A DNA stretch of 64,000 nt from Artemia franciscana (lineage: Eukaryota > Arthropoda > Branchiopoda > Anostraca > Artemiidae). The position numbers were made by a program, and so were the translations under genes. The stretch lies in assembly GCF_032884065.1 (NCBI RefSeq), contig NC_088872.1:9981493-10045492 (forward strand). The letters run 5' to 3'. The number at the start of each line of letters is the position of its first letter. Positions within the stretch are counted from its first letter, which is position 1. The notes under the pieces were generated by a model, which had not been told where the DNA came from, ran no database searches, and worked only from the letters and a program-made list of their open reading frames with translations. Positions 1 to 64,000 of this stretch are shown piece after piece.

Positions 1-35
1 ACATCATATACCAATTCAAAAACGAATGTATTCAA

Positions 36-109
36 GCCGAAGTAGCTGAGTTGGTAAAGCGTTATGTTCCAGGTCCGAGAGGTTCCAGGTTCGAACCTTG
101 GCTTTAGCA
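36..109 (+). pseudogene. tRNA-like module carried inside Helitron
   Basis: The sequence starts GCCGAAG and ends CTTTAGC, which pair as an acceptor stem with one mismatch and one wobble. An A-box (TAGCTGAGTTGG) and a perfect B-box (GGTTCGAACC) are present, and the T stem CCAGG/CTTGG closes a 7-nt loop. The anticodon arm is poor, so no isotype can be assigned. The Helitron copy at 33618-34626 has the same module with 7 extra bases in the anticodon/variable region. It is therefore part of the element and not a host tRNA gene. Whether RNA polymerase III reads it is unknown. Confidence 0.7.
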
Positions 110-407
110 TTAATACAAAAGAAGAAAAAAAACTAAAAAAGGTAAAATACAAAAGAAGAAAAAAACTAAAAAAGGTAAAAACTACAAAAAAAAACTAAAA
201 AGAAAATACTAAAAAAACTAAAAAGCTAAAAAAAAACTAAAAAAAAGTAAAAAACGAAATATTAAAAAAGAAAAAAAAATAAAAAAAGGTAAACACTACA
301 AAAAAAAACAAAAACTAATAAAAAGAAACTAAAAAACAAAAAACTGAAAAAGAAAAATAACTAAAAAAAGGAAAAAACTGAAAAATAAAGGAGAAAAAGA
401 AAACTAA
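110..407 (+). repeat. A-rich simple repeat (AAAAACT-type)
   Basis: Degenerate runs of A interrupted by CT, GT and ACT. The same tract, in reverse orientation, follows the tRNA-like module in the Helitron at 34240-34435. No coding signal. Confidence 0.85.
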
Positions 408-690
408 AACCGGGACACAGGGAATATAAATGACGACCGGGACACTCAAAGAGAAATTACAGACTGGGACACTCAAAGATAAATTACAGACCGGGACACA
501 AATGACGACTGGGACACAGGGAATATAAATGACGACTGGGACGCTCAAAGAGAAATTACAAACTGGGATACTGGGACACAAATGACGACCGGGATACTGG
601 GAATATAAATGACGACCGGGACACAGGGACACAGCTACAAGGGGGATGCCAGGGGCACAGGGGGATATATAAATGACGACGGGGACACAG
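408..690 (+). repeat. Helitron-internal GACCGGGACAC minisatellite
   Basis: Short units alternating GACCGGGACACAGGG, AATATAAATGAC and AAAGAGAAATTACAGAC. Open frames on the minus strand here (315-632) are artefacts of the repeat. The same array lies at 34045-34230 and 38690-39140 in the other Helitrons. Confidence 0.85.
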
Positions 691-695
691 GGAAT

Positions 696-893
696 GTTCG
701 ATTAGCAATCACCATCAACAAAGGTCAAGGGCAATCATTAGAATAATCAGGTATAGATCTGAATACGGATTGTTTTTCCCATGGACAATTTTATGTTGCA
801 TGTTCAAGAGTCGGTAAACCTGACAATCTATTTATATGCACAGACAATGGGACAGCAAAGAATGTTGTATATTCGCAAGTTTTACGTAGTTAA
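696..893 (+). pseudogene. Helitron helicase C-terminal tail, inactivated
   Basis: The reading frame starting at 696 gives the end of a Pif1-family Helitron helicase: an INKGQGQSLE motif, then HGQFYVACSRVGKPDN, then FICTDNGTAKNVVYSQVLRS and a stop at 891-893. An in-frame TAA sits at 744-746, directly after QSLE. The copies at 33789-33986 (minus), about 38271-38380 and 39141-39338 carry a stop at the same point. Only the last helicase motifs are left; the Rep nuclease and helicase core are absent. These frames are therefore relics of the autonomous parent. Confidence 0.85.
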
Positions 894-1012
894 AAACATA
901 TATATATATATATATATCTATCTATATTCACAGGTGGGACATAGGGACACAACTACAATGGCGCGTAACTAATATGGCGCGTAACGACTTACGCGCGCGG
1001 GGGGGCTTGGGG

Positions 1013-1076
1013 GGGGGCGCGAAGCGCCCCCACCAACTAGGTGTTGGGGTGGCGCGAAGCGCCACCCCAACAGCTA

Positions 1077-1077
<1 letters not shown>
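1013..1077 (+). other. Tandem Helitron 3' terminators (hairpin-CTAG twice)
   Basis: Hairpin 1 is GGGGGCGC/GCGCCCCC (1013-1020, 1024-1031, loop GAA), followed by CTAG at 1037-1040. Hairpin 2 is a perfect 14-bp stem (1042-1055 with 1059-1072, loop GAA), followed by G and CTAG at 1074-1077. The second CTAG is the used end, because flanking DNA differs between copies beyond it. Confidence 0.8.

Positions 1078-1152
<75 letters not shown>
1077..1152. repeat. (TA)n microsatellite
   Basis: About 75 bp of pure TA dinucleotides between two Helitron 3' ends. The IYIYIY reading frames on either strand here are meaningless. Confidence 0.97.
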
Positions 1153-1154
<2 letters not shown>

Positions 1155-1292
1155 ATATTCACAGGTGGGACACAGGGACACAACTACAATGGCGCGTAAC
1201 GACTTACGCGCGCGGGGGGGGCTGGGGGGGGGGCGCAAAGTGCCCCCACCAACTAGGTGTTGGGTGGCGCAAAGCGCCACCCCAACAGCTAA
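1153..1292 (+). mobile_element. Second Helitron 3' tail in tandem
   Basis: Repeats the last 140 bp of copy A: the CACAGGTGGGACACAGGG region, the GGCGCGTAAC palindrome, both terminal hairpins and an end at CTAA (1289-1292). One base is missing in the left arm of the last hairpin. It lacks everything upstream. It joins copy A through the TA tract, so it may be an array-derived duplication or an independent truncated insertion. Confidence 0.75.
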
Positions 1293-3235
1293 TTTGATAT
1301 ATAATGATATCAGCTGCTGAAAAGCCCATTATTTAAAAGTTTTATTTTACTGTAATTTATTTTTATTTTTAATGTTGTTATAAGTATATAAGAAAATATT
1401 TGTAATTTAATTTATTTTTAGTAAAGCGCCAATGACGCAGTGGGTTTTAGACTTTTTTTTTAGGTTAGGATTAGGGAAGGAGGTAGTACTCATACTCTTG
1501 TTTGTAGTGATTTTTGTTCGTTTCAAGCTTGGTTTCCATATTTAATTAAAGCTTTGTTCGTTTTTAGATTTATTTATTCATTAATACTAGTACATGTTTT
1601 ATGTTTGTTTGCTTTGATTGTTTAGTTAATTTCTGTTCGTTTTGGGTTTCATTTATGCTACAATAGTAAAATATTTTCGTTCGTTTTAAGCTTGATTTGT
1701 ATGTTCAATTTTAGCTGAACTCGTTTTAAGATTTATTTGTTCATTTATATTAGTACAACGAAAGAATAAAAACGAAAGCAATACGAAACCCGAAGAATGG
1801 AACAACAAGAACAGTGCAAGAAGAGACTTTTTTTATTATTTGTATTATTTCTGGCATAATTTATCTGTTTCTGCGTTTTTGTTTATTTGTGCTCCTACAA
1901 ATGTGCTTACAATGAGGGTCTTTTGACTTCAATTAAAAAAAAACAAATTTATAGGTAGGAGGACAGGTATTCATACAGGTAGGTATGGTAACGCCAGAGT
2001 TTCTGATACATTTGACGTTTGTCAAAAAAAAGACAAAAATCGCTTAATCTGCCTTTCATAATAAGCCTAGTCCATGATCTTTACAACGCTCATTGACTAA
2101 GAAAGTCCTTGCGTCAGTCCTGCAGGAGTTACGATTAAACCTCGGTTCTTATATTGCTAAGCCGAGATTAATCCACTGTGGCAGTACAGGCCGACCAAAA
2201 TTTTTTTTCTTTTACAATTAGTTTTATTTAGTACGGACGGAATTGAGTTCCAAGTGTCCACCTAACATTTACATAACAAATTGTTAAAAGATAACAAAAG
2301 GTCACCAGATAATCGCATCAGTCCACTGGGCATGGTCTTATGTTCTTTCTAACTTGCACAACAAATTGTTAAAAAAATACCGAATATTAAAAGATAATCC
2401 AATCAGATCACTAGACGTGGGGCCTTGTTATGTCGCTGGGCAATGATTTAAGTCCGACTAACTTGTTGCTGTGATTCTTCGGCTACGGTAAGCTTAACCC
2501 AGAAACAAATTGATGAATAGATAAATTAATAAACCTATTTATTTACACTTAGCAGCGAAATTGCGGTTAGTAACGTAACCAAAATTTGCTAAAAATTCTC
2601 AACAACTATCACGCTGAAGTCATAACGAATTTTCAACTTGGTCAAATGTGTTATTATTTCTGTATGAATGAAATTTGAAAAGATTAACCCCATAGATAAA
2701 TGTGTAATAGAACAGGAAAAGAAAGACAACTTTCCTATTGCTCCGTTAAAAAGGAAAGGCTTTGATACCACAGGCTTACGCCTTTAACGTATTTCGTAAG
2801 CAAGTCATATAATTCCAACAACATTACACTGAAACGTCATTGCGTCAGAAAAGGAAGCTGAAGAACTCTGCCTTCTTTAAGCCTGATTGGTTTGTCCGTG
2901 TTCCCGTGTGAAATTTCAAGCCAGCTAAAAGAACGAAAAGCTTTCAGGCCACAAAATCTTTTACTATTTCTCTTGTTCTCTATGGGGTAATTATACGTAA
3001 ATCATGCAACTGGTAACCTAGTCCCGATCTGAGGCTTTGAAATCATCTTTGATAGAGAGAACTTACCCTATCTTCCTTTTTACAGATCTATTATGCTTAA
3101 TATAACAACTCTATTAACAAAATTACTTTAATAGATTATAAACTACCATTAGGGAAAACTAAATGTGCATTTTTAACAGTTAGAAATTAATTTTGGTAAA
3201 TTTAAGCTTATAAAACGTGTTTGAGCGTGCGATAA
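1293..3235. other. No recognised gene; weak direct repeat
   Basis: AT-rich DNA. A degenerate direct repeat is visible at 1518-1597 and 1679-1757 (GTTCGTTTTAAGCTTG at the start, TTAGTAC at the end). No long or conserved-looking coding frame on either strand. Confidence 0.6.
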
Positions 3236-3346
3236 ATCCCGATGGAGAATCCAACTCTAAAAATTTAGGTTATATGAAAGGGGCTATCCCCTCCTGAACG
3301 TCTCGCTCTTTACGCTAAAGTTAAACTCTTTGTCACAACTCTACTT
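3236..3346 (+). repeat. Palindromic repeat family, left half (split by Penelope element)
   Basis: Matches the inner part of the family's head palindrome (GGGGCTATCCCCTCC, then CTCTTTACGCTAAAG, then AACTCTACTT at 3337-3346). It stops at the Penelope insertion and resumes at 6930. Confidence 0.75.
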
Positions 3347-3437
3347 ATGAAAACAAAGAAAGGGAATAAAAAATGAAAAGAGAAAAAACAAATAGGTGAA
3401 AAAACGAGGATTTTATCAGCCAGTAGCTAAATATGAA

Positions 3438-3493
3438 AAACAAGCAAATATTTCGACAAGGACCTCCGCCAAGTCGTCCTCAGTGCTCAAAGA
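3438..3493 (-). ncRNA. Hammerhead-ribozyme-like motif, minus PLE copy
   Basis: On the minus strand the order is GAGCA, CTGAGGA (fits CUGANGA), a GAC...GTC stem II, GAAA, a very short stem III (TA), then TT and TGCTT. TGCTT pairs with GAGCA as stem I. Tiny stem III hammerheads are known from Penelope-like elements. The core bases are seen; cleavage is inferred. Confidence 0.5.
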
Positions 3494-3605
3494 AAACAAA
3501 GAAAAAAAACCAGCAAAATCTAACCTTTATAAGTGAACTACACGAGAAGAAGACAGATACTGACTCAACCAACAAAAAACCAAGTTTAAATCAATAAAAG
3601 AGAAG

Positions 3606-4935
3606 TTACCAATTAGATTGAATAGGTATCCTTTGCCTTGCAACAGATTTCGCCTGTCTACAATTTCGGTTCTCATTAGATATGCGGACAGGTTGTCTTA
3701 AATTAGACTGAGCGGAAATATTCATAGAGTCTTTTAATATTAAATTATTATAAATTGGGCTTAAGGAAATATCTCCCGTGTCTCTATTTATAGCCAAATT
3801 TCTATTTATATGTTTTTTTTTTATCTCAATAGCCTCTTTAAAAGATTGCGGTAGACCATTTACAGTAGATATTAAAGTTGCCTCTTCAAAGAGAACTAAA
3901 TGGGCAGGATTTTCGTATATATGCTGGGCCAGAGCTGAATCAAAGTTGTCATTTTTATTTTCCAATCTCAGGGACTTATCTATTGAAATTTTGTGTTCTT
4001 GCAATCGTTCCCCTAGTTGTTGATTGGTCCTTCCAATGTAAAATTTTCCACACGAACACGGGACTCTGTAGACACCACTACCTAGTATAGGGTCCGTTTT
4101 ATCCTTTCCCGAGTTGAAAAAATGTTCAACTTTTTGTTCAGTTTTAAAAGAAACAGAGAGATTATGTCTTTTTAAAACTTTTCCAAGTTTATCGCTGAGT
4201 TTTGAGACGTATGGTAATGTAGTGAAAGTTTTTTTCTCAGTTGCCAGTGTACCTGAATCAAGGGGGACGGGCTTCCTGTTTTCCTGTTTAATCTTTTTTA
4301 ATCGTCTATCTATTATATTTTCAATGAGGTTGATTGGGTAGCCATTGCAGAATAGAATGTCTTTAACATAGTCTAACTCGGATTTTACATGATTACGTGA
4401 ACATATTTTTAGAACCCTGTCGACTAAAGAAATTACTACCCCTCTTTTTACACAAGGAGGGTGATTTGACGAGAAATGTAGATACCGATCATTATGGGTT
4501 GGCTTTCTATATATAGAAAAATCCAGGCTAGGAATATTTTTTATAATTAAAACATCCAAGAAAGGGAGCTTTCCTGAATCTTCCAGTTCTATTGTAAATT
4601 GAAGATTCGAATCAAAAGAAGTCAAATGTGCCAAAAAAACTTTTAGAGAGTTCTGACCATGTTCCCAAACAGCAAGAATATCATCAACGAAACGAAACCA
4701 GAGAGAGTGTTTTAAGGGGAAACTATTCAAAGCAGACTGTTCTATGAAATCCATGTAAAAATTTGCCAAAAAAGGAGACAAAACAGTGCCCATGGGCAGG
4801 CCCTTGACCTGAAGGAAAATTTTTTCTCGAAACCTAAAATATAAAGAGAACTTGTTGCAAAGACGTACAAGCGTCATTATTGTGTCAATTTACAAGGTTT
4901 TGTAATCTGCCCAAGTAGAATTTTCCTCTAATTTT
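3606..4935 (-). pseudogene. Penelope-like RT/GIY-YIG protein, 5'-truncated copy
   Basis: The open part (4877 down to 3606, 423 aa) contains the RT palm with LPMGTVLSPFLANFYMDF, the catalytic box RFVDDILAVW (about residues 62-71), a linker, and a GIY-YIG nuclease in the C-terminal part (GVYRVPCSCGKFYIGRT, with the Cys pair typical of Penelope). Matching codons continue upstream to about 4935 but are closed by an in-frame TAA at 4890-4892, where the sister copy has GAA. The N-terminal RT fingers are missing. The C-terminus (KSVARQRIPIQSNW) is intact. It lacks the 2-nt A-tract insertion that breaks the plus copy. Confidence 0.85.
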
Positions 4936-6631
4936 GAGGAAAGAATTAGAAATTTTAAAAGATAATAGACTAATCACCCCTCAAATGTACAGAAAATTTT
5001 ACCCAAAAGGTTGTTCAGCCCCAAAATTTTACGGTCTACCCAAAATTCATAAGAAGGATACTCCGTTACGTCCTATTGTAGCATGTCATAGCTCTCCAGC
5101 TACAGGCGTAGGAAAATTCTTAGCTACAATTTTCAAGTATCTTCTAACAACACAGAAATCTTATATAAAAAATTCCATAGATCTTGTTGAGAAGCTGAAA
5201 AATCATAGTATAACAGAAAAAACTATCTTATCTAGTTTTTGATGCAATTCCCATGTACACTTCATGCGATGTCCATAAATGTGAACAGGCCTTACAAAGA
5301 AAATTAGAGGAAAATTCTACTTGGGCAGATTACAAAACCTTGGAAATTGACACAATAATGACGCTTGTACGTCTTTGCAACAAGTTCTCTTTATATTTTA
5401 GGTTTCGAGAAAAATTTTTCCTTCAGGTCAAGGGCCTGCCCATGGGCACTGTTTTGTCTCCTTTTTTGGCAAATTTTTACATGGATTTCATAGAACAGTC
5501 TGCTTTGAATAGTTTCCCCTTAAAACACTCTCTCTGGTTTCGTTTCGTTGATGATATTCTTGCTGTTTGGGAACATGGTCAGAACTCTCTAAAAGTTTTT
5601 TTGGCACATTTGAATTCTTTTGATTCGAATCTTCAATTTACAATAGAACTGGAAGATTCAGGAAAGCTCCCTTTCTTGGATGTTTTAATTATAAAAAATA
5701 TTCCTAGCCTGGATTTTTCTATATATAGAAAGCCAACCCATAATGATCGGTATCTACATTTCTCGTCAAATCACCCTCCTTGTGTAAAAAGAGGGGTAGT
5801 AATTTCTTTAGTCGACAGGGTTCTAAAAATATGTTCACGTAATCATGTAAAATCCGAGTTAGACTATGTTAAAGACATTCTATTCTGCAATGGCTACCCA
5901 ATCAACCTCATTGAAAATATAATAGATAGACGATTAAAAAAGATTAAACAGGAAAACAGGAAGCCCGTCCCCCTTGATTCAGGTACACTGGCAATTGAGA
6001 AAAAAACTTTCACTACATTACCATACGTCTCAAAACTCAGCGATAAACTTGGAAAAATTTTAAAAAGACATAATCTCTCTGTTTCTTTTAAAACTGAACA
6101 AAAAGTTGAACATTTTTTCAACTCGGGAAAGGATAAAACGGACCCTATACTAGGTAGTGGTGTCTACAGAGTCCCGTGTTCATGTGGAAAATTTTACATT
6201 GGAAGGACCAATCAACAACTAGGGGAACGATTGCAAGAACACAAAATTTCAATAGATAAGTCCCTGAGATCGGAAAATAAAAATGACAACTTTGATTCAG
6301 CTCTGGCCCAGCATATATACGAAAATCCTGCCCATTTAGTTCTCTTTGAAGAGTCAACTTTAATATCTACTGTAAATGGTCTACCGCAATCTTTTAAAGA
6401 GGCTATTGAGATAAAAAAAAAAAACATATAAATAGAAATTTGGCTATAAATAGAGACACGGGAGATATTTCCTTAAGCCCAATTTATAATAATTTAATAT
6501 TAAAAGACTCTATGAATATTTCCGCTCAGTCTGATTTAAGACAACCTGTCCGCATATCTAATGAAAACCGAAATTGTAGACAGGCGAAATCTGTTGCAAG
6601 GCAAAGGATACTTATTCAATCTAATTGGTAA
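4934..6631 (+). pseudogene. Penelope-like RT/GIY-YIG protein, longer copy with two frameshifts
   Basis: Frame 1 (4934-5242) has the RT fingers with GLPKIHKKDTPLRPIV. One surplus T in a T run at about 5236-5240 breaks SFDAIPMYTS, and the frame resumes at 5253-6431 with the palm (LPMGTVLSPFLANFYMDF; catalytic RFVDD, with the GTT GAT GAT codons at 5547-5555) and the GIY-YIG nuclease (GVY at 6159-6167). A tract of 12 A at about 6413-6424, against 10 in the sister copy, causes a second frameshift. The last 63 codons run in another frame to 6631. The region upstream of the RT fingers is absent, so the element is 5'-truncated. It is a young but dead copy. Confidence 0.87.
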
Positions 6632-6746
6632 CTTCTCTTTCATTGATTTAAACTTAGTTTTTTGTTGGTTGAGTCAGTATCTGTCTTCCTCTCGTGTAGT
6701 TCACTTATAAAGGTTAGATTTTGCTGTTTTTTTTTCTTTGTTTTCT

Positions 6747-6800
6747 TTGAGCACTGAGGACGACTTGGCGGAGGTCCTTGTCGAAATATTTCCTTGTTTT
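6747..6800 (+). ncRNA. Hammerhead-ribozyme-like motif, plus PLE copy
   Basis: Same layout as the motif at 3438-3493: GAGCA, CTGAGGA, GAC...GTC, GAAA. Here the 3' strand of stem I reads TCCTT instead of TGCTT, which loses one pair, so this copy should be weaker or inactive. Confidence 0.4.
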
Positions 6801-6929
6801 TCATATTTAGCTACTGGCTGATAAAATCCTCGTTTTTTCACCTATTTGTTTTTTCTCTTTTCATTTTTTATTCCCTTTCTTTGTTTTCATACGTCATGCA
6901 CAGCCAGTATGGTCTCAGAACGTGTTCAT

Positions 6930-7075
6930 AACTCTACTTGAGAGAGAGGCGTTGAGGAGAAACAGCCTCTTTCATAAATAGAATAATTTCTGTTCGTTTT
7001 AAGTCTTAATGTCGCTACTTACTTTCAGTTTAAAAAACTTGTTTTTGGAAATTTCATTTTTGAATATTTTTCAAC
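6930..7075 (+). repeat. Palindromic repeat family, right half after Penelope insertion
   Basis: Begins with the duplicated AACTCTACTT, then GGCGTTGAGGAG, ATAATTTCTGTTCGTTTTAAG and the motif GTCGCTACTTAC. This continues the head palindrome interrupted at 3346. Confidence 0.75.
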
Positions 7076-7195
7076 TAACATAGGTTCGAATTTATCTTAA
7101 TGAAAACTTAAAATAAAATTAGCATATTAGTTTTGGAAAATTAATTCCGAATATGAAGGGTTACCTCCTCCTCAAGACCTTGCTCTTTAAACTAT

Positions 7196-8834
7196 TAAAT
7201 AAAAAAAAACTAATTTTTTTAGCTGAAAGTAAGGAGCGACATTAAAACTTAAAACGAACAGAAATTACTCCGTATATGAAACGGGTTGTCCCCTCCGCAA
7301 TCTCTCGCTCTTTACGCTAAAGCTTTTAATTGTTTTAAAAAGTAGAATTGTGGCAAAGAGTCAAACTTTAGCGTAACGAGCGAGGGATTGCGGAGGGGAC
7401 AACCCATTTCATATACGGAGTAATTTCTGTTCGTTTTAAGTTTTAATGTCGCTCCTGTCTTTCAGCTAAAAAAATTAGTTTTTTATATTTAATTTCTGAA
7501 CGTTTTTGAGTTAATGTATGTTTGGTTTTGGCTCTCCGCACACAAATTATTAAAATGAAATTTGTATATTAATTCTTTTTTTTGGCCAAATGGCTTTCTC
7601 TTAGTTTTGATCAGACGATTTTGAGAAATAAGTGGTGGAGAAGGAGGCCTAGTTGGCCTCCAATTTTTCGTTTACTTAAAAAGGCAACTAGAACTTTAAA
7701 TTTTTAACGAACGTTTTTATTAGTAAAATATATACGTAACTTAAGAATTAACTTACGTAACAAACTTTCATAACTTTATATTTTTATTATGTATGCGAGG
7801 GGGTTTGTACCCTCGTTAATACCTCGCTCTTTACACTAAATCGTAGGTTTTGTCCCAATTCTTTAAGAATGACCCCTGAATCAGAAAGGCCGTAGAACAA
7901 ATAGTTGAAATTACTAATCTCTGTTCGTTTTAAGTTTCAATGCTACTTCTTCCTTTCATTTGAAAAAACGTTTTCATGTTTATTTTTCATTGTTTTCTTA
8001 TAGTAATGCTAGAGAATCCTGCGCCCTTTTCATTGAATTTTTCTTCCTCCATGACATATTCCTCCAAGGAAAGATCCTCCAACATAGCCCCCTCTCCTCA
8101 GCCCCACCCCCAAACAAAATAAAATCCCCCTGAAAACGTCTGTACACTTCCCAATAACCATTACGATATGTAAACACTGGTCAAAGTTTGTAACTTGCAG
8201 CCCCTCCCCCAGGGATTGTGCGGGAGTAAGTCATCCCCAAGGACATAGTTATTGTGGTTTTCGACTTTGCTGAACAAAATGGCTATCTCAAAATTTTGAT
8301 CCGTTGACTTTGGGAAAAAATGAGCGTGGGAGGGGGCCTAGATGCCCTCCAATTTTTGGTCACTTAAAAAGGGGACTAGAACTTTTCATTTCCGTTAGAA
8401 TGAGCCCTGAGCCCTCTTGCGACATTCTAGGACCACATGGTCGATACGATGACACCTGGAAAAAAAAAAAAAAAACACGCACCCGTGATTTGTCTTCTGG
8501 CAAAAATGCAAAATTCCACATTTTTGTAGATAGGAGCTTGAAACTTATACAGTAGGGTTCTCTGATACTCTGAATCTGATGGTGTCAATTTTCGTTAAGA
8601 TCCTACGACTTTTAGGGGGTGTTTCCCCCTATTTTCCTAAATAAGGCAAATTTTCTCAGGCTCGTAACTTTTGATGAGTAAGACTAAACTTGATGAAACT
8701 TATATTTTGAAAATCACCATTAAAATGCGATTCTTTTGACGTAGCTATTGATATCAAAATTCAATTTTTTAGAGTTTTGGTTACTATTGAGCCGGGTCGC
8801 TCCTTATTACAGTTCGTTACCACGAACTGTTTGA
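7196..8834 (+). repeat. Palindromic composite repeat, near full copy
   Basis: The head palindrome occupies 7196-7498: arms of about 140 bp begin and end with TTAAATAAAAAA-type tails and GCTGAAAGTAAGGAGCGAC. A module of about 450 bp (TTTTGGCTCTCCGCAC to TTTACACTAAATCG) follows, then one of about 800 bp (AATGCTAGAGAATCC onward). The end is TCGCTCCTTATTACAG and the 22-bp palindrome CAGTTCGTTACCACGAACTG. No coding capacity. Short frames in it (for example 8304-8555) recur only as repeat sequence. Confidence 0.85.
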
Positions 8835-8904
8835 AAGTTGTTAGCACTTTCAAAAAAGCTTCCTATTCCAGTTAAACTATTATTCAATAATAGTAAACAG
8901 TCAA

Positions 8905-10040
8905 AATTTCGCGTAAAGAGGAAGGTATGGTGGAGGGGACAACCCGTCATACATGGCATAATTTCTGTTCGTTTTTCAAATAATGGCTGTAACTATGGCT
9001 TACCCTCTATTGTATATACTCCCCCCCTCATGGAAAACTCCTCCGTGGAAATTTCATCCAATATAAAGCGCACCTCCCTCCCCCGTCAAATTCATTCCGT
9101 ACAGTTTTTTCCTCGCTGAGAATCCCACTCCTTGTAAAATTGCTTGGGAGCGATTCACCCTGAAAAATTTTTCTTAGCATGCTTTCATTTTAATAACCAT
9201 TTAATCTCCAATCGGTCTCTCGATCACTCCAAAAATGCCGCCTACCGTGGAAATTATTTCCCAGAAAACAAAACACACGGAAAAACGCCCCTGGGTAATT
9301 CCCCCGGAACGTTTCCACATAAAAAAATGGGCAAAGAGAATGTAGGACAATTAAAAAGAATTTTGTATAGTAATTTTGTCCAAAACCCTAACATTTCTGC
9401 TGGAATATTTACTCATCAGAAATTTCCCTCCTCAAGGAAGATTCTCCCCACAGAAAGCCATCCTGAGCATACCTCCCCCCCAAAAAAAAAATACTATATG
9501 TAAACCATGGGCAAAGTTCACAACTTGCAGCCCTTCCCCCGGGGACTGTGGGGGTCATTTTACTCCTAAGGACATAGTTATTAGATCTTTTCGACTATAC
9601 TGAAAAAATGGCAATTTCAAAATTTTGATCAGGTGACTTTGGGAAACACTATAGCGTGGGAGGGGGCCTAGATGCCTTCCAATTTTATTGGTCCCTTAAA
9701 AAGGCCACTAGAACTTTTAATTTCCGTTCGAATGAGCTATCTTGCGATATATTAGGACCACTGGGTCGATATGATCATCCCTGGGGAAAAAAAAATAAAT
9801 AAATAAACAACCATCCGTGATCTTCCTTCTGGTAAAAAATTCAAAATTCCACATTTTTGCAGATACGAGCTTGAAACCTTTATAATAGAAGGGTTCTCTG
9901 ATACGCCGAACCTAATGGTGTGACTTTCATTAGGATTCTGTGACTTTTAGGGGGGAGGTTTCCCTCTTTTTTCGAAAATAGGGCAAATATTCCCAGGCTC
10001 GTAGCTTTTGATGGGTAAGACTAAACTTGATGAGATTTAT
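8905..10040 (+). repeat. Palindromic composite repeat, 5'-truncated degenerate copy
   Basis: Lacks the head palindrome. It starts at the CGTAAAGAG/ATAATTTCTGTTCG boundary of the second module and runs through the third module (GTGGGAGGGGGCCTAG at 9656, CTTGAAACC) to about 10040, where it breaks off before the terminal 22-bp palindrome. More diverged than its neighbours. 10041-10196 holds nothing recognised. Confidence 0.75.
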
Positions 10041-10196
10041 AGCCATCGTTCTTAAAAATCCTTATAGATTTTAGACAGGTATGCACAGGGACGGGGAGGA
10101 GTAGTCCTAAGCCCTTGCTTCTACCAGAATCCCGCAATTTTTATGACTCTTCCCATAATTTTTGCGCAAGACAACAAAATCATACGTCTCTTTTTC

Positions 10197-11914
10197 AAAT
10201 TAAATAAAAAAAACAAGTTTTTTTAACTGAAAGTAAGGAGCGACATTAAAACTTAAAACGCACAGAAATTACTTCGTATATGAAAGAGGCTGCTTCCTCA
10301 TCAACGCCCTGCTCTTTACGCTAAAGTTTGACTCTTTCTCTCAATTCTTCTTTTTAAAGCAGTAAAAAACTTTAGCGTAAAGAGCGGGGCGTTGATGAGG
10401 AAGCAGCCTCTTTCATATACGAAGTAATTTCTGTGCGTTTTAAGTTTTAATGTCGCTCCTTACTTTCAGTTAAAAAAACTTGTTTTTTTTATTTAATTTC
10501 TGAACGTTTTTGAATCAATGCATGTTTTGATTTGGCTCTCGGCAGAGGAATAATCAAAACGAAATTTGCATATTTTTATTTTTTTTGTGCTAAATGGCTT
10601 TCTCATAATTTTGATCGAATGATTTTGAGAAAAAAAGAGCGGGGGACGAAGACTAGTTGCCCTCCGATTTTTTGGTTAATTAAAAAGGCAACTAGAACTT
10701 TTAATTTTTTACGAATCTTTGTATTGGTAAAAGGTTTACGTAACTTATAAATTAGCTTACGTCAAGAACTTTTGTATTCTCATGTTTTTATTACATATAT
10801 GAGGGGATTCGCCCCATCGTCAGTACCTCTCTCTTTAAACTAAAGCTTAAATTTTATCCCAATTCATTAAGAATGACCCCTGAATCACAAAAGCCGTAGA
10901 ATAAATAGTTGAAATTACTAAAAATCTTTAGCGTAAAGATCGAGGTATCAGAAGGAGGTGAGCCCCTCATATGGGTAATAATTTCTGTTTGTTTTAAGTT
11001 TTATTGCTGTTCCTTACTTCCAGCTGAAAAAGCTTTTTCACATTTATTTTTTAATTTTTTTTTTTAAATAATGCTAGTAAATCCTGCTCTCTCTTCATGG
11101 AAATTTTCTTCTCCATGACAAATTCTCGATGGAAAGTTCCCCCAGCCTATCCCCCTCTTCTCAACCCCTCCCCCAACCAAAAAAATCCTCCTGAATACGC
11201 CTGTATACTTCCCAATAACCATTACTATATGTAAGCACAGGTCAAAGTTTGTAACCTGTTGCCCCTCCCACGGGGACTGTGGGGGAGTAAGTCGTCCCCA
11301 AAGACATAGTTATAAAGTTTTTCGATTACGCTGAATAAAATGGCTATCTCAGAATTTTGATCCGTTGACTTTGGGAAAATAATTAGCGTTGGAGGGGGCC
11401 TAGGTGCCCTCCATTTTTTTGGTCACTTAAAAAGGGCACTAGAACTTTTCATTTCCGTTAGAATGAGCCCTCTTGAAACATTCTAGGACAACTGGGTCGA
11501 TACGATCACCCCTGGGAAAAAAAAACAACAAAAAACAAAAAAAAAACAAATAAACACGCATCCGTGATCTGCCTTCTGGCAAAAAATGCAAAATTCCACA
11601 TTTTTGTAGATAGGAGCTCGAAACTTCAACAGTAGGGTTCTCTGATACGCTGAATCTGATGGTGTGATTTTCGTTAAGATTCTATGACTTTTAGGGGTTG
11701 TTTCCCCTTATTTTCTAAAATAACGCAAATTTTCTTAGGCTCGTAACTTTTGATGGGCATGACTAAACTTGATGAAACTTATGTATTTAAAACCAGCACT
11801 AAAATGCGATTCTTTTGATGTAGCTATTGGTATCAAAATTCAATTTTTTAGAGTTTTGGTTACTATTGAGCCGGGTCGCTCCTTACTACAGTTCGTTACC
11901 ACGAACTGTTTGAT
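10197..11914 (+). repeat. Palindromic composite repeat, full-length reference copy
   Basis: Best complete copy. The head palindrome is at 10197-10500, with GTAAGGAGCGAC at 10233-10244 and its inverse at 10452-10463. The middle module holds a degenerate version of the motif at 11006-11017. The last module ends with the inverse motif at 11875-11886, immediately followed by the terminal palindrome. CTCTTTACGCTAAAG / CTTTAGCGTAAAGAG pairs occur in the head. There is no ORF, target duplication or similarity to a transposase. Confidence 0.87.
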
Positions 11915-11924
11915 TTGTGCCTCT

Positions 11925-12660
11925 TCTGAAATAGACACCTTCTACCAGAAGCAGTGGCATTACCTTAACCAAACTTGGTTGGAAAGTGGAAACAAGAGCT
12001 AAGATTTCTATGAAACTTTAATTAAACCCTTATGTAAGAGAGGTGGTTCTAGCGAGCCTAGCAATTATAGAGGTATCATCCTCATTTCGATTGGAAGCAA
12101 ATTGGAAAGTGCAATGAAACTTATTAGTCTAAGAGATGCTTTAAAGTTTTAAGAGAGTGGGCTTAAAAGAACAGTGGGCTTTTAAGAAATGATATGTTGA
12201 TTGGATTTTCAGTGTTCACACTAAGATTAATAACTGAGTAGTGACTGAATTATTTAGTTTTGAGTTTTATCAATTGTGAATATACATTTGAATTAGAAGG
12301 TAGCAAAGTTGAAGTGGAGGTTTTATTCTAAAACCAGGTAAACCAGGAAAGTTTGTGACAGTGGTTAGTGCTATGCAAAAAGATAAAAAATGATATTGCT
12401 GGGGTTAGGAATTATGCATGGAATTTATGTTGGCGGTTGGTTGGGTGTTGAGGCAAACATGTGTTCTATAATCCGCACCTATATGGATTATTTTGAATAA
12501 ATTGGCCCTAAAGAACGTATCAAAGGCAATGGAAACACATGGTAAAACTCCCATAGGTTTTGATTATGCAGATTATCTGAATGCTATAGCTCAGTCCAAA
12601 GAGCACAGGATAACTCATAAGAGGGAAACTGGCACTAATGTTGGCAAAAAATTATCATCA
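11925..12660 (+). pseudogene. LINE reverse transcriptase relic
   Basis: A decayed RT domain read across shifting frames: NYRGI at about 12062 (RT motif near the fingers), then an AFDS-like zone replaced by stops, a GVRQ/VLSP-like stretch, and finally FDYADYLNAIAQS near 12560, in which the catalytic YADD has become YADY. The layout resembles RTE/CR1-like non-LTR elements. Multiple stops and frameshifts. It abuts the repeat ending at 11914, which suggests that the repeat inserted into or beside it. Confidence 0.6.
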
Positions 12661-14102
12661 ACACCCATCTAGATTTCGGCAGCACTTGGCATTTTTTCAA
12701 GCTTTGTAATCGTATTTTTTGTCAGGGACTAGGATCAGACACTAATTTTACCGACTACACAAATTAAATTTATTATTTTTTTTTATTACACTGACAAAAT
12801 TCCAAGTGTCGCCAAACGGTAGATGGTGTTGAGGGTTTCCGGCCTACACTAGCGCCAGTTTCCACTCTTGAAATTACCCATACTCTTTGGTACAATGGTG
12901 AACGTGATCCACAAGTATAACAGTTATTTTAAAAATAGAACAGAAATATCGCTATTCTGGTTCAGAAGTAGCAAAAAACAGCAAGGGAGGCGTAAATATT
13001 CAAAACTACATTATAAGTGCCAAAATCGACCCGGAGAGATTGTGAAATTGCGAATTTTTCGAATAAACATTATATTATTACATCCACTTCAATTTCTGGA
13101 CACCATGGTTGTGCCCCCATTCCCAGAAAAATCAAAATTTGACACCTATAATAGAGCTCAGCGACCTAAGAATTTTTTCTTCCTATTTCCACTTCTTACC
13201 TGATTGTTGTATGGCTCTAAAGATTCTATAAAAAAAAGGTAAAAAGTTTGGAATTCTTATTTTAAAGCTAGGCTATCAAGCTAAGAATTGGCTACTCTCC
13301 GCCACCGGGGTCCATATTGGAGTTCCAATTATTCAACTATACTTGATACACTTCAAACCCGTTTCCGACACGTTACACCTTTTTGTGCCACGTACTACTC
13401 ATTTCAGGGACTCGTGACCCGTGCCACACAGTAAACGCGCCTTTAAAGCGGGCCAATAATGACTGCTAAGACTCTGTTCGGCAATATTCGTTCAAGATTG
13501 TTTTATTGAACTAAGAGAATTAATAATAAAGTAATAATATTATTCAATTGCCTATTCAGTACCCTTTCAGAATGAAATAATCGCTACTTATCCTTAGCTT
13601 CTCAGCCCCCTCCTTATCGGGGCTGTCATAGCTCTAAAGAGGAATAACCGAATAAGTAAAATTGCTTTCATACCTTATAAGAAGGGAAGTAGTGGTAAGG
13701 TTGAAAACACCTTTCCGCATTTGGGCTGTGAGCCATTCTCAAAGTTTTATTGTCCTGGTTGCAGCGGCAGCTGCAACCTAGTAAAGAACGAACCACGGCC
13801 CATAGTAACCCAAAATTAAATATTTTGAAAGCAAATCGTATCGAAACAAAAAGTAGACCATTGAAATCGCCATGGTCAAAAACCCTATTAATTAAACATA
13901 CAGTGCTCTGGCTTCAACAATAAGGAAAAACACTTTTTGGCATGAGAAGCATTGATGTGTTCCCCCCCTTTTCTGTTTTCTTTCTCCGTTTTTAGCTGAG
14001 TACTGGAACATCATAGACAGCTGTGTATACAGCAAGAACTTTTAATGATGACTTAAACCGCCCAGCAAAATGAATAAGCTTATAAGTATATAATTATGCT
14101 AA
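12661..14102. other. No recognised gene
   Basis: Contains one 111-codon open frame at 12868-13203 (+) with no recognisable domain, and a copy of a small dispersed repeat at 13755-13860. It forms the upstream flank of the tRNA gene. Confidence 0.5.
13755..13860 (+). repeat. Small dispersed repeat (GCAGCTGCAACCTAGTAAAG family)
   Basis: Shares GCTGCAACCTAGTAAAGAAC, CACGGCCCATAGT and an AAAATTAAA tail with 20245-20440 and 20575-20725. The start contains a GGTTGCAG/CTGCAACC inverted repeat. Confidence 0.7.
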
Positions 14103-14175
14103 GCCCGCGTGGCCTAATGGATAAGGCATCTGCCTCCTAAGCAGGGGATTGCGGGTTCGAGTCCCGCCGTGGGTT
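14103..14175 (+). tRNA. tRNA-Arg (anticodon CCT)
   Basis: A complete cloverleaf. The acceptor GCCCGCG/CGTGGGT has G1-U72 and G5-U68 wobbles; G1-U72 is usual for animal tRNA-Arg(CCT). The D arm has the A-box TGGCCTAATGGATAAGGC. The anticodon loop CTCCTAA sits on a CTGC/GCAG stem, and the T arm GCGGG-TTCGAGT-CCCGC has the B-box GGTTCGAGTCC. No CCA is encoded and a T-rich terminator follows at 14175-14185, as expected for a nuclear pol III gene. It decodes AGG. No intron. This is the one certainly functional host RNA gene visible. Confidence 0.95.
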
Positions 14176-14334
14176 ATTTTTTATTTCGCATAAAAGTAGT
14201 CGTGTTTTGCTAATAAATGTTAAATTATGTCATCTCACTTAATGAGAGCATTTTCAGTAATAATTTATGATTTTCTGTTTTGCCAAAAAATGTTTAAATT
14301 TCTTCATAAAGTTTTATTTCACAAAGAACCTCAC

Positions 14335-14990
14335 CACTCCTCCGAACAATTCGTAATTTCAACAAAATTACGACTCACTTGCAGCGGCATACAAGTGAAC
14401 TTTCCTTCAACGAATCTAAAACAGAACTTCTTTTCTTCAATGGTTCAAAAAATGAGCTTTCAATTAACCTCTCCGTTAAAATTGGCGACACTCTGATTAA
14501 GCCTTGTGAGTCCCTTACCTATCTTGGCCTTCCTCACGTATCTTGGCCTTCCTATTTCTTCTACATTGAAGGACACACGCTCAGCACTGACAAACCACTT
14601 ATGGTCCCGTCTACGAGCGTCTTAGGGATTACTTGTTGCCAATAAGTATCGTTTCAACTGTCCTCTCTTTGGCCGGCTATACAATGCTTTTACCACCCCC
14701 CATCTGCTTGCTCTGGCTCCCTTCTAGAAAATATTCACAGCTACCGAAAAGAAAGCCATTTGTAGCGCATTCTACAGATATGATAAGTTTCTCCTGCGTC
14801 TCCTTCTGTGGCACAGCAATGGCGACATCTCATCTCCATGAAATACAGGGTCACCAACCCTTCCATGGCGATAGAGAGAAGAATCTCCAAATTCAGTAAT
14901 GTTTGTAGTTGAAGTGTATTAAATTTTTTTCTTTTTTATGCTCCGTCTTTTCCGTTTTTGACGGGTAATAAATTAATAATAATAATAATA
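14335..14990 (+). pseudogene. LINE ORF2 3' fragment with (AAT)n tail
   Basis: Shifted frames give the C-terminal RT/thumb region of a LINE: NESKTELLFFN near 14410, SLTYLGLP near 14513, then the fragment with RLYNAF and YRYDKFLLRLLLWH up to about 14830. The 3' UTR ends ACGGGTAATAAATTAATAAT at about 14960-14990, closely like the ACGGGTAATAAAG end of the LINE at 15560-19975. It is therefore a 5'-truncated relative of that lineage. Internal stops. Confidence 0.7.
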
Positions 14991-15559
14991 ACAATAGACG
15001 AAACATCTTCATCGAGTTCTCCAGCTGATAGGTCCATTAAAACTAAATAGGCGATATCCAGAAGGTTTGAGGTTACTAGGCTTGATCCCCTCTTCACTGA
15101 AACTTTGTCTGACTCGTAAAAAAGTAGCAAAAAGGCATATAAACAGATTCTGAATGCGTCTTTTAAAGTCCGTGTTTGTCCCCCTCCCACATAAAACACC
15201 TTCTCCCCAAATAAAATCCCGGATACAACTTGAGGCTAAGTATGTCTTTTAAATTTTTTCCATTGTTAATTGTATGCACAATGCAAGGGGAATTTGAGGA
15301 ACTCTTGTTTTAGTTGAACATCTCTTCAAATGGTTTCATACCAACACTATTTATAGTTACCAAATCGTTTAAGACTACCAAAAATTATGAGTATTAATTC
15401 ACCATAGACGACTTTGGCACTACTAGTGGACTAGTAACATCCATGGAAATTTCAACAAAAAGCCAGGAAACCGCTCAAAGACGAAGCCCAATTGAAATAA
15501 ACAGTAAACCATTGAAATAACAATTATTAATAACTTGAGCTTTACAGTAACAACAAAAA
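14991..15559. other. No recognised gene
   Basis: A minus-strand open frame of 87 codons (15199-14936) has no recognisable domain and runs into the (AAT)n tail, so I do not call it. Otherwise unremarkable AT-rich DNA. Confidence 0.5.
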
Positions 15560-16099
15560 ACGAACATTACTGCGCTATAAACTAGATGCAGTTCGCATCT
15601 AGCATTCATTCAGTGCAGTCTTTCATTTCGCTAGCTCTGATGATTTGTGACGTGTGATTTGACCAGTCAACAACTAATTGAATTTAAGCCGGATTAACTC
15701 TGTACCTGTTTGGAATAAATAACGAGTGAAATACTTTTGAACTTGTAATTGAAACTTGTTAGATAAATTTATAAACTTGTATATGGTTACGGCTTAAGGA
15801 TTATTTATGGATTGTGGCTGTGAGTTAGTATTCAGCACTACTATCATCTGAGTCGTGCATTGAAATATTCGGATTACTTGCAAATCACTGGATTACTAGC
15901 CCCACTCAAAGATAAGTTATTATTTATTCTCATTGCATTCATTTAGCCAGTGTGGATCATTTCATAATTGTGCTTATTGAGAACTTCTCTGTGGATATAC
16001 CTCTTTCACTTAATTGTTTTTGGACTGATGCCGAGCCGTGAGTGAAATTTGCTTATCATGGACAATTGAAATACCAGTACGCTTTATTATTGCCCAGTT

Positions 16100-17170
16100 T
16101 TGAATTTTGCTCAGCACAATCTCGATGAGGGGTTGGACAATCAGTCTATTGTGAAATACGCTAGTGATTTTTTCCCGTATGAAGATGTTCTTGGAGCTAA
16201 GAAACTTTTATATAGCAATTGCTTCCCAGATGAGCCTATACCTCGTCGTTCGGGATCCAGTGCTAAGAATAGTTCATTGTCGGACATTATCGCTACTCTT
16301 TCTCGCTGCTCTGCAGAAAATATTGATATTCCAGAGTTCGTAATCAAATCCCCCTCTGAAGTCCCTAGCATTCCGGCGTCAGCTTATTCTATCCTTACCG
16401 CCAAAGTCAACCAGTGCCTTGATCTGTTAAAATCGCTTGCTCACCTCAATAGTCCAACAACGTCTATTAATAGTTCTTTGGTCTCAGATAGTAAGGGTGC
16501 CAATCACAAACCCTCGTACGCCGTTGTTCTTAAATATCCGCCTCCAGAACTAAGAGACCACGTTTCTCGCAAGAAAAAGCTTGATTCTTTCGCCGGACAT
16601 GACGGTATTGTGTCGGTAAAGTGCGATCCGGTAAGGAAAAGATGGGTTGTTGTTACGTGGGATAAAGTTTCCGCCGATTCTCTTGCCGCATCTGCTGTTG
16701 CGAGCTATCCAAATATTCTTGCTAAAGTGATTGATCGCAAACCTCTTGGAGTAATTAGGGGACTTCCCGATAGTGTTTCTAGCAGTATACTCATCTCCGC
16801 TATTCCTGGTCTTGTTGAGGCCAGCCAGATCGGCTCTTCTCATACATTCCGTTTAGAGTTCCTTGATTCCGCTGCACTAAAATCTGCCATCGCTACAGGT
16901 CTGCGCTTGGGTTACGAGTCTTTTAAAATATCGGAATACAAAGAATTGCCCAGACGGTGTCTTAGATGCCAAAGTATCCATCATTCGTTAGCTCACTTCC
17001 CTTTTGCCCCGAATGAGATGAAGTGCTCTAAATGTTCTGGATGCCATTCCAATACTAAAGACAATCCTTGCTTAGAGACTCCGAAATGTGCCAACTGCGG
17101 CGAAGCTCATGTCTCCTATAATATGAATTGCCCAGTTATAAAACGCGCTCTGAACTCTGCTCCACAATGA
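16100..17170 (+). CDS. LINE ORF1, gag-like zinc-knuckle protein (356 aa)
   Basis: RNA-binding nucleocapsid-like protein of the LINE. The first half is rich in Ser, Asn and Pro. The middle (about residues 150-280) resembles a folded RRM-like gag region. The C-terminus has Cys/His knuckles: CLRCQSIHHSLAHF at about 294-307, CSKCSGCHSNTKDNPC at about 316-331 and CANCGEAHVSYNMNC at about 336-350. The position directly before an EN-RT ORF is standard for LINE ORF1. The frame is uninterrupted. The start at 16100 is the first Met after a stop-rich leader. The stop TGA (17168-17170) overlaps the ATG of ORF2 (17167-17169) as ATGA. Confidence 0.85.
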   Translation: MNFAQHNLDEGLDNQSIVKYASDFFPYEDVLGAKKLLYSNCFPDEPIPRRSGSSAKNSSLSDIIATLSRCSAENIDIPEFVIKSPSEVPSIPASAYSILTAKVNQCLDLLKSLAHLNSPTTSINSSLVSDSKGANHKPSYAVVLKYPPPELRDHVSRKKKLDSFAGHDGIVSVKCDPVRKRWVVVTWDKVSADSLAASAVASYPNILAKVIDRKPLGVIRGLPDSVSSSILISAIPGLVEASQIGSSHTFRLEFLDSAALKSAIATGLRLGYESFKISEYKELPRRCLRCQSIHHSLAHFPFAPNEMKCSKCSGCHSNTKDNPCLETPKCANCGEAHVSYNMNCPVIKRALNSAPQ

Positions 17171-19820
17171 ACCAAGCCACTATTTTAAGTTTTGCTTCTC
17201 TTAATATTAACGGCACAAAAGACAAAGACTTGTTAATTAATGAATTATTAGTCCATGTCATAGTGTTCTTGCAAGAACATCTTTTGACCAAATCAAACGT
17301 TTCTAGCCTGAAGCGATCTTCTGTCCACCATTTCTTTTCGCAAGAGGCCAAGAAAACTAGAGGCCGCCCTTCCGGTGGCCTAGCAATTTTTTTCCGTTCC
17401 CCATCAAAGCCCTCTGTGATTCATTGTGATGATAACATCTTAGCGATTCAATGTGACAGTACCGCCTTTATAAACGTTTACTTACCTTGCGATCGACGTT
17501 CTATAGCACCGTTCACATCTTTCGCTAAATGTTGCTCCAGTTTAAAGTCTCTACTCGAAAGTCTACGTTTGAAAGACCTAAATTGGGTTTTAGCTGGTGA
17601 CCTTAACTGTGACATTCTTGGTACCCCCGATAGATCAATCCTCTTGCTAGAATCCCTTCCTAGCATATATCACGTCGCAGTTAAGAGCCTCCCATTCACG
17701 TATATTCATAACAGAGGCTGTTCAAAATCGAACCTGGATCACGTGATCTCTTCCAGTTCCAGCTTAATATCATCGATTGTCAGGGTGGACGAAGAGAAGA
17801 TTGACGACGATCACCTTATTCTTAGCTGTAATTTGTCCTGTGAGCTATCTGGCAAAATACTTTCGGCTCAGCCGAAGTGGCATACGAAGTTGAATTGGGA
17901 TCGTGCTAATGTCCCACTATACCTTGCTACGCTAACTGCTTTACTCTCGACCATAAAAGTGCCATATCACCTGCTGCAAACGTCAGTTTCCTCGCCTTCA
18001 AGTACAGTTGACCTAAATTTCTATTATTGTCAAATCGTCCATTGCCTTAAATCAGCTTCCAAAGCTGCAGTGCCTATGGATAAAGTTAGGATTGGTACAA
18101 GAAAGCCTAATTGGAACGTTGATCCTGAAGTAAAACGTGCTAAGCAAAAAGCCAAATTTTGGCTACGTATGTGGATATCATGTGACCGACCATCTTCCGG
18201 AGCTGTTTTCTCTGTGAAACAAAAGTGTAAACTTGAATATAAGGCCAGTTTGAAGAGGGCACGCTTGAATGCATGGCCAGGCCCCACCGATAAGGCCTCC
18301 TGGAATAAGGTTATTAATAGTGAGAAATGTTCCCCGTCTACCCTATCTTGTCTCCAGCTGGTTAATTTTGTTGATCATTATAAGCGTGTGTTCAGTGTAT
18401 TTAACAGTTTTCTTCAGTCTTTTTATTATAAGTTGCTTAAACCGCTTTTACCATACCGTCTCCTGCAGGCTCATGTCCAGCCTGTAGCAATATCTGAAAT
18501 TCGCCGGGCTTTAAGAAAAATTAAGCGTTCAAATAGCCTTGATAGTGACGGCCTTTCTTACCGATTTTTTGCTTATGATTGTCCTGCTCTACTTAACCAT
18601 CTACAAATATTTTTCCAGTCTTGCTTAGCACAGTCGCTTGTTCCTGATAGTTTCCTTTGTGGCCGTGTAACGTCTATTCAAAAGCGAGGCAAGGACCCCA
18701 CGTCATGTGTGAATTATCGTCCCATTACAGTATCGTGTTTCTTAAGTAAGTTGCTTGAACATTTGTTACTACCAGAAAATGAGTCGAATTGTGATTTTAC
18801 GCCTTTTCAATTTGGTTTTCGGAAAAGTTTCGGTTGCTCCCATGCACATCTTGTTTTAAGCCGACTCATGAAAGATGCCGTAAAAGCTAAAATGTCTTTA
18901 TACTGTCTTACTGTTGATATTTCTGGAGCTTTCGACAATATTGTGCACTCTCAGGCTCTATTTTCCCTTGCGTCTTCAGGTGTTAATCCTTCCGTACTAA
19001 GTTTATTGTCTTCTTGGTATTCAAAGTCTAAAATTCAAGTTACCTGGAATGGCCAAATATCTGACCCGGTAAAAATTAATAACGGAGTTCGGCAAGGTGC
19101 CGTATTGTCTCCTAGTATATTTAAATGCGTGCTTGCATCGTGCCTGCGTCCCCTTAGAAGTTCTGTTTTTTACGGTAATACTGGTTTGTCTTCTATTGCA
19201 TATGCAGATGACGTTCTTCTTGTTGCCCGGACTCGCCGTGGATTGCTTTCTAATTTTACTATATTAACCAATGAACTATCAAGATTGGACTGTCAGTTAA
19301 TGCGTCTAAATGCGAGTTTATTTGTTTTAATAGCCCTTATGCGGTCGCTCCATTCGTTACTGGGACTGCAGTTCTACCATGTTCTTCTTCAGTTAGTTGG
19401 CTTGGTCTGTGTTTCGGCCCAACACTTTCCGCTACCTGTTCATCCCTAGTGAATCAAGCCGTGAAAAACCTACGCGTCGCTTACGGAAAAATATCCCCAA
19501 ACAAAAGCCGTTACAACCGCAACGGTTTGTGCATGATTTATAACGCTTATTGCGCCCCTGTGCTTTTGTTTTTATCAGGCATGGCTCATCTGTTTCGTAA
19601 GAATGATCGACATACTCTACGTACGGCTTATTTCAGATATTGCAAATTCCTCCTCCGGCTTCCTAGATGGCACCGAAACAAAAAAATAATTGCTCGATTT
19701 GGTTTAGTAGATGTGCCTTCTCGGATTCGGTCTTCCAGTGATGATTTATGTAAAAAGACTGTCAGTTTTATTCACGTTTATGACCCTCTGCAGCCTTTTT
19801 TCCATATAGATACTGGTTGA
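17167..19820 (+). pseudogene. LINE ORF2, endonuclease-reverse transcriptase, one frameshift
   Basis: The start at 17167 is preferred over 17128 because it creates the ATGA overlap with ORF1. The APE-type endonuclease covers roughly residues 1-220 (LNINGTKDK, FLQEHLL, GGLAIFF, AGDLNCDILG, SNLDHVI, DDDHLIL). The RT follows: NYRPITVSCFLSKLLEH, FQFGFRKSFGCSHA, TVDISGAFDNIVH, GVRQGAVLSPSIF and the catalytic YADDVLLVA near 19201-19227. Near 19280 one base appears lost: the frame ends at 19449 with unrelated residues, while the true C-terminus continues in another frame through NASKCEFICF to 19820. It would make nicking and target-primed reverse transcription enzymes; this copy is probably dead but recent. 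Confidence 0.85.
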
Positions 19821-20244
19821 TTAGTTCATATTGTCTTTTGTTAGTTTGAATTTTGTTTTTCTTCGCTGTTTATCGTATTTGTTTTTGTTTATTTATTTAT
19901 ATTTATTTATAATACTCCGTACTTTGTTATTTTTATACTTTACGGGTAATAAAGTTCATTCATTCATTCATATGTCTCTTCTTTATTTTATTTATTCCTA
20001 GTATAAAAGCTTTTGAGCAACTAAAACAGAAATCTTATAATATCGTGGTTTCCAGGTACTAATAGACCTAATATCAGTCCAGGGGTAAAAGAATGTTTTA
20101 ATTTTTATGTCCTCGGTACTTCAATAAAGCATCAATCAAAGCGCCCTACTGTATATAATTGATAAGTCGTCGTTTGTCCCAGCCAATCATTAAGCTGAAA
20201 AAGATCGTGTGATGCTACATAATGAATAGCTGAAGTGAGTCTTT

Positions 20245-20440
20245 CTCAATCATGGTTCCAGTGGTAGCTGCAACCTAGTAAAGAACGAGCCACGGCCCAT
20301 GGTGACCAAAAATTAAAAAACGTGTTTAAAAGAAAGATGGCTAGTGAAAAAAATTGCGATTTGTAGCTGATGTGCAACACGAGTGCCCATAGGCTAATTT
20401 TTTTTTTTTGGGGGGGGGGGGGGTTCACCTGGTCTAATCG
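20245..20440 (+). repeat. Small dispersed repeat, copy 2
   Basis: GTAGCTGCAACCTAGTAAAG, then CACGGCCCATGGTGACC, AAAACGTGTTTAAAAGAAAG and TGGCTAGTGAAAAAAATTG. Same family as 13755-13860; ends in a T then G homopolymer. Confidence 0.7.
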
Positions 20441-20574
20441 GCCCTTCCATTGCTGTATAATAGAAATCTCGAAACAAAAATATAAAAATATAAGGCAGCG
20501 TCATTCAGCCAGGGGGGACAGGCACCCCTCTCTGCCCCTCCCCTATGGGCACCGATAAACTGCAGCCTTGTAAA

Positions 20575-20725
20575 GAACGAACCTCATGGTTGCAGCTGTA
20601 GCTGCAAGCTAGTAAAGAAAGAGCTACGGCCAATAATAACGAAAAATTAAAAAACGCGTTCAAAAGAAAGCTGGCTAGTGAGAAAAAAATTGCTATTTGT
20701 AACTGAGCTGCAACCAAGTTACCGT
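20575..20725 (+). repeat. Small dispersed repeat, copy 3
   Basis: Same order of blocks as 20245-20440 (GTAGCTGCAAGCTAGTAAAG, AAAACGCGTTCAAAAGAAAG, TGGCTAGTGAGAAAAAAATT), direct orientation, about 330 bp downstream of it. Confidence 0.7.
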
Positions 20726-21693
20726 AAAGAAATCTTATGTTTTGGTGCTTTCAACTGGGAAATTATGTAGCTCTTTCTCAGGAATAATAAATTTAAGAGG
20801 AATTATAATGAGATCAGAAAGTTGATATTCCAGTTGTTTGGCTGTTTATGTTGACCAAGATCCATGCGAAGATGATCTTTTCCATCGTCAACGATCATTG
20901 ACAAAGATTAAAACATCGTGCAGCAGCGAACGGTCTGAAAACTACACGAAGTCTTGAAGTGTTGACAAATCTGAAGCTTTACTTTTCCACAAAAGTTCTG
21001 CAGCTTTTGTATTTCCCACGTATTCAATCGCACAATCGGTACTCTTCGTTGGTTTGGATGTCAACTTTTAAAACAAATAGAGTTATTATTGATAAATCGA
21101 ACAGAATAGCGTTATATCAAGTCCAGAAAGTCAATTTGTCATCGCTAATTGACAGCCTTTATATGCGGTTTTGCTCCATTTTAGTCAATAAATTTTTTAA
21201 TTTTTTTATGGCCATCATGTTTTGAAACTGTTTTCACAGGGGGAAAGGCAACAAAGGAGATCTGGAGACAATAAAGTATTGATTATGCCCTTTACGCCGA
21301 CTTTTTGGCCTGATTGCGGAAAACTCTACCAGAGGATTTGGAATATAAAGCTGACACTCTGTTCATTCCAGATAAATTTAAAGAAATTTCTTACAAAAAA
21401 AAAATTCAAGATGAATTCCTAATTAAATACTTACTTACTTTTAGTGAGATTTGATTTAGCTATAATAAATTCTGATTCAGTTTCTCACTGAGTAGATATT
21501 CATTTTGTTAAAGCAATTTATCTAAGTAAGTTGATTTTAATGTGGTCGGATGGGTTCCGCATGTAGGAAAACGGAATATTGTTTACATTGTCCTCCCACA
21601 GGATAATTCTCAATGTAAAAATTTATTAATAATTGGATTTTTTCAATTTTTTAAAGTTTGGTTGTGAATGTGCTATCATTACAATGGTTTCAT

Positions 21694-22465
21694 CAAACAG
21701 TTCGTGGTAACGAACTGCAGTAAGGAGCGACCCGGCTCAATAGTAAACGAAACTCTAAGAAACGGAATTTTGATGCGAAAAGATACATCAAAAGAATCGG
21801 ATTTTCATGCTGATTTTAAATATATAAGTTTCATCAAATTTAGTCTTTGTCATCAAAAGTTAAAAGCCTAAGAAAATTTGCCTTATTTTGGAAAATAGGG
21901 GGAAATACCACTTAAAGGTCATAGAATCTTAACGAAAATCACACCATTGCATTCAGCGTATCAGAGAACCCTACTACAAAAATTTCAAGCTCTTATCTAC
22001 AAAAATGTGGAATTTTGTATTTTTTTGCCAGAAGACAAATCACAGATGCGTGTTTATTTGTTTGTTTTTTTTTTCTTTTGTTCTTTGTTTTCCCAGGGGT
22101 CATTGCATCGACCAAGTGGTCCTAGAATGTCGCAAGAAGACTCATTCTAACAGAAATGAAAAGTTTTAGTGCCCTTTTTATGTAGCCAAAAAATTAGAGG
22201 GCATCTAGGCCCCCTCCCACGCTCATTTCTTACCCAAAGTCAACGGATCGAAATTTCGAGATAGCCATTTTGTTCAGCATAGTCAAAAACAACAACAACT
22301 ATGTCTTTGGGGATGACTTACTCCCCCAAGTCCCCGGGGGAGGTGCTGAAAGTTACAAACTTTTACTATTGTTTACATACAGTAATGGTTATTGGGAAGT
22401 GTACAGACGTTTTCAGGGGGATTTTTTTTTGTTTTTTTTTGGGGGGGGGGTTGATATATTTTGGG
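21694..22465 (-). repeat. Palindromic composite repeat, truncated minus copy
   Basis: Starts with the terminal palindrome (AACAGTTCGTGGTAACGAAC) and GTAAGGAGCGACCCGGCTC, runs through the outer module and breaks at about 22465, where the segmental duplication begins. Head and middle module are absent. Confidence 0.85.
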
Positions 22466-22469
22466 AGAA

Positions 22470-22968
22470 AGGACCGAATACTTCAGCTTCAAGTGTGAAA
22501 GCCTTTAGGAACAGAAAAAAATATACTAATTTGTGCAGAATAAATAAAATGCAAAAAAGGCACAAAATAAAAAAACAGATGAATTTTTTTATCTGTCTCT
22601 TCCATTTATTTACATGTTTTGTATAATTTAGATTAGTTTTCTGTTCGTTGATAAAGATTTCCCGACGCGAAGAAATATGTAGACCTTTCTATTTTTTCAG
22701 CATATTTATCATCTTCGTTTAAAATTATGTAGATAGAATAGATAGTGCTCTGTGTCTAAGCAGGTGTCGGACTAGAAAGCCAAAAGATAGATAGGATACC
22801 CTGTGAATGCCACTTAAATTCAGCACAGTTTCAAAATGTTCAATTGCCGTTCCTGAAGTACTAGAAACCAATATAGATAGAAAGATAAGTTTATTTCAAA
22901 AGCCCAAGAGCCATATAGACACTAAAATATAAATAAATAACCAACAAGCAAGGAAATCAAACATTAGT
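22470..22968 (-). repeat. Inverted segmental duplication, partner of 40371-41062
   Basis: About 500 bp that match 40371-41062 in reverse orientation, including about 100 bp of the LINE 3' UTR (CCCAAGAGCCATATAGACAC) and about 400 bp of unrelated flank (GGCATTCACA / TGTGAATGCC zone). The copy lacks the 190-bp foldback insertion present at 40566-40755. It lies between two palindromic repeats. Confidence 0.8.
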
Positions 22969-22971
22969 CAA

Positions 22972-24697
22972 ACAGTTCGTGGTAATGAACTGTAGTAAGG
23001 AGCGGCCCGGCTCAATAGTAAACGAAACTAAAAAACGGAATTTTGATGCTACAGGATACATCAAAAGAATCGGGTTTTTATGCTGATTTTAAATATATAA
23101 GTGTCATCAAATTTAGTCTTTGTCATCAAAGGTTACGAGCCTGAGAAAATTTGCCACATTTTGGAAAATAGGGGGGAACACCCCCCAAAAGTCATAGAAA
23201 CTTAACGAAAATCACACCATCGCATTCAGCGTATCAGAGAACCGTGCAGCGAAAATCTCAAGCTCCTATCTACAAACATGTGGAATTTCGTATTTTTTGC
23301 CAGAAGACAGATCACGGGTGCGTGTTTATTTGTTTTCTTTTTTTTCCAGGGGTCAACGTATCGACCAAGTGGTCTTAGAATGTCGCAAGAGGGCTCATTC
23401 TAACGGAAAAGAAAAGTTCTAGTGCCCTTTTTGAGTGACTAAAAAACTGGAGGGCACCTAGGCCCCCTCCCACGCTCATTTTTCCCCAAAGTCAACGGAT
23501 CAAAATTTTGATATAGCCATTTTGTTCCGCATTGTCGAAAATCATATTAACTATGTCTTTGGGGATGATTTACTCCCCCACAGTCCCTGGGGGAGGGGCT
23601 CCAAGTTAAAAACTTTGACAAGTGTTTACATACAGTAATGGTTATTGGGAAGCGTACAGCGTTTTCAGTGGGATTTTTTTGGTTTGGGGGTGGGGTTGAT
23701 GGGAGGGGGCTATGTGGGAGGATCTTTCCTTGGAGGAATATGTCATGGGGGAAGAGAAATTCAATGAAAAGGGCGCGGGATTGTCTAGCATTACTATAAA
23801 AAACACAATAAAAAAATAAACATGAAAAAGTTTTTTCAATTGAAAGTAAGGAGTAGCATTAAAACGAACAGAGATTATTACGCATATGAGGGGGTCCAAA
23901 AATACTTTAGCATAAAGAGCGAGGTATTTAGGAGAAGATAACTACCCCGCTCTTTATGCTAAAGTATTTTTTAGTAATTTAAACTATTTATTCTACGGCC
24001 TTTCTGATTCAGGGGTTATTCTTAAAGAATTGGGACAAAAATTAAGATTTAGTGTAAAGAGCGAGATATTAACGAGGGGACAAACCCCCTCATATACATA
24101 ATAAAAATATAAGAATATAAAAGTTTGTTATGTAAGTTAATTCTTAAGTTACGTATAATTTTTACTAATAAAAACGTTCGTTAAAAATTAAAAGTTTTAG
24201 TTGCCTTTTTAAATAACAGAAAAATTGGAGGGCAACAGGGCTCCTTCCCCACCCCTTATTTCTCAAAATCGTCTGAACAAAACTAAGAGAAAGCCATTTA
24301 GCCAAAAAAAGAATTAATATGCAAATTTCATTTTACTAATTTATATGCGGAGAGCCAAAATCAAACATGCATTAATTCAAAAACATTCAGAAATTAAATA
24401 AAAAAACTAGTTTTTTAACTGAAAGTAAGGAGCGACATTAAAACTTAAAACGAACAGAAATTACTCCGTGTATGAAAGGGGCTATTCCCTTCTCAACGCC
24501 CAGCTCTTTACGCTAAAGTTTTTACTGTTTAATAAAGTAGAATTGAGAGAAAGAGTCAAACATTAGCGTATAGAGCGGGGTGTTGAAAAGGGAACAGCCC
24601 CTTTCATACACGGAGTAATTTCTGTTCGTTTTAAGTTTTAATGTCGCTCCTTACTTTCAGTTAGAAAAACTATTTTTTTATCTAATTTTATAATAAA
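22972..24697 (-). repeat. Palindromic composite repeat, full minus copy
   Basis: The terminal palindrome is at its right-hand end on the minus strand (22975-22996) and the head palindrome is at 24395-24690 with GTAAGGAGCGAC arms. All three modules are present. An internal copy of CTTTAGCATAAAGAGCGAGG lies at 23908-23930. Confidence 0.87.
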
Positions 24698-24872
24698 CCG
24701 AACAACATAGCACTGCTGTTTCTTCCTTTGAAAATAGGTTAGCAAACGGTTTTCGGCAATTACCTTAGAAGTTGTAATGTCAGATAAGACGTTTATGCGT
24801 TACCGTGACGGTATATGTACTAATTTGTGTTTAATTGTCTTTTGGGCTACATCTACTGGATTATTTTTATGA

Positions 24873-26460
24873 CACTTGGTATTAACCAAGTGACATATAG
24901 CAATCACAAATTCTGTTGGTCTGTCGGTCCCGGTTTTGCTACTTTAGGCACTTCCAGGTAAGCTAGGACGATGAAATTTGGCAGGCGTATCAGGGACCGG
25001 ACCAGATTAAATTAGAAATAGTCGTATTCCCGATTTGACCATCTAGGAGGGAGTGGGGGCCCGTTAATTCGGAAAAAATTGAAAAATTGAAGTATTTTTA
25101 ACTTACGAACGGTTGATCAGATCTGAATGAAATTTGATGTTTGGAAGGATATCTTGTCTCAGAGCTGTTATTTAAAATCCCGACCGGATCTGGTGACATT
25201 GAGGGGGGGGGGAGTTGGGGGGAAACCAAAAACCTTGGAAAACACTTAGAGTGTAGGGACCGGGATGAAACTTGGTGGGAAAAATAAGCATAAATCCTAG
25301 ATACATGATTGACATAACCGGAACGGATCTGCTCCCTTTGGGGTAATGGGGGGGGGGGGGGAATTCTGGAAAATTAGAAAAAATGAGGTATTTTTAACTT
25401 ACGAACGGGTGATCAGATCTCAATGAAATTTGATATTTAGAAGGATATCGTGTCTCAGAGCTCTTATTTTAAATCCTGACCGGATCTGGTGACATTGGGG
25501 GGAGTTGGGAGGGGAAAACCTAAAATCCTGGGAAGGATTTTGGAAACTGGATGGGAAGAATAAAAAACCTGTCTAAGATACTTGACCGACATAACCGGAC
25601 CAAATCTGCTCTCTTTGGTGGAGTTGGGGGGGGGGGGGGTAATTTTGAAAATTGAGGTACTTGTAACTTACGAAAGGGTGACCAGATCTTAATGAAATTT
25701 GATATTTAGAAGGATCTTGTGCTTTAAAGCTCTAATTTTAAATTCCGACCAGATCCTGTGAAAATGGGGGTGAGTTGGAGGGGGAAACCGGAATTCCTGG
25801 AAAACTTGAAAATTGGGGTATTTTTACCTTACGAATAGGTGATCGGATCTTAATGAAATTTGAGATTTAGGAGGAGTTCATGTCTCAGAGCTCTTATTTC
25901 AAATCCCGTCCAGATCTTTTGACATTGGGGGAGTTGGAGGGGGAAATCCTGGAAAACACTTGGAATGGAGGAATCGGGATGAAGCTTGGTGGATAGAATA
26001 ATCAAATGTCCTTGATACGTGATTGACGTAACTGTGCTGGATTCACTCTCTTTTGGGGAGTTGGGGGGAGGGGCTCAGTGATTTGGCGAGTTTGGTGCTT
26101 TTGGACGTGCTAGGACGATGAAAATTGGTAGGCGTGCCAGGGAGCTGCACAAATTGACTTGATAAAGTCGTTTTCCCAGATTCGACCATCTGGGGGACTA
26201 AAGGGAGAGAAAAAATTAGGTATTTATAACTGACGAGTGGGTGATCGGATCTTAATGAATTTTGATATTTAGAAGGACATCGTGACTCAGAGCTCTTATT
26301 TTAAATCCTGACAGGCATTACGCCTCTGATTTTCCTTTTAAATCAATCTATTGATTCTTAGAATTTTGTTAGAGCTCATACCATATGAGCTGTTGGCTCT
26401 TAGCTCTTCTTGCCTCGTCACAAGTGCCATATGAGCTCTTAGCTCTTGTTTTTTTTAGCC
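24873..26460 (+). repeat. G-rich tandem array with ~150-300 bp units
   Basis: Opens with the palindrome CACTTGGTATTAACCAAGTG (24873-24892). Units carry TTACGAACGGGTGATCAGAT, GAAATTTGATATTTAGAAGG, CAGAGCTCTTATTTTAAATC and runs of 8-12 G; recognisable starts are near 25085, 25395, 25670, 25835 and 26240. A longer lead-in with TAGGACGATGAAA occurs at about 24970 and again at about 26110, so the array has a higher-order unit. It ends in CATATGAGCTCTTAGCTCTT. No coding. Confidence 0.8.
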
Positions 26461-27176
26461 TACGTTCTATAAAGCGATTACGCGTTTACAAATAAAATAA
26501 ATAAATAAAAGGGTCATCAGAGGAGCCCTTCTCACATTCCTACTCGTTTTTCCCACAAAAGGGGAATAAACAAATTTGTGAGAAACAGCGAAAAAATGTG
26601 GATGTTTATTAAAAAACATTTATTTATGCTGCACTTTACGTTTCTTTATTGAAAACAGAATCCATCCTTAAGTACCCCTTGCAGCCTGTAACGCTCATTT
26701 TGTCATTTTGGCTCATTTTGCTCATCAAACATCAGCTTTATGATGCTTCTTCGATGAAACAAAGTTCTTACTTCTTCTTAGTTCTTTGGTAAAAGATAAG
26801 GGGATTTTAAGTCTAATAACATGCTTCAAGCACTAGATATAGAGACATGCCCGACATGCTGCTAGTTCTTCAGCCAGTAAAATGAATCAATACATGGTTT
26901 TGATGAGAATCGATTCCAGATAAATGTGAAGCTTCGGAAAAGTTGTTTCAAGAAAATTTGGGGCCCAATTTGTAAGACTTTTTGGCTATTATTTAGGTTC
27001 TTCCTCCCTTTCCTTAGAAGTAAAGAGTTTGGTGAGAATATTTGGCAATCATGCCTGAGTATTAAAAAATCAGAATTGGGAAGGGTTTCATTAAAATAAA
27101 TATAAAAACCAGTGTGACGCTGCGTCAAATATGAGCTAAAAAGGTTTTCTAATAAATTACTGACGAATATAACCCT
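26461..27176. other. No recognised gene
   Basis: AT-rich. The 88-codon minus frame at 26862-27128 has no recognisable domain. Confidence 0.5.
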
Positions 27177-27727
27177 TTAAGGCCGTGATTAAGTGAACTG
27201 ATGGAACTCGAAAATCCCATTTTAAAATTGAAAATTTATATTTAAAAAGTACTCGTGTATTCATTGCCGAAATATACCGCTTTTAAAATCAGGCCGTAGC
27301 TTCTTGAAGATGCTACAATATATTTGCTAGGATTTTGCTCTATTTCCTCTAATTGCTTAGAAATCTTAGAAAATGACTCGCTCTTTTTCACAAGTGTATT
27401 CTATGAAGGGGAATTCAAGAGCAGAAGACAATAATCTGTAAGATGATTGCAACCATTTTTCGATGTATTTCCTGTTTTCGAACAGTCCCATAGAATATTT
27501 TCAGCTATCTGAAATTTTTACAAGTTTTTTGCCAGAAAGAATCGTTTCAGCCCCTGAAGACCAAATTGACAAGCTGGTACAATTAACCTGCTATTTCCGC
27601 CAATGAATAAGTGCTATTTGAAGGGTTTTTGACAATCGACGGTCTCTACAGAATTGAGAGACAGAAGACTACCCTAACTTTGATTTTGAACCTCGGTGTT
27701 TTCAAGTTCACTTAATCACGGCCTTAA
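27177..27727. mobile_element. ~550-bp MITE with 23-bp TIRs ending in TTAA
   Basis: The left end TTAAGGCCGTGATTAAGTGA (from about 27177) is the inverse of the right end TCACTTAATCACGGCCTTAA (to about 27727); 23 bp are perfect. The TTAA at each outer end could be a piggyBac-type target duplication. No ORF, so non-autonomous. Confidence 0.7.
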
Positions 27728-28253
27728 AACCCGGCTTTTTGAAATATGTCTCACTGATTTGAGAACGATAAAAAAAGAAAGAGAGCGTTAAGCCTGGCCC
27801 CCCAAAAAAGAGACTGAGGATTTTGAGATAGCAGTAGAAGATCAACAGAACCTTTCAGACACTTCATTGTGATAAGAGCAGGCAGCAGTAATAATAATAA
27901 TAATTAATAATAATTTATTTGTTACCCACTTGTTTTGACAAATTAAGCGGAGTAAAAACATTAAGGAAAGAAAAACAAAATAACACAAACAATACAATTA
28001 ATACAGTCTAATCAAAGGGTGGTAAGGGCCCAAGCGTACAGTAATGTTAGTCCAATGTGGTTTGAATGATATAAGTTCATTGTAATATTTGCCATAGAAA
28101 ATGCACAATACCAAACGTTATTTCACGTCTCTTGAGTATCTTTTCTAACAAGTATCAGTGATAGGGAATTAACCATGCACGAATAATGGGATATGATTTT
28201 ATTTTGGGGGGGGGGGGTGTCAGAATGTATAAAAACCACAAGACGAATTATGC
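27728..28253. other. LINE 3'-tail relic and unclassified DNA
   Basis: 27893-27960 on the minus strand reads as a LINE 3' end (AAGTGGGTAACAAATAAATT followed by AAT repeats), similar to the tail at 14960-14990. 28207-28217 is a G run. No coding. Confidence 0.45.
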
Positions 28254-29035
28254 AAAAGAATTATAAATAACGGAAAGTATGGTATTTGGGTAGTCATGGT
28301 CGAAGGTCTCATTCCCGAGTACGAGCCTGTGATGAAATGTCTATTTTCCAATATACAGGTATTCAATTATTATTCAGAATCTTTGGGATAAGCTAGGCGT
28401 TAAATTTATGTGCATTTTAAACAATGGAAATAGAAATTCCGCTGAATTTCTTCCGTTGAAAAACAGTTTCGAAAAGAATTATAAATAACGGAAAGTATGA
28501 CATTTGGGTAGTCATGCTTGAAGGTCTCATTCCCGAGTACGAGCCTGTGATGAAATGTCCATTTTCCAATATACAGGTATTCAATTATTATCCAGAATTT
28601 TTGGGATAAGCTAGGCGTTAAATTTATGTGCATTTTAAACAATGGAAATAGAAATTCCGTTGAATTTCTTCCGTTGAAAAACAGTTTCGAAAAGAATTAT
28701 AAATAACGGAAAGTATGACATTTGGGTGGTCATGCTTGAAGGTCCAATTCCCGAGTACGAGCCTGTGATGTGATGTCTATTTCCAATATAAGCTACACGT
28801 ATTCAATTACTATCCAGAATCTTTGGGATAAGCTAAGTGTTGAATTTATCTCCATTTTAAACAATGAAATTAGAAATTCCGTTGAATTTCTTCCGTTGAA
28901 AAACACTTTTGAAAAGAATTATAAATAACGGAAAGTATGACATTTGGGTGGTCATGCTCAAAGACCCATTCCCGAGTACGAGCCTGTGATGAAATATCTA
29001 TTTTCCAATATAGAGGTATTCAATTATTATCCAGG
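28254..29035 (+). repeat. ~218-bp satellite array, left part
   Basis: Unit starts at TTATAAATAACGGAAAGTAT: 28261, 28479, 28697 and 28919 (periods 218, 218, 222). Shared blocks are TCCCGAGTACGAGCCTGTGA, CAATATACAGGTATTCAATT and GATAAGCTAGGCGTTAAATT. The fourth unit stops at TTATTATCCAG, where a LINE is inserted; the array resumes at about 30018. Confidence 0.9.
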
Positions 29036-30017
29036 TTGGCGATAAAAAAAAATTGTAGGGTCGAATCATATCGTTATTTAGGAGTTTTTCTTGATCCACT
29101 TTTGTCATTCCATAATCATATTGAGTATTTAAGATTAAAACTTACTCAAAATATTGGGTCGATGTACCGTGTGAAGAATATTTTTCCTTTTACCATTTTA
29201 AAAATAATTTACCACTCTCTAATTACTTCTTATTTGAATTATTGCTCAGTTGTATATCTTAATACATCTTGGAAGCATATAAAACCCTTACAGGTACTAC
29301 AAAATAGGGCAATAAGAATACTTGGAAATTTCTTACATCGACCTTCAAAACTTGAAAATGTTTCGGAAACTAAAACATTATTCCTCTTCTTAAATTTGTT
29401 GGATTTAAATGATATACGAAAATTAAATACTTCCATATGGCATTTTCAAATCCAAAATTCTAAAAATTATTTCTATGACAAATCTCTGTTAATTTTACTT
29501 CCTCGTTCGGATTGTCGGAGGTCTAGGATGTATCGAATTCCTTTTGTAAGTTCTGAAAGGTCAAGGTTTTCGATTAGATACCAAATACCCTTCATTGCTA
29601 ACAATTATAAGCTGAATGATAAAATTCTGTTTGATCCATCCCAAAAATCTCAGCTAAATTTAAAAAAGCAAATATTAAAGATTGTTTGCTAAAATTTTGA
29701 CTATTTACCATTGATGATGGAAAATTAAATTATTTGATCTTCTTATTTGTGTGTTTGTTTTTGTGTCCCTGTGTCTGGGACGGCCTCCCACGCCCCTCCT
29801 GCCCGATATTTATATGTTTACTTATCTTTTATGAGTTTTTTTTCTATTTTGTTTGTCTTTTACCGTATTATATTTTGAAATCATTATTACGATGAGATGT
29901 TGATGTTTTTTCTTATGTTTTTGCACGTCCCAGCCTTACGAGCTCTGCTCTCTGTTGGGGCATAATATTGTTTGTGTATTTTTTGAGTTGAATAAAGAAA
30001 AAGTTGAGTTGAGACAA
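29036..30017 (+). mobile_element. 5'-truncated LINE inserted in the satellite
   Basis: Contains the ORF2 C-terminus, a 3' UTR and an end AATAAAGAAAAAGTTGAGTT-GAGACAAAAAAAAA (29990-30017). It splits a satellite unit exactly: left edge ...TATCCAG, right edge TTCAGAATC..., with a short CAG-containing duplication. Confidence 0.82.
29040..29692 (+). pseudogene. LINE ORF2 C-terminal domain
   Basis: The open frame covers the RT thumb and C-terminal region typical of CR1/jockey-like LINEs: ESYRYLGVFLDPLLSFHNHI, then RVKNIFPFTILKIIYHSLIT, YLNYCSVVYLNTSW, LQNRAIRILG, and a C-terminal tail ending LKKQILKIVC. The RT catalytic part is missing by 5' truncation. The frame also runs 34 codons upstream into the satellite, which is not part of the protein. 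Intact for about 215 codons, so a fairly recent insertion. Confidence 0.8.
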
Positions 30018-30264
30018 AAAAAAATTCAGAATCTACGGAACAAGCTAGGTGTTGAATTTATCTGCATTTTAAACAACGAAATTAGAAATTCCATCGAATT
30101 CCGTTGAAAAACAGCACCGAAAAGAATTATATTTGGGTGGTCATGTTCAAAGATCCCATTCCCAAGCACAAGCCTGCGATGAAATATCTTTCAATATACA
30201 GGTATTCAATTATTATAGAGAATCCATGAGATAAGCTAGGCGTTCAATTTATCTGCATTTTATG
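30018..30264 (+). repeat. ~218-bp satellite array, right part
   Basis: Continues the unit interrupted at 29035 (GAATCTACGGAACAAGCTAG) and holds one further diverged unit beginning at about 30121 that lacks ~20 bp (AAATAACGGAAAGTATGAC). Confidence 0.82.
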
Positions 30265-30349
30265 ACAGTAACAGTACACTGCTCGTGGTTTTATCATATG
30301 GAGCGAAATAGCACTGCCTAAGTAAAGAGCAAAACGGGCTCTATACAGT

Positions 30350-30660
30350 TCCCCCCCCCCCCCCCCCCCACTAAGGGACTTTGTAGAAAAGGAATTGTGG
30401 AGGCTTCAGACGAGACTCATTCGATTGCAAATTAAAAGTTTTAGTGCCCTTTTTAAGACTTAAAATTGATTGAAGGTCAAAAAGCCTCCGTGTCCACCGC
30501 TCCTTATTCCCCCAAGGGCATGTAATAAAAGTTTTAAGATTGCCATTTTATTCAGCATAGTTAAAAGGACCAATAACCAAACTGCAGAAGAGTAAAATAG
30601 CTTTTTTGATGTTCGTTTTTCAAGGTCAAGGTAAAATTCATAATGAGGCCAAAACAATAG
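30350..30660 (-). repeat. Palindromic composite repeat, degenerate fragment
   Basis: After a C run at 30352-30369, matches the middle of the repeat's outer module (AATTAAAAGTTTTAGTGCCC, CCATTTTATTCAGCATAGTT). Poorly conserved ends. Confidence 0.55.
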
Positions 30661-30810
30661 CGACGTTCTTTTCCTTTATTTTAAATTAAAGGTAAAAGAA
30701 AAAAAGGAAATAAGAAGTCAAAGTTCTCTTTCGAACTTAGTTAACAATAGAAATAGACAAAGGGACTTCACTAATCGATTCAAGGTAAAAATCAGACGCG
30801 TGAAACGCAC

Positions 30811-31010
30811 CTGGCTATCCCTATGACCTTTTTTGGTCATAGGGATGACCTTTTTTGGTCATTTGGACCTTTTATCCCTATGACCACTAAAAAAAACAAG
30901 AGTCAGTTTTATTTCTCTCAAAAAAAGGTAAAAAAATCCCAAAGAAGGTCATAGGGATGACCTTCTTTGGTCATCCAAAGAATGGATTTCATAGGGATTA
31001 CCGATCAGGA
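30811..31010. repeat. Hairpin cluster of ATCCCTATGACC motifs
   Basis: A perfect 12-bp stem ATCCCTATGACC/GGTCATAGGGAT with a TTTTTT loop at 30817-30846. Further copies of GGTCATAGGGATGACC or ATCCCTATGACC occur at about 30872, 30946-30975 and 30987-31000. Probably a foldback element remnant; could be a small inverted minisatellite. Confidence 0.65.
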
Positions 31011-32394
31011 AATACGTCGCTTTTATAAAGAATTATTCGTGGCTTTATTTAAGTTTTTTGATAAGACATTCTAATTAATACAAATATCTTTTATGCTGTT
31101 TCTTATTAATAGTTTTAATTCCAGCGTTAGGGCTTTCAATGTTAATAATAATGCATTTAATATCAATATTCAAATTATAATTTTTAAATTTAACATTTAA
31201 TTTATTTAATAGTTATATGGAATACTCATAGACCAAAATCACATATAACACACAGAAATTCATTAGACTTACAATATTGAGACCTATTAGCTTCCCTGTC
31301 CTTTTTTCGATAGTCCTTTTTAGGACTTTTAGGTAAGAAGTAGCAGTAAAAAATGAAAAATATTTAAATATATGCAGTTATGGTCAAAAACACCAATTAA
31401 GAGTGATATTAAATTTCAAAAAGTGTTCGTCTTTAGTTTACAGTTTTTCTCAAACACGTAAGTTGTAACTGACCTCTATGATATTCTAAATTCCACAAAT
31501 TCTGAATTCAAATAAATATGCTCATTCCTATACTATTTTTTCCTACTCCGCTAAAAAATAACGAGAGTCATTTTTATTTCTTTCACTAATTCTTCTTAAT
31601 TTATTTATCGGTCTGAAAATAGTTCCTTGTTATAGTTCGTTGCATGTTCATGTGTAACCAAAAACCTCCCATGTTAATCCTCTTCTGCCTAATTGGGAAC
31701 AATATTGGGTCTCATTACTGAAATAAGTCTAGTACATAGTATAAACCATAATTAATAAGTTATAGAATAGAAACAGATATGAAAAGGTTATGGCTCGTGG
31801 AATCAATTAAATGAAATAATGGCGTGGCCCAAGGAGTATTCGGCAGATAAGAGGGAAATTTGGCAATTTAACAGGAATTAAAAATCATGAGCGCCTAAAT
31901 AAAAACAACAAAAAAAAACCTTAAAAAAGTCGTTAGTTCTAGTTTATTAATATTTGGATTTCAATTAATGATTTAATTGTATTTGGATCCAACCTGAGTT
32001 TTTAAAAACAGCTTTTTTTTCATTCAAGTATATTTACTGATAACAAAATAGATATATTATATGCTGAATATAAGCTAGTTTGAATAAAATATGAATAGAT
32101 ACACATAGAAAGCCATTTTGGTAAAAGTTTTATTTTGCTATTTTCACTCCAACGTAGAAAAAAGTAAATAAATGAAAGATAAAAATAAACACAATTTATG
32201 TTTCCATTTAGGTTTCAGTAATTAGCTTAATTACTTTGCTCGGTAACAATAGACATTGTTTATTTTTCTCAGAGACGGCCTTCAGATCGTCTTTTATCAC
32301 CGGATCAAATTAAGGAGCGATAAAGGTCTACATTTTGTACATTGATAAGTTTCTAAGGATGTAAATGGCAGACTAAACACGAGAGGCCGAGAAA
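31011..32394. other. No recognised gene; LINE 5' flank/UTR
   Basis: Very AT-rich. The last 150 bp may be the 5' UTR of the LINE that begins coding at 32395. No other signal. Confidence 0.45.
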
Positions 32395-33481
32395 ATGCAA
32401 AGTGACCAGGTTTCGCAAGAAATTAATTTTAAACTGGATTTATTACCGGCGCTTTCGCAGAAAGTTAATACGATTCCTGAACTTTCGGATAGCATTGATG
32501 CCATACAAGTATAGTTAAGTAGCATTATTACACAGTTATATAACAATGCTAAGACAAATGAAGAAATTAAAAAAGAGCTGGAAAATGTGAAATCAAACCT
32601 AGCAGTCTCTTAGGAACGAGCCAACCAGCTCGAAGCAGAGTAGAAAAGAACGAATTTAATGATCATAAATTATACTCCTCAACACCTCAGCGATTATACT
32701 TTGAAGCAAGAAATAACGGGATTTATTAAACCGTACTATGCCGTCTCTCGAAATAAATCGAGGTGATATACATGACATTTTTAGACTGAAATAAGGGCAG
32801 ATAGTAGTAAAGCTAAACTCGGTTGAAATCAAAGACTATATTTTAAGAAACAGTTCCGTATTAAGGATAGGTCTATCGGTAGCTTCGGATTACACTGGTG
32901 TACAAAGGGAGGCCCGTAAACACAAGGAAGTATTGGTTCTTGCGCAAAATGACCGCCGTGATACAAAGTTACGAGGTGACAAACTGTTTATCCGATTATT
33001 CAGGTACGATGGGAATTCCGTTGTCGAGATTAAGCGTAATTTGAAGCCAGTTCAAAATCCTGGTCCACCCCTTAGTGCTACGCTCCCAAATGATCCCAAT
33101 AATATTCCGATGAGGCTAGATAGTGATGCTAGTGATAGTGACGCTGAGACATTGGTGCCATCGACCAGTACTCATCAGGCAGTATCGACAGCTAAATGAC
33201 CTGCTAGTGCTATTGTCAGCCCTAATGACCTGCATCGACCAGGTACTCGTAATGTGGCACCCAAAGAAAGCTATTCGCCAAGAAAGAAGTTTAACGAAAG
33301 ACATCGTGGTGGTTTTTCACGTGATTTTTATGACAATAGACACAGAGGTATGTTAACGGAAATAAATAACCGCAGTCGCGAGTATTATCATGTTGCCTTT
33401 TCCCCGACTAATACTAGTAACGATCAACTCCAACCAAAGGCTAGTGATGTTAACGTGCTGACAGAAAACGTAGACAGGTAG
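32395..33481 (+). pseudogene. LINE ORF1 relic (coiled coil plus RNA-binding domain)
   Basis: Starts with MQSDQVSQEINFKLDLL at 32395. A heptad-rich region (NAKTNEEIKKELENVKSNLA) is followed by NLMIINYTP, as in LINE ORF1 RRMs, and by a C-terminal domain with AQNDRRDTKLRGDKLFIRLF near 32939. Several stops and frameshifts. The Asp/Ser-rich and basic tail runs to 33481. Confidence 0.65.
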
Positions 33482-33499
33482 GAAATAGAGGGCCATATA

Positions 33500-33617
33500 T
33501 TGAGTCTAGTGTCATGGAACATACAAGAATTACGTGATAAGTTGACTTATTTATATGACGATTTATTTTCCTTTGATGTGATTTCGCTTATTAAAACATT
33601 AAATTATTATTCTCTTA
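33500..33617 (+). pseudogene. LINE ORF2 endonuclease, N-terminal part
   Basis: MSLVSWNIQELRDKLTYLYD is the APE-endonuclease N-terminus (motif WNIxGL). FDVISLIKT stands where the catalytic ET of this family is usual (Glu to Lys change). The frame is cut after 39 codons at 33617 by the Helitron and resumes at 34627. Confidence 0.7.
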
Positions 33618-33788
33618 CTAGCTGTTGGGGTGGCGTTTCGCGCCATCCCCAACACCTAGTTGGCGGGGCGCTTCGCGCCCCCCAAGCCCCCGCGAGCGCG
33701 TAAGTCGTTACGCGCCATATTAGTTACGCGCCATTGTAGTTGTGTCCCTGTGTCCCACCTGTGAATATAGATAGATATATATATGTTT

Positions 33789-33986
33789 TTAACTGCGTAA
33801 AACTTGCGAATATACAACATTCTTCGATGTCCCATTGTCTGTGCATATAAATGGATTGTCAGGTTTACCGACTCTTGAACATGCAACATAAAATTGCCCA
33901 TGGGAAAAACAATCCGTATTCAGATCTATACCTCATTATTCTAATGATTGCCCTTGAGCTTTGTTGATGGTGATTGCTAATCGAAC
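33789..33986 (-). pseudogene. Helitron helicase tail in copy B
   Basis: 66 codons including the stop, matching the tail at 696-893. It has TAATGA directly after the QSLE codons, so it is closed at the same point. Ends at TAA (33791-33789). Confidence 0.82.
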
Positions 33987-34439
33987 ATTCCCTGTGTCCC
34001 CGTCGTCATTTATATATTCCCCTGTGCCCCCGGCATCCCCGTTGTAGTTGTGTCACTGTGTCCCGGTCGTCATTTATATTCCCAGTATCCCGGTCATCAT
34101 TTGTGTCCCAGTGTCCCAGTCTGTAATTTCTCTTTGAGCGTCCCGGTCGTCATTTATATTCCCTGTGTCCCGGTCTGTAATTTATCCTTGAGTGTCCCGG
34201 TCGTCATTTATATTCCCTGTGTCCCGGTTTTTAGTTTTCGTTTTCTCCTTTATTTTCAGTTTTTTCCCTTTTTTTAGTTTTTTTCCTTTTTTAGTTTTTA
34301 GTTTTTTTTTTTAGTTTTTTTATTAGTTTTTTTTTAGTTTTTTACCTTTTTTTAGTTTTCTTTTAGTTTTTTTAGTATTTTCTTTTTATTTTTTTTGTAG
34401 TTTTTACCTTTTTTAGTTTTTTTTCTTCTTTTATATTAA

Positions 34440-34520
34440 TGCTAAAGCCAAGGTTCGAACCTGGAACCTCTCGGACCTAGTACCTGGAACATAACGCTTT
34501 ACCAACTCAGCTACTTCGGC
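34440..34520 (-). pseudogene. tRNA-like module in Helitron copy B
   Basis: Same A-box, B-box and acceptor as at 36-109, with 7 additional bases (TACTAGG) after GTTCCAGG. This gives a long class II-like variable region. Possibly closer to the captured ancestor. Confidence 0.68.
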
Positions 34521-34626
34521 TTGAATACATTCGTTTTTGAAGTGGTATATGATGAAATAATTCAGACGTCATGTGCGGACAGACAGACAGACATACAAAC
34601 AAACAACTTATTTTTATATATATAGA

Positions 34627-36790
34627 TATCACCTCTCCCCGAGTATTTGGTAGAACAGATCGTACGCACTGTATCAAGAAGGTTTTGATCAAAGCATCTG
34701 CTATTGTAGGTTATGATAGAATTAATAGTAGATCTGAAAACTTGCTTTGGCTGTATATTTGACTTAAATGTGGGAAGCAATTAATTTTGGGTGTAGTGCA
34801 TGTGCCTACACGGAATAGTTCGTATAACCGAGAAAATGCTTGGAAAATTTTAGAAGAAGAATTATCGTTAATGCAAGAAAGTTATAGAGATCTAGAGTGC
34901 GTTTTGATGGGAGATTTTAATGCTTATACCGGCATGGAGGCTGTGATCCCAGATGTGTTGATCCCAGATTTAGTGATTTTGTCCCAATTTGTTATAAGAT
35001 ACAACGAAGCAACAAGGATGAAAAAAGAAAAGTATGGGGAAGAAAGCTCCTGGCGTTTTGTAGGGAACATGGTCTGATGATTGTGAATGGTAGGTTTGGG
35101 AATGATAAGGGTAGGGGCGAGTTTACTTGCCTGCCGGGTCCAACTCCAAGTGTTGTAGATTATGCGCTAATTAATACGCAATTTGTACCTGAATCAATTA
35201 ATATGTGAGTAATAGATTTAGTTGGAAATAATCATAGAGCTATTAAGCTTGAGGTGAAGGTTGGGCAGTTTCAGGATCACGGTCCCCGAATAAGAAATTT
35301 CTATAATGTGGAGATTAGAAAAGTATGTTTAAGAAAACGAATTAGAAATAATTTAATAGATAAAGATATTTTGGCATTTAAAAGGAAGCTTTTGGAGTCG
35401 CATGTAAAAAATAAGTTGAAATCGTTAGAAGACCATGAAAAAGATGCACATGGTGTAATTATGCAGTTAAATGAAATAATGGGCAGTTGTGCAGAATCGT
35501 GTGGCCTGACAAAAAAAGTAAGAAAGAATGAAAGGTATTTTGATTTGGATTGCAAGTTAATGAAAGGAGAAGTGAGATATTTACTGAATCGTTTGAATGA
35601 ATGTGAAAGCACGGAAGATCAAAGTTTGGGATTGGCTAAATACAAAGAGAATATAACAGTTTAATAAAAAGGAAAAAAGTAAGAGATTAAGAAGAAACTG
35701 GACATTGCTGATGTTTTTAGAAAAAATGATTTTAAGAAGTTTTGAGGCTATATAAGAAATAATAGTGGAAAGGGAAAAGTTAATCCTCATGTTGTTCCGG
35801 AAGCTGATCCATGACCTGATTACCTAAAAAACTAGGAAGGTGATTGTGTAGATCTTAAGGAGGTACTGCACACCCCAGAGATGGTTATTTATGGAACACG
35901 ATTATGATTTAATGGTTGATGTGAATTACCAAGAGATAAAGTTTGTATTTTAGAATTTAAAAGGTAGTTCTGCTGCTGATATTGATGTTATACCAATAAA
36001 GTTATTTAAGAATTTCCTTTCCATTTTTATGCCGATAATTGTTCTTCTTTGTAATAAGGTGTTAACTACAGTGCAATGGCCAAGCGTTTGGAAGACATAA
36101 TTGTTTCTACCACTTTTTAAGAGAGGAAACCCGAAGGCTCATGAGGATTATAGTTGAATAGCACTTTTCCCTGCTTTAAGCAATGTATTGGAGAAAATAT
36201 TAGATGCCAGGCTTTCCAATTGGTTAAATAAAAATAATAGGATATTATTACGACATATCCTATAATAATATACTATCTGTGGTATAATACGACTATCTGT
36301 CGTCCTATAAATAATAGGACGACCGATAGTGCGTTTATTTTGAAGGCATTAAAAGCTAAATATGGAAAGGGAAAACTTGTCTTTATGTGGTATTTTTGGA
36401 CCTCCATAAGGGTTTCGACAGAGACTTATTGAAAGATCCCATGCTAAAAATTGGCCTTCCCCATTTATTTGTTAGTGTGATAGTGAGTATGTATATTTAC
36501 GAGAGTGGAATCGCACAAGTTGGTAACAGGTTTTCGAAGCTTTTTGATATTAAGCTGGGAGTAAAACAGGGCAGCACCCTTTCTCCTAAGTTGTTTAATG
36601 TGTTTATAAATGAAGCTGTTAACTTTCTAGAGAATAGATTCACTCCAAAAGTTAGCCTAGGGACTCAAAAACTGTCACTTTTAGTATTTGCAGTTGATAT
36701 TGTTTTGGTGGCTAATAAATCGTAAGATTTACAGAAGCTTTTGAATCTCATTGATTAATATTGGCAGACAAGTAAATTAAGGCTGAATCA
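34627..36790 (+). pseudogene. LINE ORF2, rest of endonuclease and reverse transcriptase
   Basis: Endonuclease: MGDFNAYTG near 34905 (catalytic GDxN), NGRFGNDKGRGEFTCLPGPT near 35090, VVDYALINTQFVPES and NNHRAIKLEV near 35230. The linker is Lys-rich (35254-35664). RT: the fingers near 36000-36230, then LDLHKGFDRDLLK near 36394 (AFD box, altered), GVKQGSTLSPKLFNVFI near 36559, and VFAVDIVLVA near 36690, where the catalytic YADD has become AVDI. Ends with KLRLNH at about 36790, where a palindromic repeat starts. Stops and frameshifts throughout. Confidence 0.78.
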
Positions 36791-36796
36791 CATATT

Positions 36797-38145
36797 TCGC
36801 GGTAACGAACTGTAGTAAGGAGCGACCCGGTTCAATAGTAACCGAAACTCTAAAAATAGAATTTTCATACCAATAGTTATATCAAAAGAATCGCATTTTT
36901 ACGCTGATTCTAAATATATAAGTCTCATTATGTTTAGTTTTACCCAGTTACGAGCCTGAGAAAATTTGCCATATTTTAGAAAATAGGGGGAAAGACCCGC
37001 TGAAAGTCAAAGAAACTTAACGAAATTCTCACGATCAGATTCAGCGTATCAGAGAACCCAACTGAAGAAGTTTCAAGCTCCTATCTACAGAAATGTGGAA
37101 TTTTGTATTTTCTCTCAGAAGACAGATCATGGGTGCGTGTATTTGTTTTTTTTTTGTTTGTATTTTTTTCCAAAGGTGATCGTATCGACCCAGTGGTCCT
37201 AGAATGTCGCGTGAGGGCTCATTCTAACGGAAATTAAAAGTTATAGTGGCCTTTTTAAGTGACCAAAGAAATTGGAGGGCACCTAGGCCCCCTCCCATGC
37301 TCATTCTTCTTCCCAAAGTCAGTGAATCAACATTTTTAGATAGCCATTTTGTTAAGCATTGTCGAAAAAACCTAATAATTATGTCTTTCAGGACGACTTA
37401 CCTAGGCCCCCTCCCACACTCATTTTTCTTCCCAAAGTCACTGAATCAACATTTTTCGAAAGCCATTTTGTTCAGTATAGTCGAAAAAAACTAATAATTA
37501 TGTCTTTCAGGACGACTTAATTCCCCAGTCCCCGGGGGAGGGGTTGCAAGTTACAAACTTTGACCATTGTTTATATATCATAATGGTTATTGGGACATGT
37601 ACATACGTTTTCAGGGAGACTTCTTCATGTTCAAGGGGAATCAGGGGGAGGGGGTTACGTGGGAGGACCTTTCCATGGAGGAATTTATCATGAGGGAAGA
37701 AAATTTCGATGAAGGGGCCACAGGATTTTCTATCATTATAAAAAAAAAAACAATGAGAAACTAACTAAAAAAAAAAAAAAATTCAGGAGGAAGTAAGAAG
37801 CAGCATTAGAACCCAAAACGAACAGAAATTATTACGTATATTAGGGTGTTTGTCTCCTCCACAATACTTCACTCTTTACGCTAAAGTATTTTTAGCAATT
37901 TCAACTATTTATTCTACGGCCTTTATGATTCAGGCGTCATTCTTAAAGAATTGGGACCAAATTGAAGCTTTAGTGTAAAGAGCGAGGTATTGACGAAGGG
38001 TAGAACCCCCTCATATACTTAATAAAAATATACAAATATAGAATTTAATTGCGTATGTTAATTCATAAGTTACGTATATCTATTACTAATTACTGGTAAT
38101 TCATTATTGAGGAAGCCATTTAGCCAAAAAAAAATTATATGCGTC
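36797..38145 (-). repeat. Palindromic composite repeat, minus copy lacking its head
   Basis: The terminal palindrome is degraded to ATTTCGCGGTAACGAAC. The outer and middle modules are present; an internal duplication of about 115 bp repeats CCTAGGCCCCCTCCCA...AATAATTATGTCTTTCAGG at 37281 and 37403. Cut at about 38145 by the Helitron fragment, so the head palindrome is lost. Confidence 0.8.
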
Positions 38146-38525
38146 ATGTTTGTGTGTCGACTGACGTCATGTTTGTCGACTATAAATGACGACTGGGACA
38201 CAGGGACACAACTACAACGGGGATGCCGGGGGGCACATGGGGATATATAAATGACGATGGGGATACAGGGAATGTTTGATTAGCAATCACCATCAACAAA
38301 GATCAAGGGCAATCATTAGAATAATGAGGTATAGATCTGAATACGGATTGTTTTTCCCATGGACAATTATATGTTGCATGTATATATCTATCTATATTCA
38401 CAGGTGGGACACAGGGACACAACTACAATGGCGCGTAACTAATATGGCGCGTAACGACTCAAGCACGCGGGGGGCTTGGGGGGCGCGAAGCGCCCCACCA
38501 ACTAGGTGTGTTACACAACAGCTAG
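38146..38525 (+). mobile_element. Helitron copy C (internally deleted)
   Basis: From GTCATGTTTGTGTGTCGACT to CTAG at 38522-38525. Holds a short minisatellite and a helicase tail (from about 38271) deleted after about 37 codons, then the 3' region. The last hairpin has lost its GC core (GTGTGTTACACAACAG), so its end may be weak. 5' end missing or fused to the repeat on its left. Confidence 0.75.
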
Positions 38526-38535
38526 TAGTATTATA

Positions 38536-39350
38536 TCTATATATATAAAAATAAGTTGTCTGTCTGTCTGTCGAGTGACGTCATGTTTGTGTGTCGACTG
38601 AGGTCATTATAAGGATTGAGCTGTATGTCGTCATGAAGTTGTTTGTCGACTGACGTCATGTTTGTCAACTGATGAAATTACAGACCGGGACACCGGGACA
38701 CAAATGACGACAGGGACACCGGGACACAGGGAATATAAATGACGACCGGGACACTCAAAGAGAAATTACAGACTGGGACACCGGGACACAAATCACGACC
38801 GGGATACAGGGAATATAAATGACGACCGGGACACAGGGACCCAACTACAACGGGGACGCCGGGGGCACAGGGGGGATATATAAATGACGACCGGGACACG
38901 GGGATTGTTCGAAGAGAAATTACAGACCGGGACACCGGGACACAAATGACGACCGGGGCACAGGGAATATAAATGACGACCGGGACAATCAAAGAGAAAT
39001 TACAAACTGGGACACCGGGACACAAATGACGACCGGGACACAGGGAATATAAATGAAGACCGGGACACAGGGACAGAACTACAACGGGGACGCCGGGGGG
39101 CACAGGGGGATATATAAATGACGACGGGGACACAGGGAATATTCGATTAGCAATCACCATCAACAAAGCTCAAGTGCAATCATTAGAATAATGAGGTATA
39201 GATCTGAATACGGATTGTTTTTCCCATGGACAATTATATGTTGCATGTTCAAGAGTCAGTAAACCTGACAATCTATTTATATGCACAGACAATGGGACAG
39301 CGAAGAATGTTGTAAATTCGCAAGTTTTACGTAGTTAAAAACACACACAC

Positions 39351-39422
<72 letters not shown>

Positions 39423-39553
39423 ATTCACAGGTCACAATGGCACGTAACTAATATGGCGCGTAACGACTTACGCGCGTGGGGGGCTTGAGGGGGTGCGAAG
39501 CGCCCCCACCAACTAGGTGTTGGTGTGGCGCGAAGTGCCACACCAACAGCTAG
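38536..39553 (+). mobile_element. Complete Helitron copy D (1018 bp)
   Basis: Starts TCTATATATATAAAAATAAG at 38536 after host A and ends hairpin plus CTAG (39550-39553) before host T. The 5' part has repeated GTCGACTGACGTCATGTTTG motifs, then the minisatellite, helicase tail 39141-39338 (closed by the same shared stop), a TA tract and terminal hairpins with an 11-bp stem GTGTGGCGCGA-type. It lacks the tRNA-like module and A-rich tract of copies A and B. Confidence 0.9.
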
Positions 39554-40266
39554 TAATATTATAAGGGTTTTGTCTGCATTAGACAACTCATTCACAAATT
39601 CTGAATGGGGATATGGGCCTGTTTTCTTTAAAGCTACGTAAGTCTATTTTAATGCTTAGATTCTGGTTGAAGTTAATTAAGAATAGATGAGATAGACTAG
39701 TAAGAGCGGCATATGATCAGAAGTTGCAAAGTGATTTAAAAACCTCGTGGCCATCCCAAATTATATCATTACTAGAAAAAGTAGGAATGACTTACTTATG
39801 GAGTAGTGGTCTCTGTTTCAGTGATATACCTACTGATTTAGAAAGCCAGGTACGTTTTATATTAGAGTCAGGAAATTCAGCATTGGCAAGGGCTGGTTTA
39901 GATTCTACAACTCTACAACATTATAATCAGACAAAACCTAGTTTTGGAGAGCAAGTTGATTTTAAATTAAATTTATCGGCTAAGATGCTACGTAGTCGGA
40001 CTCAGCTTAGGGCGAATTTTCTTCCAATCCTGAACAGGCAAAAAATGACCGACAAAAAAAAAGATAGTCGGTCCTGATAGGCGGTATGTTTTTCCCCTTT
40101 GTAAAGATGAGGATGAAGACTTGGATCATTTTCTCTGGGAATGCCCGGTGCTATTTGGTTTGCTGGAAAAATATTTTCATGGGATTAATTTGATGCTTCC
40201 TAGTATTCTGCAAAATAGTAGGCCTAGCCCAACGACAATATTTCGAGTGGGAGTGTATAATAGATA
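39554..40266 (+). pseudogene. LINE ORF2 C-terminal part
   Basis: Continues the LINE: FSLKLRKSILMLRFWLKLIK, an open 117-codon stretch (39724-40077) with SWPSQIISLLEKVGMTYLW and LRANFLPIL, then YVFPLCKDEDEDLDHFLWEC near 40083, a Cys/His C-terminal box common in LINE ORF2, and a stop at about 40266. Two frame breaks. The 3' UTR follows to about 40450. Confidence 0.72.
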
Positions 40267-40370
40267 AATCCTTAGTAAGAAGAAAAAGTTTATATGATTA
40301 ATTTATTTCGTCGTTAGATTAGATATTTTCACGTTGTATTCTGTTTCTGAGCGTGCTTGTAATTTGTACT

Positions 40371-41062
40371 AATGTTTGATTTCCTTGCTTGTTTGTTATT
40401 TATTTATATTTTAGTGTCTATATGGCTCTTGGGCTTTTGAAATAAACTTATCTTTCTATCTATATTGGTTTCCAGTACTTGAGGAACGGCAATTGAGCAT
40501 TTTGAAACTGTGCTGAATTTAAGTGGCATTCACAAGGCATCCTATCTATCTTTTGGCTTTCTAGTCGAAAGTAAAACAGTTCAAAATAGGGATGATACCT
40601 TTTTATTGACAATTGACAGTGAATGTGTTCGAAATATCCAGTTAAATAATTTTATATTTCACTGTCAATAAAAAGGTATCATCCCTATTTTGAACTGTTT
40701 TACTTTCGTCATGGAAAGGCAGTGTGGTCTTCGAAGTTATCTACGGCTTTCTAGTCCAACACCTGCTTAGACACAGAGCTCTAGCTATTCATATGCGCCT
40801 ACATAATTTTAAACGAAGATGATAAATATGCTGAAAAAATAGAAAGGTCTGCATATTTCTTCGCGTCCGGAAATCTTTATTAACGAACAGAAAACTAATC
40901 TAAATTATACAAGACATGTAAATAAATGGAAGAAACAGATAAAAAAAATCATCTGTATTTTTTATTTTGTGCATTTTATTTATTCTGCACAAATTAGTTT
41001 ATTTTTTTCTGTTCCTAAAGGCTTTCACACGTGAAGCTGAAAACGGTCCTTTCTCATTATTA
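40371..41062 (+). repeat. Inverted segmental duplication, partner of 22470-22968
   Basis: Holds the LINE 3' end and about 600 bp of downstream flank, matching 22470-22968 in reverse. Differs mainly by a 190-bp insertion at 40566-40755. Confidence 0.8.
40566..40744. mobile_element. Foldback/MITE insertion with 46-bp perfect TIRs
   Basis: The left arm 40566-40611 (starts CGAAAGTAAAACAGTTC) is the exact inverse of the right arm 40663-40708. A 36-bp tail follows to 40744. Flanked by an 11-bp direct repeat GGCTTTCTAGT (40555-40565 and 40745-40755) that is single in the empty partner copy near 22780. No coding capacity. Confidence 0.88.
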
Positions 41063-42370
41063 AAAGCTCTTTTATTTTTTCAACCGTCTTATTTAAAAAA
41101 AAATAAGTAAAGAAGTTTTATTGCGCTAAAAACCCTATGGCTATGGCAATACAGAACAAAGAAAGAAGATTCACTTTTAAAGAATTGACATTACCTAGAC
41201 ATAACAGAAAATAGATTAAGAAAAACACAAAATCACAAAAATCTACTTCTGTGCTCCATTGCCAACCTGAGATATCGTCCTAAATTTTGACACTGAATAG
41301 TATACCCACTTTTTTCTATATTTCATTTGTTTAATTTGTAAGTTTTCTTATTCTAGATTACTCGGTTGTTTTAGTGTCAGATTTTTAAAAGCTTTTGCTT
41401 TTCCCAGTTATGTTATAGAAACTTTGTAAGATCTATGTACAAAAAATAATTTTGACATTTAGCCAAAACTTTAATCTTTATTTGAGTGCGTTCGGTATGT
41501 TTAATATGTAATAAATATATGTGACTAGTGCGTTCACAGTCAACATTTAAGTTAATGGTTCTTTAATAAGTTTTATTCGTTTTAGTTATTTTTTTGCCAT
41601 TCAGTTTTATATGAAGTCCATCCCTCTGCCTAGAAAATAATCTTAACACGTGTCTTAACGACAATTAAAAAATATATCAGCGGGAACTCCACTGTTTAGA
41701 GAGTTAACGCGTTTATTATAACAAATAATATGCTGTACAAGTCGAGGAATCTTTACAGGAACTAATGTAGTATACTACAGTCCCCTCTTTATGAATAGAA
41801 CTTTAAAAAATATCTTATCTTATAATAGGATTGCCAATAAAAGTCAGATTCTCACATGCGATCAGATCGTCAATGAAAATGGAAATGAAATCACCTATGC
41901 TGCAATCCAACCATTAATAAGTTTTCGCTTGGACACTAGAGAAAATTAAGTTCCAACAGAAAAGTTTACCGAGTCCACATCGCCGAATACATCAAGGAAG
42001 GAAAACAGAAACGCTACCCACAAGGGATATTACGAAATTCTAAAATAAGAAATTGAGCAATAAAGTCATTTCTGATATCCAAAATAATATCAATGGCTAT
42101 TTGAAACGAAGAATTTTCCCCTGACATGGATTTATTAAGAAGTTCTGTAAGTGTATCGATTCTTCTTCCTATCTATTCAGTTTTAGAGTGAAATTTAGAG
42201 CGAACTTTCGCTTTGTAAACTGGTCTATCTAAAAATATAAGTCCTGATCAATGCTGTAACCCCCATCCCCCCTCAAAAAAATCCTGGATACGGCCTTGGT
42301 CCTAGTACGCCTTTTTCAAAAATTCTGATTTAAACAAACTTCAAGAGTAAAAAGAGGATGACAAAGGTCA
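41063..42370. other. No recognised gene; possible LTR-element relic
   Basis: On the minus strand, 41830-41690 reads like the end of a retroviral-type LTR (TGTAGTATACTACATTAG, AATAAACGCGTTAACTC), and a short open stretch at about 42180-42060 (minus) could be an inner relic. No second LTR or enzyme domain is visible, so this is weak. Confidence 0.3.
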
Positions 42371-43398
42371 TTTTTCTTTAAATAATGGGCTATGATGAGA
42401 ATTCACGGAACAAATTATAGTTAATACCAACAAGCAAAAATCTGGGGGGAGGAATGTGACAAGGGTGCCAATAATTGTTCAAATTGACAAATTCATTTTT
42501 AAAAAAGAGTGGAAAACAGAAAAAAAAACAAGGAATAAGAACACCAGAAAAAATCTTGGGGGGTCCCCCGGCCCCTTGGATCCACCAATACCGGGTCTAT
42601 AGAACAGGTCCCTGCTTGTGCTTGCATGAGGATCACTTCTATCAAGGTGAAAAATAGATTTCCAAACAAACTTTGGGTGGCCTCTCCTGCCTCCTGAGAA
42701 AGAAACACGTCTCCATATATTTAAATCAGCGGATAAAATTAATTAGAAAAATTTTTCTAACGCTGTAATTTTTCTTTAAAAAACGGAATTTCTAAAAGTT
42801 AGGTAGACTAGGCGGTCTAGACTTCAAATCCTTTAGCCGTGAGGACAGGGGTTCGAATCCTGGTGTCGCTTGGCTATTTGGTATGGACTGGGGGTCAACG
42901 GTGTGAATTTGTAAGCACAGCCAGAGTCCATCCAGCTCCGACCGGGAGCTTTTTCTTTAAATAATGGGCTATGATGAGAATTTACGGAACAAATTGTAAT
43001 TAATACCAACAAGCAAAATCTGGGGGGAGGAATGTGACAAGGGTGCCAATAATTGTTCAAATCGACAAATTTATTTTTTAAAAATAGTGGAAAACAGAAA
43101 AAAACAAGGAATAAGAACACCAGAAAAAATCTTGGGGGATCCCCCGGCCCCTTGGATCCACCAATACCGGGTCTATAGAACAGGTCCCTGCTTGTGCTTG
43201 CATGACGATCACTTCAATCAAGGTGAAAAATAGATTTCCAAACAAACTTTAGGTGGCCTCTCCTGCCTCCTGAGAAAGAAACACGTCTCCATATATTTAA
43301 ATCAACGGATAAAATTAATTAGACAAATTTTTCTAACGTTGTAATTTTTCTTTAAAAAACGGAATTTCTAAATTTTAGGTAGACTAGGCGGGCTAGAC
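42371..43398 (+). repeat. 579-bp tandem duplication
   Basis: The unit starting CTTTAAATAATGGGCTATGA at 42376 starts again at 42955. Both hold CTTGGGG(G/A)TCCCCCGGCCCC, TCCACCAATACCGGGTCTAT and GAAACACGTCTCCATATATT. The first copy has an extra tRNA-like end (to about 42950); the second stops at about 43398 before a hairpin. No coding; ORFs on both strands are repeat-derived. Confidence 0.9.
42808..42873 (+). pseudogene. tRNA-like fragment (serine-like, class II)
   Basis: An anticodon-like loop CTTCAAA, a long variable region, B-box GGTTCGAATCC and a T stem CAGGG/CCTGG, ending GTGTCGCT. The matching 5' acceptor half is missing. Perhaps the head of a tRNA-derived SINE. Confidence 0.45.
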
Positions 43399-43433
43399 TA
43401 CCCGGTCGGAGGCTGGTAGCCTCCGACCGGGTA
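43399..43433. repeat. Perfect 16-bp hairpin
   Basis: Arms 43399-43414 and 43418-43433 (starting TACCCGGTCGGAGGCT), loop GGT. It sits at the edge of the 579-bp duplication; the same CTCCGACCGGGAG core ends the first unit near 42935-42950. Confidence 0.85.
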
Positions 43434-43675
43434 CCTGGAAGAGTATGAAGGAAAAACAAAGGAAGATTCGGATGATTTGCCCCCTAACATTCACTGCACT
43501 TTCGGCCGAATATAGAGAATCAGAAGCTCGGTACCTGCGCATAAGCAGATCATTGGTCAGCATGCGGAATATTTTTTTAGGTAAGCCTCCCAGAGGTGCT
43601 TGCACCCCTGGTTTAAAGCCAGTGATCTACAAAATAAAAGTAGGTACTAATAGAAAAGCAATTTTAATTCCGAAA
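43434..43675. other. Presumed 3' UTR/flank of the DTWD1-like gene
   Basis: No coding frame I can support. No clear minus-strand AATAAA seen close to the stop. Confidence 0.35.
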
Positions 43676-43929
43676 TCAATAAAATAGTTGTTTAGCTTGG
43701 TTGACACGTAGGTTTTCCGCACCGTAAATACTATGAATTTTATAATACATATACCGAAAAAAGAACAATATGTTATCGTACTGTCTATTATAATAGCCAT
43801 CAAATGCTGTTCCATAATCAACAAACAGATAATAAATTGCTTCAATTGTTGCCAGGTGACACAGGGGTTTACCTTTCTGATATCTCCAAAATAACGAGGC
43901 TCTAGGTTCAAAGGTAACAAACGGCAGGC
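43676..43929 (-). CDS. DTWD1: Terminal exon of a DTWD1-like tRNA-uridine aminocarboxypropyltransferase
   Basis: The last 84 codons of a protein that, in the DTW family, adds the acp group to uridine 20 of tRNAs in the nucleus. Seen: FWRYQKGKP, then CHLATIEAIYYLFVDYGTAF, then NRQYDNILFFFRYMYYKI. This matches the conserved end of animal DTWD1 (a WRxQKGKP block, an L(A/S)TIEAIYYxLVDY block, then QYDNLLFF) as I know it. The stop is TGA at 43678-43676. On the minus strand a pyrimidine-rich tract and AG (43931-43930) precede the frame as a splice acceptor, with GC completing a split codon. Upstream exons with the DTW motif and Cys cluster are not visible, so they lie beyond transposon-filled introns or this is an isolated remnant. 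The intact frame favours a live gene. Confidence 0.75.
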
Positions 43930-44028
43930 CTGAAAATTCAATGGGCAATTAATATTATATAGTTGAAGCTTTAAATTCATACATATTCCTATTTACACAA
44001 TACTAATACGGCACTAGCTACAGATGGG
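43930..44028. other. Intron 5' to the DTWD1-like exon (start)
   Basis: Short AT-rich stretch before a MITE. If the gene is intact, all of the repeat material rightward lies in its intron. Confidence 0.4.
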
Positions 44029-44307
44029 ATGTCGACATTCACCGGGCGGTGAATGTCCGAAATACATTTTTTCTCCTTGGATTTAGTCAGCGTTGCCAGT
44101 CAACTTTTTCAATTTAATGCAAGGCTTGATGATGACAAGTTAATTAGCTTAGGTTTTAAACCCATTACTGATATTTATAATCAAATTTAACATAACTTTG
44201 ACTTTTACCATCATAGCTTGAAGAAGACTGTAAAACTGACTCACGAAGTTAATTGAATTCAAGCAGAGAAAAGGGAATTTCGGACATTCACCGGTGAATG
44301 TCGACAT
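44029..44307. mobile_element. MITE with CATTCACCGGTGAATG termini, copy 1
   Basis: The left end ATGTCGACATTCACCGG... then GGTGAATGTCCGAAAT is mirrored at the right end as ATTTCGGACATTCACCGG then TGAATGTCGACAT. The inside holds TTGGATTTAGTCAGCGTTGC and an inverted copy of related sequence. No ORF. Second member at 50965-51289. Confidence 0.82.
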
Positions 44308-44313
44308 TAACCA

Positions 44314-45055
44314 GATTAAATAAAAAAAAACAAGTTTTTTAACCTGAAAGTAAGGAGCGATATTAAAACTTAAAACGAACAGAAATTACTCCGTATATGA
44401 AAGGGGTTGTTCCCCCCTCAACGACCCGCTCTTTACGCTAAAGTTTGACTCTTTCTCTCACCTCTACTTTTTAAAACAATAAGAAACTTAAGCGTAAAGA
44501 GAGGGGCGTTGAGGGGGGAACAGCCCCTTTCATATACGGAGTAATTTCTGTTCATTTTAAGTTTTAATATCGTTCCTTACTTTTAGTTTAAAAAACTTGT
44601 TTTTTATTTAATGTCGGAACGTTTTCGAATTAAATCAATATTTTGATTTTGGCTCTCCACACATAAATAATTAAAACAAAATTTGCATATTTATTTTTAT
44701 GGCTAAATGGCTTTTTCATAGTTTTAGTCGGACTATTTTGAGAAAAAAGGAGCGGGGGAGTAGGCCTAGTTACCCTCCAATTTTTTGGTTATTTAAAAAG
44801 GCAACTATAACTTTTGACTTTTTACGAACGTTTTTATTAGTAAAAATATACGTAACTTTCGAATTAACTTATGTAACGAACTTCTAAATTCGTTTGTTTT
44901 TATTGCGTATAATAGGAGGTTCAGCCTCTCGTTAATATCTCAATCTTTATAAAAGCTTAAATTTTGTCCTAATTCCTTAAGAATGACCCCTGAATCACAA
45001 AGGCCGTAGAATAAATAGTTGAAATTAATAAAATTACTTTAGCGTAAAGAGCGAG
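44314..45055 (+). repeat. Palindromic composite repeat, head plus middle module
   Basis: The head palindrome is 44314-44605 (starts ATTAAATAAAAAAAAACAAG). The middle module runs to CTTTAGCGTAAAGAGCGAGG, where a TA microsatellite (45054-45073) ends it. Outer module and terminal palindrome are absent. Confidence 0.85.
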
Positions 45056-45352
45056 GTATATATATATATATAATACAATACTCTATCATAGTTATAGTCC
45101 AATAAAAGCGGTATTCTCAGAACGATTGATAAGAACAATTCAACTTTGATTCTTGAGATATTGTACATTAAAAACAATTGCTACTTTTATTCAAGATTTA
45201 GATAAAATCATGTTGATTTATAATCACCGCCCTCAAATCAAATCCAAGCCCTCTTAAAGTTGATCACAGGGAAAATACAATTGACATTTTTCTTTTACTA
45301 GTATGCATTACAAAATGTTCAAAATCATAGAATGTATCAAACTGAAATGATA

Positions 45353-45616
45353 CTAAAGAGTCGAACTCGCAAGGGTAAGAGACAGTTGCTTGTTCTTTGG
45401 CTTGGATACAACTCCAATTTTGATTCTTGGGTTGCAGTGACAAAGTTCACAATGCCTAGTGATTTCTATGTGACACTCATGCCCAATGTGTCTGATCCAC
45501 TCTAGATTGTTACATGGGTCGTTCGTCCGTATCAGGTTACAGTCTCGGCAATTGTTTTGCTTAGTTGTTTCACTTTGCATTACCCCTTGATAAAAATATA
45601 TTGCTGCGCTTGCCAC
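45353..45616 (-). CDS. Unrecognised Cys/His-rich open frame (87 aa)
   Basis: I do not recognise it. It has C-x2-C, further Cys/His pairs and a HCELCHC cluster in residues about 22-62, suggesting a zinc-binding segment. It overlaps the plus-strand frame that starts at 45565 by 52 bases. It may be an exon, a relic of the viral-type element to the right, or chance. Confidence 0.25.
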   Translation of the reverse strand: MASAAIYFYQGVMQSETTKQNNCRDCNLIRTNDPCNNLEWIRHIGHECHIEITRHCELCHCNPRIKIGVVSKPKNKQLSLTLASSTL

Positions 45617-45822
45617 GGATATTGCATCATCTACACTACACGATTGGGGCTCTGGGAAGGATTTTAAAGAAAGTCTATAAAAAATCTCAGGTGAGGGGCG
45701 AGATCCCTCGGGGAGCGATTGAAATCATGACAAAGCGAAGAAGGTTTAAAAAGGGCGAGAAACAAAGAATAGAAAAGCCAAGAGTAAAAACTGCTAGACC
45801 GAAAAAGGATTTCTTGTCCTAG
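45565..45822 (+). pseudogene. Small basic protein upstream of capsid-like gene
   Basis: 85 codons. The C-terminal half is very Lys/Arg-rich (residues about 52-82) with short Gly/Ile segments before it. It ends 2 bases before the next start at 45825. Small basic proteins beside the capsid genes are usual in Polinton/adintovirus-type elements, but I cannot assign it to a named family. The frame looks intact. Confidence 0.35.
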
Positions 45823-45824
45823 AA

Positions 45825-46816
45825 ATGGCACATCTACCACACAAAGAATCTCATCCTTTAGTCACCTCATCTCTAAAACTTTTCAATGCAGAAAATGTTG
45901 ATGTGAGTGTGAAACACTGTTACTATGAACAATTTTATCCCCAACAGCCGCTCTCTGAAAACGTTCATTTTCCAATTTATTCCAGTGAAGACTATTTTAT
46001 AGACTTGACTTCGATATTTATAGATCTGCATATGATTGTCAAAAAATCTAACAATAAAAAACCAAGTGCAGCCAAGGGACTATCCTAGGAAAATTGTGTA
46101 CTACACAGTTTGCTTAAGCAAGTTAATGTGTACATAAATGGAACGTTGGTGAGCACAAGCAACAATCTTTCAAACTAAGCAAGTTATATACAATTCATGT
46201 TGATGACTTCATATCCTATAAGCTATTGAGAGGTTTAGCTATTGAAAAGGAATATAAAACGGACACTGACACTAGCAATATACTTAGAGATTCGACAACT
46301 AATGATGTACACTTGGTGGGAAAAATAAATCATGAAATATTTAATATATCTCAATGGTTGCCTCCCAAACGTAAGACTGACACAACAACTTCCTCCATGC
46401 AATTTCGCTTTACGAAAAGTAGTTGCTGCTGCACCTGATGTAACAGTCTCTCTCACCTCGGCAATACTTCATGTGCAAAACCAACAGGTTAGTAATTTTG
46501 CTGCTTTGACTACAATTTATCCTTTGATAAATCCTACAGGATTCTATATAAGTTAACAATGCCATCCCTAGATGTGGATTCACAACTATTTAAGAATGGT
46601 ATAACCGGTGAAATGTTTGCAAACACTCATGGTATCATTGCATTGGAATTGTACGGTACTCAAGATAAGAGTTTTGTCTAAATGGGCATAGTACGTTTAG
46701 AGTGTACCTTCGCCGAACCATTGGAGGAGAGTATAACATTAATCTCGCTAAATCAATTTGAAACCTATTGGGAAATTACCCCTGATGGTACTGTTCTAAT
46801 AGAGTTGGCATCATGA
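45825..46816 (+). pseudogene. Polinton/adintovirus-type penton-like capsid protein, broken
   Basis: Similar in layout to the invertebrate family annotated as F54H12.2-like (minor capsid/penton of Polinton-type elements): an N-terminal region with a YYEQFYP-like block, a D-Y-F-I-D-L strand about 65 residues in, an LHSLL...VNVYINGTLV block after the first stop, and a C-terminus with a WEITPDGTV-type ending before TGA at 46814-46816. Broken: stop at about 46086-46088, then several frame changes (pieces at 46089-46180, 46226-46438, 46332-46556, 46560-46816). An old integrated copy with no other capsid gene visible. Family assignment rests on remembered motif pattern only. Confidence 0.5.
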
Positions 46817-47333
46817 ACATAAATTAAATAACCAATGAATTCGATTTGGATCCCGACATACCAAAATACAAATCCTATTGCATACCCTCGGATTTTCTCG
46901 ATCATATTCAAAGTGTTAACAATGCCTTTATCATTTTCAATAGTAGCCCATCAACTTTAAAGACGGAACATTGGCTATGCATATTACAAACAGCGAAGAA
47001 AATTTAATTTTTGCATCCTATTGGTCTACCATTCATTCTATACGCCTCACTAAATAAAACTTCTTGAGCAAAGTCGAAAATCTATAATTCGAAGTCGGAA
47101 GCGATTAAAAGATTTATCAACCAAAAGGTGCGGTTCTCATGCATTATTATATTTTATTTATTAGTGTCGCGGATATACTTACAGTAAATTTCTCAGGATT
47201 CATGTAGACAGTCCTCGATTGAACGACTTTCTAGTTGAAAATACTCTTTCCTACTGGTATATAAATTTCAGGGCCTAATAATGAAATGCCTTAAAAATAT
47301 TTGTGAATTTGTTTATTAGTAAAACTTGTAGAA
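46817..47333. other. Unrecognised, possibly further relic
   Basis: Short frames only. May be decayed sequence of the same integrated element; nothing recognisable. Ends at the palindromic repeat. Confidence 0.35.
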
Positions 47334-48955
47334 CAGTTCGTGGTAACGAACTGTAGTAAGGAGCGACCTGGCTCAATAATAAACGAAACTCTAAAAAACG
47401 GAATATTGATGCTAAAAGATACACCAAAAGAATCGGATTTTCATGCTGATTTTAAATATATAAGTTTCATCAAATTTTGTCTTTATCATGAAAAGTTACA
47501 AGCCTGAGAAAATTTGCCTTATTTTGGAAAATAGGGGGGAAACACCCCTTAAATGTCATAGAATACAAAAATGTGGAATTTCGTATTTTTTGCCAGAAGA
47601 CAGGTCACGGGTGCGTGTTTATTTATTTTTTTTGTTTATTTCCCCAGGGGTCATCGTATCGACCAAGTGGTCCTATAATGTTGCAATAGGGCTCATTCTA
47701 ACGGAAAACGAAAAGGTCTAGTGCCCTTTTTAAGTGACCAAAAAAATTGGAGGGCACCTAGGCCCCCTCCCACGCTCATTTTTTCCCAAAGTCAACGGAT
47801 CAAAATTTTGAGATAGCCATTTCGTTCCGCATAGTCGAAAACTATAATAACTGTGTCTTTGGGGATGACTTACTCCCCCACAGTTCCTGGGGGAGGGGCA
47901 GCAAGTTACAAACTTTGACCAGTGTTTACATACAGTAATGGTTATTGGGAAGCGTATAGACATTTTCAGGGGGATTTTTTGGTTTGCAGGTGGGGCTGGA
48001 TGGTTTGAGGATGGGGGAAGAGAAATTCAATGAAAAGGGCGCGGGATTTTCTAGCATTACTATGAAACAACAATGAAAAAATAAACATGAAAAAGTTTTT
48101 TCAATTGAAAGTAAGGAGTAGCATTAAAACTTAAAACGAACAGAGATTATTACGCATATGAAGAATTCTAAAAATACTTTAACATAAAGAGCGAGGTAGT
48201 TAGGAGGAGATAAATACCTCGCTCTTTATGCTAAAGTATTTTTAGTAATTTCAACTATTTATTCTACGGCCTTTCTGATTCAGGGGTCATTCTTAAAGAA
48301 TTGGGACAAAACTTACAATCCAGCGTAAAGAGTAAGGTATTAACGAGGGGATAGACCCCCTCATATACATATTAAAAACATAAGAATATAAAAGTTTGTT
48401 ACGTAAGTTAATTCTTAAGTTACGTATATTTTTTACTAATGAAAATGTTCGTTAAAAATTAAAATTTCTAGTTGCCTTGTTAAGTAACCGAAAAATTGGA
48501 GGGCAACTAGGCCTCCTTGCCCACCCCTTATTTCTCAAAATCGTCTGATCAAAACTAAGAGAGAGCCATTTAGCCAATAAAGAATTAATATGCAAATTTC
48601 ATTTTAATAATTTATGTGCGGAGAGCCAAAATCAAACATGCATTAATCCGAAAACGTGCTGAAATTAAATGAAAAAAACTTGTTTTTAACTGAAAGTAAG
48701 GAGCGACATTAAAACTTAAAAAGAACAGAAATTACTCCGTATATGGAATGGGTTGTCCCCTCCGCAATCCCTCACTCTTTACGCTAAAGTTTGACTCTTT
48801 GCCACAGTTCTTCCTTTTAAAACAATTAAAAACTTTAGCGTAAAGAGCAAGGCGTTGAGGAGGGGACAACCCATTTCATATACGGAGTATTTTCTGTTTG
48901 TTTTAAGTTTTAATATCGCTCCTTACTTTCAGTTAAAAAACTAGTTTTTTATTTA
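47334..48955 (-). repeat. Palindromic composite repeat, full minus copy
   Basis: The terminal palindrome AACAGTTCGTGGTAACGAAC is at 47334-47353, followed by GTAAGGAGCGACCTGGCTC. The head palindrome is at 48665-48955. About 60 bp (the CTTAACGAAAATCACACC block) are missing from the outer module. It separates the two coding-relic segments 45.4-46.8 and 49.1-50.5 kb. Confidence 0.87.
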
Positions 48956-49129
48956 ATATGTACAAAGAAAGCCTTCATTCTTTAGATTTCTTCTTCTACG
49001 TATAGGTAACCATCAGTAATAAGTGGTGCCAGCTTGTCAGAATTTTAAGTTGTATGCATCTTGGCATGCAAATTCAGGTTCATATTTCTAACAATAGAAT
49101 ATAACCATTTTTTTATTATATTTCCACGA

Positions 49130-50490
49130 AAAGTCAATAATACTACTATGATTCATGCTATAAAATTCACGTGTTTCAATTTGCTTATTTGAAGCAATGT
49201 CACATACGATATTTTCATATGAAGAATCACTTTTAGTAAAAGCCAAATAAAATCAGTAGGTTTATAATCATAATAGCCAGTATCTTCAGAGCAATGTCGT
49301 AAAAACCAAATTCTCTTATTATTCAAGCGATTGAAGCGTGGATCAGGTTCTTCCTCCCAAAATAATTTAAAATAACGATGGTACCATTCTCTTAAAAATG
49401 AACTGAAATCACGTTTAGGGTTATTTCCAATCATACCAGGGTAAGTATTTTCCCACTGATCATAATTATCATAGCCACAACTGGATCATAGGAAACCTCT
49501 AGTATGATAGTTATAAACATCTTCAGGACAGGAATTACATTCTTTAATTTGCACTGCCTATCCTCTATGCACTTCACACAGATTGCCTAATTTACACTTC
49601 ATTATAGTCACCAACAATAACATAATTCTCAAAGGATGACCAGCTACCCAGTGTATACAAACATAATGGACATCTGTAAAACATTTTTTCAATGTTGACT
49701 GTCTCACTGCCAAAAAGAAACTGACTTGCGATCAATAAAATGAATGTCTTCTAGTAGGAGTAGTCGAGTGATTTCACAAACATTATTCGAGTTGTTTGTT
49801 CTTGCCTTGCAAAATGGCCATCTTAAACAAATTTATAGCTAGTGCTCATAAGTAAATCCACAATATCATTTTGTTTTGTTTCAATTAATATGTCAATCAA
49901 CTGAGTAAATGCATCGAGCGCATGACGGAAAAGTTTCATACAATAGTCCAAAGATAAAGAATCATTTCTCATTATATCTTTGAGCATTCTTTGATAAAAT
50001 ATTTTCCTTTGAAGAGATAACTCCTGAAAATGATCATCTAGAATCAAACATTTTTCGTAAGTCACTAGATTCCATATGATTTTTCGCTCAAATCCAGCCA
50101 TTTTTAATCTTGAAACTCTCACTACCGATTATAGGCTAGCTAAGAATGAAGATCCTTTCTCGCTAGTAAAATGTCCAACTAAAAATGTAACAACGACACT
50201 CCCTTTTTAAAGATTGATTCAAATTTTTGTCTTCAATATATTTCACTAATGCATTTCATCCATCTTGGAATCTTTGAATATGTATTGTGTTCACTTTTGC
50301 TGCAAAGCATAACTGTTCTTCCGTCTTAAATTTCCTCAATGATCTTGCATATCGTGCAACCACCTTGTTCCATTCTAGGGTGAGGTGACAATCCCTTGTA
50401 ATTTCTACTGCAAATTTAGACACTCTAGGTTTCATTTCGCCATTGCTAGCGTGTTCAATATCCAATAAAGTAAAATCCATTACTCAAGAA
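49130..50490 (-). pseudogene. Unrecognised coding relics (Cys-containing)
   Basis: Three consecutive minus-strand open stretches: 50480-50256 (74 aa), 50122-49823 (99 aa, helical, Leu/Ile/Asp-rich) and 49434-49153 (93 aa, aromatic-rich with WYHRYFKLFWEEE). Between them, other frames continue with CPLC-type and CNSC-type Cys pairs (about 49670 and 49540). The order and continuity suggest one or two decayed genes. I do not recognise the family. Could be host exons or part of the viral-type relic at 45.5-46.8 kb. Confidence 0.35.
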
Positions 50491-50964
50491 TTTGCCACGA
50501 ATAATATCCTGGATGTCTACACAATGAATTGTTTTTCAATATTGAGGTGAGTGAACCGTAAGATCTAACATTTTACGTGTCGTTGACCTTCAACACCAGT
50601 TTTCTAGATTATTAAGGTCCATCGTACCCAAAACAAGTCACGTAAAATTATGTCATCTTCACTTGTAAATATTTGACCAAGATCTATTTTTTTACAACCA
50701 AGACTATCCGACTTGACTAGCAGATCGTAAACTCTAAAAATCCCTATTACATAGCAACCAAAGAAATCTTAAAAAAACATTTGCATAAGTAAACAAACAA
50801 GCCCCTACTACATGACAATCAGGCTTACTATACCATTACATAACAAAAAAATGCACAATAGTATTGTGTGAGACCCACATGGGCGTAATAACGTTTTGAG
50901 GGGTTAGTAGCTCCAATAGTACAACCCCTATGGCTGTCGTCGGATCCAAAAACGCATCACCACT
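50491..50964. other. No recognised gene
   Basis: AT-rich; the 61-codon minus frame 50836-51021 runs into a MITE terminus and is not credible. Confidence 0.45.
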
Positions 50965-51289
50965 AATGTCGACATTCAGCGGTGAGTGTCCGAGATTCTT
51001 TTTTTTTCTGCTTAGGTTCAATTAGCTTTGCAAGTCAGTTTTTTCCGTCATATGCAAGCTATGATGGTAACAGCTAAAGTTAGGTTAGCTTAGATTAGGT
51101 TAACCATGATTACAAATATAAGAAATGGGTTAAAAGCCTAACGAAACCTAAACCAATCTTACGAAACCTAATCTAACCTAACCTGTCACCATCAAACCTT
51201 TTATTAAACTGAAGAGGTTGACTGGCAACGCTGATTAAATCCAAGGAGAAAAAAAGGTATTTCGGACATTCACCGGTGAATGTCGACAT
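50965..51289. mobile_element. MITE with CATTCACCGGTGAATG termini, copy 2
   Basis: The same termini as 44029-44307 (ATGTCGACATTCAGCGG left, ACCGGTGAATGTCGACAT right) and the same subterminal CAACGCTGATTAAATCCAAG. The inside has an inverted pair of TTAGGTTAGCTTAGATTAGG and CCTAATCTAACCTAACCTG. Confidence 0.82.
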
Positions 51290-52286
51290 TCACCAATTAC
51301 GCACAATCACAGCAACACATGCATAAAATAAACCTATAGCGTTTCCAAGCCTAGAACGTTCAAAGATTAATTTTTTTCGATTCTTGACCAAAAGGATCAG
51401 GATCCCCCTCCCAACCAAAAAAATGTAGGGAAGGCACTATGATCTTCGTCGTTACTTACAACACCCGGATGACATATCTTTCGAAAAACGTTTATTAGAC
51501 ACCTCTATAGGCGTGTATTTAATCATTTGCATAATTTTTCCGTTTTTTCACTCTTTATACTCAAAGCATGTGCATAAAAAATATCAGAAAACAAACAACA
51601 AAATTATTTTCACCATTTCCGTTCCCATTAGACCCCTTTTTTTCTTGGAAAATAATTTAGTTAGCGCTGTAATATTTATAATTATCGTTCAAATCTTTTC
51701 TTTTCTGCCATAGTTTATTGTTTAATATTTTGTCAAATAAATTGTTTAATATTTATTGTTTAAAATAAAACAATAATTAGTAAAGAAATGGCGTTCAAGT
51801 TCTTATTTCCGGAAAATGATTATTAATTGTAGACCTCGAATTCCTGGTATTGATTATTGTTATTTAAAATAAATATTGTCACACTATATTTTATTTTTAA
51901 TTCACATACCTACATGAATGAAAGTAAATAAAAACCAAAACCAGTTTTTACCCCAGATTCATTATTTATTTCTAGATAATCCACTAGAATTTTTAATCTT
52001 TTAATAATAATACATGTGAACAACAACATTAGACAAACTAAATACAGTAAAAAGAAGAATAGAAGTAATTTCTCGAGATAAAAGTTGAAAGAAGAACTAA
52101 CAAATCTTTTATAAAATTGTTTTTAACATACCTTGTAAATTGGGATGCGCCAAAATTCCACCAGTTTGATTCCACGTACTGTCAATAAAAACCACTTTGT
52201 TCAAAGATCTCCTTTCACTATTATTTAAGCTGAAAAAGTAAGTTGTGTAACATCATTAGGTCCTTAGAAAGAATAAATAAAAATAG
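51290..52286. other. No recognised gene
   Basis: Very AT-rich with several TTTATTGTTTAAT near-repeats at 51715-51775. Nothing coding. Confidence 0.5.
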
Positions 52287-53393
52287 TTTTTTTTAACTGA
52301 AAGTAAGGAGCCACATTAAAACTTAAAACGAACAGAAATTACTCCGTGTATGAAAGGGGCTGCTCCTTTCTCAACGCCCCGCTCTTTACGCTAAAGTTTG
52401 ACTCTTTCTCTCAATTCTACTTTATTAAACAGTAAAAAACTTTAGCGTAAAGAGTGGAGCGTTGAGAAGGGAGCAGCCCATTTCATACACGGAGTAATTT
52501 CTGTTCGTTTTAAGTTTTAATGTGGCTCCTTACTTCCAGTTAAAAAAACTATTTCTGTTAGTTAATTTATGAACGTTTTTGAATTAATGCATGTTTGATT
52601 TTGGCTCTCCGCACATAAATTATTAAAAAGAAATTTGCATATAATTCTTTTTTTGGCTAAATGGCTTTCTCTTAGTTTTGATCAGACGATTTTGAGAAAA
52701 AAGGAGTGGGGGAGGAGGCCTAATTGCCATCCAATTTTTCGGTTACTTGAAAAGGCAACTAGAACCTTTAATTTTTAATGAACGTTTTTGTTAGAAAAAA
52801 ATATACGTAACTTAAGCATTAACTTACGTAACGAATTTTTATATACTTATATTTTTATTATGTATATGAGGGGGTTTGTCCCCTCGTTGATACCTCACTC
52901 TTTACACTAAGGCTTAAATTTTGTCCCAACTCTATAAGAATGACCCCTGAATCAGAAAGGCAGTAAAATAAATAGTTGAAATTCCTAAATATACTTTAGC
53001 GTAAAGAGCGAGGTATTTAGGAGGACATTTAGGATAAACACCCACCCGTGATCGGTCTTCTGGTAAAAAATAGGAAGTTCCACATTTTTGTAGATAGGAG
53101 CTTGAAACTTTTACAATAAGGTTCTCTTACGAGCTGAATGCGATGGTGTCATTTTCGTTAAGATTCTGTGACTTGTAGGGAGTGTTTCCCCTATTTTCCA
53201 AAACAGACAAATTTTCTCAGGCTCGTAACTTTTGATGACAAAGACTAAATTTGATGAAACTTATATATTTAAAATCACCATAAAAAGCCAATTCTTTTGA
53301 TATATTTTTTAGTATCAAAAATTCTGTTTTTAGAGTTTCGTTTACTATTGAGCCGGGTCGCTCCTTACTACAGTTCGTTACCACGAACTGTAT
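52287..53393 (+). repeat. Palindromic composite repeat with internal deletion
   Basis: The head palindrome 52287-52560 and middle module are present. At about 53030 the sequence jumps to the last ~350 bp of the outer module (GATCGGTCTTCTGG), ending with TCGCTCCTTACTACAG and the terminal palindrome at 53372-53393. About 500 bp are missing. Confidence 0.85.
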
Positions 53394-53530
53394 GAAAAAA
53401 ATGCTTATTCTTCCTAACAAATCATTTTCTAGAGTGATTTTCAAACTCAAGAGATTTCCAAAAAAACCTTTAAAGTTGCTCAGAATCCTAACCCTTTTCA
53501 TTAAAGAGTTAATTTACGATGAAATATCTA

Positions 53531-53575
53531 CTACCATCTGGACTCGAACCAACGACTTCTTCCACTAAGCTAGCG
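53531..53575 (-). pseudogene. tRNA-like fragment with adjacent A and B boxes
   Basis: The minus strand reads TAGCTTAGTGG (A-box) and, 11 bases on, GGTTCGAGTCC (B-box). The anticodon arm is gone. Perhaps a SINE head or deleted tRNA copy. Confidence 0.45.
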
Positions 53576-53689
53576 ATGAATTGCAAATAGAAGTAGCCTT
53601 AGTGATTGGGTAAAATGTTTGATTTTTATATCCCAGTACTTCGAGAATGACAGGAAATTTAGCTGCATTCATTGTAGATAATTATATTT

Positions 53690-53925
53690 TCATTTCAAAT
53701 ATTTCGTCAGGCATATAACACCTGTAACTACGAGCAAGCTATACGTGTCGCACTTGAGGTACAGCCTTTGTTCATTACAGCCATTCAGTTCAACATCCCA
53801 CCGATGAAGACTACTTATGCTTTATCAGGGCACAATTTGAGGATTTTTCGTATACTATTGGTGTTGACAAGAACACAATCGGTGTCTATTTCAAGAAAAC
53901 TTTTTTCGCTTTTAAGAAAGCTTAA
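53690..53925 (+). pseudogene. Unrecognised coding stretch, apparently frameshifted
   Basis: A coherent peptide starts in one frame (IFRQAYNTCNYEQAIRVALE) and seems to continue in the next frame from about 53785 (TDEDYLCFIRAQFEDF, YTIGVDKNTIGVYF) to a stop at about 53923. AG-ended pyrimidine tracts precede it, so it could be an exon remnant. I do not recognise the family. Confidence 0.3.
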
Positions 53926-54820
53926 GGTAGTTTCTGCACGTAATGTTTTTTTTTCTTTAAGCAAAAAGTCTATACTCTATACTAATCCAAACGTTGAAAA
54001 ATCGACAAGCATCGTCAACTTTGATTATAAGTTAATTATCTAGCTCCGTTAGAAACATTATTGAACTGCTTTAAAACGAGCTTAGACCTAATTTGTTGCG
54101 GAAATAAGCTTGTGGCAAAAATGGAACATTGATCCCTTCATAGCCCCAGCCCACCGCCACACCACTTCATCCTGATTTTTGAGCAACGGAGTGGTGCCAC
54201 AAGTGGTGCCATTTTGAACCAGAACAACGGAAAGATTTTAAATTTGTATGATCGAAGAGACAAAATGGAACAGTGGAACCCCCGCCCCATTGTCCTACAG
54301 CAAATTCTTTAGCAGAAGATGGATATGTTGTACCCAGTTTGAAGTGGAACCTTGCGAGGATTTTAAACATGCACAACTGGGGGACCAAAGCACTGAATAG
54401 CACTCTTTTAAGAAACAGACCGACTGAACCCACTGACAGTATCAATCGCAATTAAAAGTACTGTTTCGTTCAGATGATTTTTGCAGCCTGACAAAAAGTG
54501 TTAATAATTTGACAGAAAAACGAGCTGTAAGTGAGGGGTAAACTTATAAAAACTTTTAAGATATAATAAGTATGTAATTTACCACTGAATTTCAATCAAT
54601 TTCATGTCGATTCACAGAATAAAAATTACACTAAGGCCACATCCAGCGATAGCACAGGGCTATACAAAAAAAAACCGCAAAGGAACCCCTTCAAAAAACT
54701 TGATTCGAAATAATGCTACGACCTAGACCGATCCACTCCCTATGATCGATTATTCTATAAGAATTTCGTAGACGACTTTTGTGCTTCTGATGCAGCTTCT
54801 CTGCAAAATTTGAAAACACA
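53926..54820. other. No recognised gene
   Basis: Short frames on both strands at 54167-54455 overlap each other and have no domain. Nothing else seen. Confidence 0.5.
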
Positions 54821-55603
54821 TTATTGTTTCCTAATGCAATTTGGTGTAAATATTTAAAATATACCCTAAAATATTTAAAATATTTAAATTACTCTGTGTA
54901 CATGTCAACTAATTTGTGTTTTAACAACTACTACAAAAATTACTTATTGTTTCCTAATACAATTTGGTGTAAATATTTAAAAATTACTCTAAAATATTAA
55001 AAATATTTAAATTACTCTGTGTACATGTCAACTAATTTGTGTTTTAACAACTACTACAAAAATTACTTATTGTTTCCTAATGCAATTTGGTGTAAATATT
55101 TAAAAATTACTCTAAAATATTTAAAATATTTAAATTACTCTGTGTACATGTCAACTAATTTGTATTTTAACAACTACTACAAAAATTACTTATTGTTTCC
55201 TAATGCAATTTGGTGTAAATATTTAAAAATTACTCTAAAATATTTAAAATATTTAAATTACTCTGTGTACATGTCAACTAATTTGTGTTTTAACAACTAC
55301 TACAAAAATTACTTATTGTTTCCTAATGCAATTTGGTGTAAATATTTAAAAATTACTCTAAAATATTTAAAATATTTAAATTACTCCGTGTACATATTAA
55401 CTAATTTGTGTTTTAACAACTACTACAAAAATTACTTTTTGTTCCCTAATGCAATTTGGTGTAAATATATGAAAATTACTCTAAAATATTTAAAATATTT
55501 AAATTACTCTGTGTACATGTCAACTAATTTGTGTTTTAATAACTACTACAAAAATTACTTATTGTTTCCTATTGCAATTTGGTGTAAATATTTAAAAATA
55601 CAA
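54821..55603 (+). repeat. 123-bp minisatellite, ~6.4 units
   Basis: Units begin at TTATTGTTTCC: 54821, 54944, 55067, 55190, 55313, 55436, 55559, exactly 123 bp apart. Units differ by only a few bases. Because 123 is divisible by 3, one frame stays open for 210 codons (55019-55651) as a 41-residue repeat rich in Tyr, Asn, Lys and Leu. There is no start context or partner gene. I treat it as non-coding. Confidence 0.92.
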
Positions 55604-55651
55604 TTGGTATCTCTTCTAGCAACCATAGCTTTGCGCAGTGTTCTTTCATAA

Positions 55652-56079
55652 GATTTTGCACTAAATATTTCCTACTTCAAAAAATAAAAATAAAATAAAT
55701 CGTGACACACAAACCATGAGCAGTAGAAAAAATCAGGCTTTATTTCGAGTTCAGAATGCAACACGACATGAGAGTATTTTCACGGATCAATATAAGCATG
55801 TTTTTGAACAGCTCAAGAGGTAAGAATTTCATTGATACAATTGAAAAATATTAATAAGCAAAACTTGATGGTTTCACTTGGTATACGTGGATAAGTTGCA
55901 CATTTGAATTCAAAATAAATCTGCATTACTAAGATCTACATTTTCAGCTCTTCAGCACAGAATAACTGCAACAATAAAACTCTATCTTTTTCCTCAGGAG
56001 GATTAGTTTCTGTCAATTATAACAATTATAACAAGCAATTTTAACAATATTATGATGCACAATCTATACTAATATATTA
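55652..56079. other. No recognised gene
   Basis: AT-rich flank between the minisatellite and the next repeat. Nothing seen. Confidence 0.5.
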
Positions 56080-56790
56080 AAAAAAGCTTTTTCAACTGAA
56101 AGTAAGGAGCAACATTAAAGCTTAAAAGGAACAGAAATTGTTCCGTACATGCGGGGGGATTACACCTTTTTCATCCCTGGCTCTTTATGCTAAAGTCTTA
56201 AAGTTCTTAAAAACACTTCTCACTCAATTTCAACAGCTCTGATGTTTGAGCTGTCTTTCTTTAAAAAATGTGACAAAAAGTCATACCTTAACGTAAACAG
56301 CGAGGGTTAAGGAAGGGGTAGGCCTCCCCATATACGGAGCACTTTCTGTTGTTTTCAAGTTTTGATGTTGCTCACTACTTTCAGCCGAAAAACCTTGTTT
56401 TCTTAATTTAATTCCTGACCACTCTTCAAATCATGCCGCAAATCCCCTTTATCCCCCTCCCGTGTAAAATTTTCCCCGAAAACTTTACTCCCCATGGAAA
56501 ATCTTCCCCCTCGACAGAAATTCCCCCTCGAAATTTGTTGCGCATTTCTGAATAATAAATATTTCACTATATGTGGACAATGGGCAAATCACGTGACTTA
56601 TAGCCCTTTCCCCAGGGGCAATGTGGGGTCTTGTCATCACCAAAGGCAGAGTTACTGGATATTTCAACTTTGTTAAATCAAACGGTTATCTAAAATCTTT
56701 TTATCTGACATCTTTGGGGCAAGAGAGTGTGGAAAGGGGGCGGATACCCTCCATTACTTACAGTTCATAACCATGAACTGTTTGAAAATT
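56080..56790 (+). repeat. Palindromic composite repeat, diverged short variant
   Basis: The head is recognisable (TTTTTCAACTGAAAGTAAGG, CTCTTTATGCTAAAG) but its arms differ more than in other copies. The outer module is shortened and ends CAGTTCATAACCATGAACTG, where compensating changes keep the terminal palindrome perfect. Probably a separate subfamily. Confidence 0.75.
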
Positions 56791-58647
56791 CCGTGCTTGA
56801 AATAACAGTCTAGGTTGAACTTTGGAACAGGCACGTACGCACGATTGTTTTTCCCGAGGGGGAGCGGGCCATAATAAGAAAAATCGGCGAGAGGGTAACA
56901 AAAAACACGTTTCGTTTAATAATTTGAGTAAAATGTGCCCAAAAATTCAAGGAAATTTAATTCCCCTATCCCCTTTGTATATCCCAGCCTGGGAAGTTTA
57001 TGGCATCAATGCAAACATGGATTTTCACACGTTTCTTCTTTAAATTTACGTTCGGGGTGCTGGAAATATTCAGGACACTTTGTTTTAAAGAACGCAAATT
57101 AATTTCAGTTAACCCAATAAAACGGTTAACGCAAATTAGGGACACAAATTTCAGTAGAACATAAAATTTTCAAATTATTTAATAAGAAAAAGAATTGCTG
57201 TTGTCAATATGTCAGAGATACAGGCGCAAATGAAGATTAATAGCATAAATGCTTATAAAATAAATGTAGTTGCACTGAAAAATAGTTGCTTTATTAAACA
57301 ACAAAACTATTCACACATCCCCCTTACACCCGGCGTTTTTTACTCAGTTCAAAAATTCCGTTTGAATTTACGGAAACCTTATTGTATATCATAGACCTTA
57401 CTTACCTAGTTTTTACATATTCTTTAATAGGAACTGATTTTTTCCCCGGAAAAACCAGTGCAACCTGAAAAAAAAATCAACAAGATAACAAATATTCAAA
57501 TAGCACATCTTCGATCTTTACATACTAAATAACAAAATAACATACTAAATATACTAAATAACATCCCACATACTAAATAACTAAGGGAAAACAAAAGTTT
57601 TGCTGAAATTCAAGTTCATGCTTTCCCTAAGCAATAAAACTAAATTATTTCAATAAACATATGTTGACCTGTTTCTACAGACTAAAACTTTTATGGAAAT
57701 GCCAACTTAGTTCAAGTTGAAGGAGATATTCCTTATGAACTATGGGTAGCCCAGCAACTAAAATATATAAATAAGTTTGGATAAAAGCTGCAATGACTTA
57801 TTATTAGAAGATCTTTAAGTTTTGCAGTTGGAATGATCTGGAACGATTTAAATCATTCCAACTACAAAACTTTCGGACACAATAATAACAAGCCGTTGGA
57901 GCTCGAGTGTTTATTTAAACTGGTTTATATTTTGCTCTTGGTTATAAAAGGTTAACAAGGTCTTTTACTCTTCCTCTTTGTGTCTTCTTTGTTTCTTAGT
58001 AATTTTAGCATTCTTTTATTTTTTCTTCTCTATACTGAATTCGATTCCATTCTGACTCTTTTACGAATTTGAATCTTTTATTGACTTTCCTGGGACTTTG
58101 TTTGCGTCTGTAATATACAAAGAATTAATTTTTTAATTTTAATTTTATTAATTAAAATTAAATTTAGTTAAATTCTAATCGTTAAAATTAAAATTAATTT
58201 TAACGATTCCTATACAGATGATAACTGGTCTGACATTAATGGGGAATGGGATAGTGTATTGGATTATCTTTCTTACAAGAAGGGGTAACACACGGAAGTA
58301 GGCGGTTTTCAGGTCGTGATTTTTTGGAATTAGGACTTTATTGGACCACCTTAGGCGAACCCTCAGGCTAATATTCTTGCAAAGAATAATTAGAAAAATG
58401 AGAGATTTTAGAATTCTTTTATTTTTCCTTGTCTATGCTGCGATTCCATTCTGAATCTTTTATGACTCAAACTCAATTATCTTTTTATATAGGGCAAAGT
58501 TTCTCAGCTTTTTTAGTCCTGTAAACAATAAACTAGGCAAAATTAAGGTTAATCGTGTTACCACAACTTTTATGATAAACAGTAATACTAGCTATCTGCT
58601 TTATCACAAAAGTCTAATGACTTCATTAGTTATTTATTCATACTACA
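56791..58647. other. No recognised gene; small inverted repeats
   Basis: An imperfect 21-bp inverted repeat at 57817-57837 / 57852-57872 (TTTTGCAGTTGGAATGAT) and an AT palindromic stretch at 58125-58205. Small frames without domains. Confidence 0.5.
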
Positions 58648-58940
58648 TAAAAAAAAGTTTTTTACCTGCAAGTAAGGAGCGACATTAAAACTTAAAACGA
58701 ACAAAAATTATTCCGTATATAAAAGAGGTTGACCCCTCCTCAACGCCTGGCTCTTTGCGCTAAGGTTTGACTCTTTCTCACAACTCTACTTTTTAAAACA
58801 ATAAAAAGCTTTAGCGTAAAGAGCGGGGCGTTGAGGTGCCCCTTTCATTTACGGAATAATTTCTCTTCGTTTTAATTTTTAATGTCGCTCCTTAATTTCA
58901 GTTAAAAAAAGCTTGTTTTTTATTTAATAAGCAAAACTTT
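58648..58940 (+). repeat. Solo head palindrome of the composite repeat
   Basis: Only the ~290-bp palindrome: GTAAGGAGCGAC near the left, its inverse near the right, CTCTTTGCGCTAAGG / CTTTAGCGTAAAGAG inside, and ends ATAAAAAAAAG and TTTTTTATTTAAT. Shows that the head can exist alone. Confidence 0.82.
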
Positions 58941-59222
58941 AATTTAAATTTTGCTAACGCACACCGATTAACTACATAAGCATTCCTAAAGGCGTCCTAA
59001 ATTAATAATGATAATAATAAGAAACCTACAAAAATATTCCTAGAAGCATCATAGACTAATTAGAATAATAATAAAAAAGTAAAAAAAGACAATCACCTTC
59101 TCTCAAACACCCCCGGGTAAAAACCACCTTCAAAATACAACTTCATCCACCCCCTCTTCATCCCAATCCTCTCTCCAGCCCAATAGCCCAGGTAACCCCC
59201 CTTAAGAAAAAAATTAAACAAA

Positions 59223-59408
59223 CTAATCCCCAAGAAATACTCTCTTAATCTTTTTTTTAAACTGTGGGAGATGCTCAGCCTCCCTAACACTCACAGGAAG
59301 CGAATTCCATACAGAAGGGCAAAGATACTTCAAAGTAAAACCAGATCTCACACTATTTTCAATATCCACAACCAAGCTATCACATCTTGGTATTAAATAA
59401 AAAAACAA
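59223..59408 (-). pseudogene. LINE ORF2 C-terminus
   Basis: FTLKYLCPSVWNSLPVSVRE and the following LPQFKKKIKRVFL are the standard end of many CR1/jockey-like ORF2 proteins (a WNSLP box, then FKKxLK). It continues the peptide ending NSVHEHH on the other side of the repeat at 60645. Confidence 0.75.
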
Positions 59409-60642
59409 TTTTTTTCAATTGAAAGTAAGGAGCACCATTAAAACCTAAAACAAACAGAAATCATTATAATGGAAAGAGAAATCACCAGTGCAACAGCACA
59501 AACACATAAAAAAAATATGTATATGAGGGGGTTCACCTCCTTGTCAATACCTAACTCTTTACACGTAAGTTCGAATTTCGTTCCACTTCTTTAGGAACGA
59601 CCCATGAATCACAAAGGCCGTTGAATTAAAATAAATAGCTCTCTTGAAAGTACTAGAAAGAAAAAACTTTAGCGTAAAGAGCAAAGTATTTACAAGGGGC
59701 CTAACCCCCTCAGACAAGTGATAATTTCTGTTCGTTTTAAGTTTTAATGTTGCTCCTTTCTTTCAGTTGAAAAGATTTGTTTTTGTTTGTTTTTTTATTC
59801 AATTTCTGATCGTTTCTTAAGTAATGCTGGGAAATCTGGCGCCTCCTTCATATAAACGACCCTTCCCCCATGGAAGGATCTTCCCACGTAGCCCCCTCCC
59901 CCACCTTCCCCGCAGCAGAAAAAATTCCCCCTAAAAACGTATCTCTCCTTCCCAATAACCAATACTATATATAAACAATGGGCAAAGTTCATAGCTTGCA
60001 CCCCTTCCCCCGGAGACAGTGGGGGTTTAAGTCATCCTTAAAACATAGTTAATAGAGTTTTTCAACTATGCTGAACAAAATGATTATCTCAAAGTTTTGA
60101 TCGGGTGGCACTGTGAAAAAAAATTAGCGTGGGAGGGGGCCTAGCTGCCATCCATTTTTTTTTCACTAAAAAAGGGCACTAGAACTTTTTATTTCCATTC
60201 AAATGGGCCCTCGCACGATATTCTAGGACCACTGGGTCGATGCGATCACCCCTGGGAAGAAAAAAACAAACAAAAGGAAACAAATAAACATGCATCCGTG
60301 GTCCTTCTTCAGACAAAAAATACAAAATCCCACATTTTTGAAGATAGGAGCTTGAAACCTCTACTGTAGGGTTATCTGATAGACTAAATTTGATGGTAAG
60401 ATTTTAATTAAGATTCTATGACTTTTAGGAGATGTTTCCCCTATTTTCGAAAATAAAGCAGGTTTTTCTCAGCCTCATAACTTTCGACGGGTAGCACTAA
60501 ACTTGATGAAAATTATATATTTGAAATCAACATAAAAATCCAATTTTTTTCATGTATCTATTGGTATCAAAATTCCGTTTTACCGAACACTATTGAGCCG
60601 GGTCGCTCCTTACTTACAGTTCGTAGCCACGAACTGTTTGAT
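59400..60642 (+). repeat. Palindromic composite repeat inserted in LINE ORF2
   Basis: The left end is ATTAAATAAAAAAACAAT. The head is shortened and passes directly into the middle-module right part (ATGAGGGGGTTCACC), then the outer module, TCGCTCCTTACTTACAG and CAGTTCGTAGCCACGAACTG. The LINE frame is continuous if this block is removed, so its edges are close to the true element ends. Confidence 0.82.
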
Positions 60643-60644
60643 GA

Positions 60645-61880
60645 TGCTCATGAACAGAATTTCTGAAACAGTAAAACTCATTAAAAGTTTCCGGGACTAG
60701 ATTATACACACAATTAAAAACAAACATCGCCGCTTGATAGTCCCTTATCTGTCCAACATTGAGTAGCTTTAGAGACTTAATGCATGCCCCGGTGTCTTTC
60801 ACATTTTTTACATGCTTCCCAATTATTCTTGCTGCTTTCTTTTGTAGAATTTGTACACGCTTGTAATTAACATAAAAGTTGCTACTCCAAACTAAACATC
60901 TGTATTATATATATACGAGTATATTATTGCGAAATAAATCGTGCGAAGAGTACGCTCCGTCAGAATATGCTTCAGTTTTCAGAGAATGCCAACTCCACGT
61001 GCTATTTCGGCGGAAATAATGTTGCTATGATGCTTCTGCGAAAGATTAGAATCAATATGGAAGCCAAAGTACCGTAGTGATTTAACTTGTACAACAGGCT
61101 TTTCACACAATAGGACTTCACCACTTGCATCAGCAAAATCACCCACTCTACAGCATCTCAGTAAAAACGTCTTTTTTTCATTCACGCACAGCAAACTTAA
61201 ACTTGCAAACATCTCTAGTCTTTTGAGAGCATTGTTAGCTTTGCTATTAATTCATCGAATAATTTTGAAAATATTGTTAGTGCAGTGTCATCCGCCAAAA
61301 AAAAGTAATGCGTACACTCTGCCGAGAAAAGCGCAACATGTCCGTGTAAACTAAATAAAGTAAATGCCCCAGCACAGAGCCAAGAGGTACACCACATTTC
61401 ACAGGAAAAGACAATGAGACTACATCACTTACTTCAAGGGACCGACTTCAAGGGACCTACCGTAAAGACAGCTCTCAAACCATCTGGACGAACTCCATTT
61501 ATTCCAAGACTTTTCATTCGATCAAACAACACTCGATAGTCAACCGTGTCAAACGCTTTTCTAATGTGAATGTAAATAGACATAGGTAAGTTACCTGAGT
61601 TTAATGCACAATTAACACTGAACCAGTTGCTGCAAGGCGTGCGCCATGGAATGACCCTTACAAAACCAAAAGTGTGTCTGACTCAAAAGCCTATTCATCT
61701 GAAGGAAATTATAGAGCAGTTTATGCACCACTTTCTCTAGTATCTCTGAAAAGATATGTAGAATTGATATGGGTCTCCAATTTTGTATATCTGCCTTGCA
61801 ACCACCTTTGTGAAGAGGAATGACCTTCGCCACCTCAAACTGCACTGGACCCTCCTCCTCCTCTGGGAGTGTGACATCCT
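60645..61880 (-). pseudogene. LINE ORF2 reverse transcriptase region
   Basis: From right to left on the minus strand: VAKVIPLHKGG and NWRPISILHIFSEILEKVVH (61612-61845), an altered QFGF box, a palm with FLADDTALTIFSK near 61295 (YADD changed to LADD), KSLRYFGFHIDSNLSQKHHS near 61050, then the thumb and LLNVGQIRDYQAAMFVFNC near 60740. Several frame breaks. Truncated upstream, without the endonuclease. Confidence 0.72.
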
Positions 61881-64000
61881 AGGACGAGGAACAATTGTAT
61901 GGTGGAAGTTCTGTTTTTGGTTGCATCAAAATTGATTGTACGACTAAACCTTCTTTTCTAACTTACATAATATAGAAAGCATATCCATACGCAAGAATTT
62001 ATTTCATGGGTGATTTAACGAGTGGGAGCAAAACTTCGAAGAATTTTCTTGTTTTATCGACAATATACAAGAAATACGTGGGGTACAGGAGAATCCCAAA
62101 CCAGCTTTTTTCAAACATAAATTGAAAATGATAAGCTAAACGATCAACCCCCTTCCAATAGGCTTTCCCACTAAGCAAACCTCATATAATAAGAACAATC
62201 TCAGTTACCCAATTGTATTCAAATCCTGTGAACACGGACTTTGAAAATATTTTACTTTGGGTCTCCAATTGCCTTCAAATGGCTCAAAGAAATGCTTAGA
62301 CTATTTGAAGTACTTTTATTCCATGACTGTCTACCCTAGATCTGCCCTAGGATGAATGGATGAAAGGAAGTGGCTAGATGAATATGATTTAAAATTTCAA
62401 GAAATCCAATTAATTTTTGTACAGAATATACCATTTAATACGAAAGCATTTACAAAACAACGCTCGTTCTTAGGATTTACGGTAAAGAAATTGTTTCATC
62501 AGTGAGATCAAGGGATATGAGGTATCATCTCTGTAGGCTAATTCGTGGGGGCATTTGCATTGCTTGGCAATTGAGGCTATAAACCATTTAAAAACAGTAC
62601 AGAATCAGCAACAAAATTGAATTCTAACCGTTAATCCTAAAATGATCTTGCAGCATATTCGGAAACAAATTCAGTGCAAAAGTCGAAATTTCCTCCATGG
62701 TTTTCATATATCGTTTGATAGGGTTTAATAGATTTTTTTTTCCGCTTAAGAGAAACTTAACCTCTCTCCAAAAAAACAAACTAAAACAAAACGAATTTAT
62801 TTCAGACTTTTTCAATTCATTTCATTTTCAGGCTACAATTTTCAATTTTTTGGGCAAGGGGGGGGGCCTAAGGCCCATGGATAATTCTTTAATTTTCTCA
62901 GTTTCTTGCATGGCTAAATGCAAACCCTTCCTCCAAACAGACAGATAAAAAAGCGAAGAACGAAACAAACGATGAAATTGGAAGAAGAAAACGAAGAAAA
63001 AAAGGAAAAGGAAAAAAAAAACAGAGAAGAAAATCATAATATTTGAATACACCTTTCATCAGATATTCAGAGAAACTTTAAGTTTTCTGGAAAAAAGTAA
63101 AACCATCTTGGTTATATATTATTCTGTCACATTATTGTTATCTTTTTTTTTTTTAAATTGCTCTAAGCACAGATAGTATTAATAGCATCAGCCCTACTGA
63201 TCGTATAGACTTTGTTCCCCTTATTAAAAGCTTTTAGTATTTCTATGACAACGCCAAGTCAGAAAGATGAGCTTTTCAATGTGAAAACTTGTTTCCGAAT
63301 AGCTCAATTAACCAATGAACTTTGATAATGAAGTAAAACGGCAAAGGTGAACCGAGGACACCGCTACAACGGCTCAAAGTAAAAAGAAGTTATTTTTCCA
63401 CAAGCAGACACATATGTACATACCTTTCTTCGGAGGGGGGGGGAAGTCAGCAATAATAAAACATTTTTGTGATAATTAAATTGTGCATTGGTTAATGGTG
63501 ACAATTAAATTGTCACCATTACCCAAGGACCTAAGGATACAAGTTTCAAACCAACCGAAAAAAACATTTAATCTTTTTATAGAGGTGGATGGGATGTCCC
63601 TAAACAAAAATTGTTTTTTGTAAATTATGGTTTCCTTTTCCCAGGGACATACTGGTTCAAGTTTCAAGCTTTTTGGACAAAAACGTTTATTACCCTTTCC
63701 TGAGCCCGTTTTCGACTGAACCATTTGTTTTACAGCTGCTTCCTGAATTAGTCACTTCCCACTTCACCCAGAGATACAAGGATACAAGTTTCAATCCAAT
63801 CAGAAAAAAATATATGGTCCTTCCTTGGGCCCCATTGGCCTGTGTACCAAACAGTTTTTTTTTTTTTTTTTTTTTACGTTAGGTTAATCTTGACTCAAGG
63901 ACTTCCGGTGGCGAGTTTCAAACTGATTAAGCACAAAAAATTTTGGTCTATTTATGAGCGCAATATCACCTTCCACCATAACTCAGTAAAATATGTGATC
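61881..64000. other. No recognised gene
   Basis: AT-rich, with homopolymer runs (G at 62860, T at 63856-63876) and a loosely repeated block (GGATACAAGTTTCAA at about 63535 and 63780). Frames at 62624-62815, 62697-62948 and 63476-63724 have no domain. Confidence 0.5.

Follow-up and report, generated by a model that had tools for sequence, protein, structure and literature searches.

At 10200..11913 on the plus strand of the window (the whole 64,000-nt stretch of Artemia franciscana DNA analyzed here) lies copy b, a full, young element that reads A^TTAAATAAA...TTTGA^T. Its boundaries were taken from the ends of genome copies and from uninterrupted host sites, with the start at about 10199 and one terminal A assignable to neither element nor host. 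A sequence-only reading had described a dominant, non-coding, modular mobile repeat with fourteen copies making up about a fifth of the window. This description was borne out, with 13,333 of the 64,000 bases (20.8%) covered in a BLASTN search with the element and no Pfam match among the ten ORFs tested. The share thus held, whereas the copy number became thirteen once the pieces of one interrupted copy, z, were provisionally merged.

Six copies had both ends, i.e., copy b; the older full copy a (7194..8834, plus strand), whose head loop is inverted and which is nested in an older copy; the full copies c (22968..24688, minus) and d (47329..48957, minus, head loop inverted); copy e (52270..53395, plus), which is deleted internally; and copy f (59392..60641, plus), in which the head is damaged. 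Two 5'-truncated copies retained only the 3' end (g, 21692..22428, and h, 36787..38090, both minus), the 3'-truncated copy i retained the head and the first core unit (44315..45059, plus), and two were heads (j, head only, 58641..58928, and k, a diverged head, 56079..56418, both plus). The remainder were a core fragment (30416..30559, minus) and the oldest copy, z, which lies in pieces (3271..10040, plus). These pieces, defined by matches at 3271-3355, 6941-7074, 7138-7194, 8907-8975, and 9492-10040, can be placed in collinear order and probably represent a single older copy split by a pair of retroelements and by copy a. The one-copy reading depends on matching 7138-7194 to reference 599-644 (E 0.005), although reference 68-120 gives a stronger match (E 3.6e-5).

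Several other repeats and ORFs share the window. Beside the pieces of the old copy, 3343-6894 holds two reverse-transcriptase elements in inverted orientation that are 98.8% identical and which we take to be Penelope-like; some relatives carry PF01541. The ORF at 3609-4889 was 97% identical over 83% to the A. franciscana protein P0047. A LINE ORF (17122-19446) matched P0001 at 98% identity across 62% of its length, and a stretch making up 8% of it matched an internal part of the A. franciscana protein P0015 at 92%. The sequence at 22455-22966, which by eye resembles a retroelement tail, runs from the 3' end of copy c to the truncated copy g, and its paralogue at 40363-41055 lacks both copies; the arrangement could reflect chance or read-through transduction. 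A separate palindromic repeat occurs at 44029-44309 and 50964-51290 (72% identical), and copy i begins at its edge. Finally, there were two tandem arrays, one at 54821-55599 (123-bp unit, 6.3 copies, 96%), which is open over 216 codons, and one at 28254-29034 (218-bp unit, 3.6 copies, 91%).

Copies from elsewhere were obtained by a search of the 1,270,528,402-base assembly, which gave 13,903 first-look candidates; 40 places were scored and 38 of them used as loci L009-L046. Because these genome copies are the sequences most similar to copy b, young copies are over-represented among them.

Ends and insertion sites

Comparison of genome copies placed the ends of the element at A^TTAAAT...GTCGCTCCTTAC-T-ACAGTTCGT-TACC-ACGAACTGT-TTGA^T. 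Among 20 listed full copies from the genome and the window (L021 was left out), 19 started with ATTAAAT and all 20 stopped after TTTGA, or after TTTAA in L010, while the flanks differed on both sides. The last A was invariant in 52 of 52 three-prime ends. It was followed by a host T in 34 of these (T background, 32%), by A in 10, by C in 7, and by G in 1, i.e., A^T was a preferred and not an absolute target, next to A^A, A^C, and A^G. ATTAAAT was preceded by T at 17, by A at 16, by G at 10, and by C at none of 43 five-prime ends.

An uninterrupted host site was matched for 6 of 31 full copies, and the junction was gapless at all six. The matches were gapless throughout for L010 (96.7%) and L037 (90.8%) and had gaps away from the junction for L028 (92.5%), L026 (82.8%), L011 (80.0%), and copy a (76.5%). 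For the second copy in L009, the spanning match was its own locus and was excluded from this count. Each uninterrupted site read straight through from the 5' flank over one A to the 3' flank. Since the six host sites hold one A between the flanks, one A is common to element and host, and A^TTAAAT...TTTGA^T is therefore the simplest notation.

No consistent target site duplication (TSD) was found in the 31 full copies when the longest word shared near the two junctions was compared with controls of mismatched flanks. With a slack of 3, the mean length was 3.58 against 3.26 in the control; with a slack of 1, it was 2.13 against 1.60, an excess that we counted against a rolling-circle reading. 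The same applies to one of the 31 copies, L023, in which an 8-nt match resembled a TSD. A check of six window copies (2.33 against 1.27 at a slack of 2, and close at 5 and 8) was superseded by that of the 31 copies.

Palindromes, core units and the 12-mer

The element begins with a head palindrome (10197..10499, plus strand) whose 133-nt arms, 10197-10329 and 10367-10499, are 99% complementary and flank a 37-nt spacer. As single-stranded DNA, the head folded at -158.7 kcal/mol (z -34). The 3' end consists, in order, of the inverted 12-mer (11875-11886), a single T, the hairpin ACAGTTCGT-TACC-ACGAACTGT (11888..11909, plus strand; fold z -3.6, matched by 0 of 200 shuffles), and TTGA, so that the hairpin stops 4 nt short of the element end. 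Both the head palindrome and the terminal palindrome proposed from the sequence were thus confirmed. A GATGAG string in copy b had raised the possibility of a hammerhead ribozyme; this candidate was dropped, as most of the aligned window heads lacked the string by eye.

Between these ends, a second, degenerate palindrome spans the module junction (10788..11057, plus strand). It includes a third, inverted copy of the 5' arm at 10919-11057, with 74.6% identity to the head arm over 142 nt. A 117-bp core unit is present twice (unit 1, 10592..10707, and its duplicate, unit 2, 11338..11454, both plus; 79.5% identity). Judged from its sequence, the element is composed of duplicated arm-and-core units and a single unique 3' end. 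In Fusarium relatives of Helitron2, several 5' termini accompany a single 3' terminus, which was attributed to self-insertion (PMC5148889). Self-insertion also occurs in the Artemia repeat, as L028 lies inside a palindrome of another copy and copy a does so less clearly.

The 12-mer GTAAGGAGCGAC had been singled out as recurring beyond chance, which proved correct: 37 window sites were found at up to 2 mismatches, against 1.74 expected and at most 5 in any shuffle. In copy b, it forms an asymmetric terminal inverted repeat. The 5' copy (10233..10244, plus strand) stands 33-34 nt in from the 5' end and has a 13-nt exact inverse at 11875-11887; the 3' copy (11875..11886, minus) lies 27 nt from the 3' end and directly before the hairpin, 1 nt away. 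As noted from the sequence, the 12-mer also stands at both ends of the head palindrome, the second site being its inverse in the right arm (10452..10463, minus, by arm alignment), and a degenerate version (11006-11017) lies within the third arm copy.

The layout of the 12-mer had been interpreted as that expected of a protein-binding site on the grounds that its neighbors differ from site to site. Different neighbors were found only between the head and the 3' end. Within the head, each site is the inverse of the other, and 11006-11017 belongs to an arm copy, so that duplication of the arm, inverted and in tandem, accounts for the head and junction sites. We asked how well the 12-mer is conserved relative to its flanks in 27 young copies (4 of the 31 full copies were excluded as older), which had a mean pairwise identity of 0.960. 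The 3' 12-mer was invariant (99th percentile of 12-nt windows), whereas the right-arm and 5' copies ranked at the 70th and 36th percentiles, respectively. The last 45 bases scored 0.997 against a mean of 0.970, with the conservation biased upward at the ends, as the copies had been chosen by end motifs. Among window copies, the 12-mer ranked 10th of 189 at the 3' end, 28th of 129 in the left arm, and 58th of 129 in the right arm. A protein-binding role is plausible at the 3' end, because the 12-mer is invariant there in the young copies; above-flank conservation did not extend to the 5' site, a further point that we counted against a rolling-circle reading. None of the papers searched prints the 12-mer.

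The head, a 300-bp inverted repeat, could by itself be taken for a miniature inverted-repeat (MITE) or foldback element moved by cut-and-paste, with the long form as a composite. Copy j consists of the head only, and L023, one of the 31 full copies, has its TSD-like match. In full copies, however, the head stands at the start and an unrelated hairpin at the end, with no matching terminal inverted repeat and only the subterminal 12-mer in common. The lack of a consistent TSD in 31 copies and the gapless junctions of the six uninterrupted sites also speak against cut-and-paste. Furthermore, among 49 heads, the core lay on one side in 41 (those that could be oriented and were used for the arm comparisons below), seemingly on both in 5, and on neither in 3. 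Two of these three have other explanations, a core following a short insert in L022 and a rearrangement in L029, which leaves copy j. A cut-and-paste origin is thus highly improbable.

Coding capacity and candidate partners

None of ten ORFs of 71-103 aa in copies a, b, and c matched Pfam at E ≤ 0.1, and the statement that the repeat has no coding ORF held as far as Pfam shows. Rfam at the gathering threshold returned three tRNAs and nothing else, and no exact DNA match to the 3' end, the arm, or the hairpin was found in the viral or prokaryote genome contigs searched. An autonomous partner of the Helitron2/Helentron type would encode RepHel, to which an endonuclease is added in Helentrons. 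Genes for RepHel proteins are abundant in the genome (7,434 Helitron_like_N candidates, of which 150 were scored). No autonomous partner with the ends of the repeat was found among the 30 of 142 window ORFs of at least 70 aa covered by the Pfam scan, or in two RepHel elements of the 150 scored, which we weighed against a rolling-circle reading. The 3' end was joined to a different core in 0 of 58 cases. Five of 124 arms had mostly non-family neighbors, a further point against; L029 was the one inspected among these.

The two RepHel elements inspected, L047 and L048, share 99.86% identity along 5.7 kb and have an intact 1663-aa ORF in which Helitron_like_N and PIF1 helicase domains are present. 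On the 3' side, they end as canonical Helitrons do, with a hairpin followed by CTAG and T; the 5' end falls within TA-rich sequence. The L047 Helitron spans 1527-7242 of its locus and lies within a TA repeat, immediately following the 3' terminus of an Artemia repeat copy. For its RepHel protein, the best 120 of 2,956 homologs were listed. Among the examined loci and the window, RepHel fragments were otherwise seen only in L031 and at four places in the window, with 84-97% identity to the L047 Helitron.

The repeat might be moved by the machinery of this young canonical Helitron (Helitron1) in spite of its non-canonical ends. The intact RepHel ORF, the 3' hairpin, and a preference for A^T, as published for canonical Helitrons, would suit such a route. 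However, the ends read TT...TTTGA instead of TC...CTRR, and neither the 12-mer (up to 1 mismatch) nor the hairpin (up to 3) occurs in the 5.7 kb of the L047 Helitron. We regard this route as rather unlikely. By its sequence, the L047/L048 Helitron is not a structural partner of the repeat; its RepHel protein could act on the repeat in trans.

Crypton-like elements and TSD-free HUH elements have neither a TSD nor long terminal inverted repeats, as is also the case for the Artemia repeat, and a tyrosine recombinase or some HUH enzyme that leaves no TSD might thus be invoked. No such enzyme was seen among the 30 of 142 window ORFs of at least 70 aa that were scanned, and an inverted 12-mer beside a terminal hairpin together with a preference for A^T are hallmarks of rolling-circle elements in published descriptions (PMC3627910, PMC4778049). 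We consider this explanation very unlikely.

A second repeat family, made up of minisatellite units, occupies 2-1079, 33616-34554, and 38138-39563 of the window. It includes RepHel-like fragments at 702-890, 33792-33980, 38280-38381, and 39141-39335, which match the end of the L047 RepHel ORF at 85-88% identity, and its members are probably non-autonomous canonical Helitrons.

Relation to Helitron2 and matching of the head arms

Elements of the Helitron2/Helentron type (HINE/DINE-1) are described as having a short inverted repeat near the 5' end and, immediately ahead of the 3' hairpin, the inverse of this repeat; they leave no TSD and have non-coding members (PMC3627910, PMC4067079). Because the 12-mer and hairpin of the Artemia repeat have this same layout, it is very probably a non-autonomous rolling-circle transposon with Helitron2/Helentron-type (HINE-like) ends. 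Rolling-circle transposition in trans is indicated by the lack of a consistent TSD, the A^T targeting, the terminal hairpin, and the lack of a recognizable gene. The many RepHel genes and the large Helitron share reported for the genome (PMC11492255) also speak for this reading. The earlier statement that the repeat fits no standard pattern is right for elements with terminal inverted repeats, LTR elements, and canonical Helitrons; the Helitron2/Helentron layout, however, does fit. An LTR or non-LTR retroelement was rejected on account of the absent terminal direct repeat, the constant hairpin at the 3' end, and the lack of a consistent TSD.

The likeness to Helitron2 as described by Bao and Jurka in 2013 (PMC3627910) extends to the asymmetric terminal inverted repeats of 8-15 nt, the 3' one of which is directly upstream of the hairpin and about 20-30 bp from the end, and to the T at the 5' end, provided that the A comes from the host. 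In Helitron2, the 5' repeat is also part of the 5' hairpin (PMC3627910); in the Artemia repeat, it pairs with 10452-10463, and the arms are far larger. HINE/DINE-1 elements are likewise non-coding and abundant, with subterminal inverted repeats of 11-15 bp, a 3' palindrome, and an unmodified target site, and DINE-1 and oyster HINE contain an inverted copy of the 5' repeat within the left module (PMC4067079, PMC7492417). FoHeli of Fusarium oxysporum shares the asymmetric inverted repeats, the hairpins, the several 5' termini with one 3' terminus, and insertion beside a T/A step (PMC5148889).

There are also differences. The 5' repeat stands 33-34 nt from the end, compared to 0-2 nt in Helitron2 and 2-4 nt in the mite HINE as described, and the target is A^T, while a TT or T-rich target is given for HINEs and Helentrons; we counted both against the rolling-circle reading. 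Owing to this distance and to the absence of a TT target, we call the repeat Helitron2-like and not a member of the Helentrons. The 133-nt-arm 5' hairpin, the second, degenerate palindrome, the duplicated core, and the A^T target set it apart from Helitron2 as published. HINEs are often described with microsatellites or short tandem repeats, whereas the Artemia repeat has long palindromes. The repeated 5' termini of FoHeli are short, measuring 31-85 nt in the examples given, while those of this non-coding family are inverted and about 133 nt long. With Helraiser, a canonical Helitron, the repeat shares the A^T target and the 3' hairpin, which is the terminator in Helraiser; AT is preferred there and is mainly replaced by TT, AC, or AA, of which AA and AC recur here (PMC4778049). 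The repeat, however, reads TTAAAT...TTTGA without TC and CTRR ends, and its hairpin lies 4 nt from the 3' end, compared to 11 nt in Helraiser and about 10-12 nt in Helitron1 as reported. Membership of the canonical Helitrons was rejected for these ends and this spacing, although insertion at A^T without duplication fits.

In a rolling-circle model, a RepHel-type protein supplied in trans would nick the 5' end at A^TTAAAT, and one strand would be unwound and displaced until the 3' signal, the inverted 12-mer and hairpin followed by TTGA, brings the process to a stop. The single strand would then be inserted elsewhere, with A^T favored as the target and left unduplicated. The head would correspond to the 5' hairpin of Helitron2, enlarged to a palindrome with 133-nt arms. 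On fold-back, the arms might be kept matched through copying or conversion, and the same step could invert the loop.

The two arms of a head have co-evolved. In the 41 orientable heads from the genome and the window, arm identity was 0.962 within copies and 0.906 between copies, and the best of 20,000 permutations of the arm pairing reached 0.932, below the true value. A head's own right arm was the best or tied-best partner in 21 of the 41. For eight window heads, the true left-right pairing ranked first among the 40,320 permutations. Among seven aligned heads, 26 of 131 pairs were changed on both sides, compared to 9.8 in shuffled data (none of 500 shuffles reached the true count) and 2-7 when the pairing was slid. 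The loop was inverted in 3 of the 41 heads, those of window copies a and d and of the older copy in L009, and one more was unclear. The loops of a and d scored 27 in inverted and about 0 in direct orientation, with maxima of 8 and 5 in 1,000 shuffles. All three inversions may descend from one shared event. Arm-to-arm conversion or fold-back copying would account for both the matched arms and the inverted loops, and selection for pairing may also have kept the arms alike.

More tentatively, the repeat could belong to a distinct rolling-circle lineage that combines Helitron2-type inverted repeats with canonical A^T targeting and rebuilds its long 5' hairpin from one arm in each single-strand round. 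If so, arm identity and loop flips would be a heritable record of the single-stranded intermediate. Should the arms be matched during transposition, a comparison of those in new insertions would put this intermediate to a direct sequence test, and the many copies in one genome offer material for studying the function of the 5' hairpin in Helitron2-like elements. The analysis also gives a structural identity to a dominant repeat in a widely used crustacean genome where, in the published 1.27-Gb assembly, the Helitron share is reported to be remarkably large (8.81% for Helitrons as a whole; PMC11492255).

A further head with an inverted loop was seen in L029, at 1089-1604, where it forms the center of an inverted duplication. 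The duplication takes in about 108 bp of flank and is followed by a partial second head. The structure looks like the product of fold-back or template switching, or like an assembly artifact.
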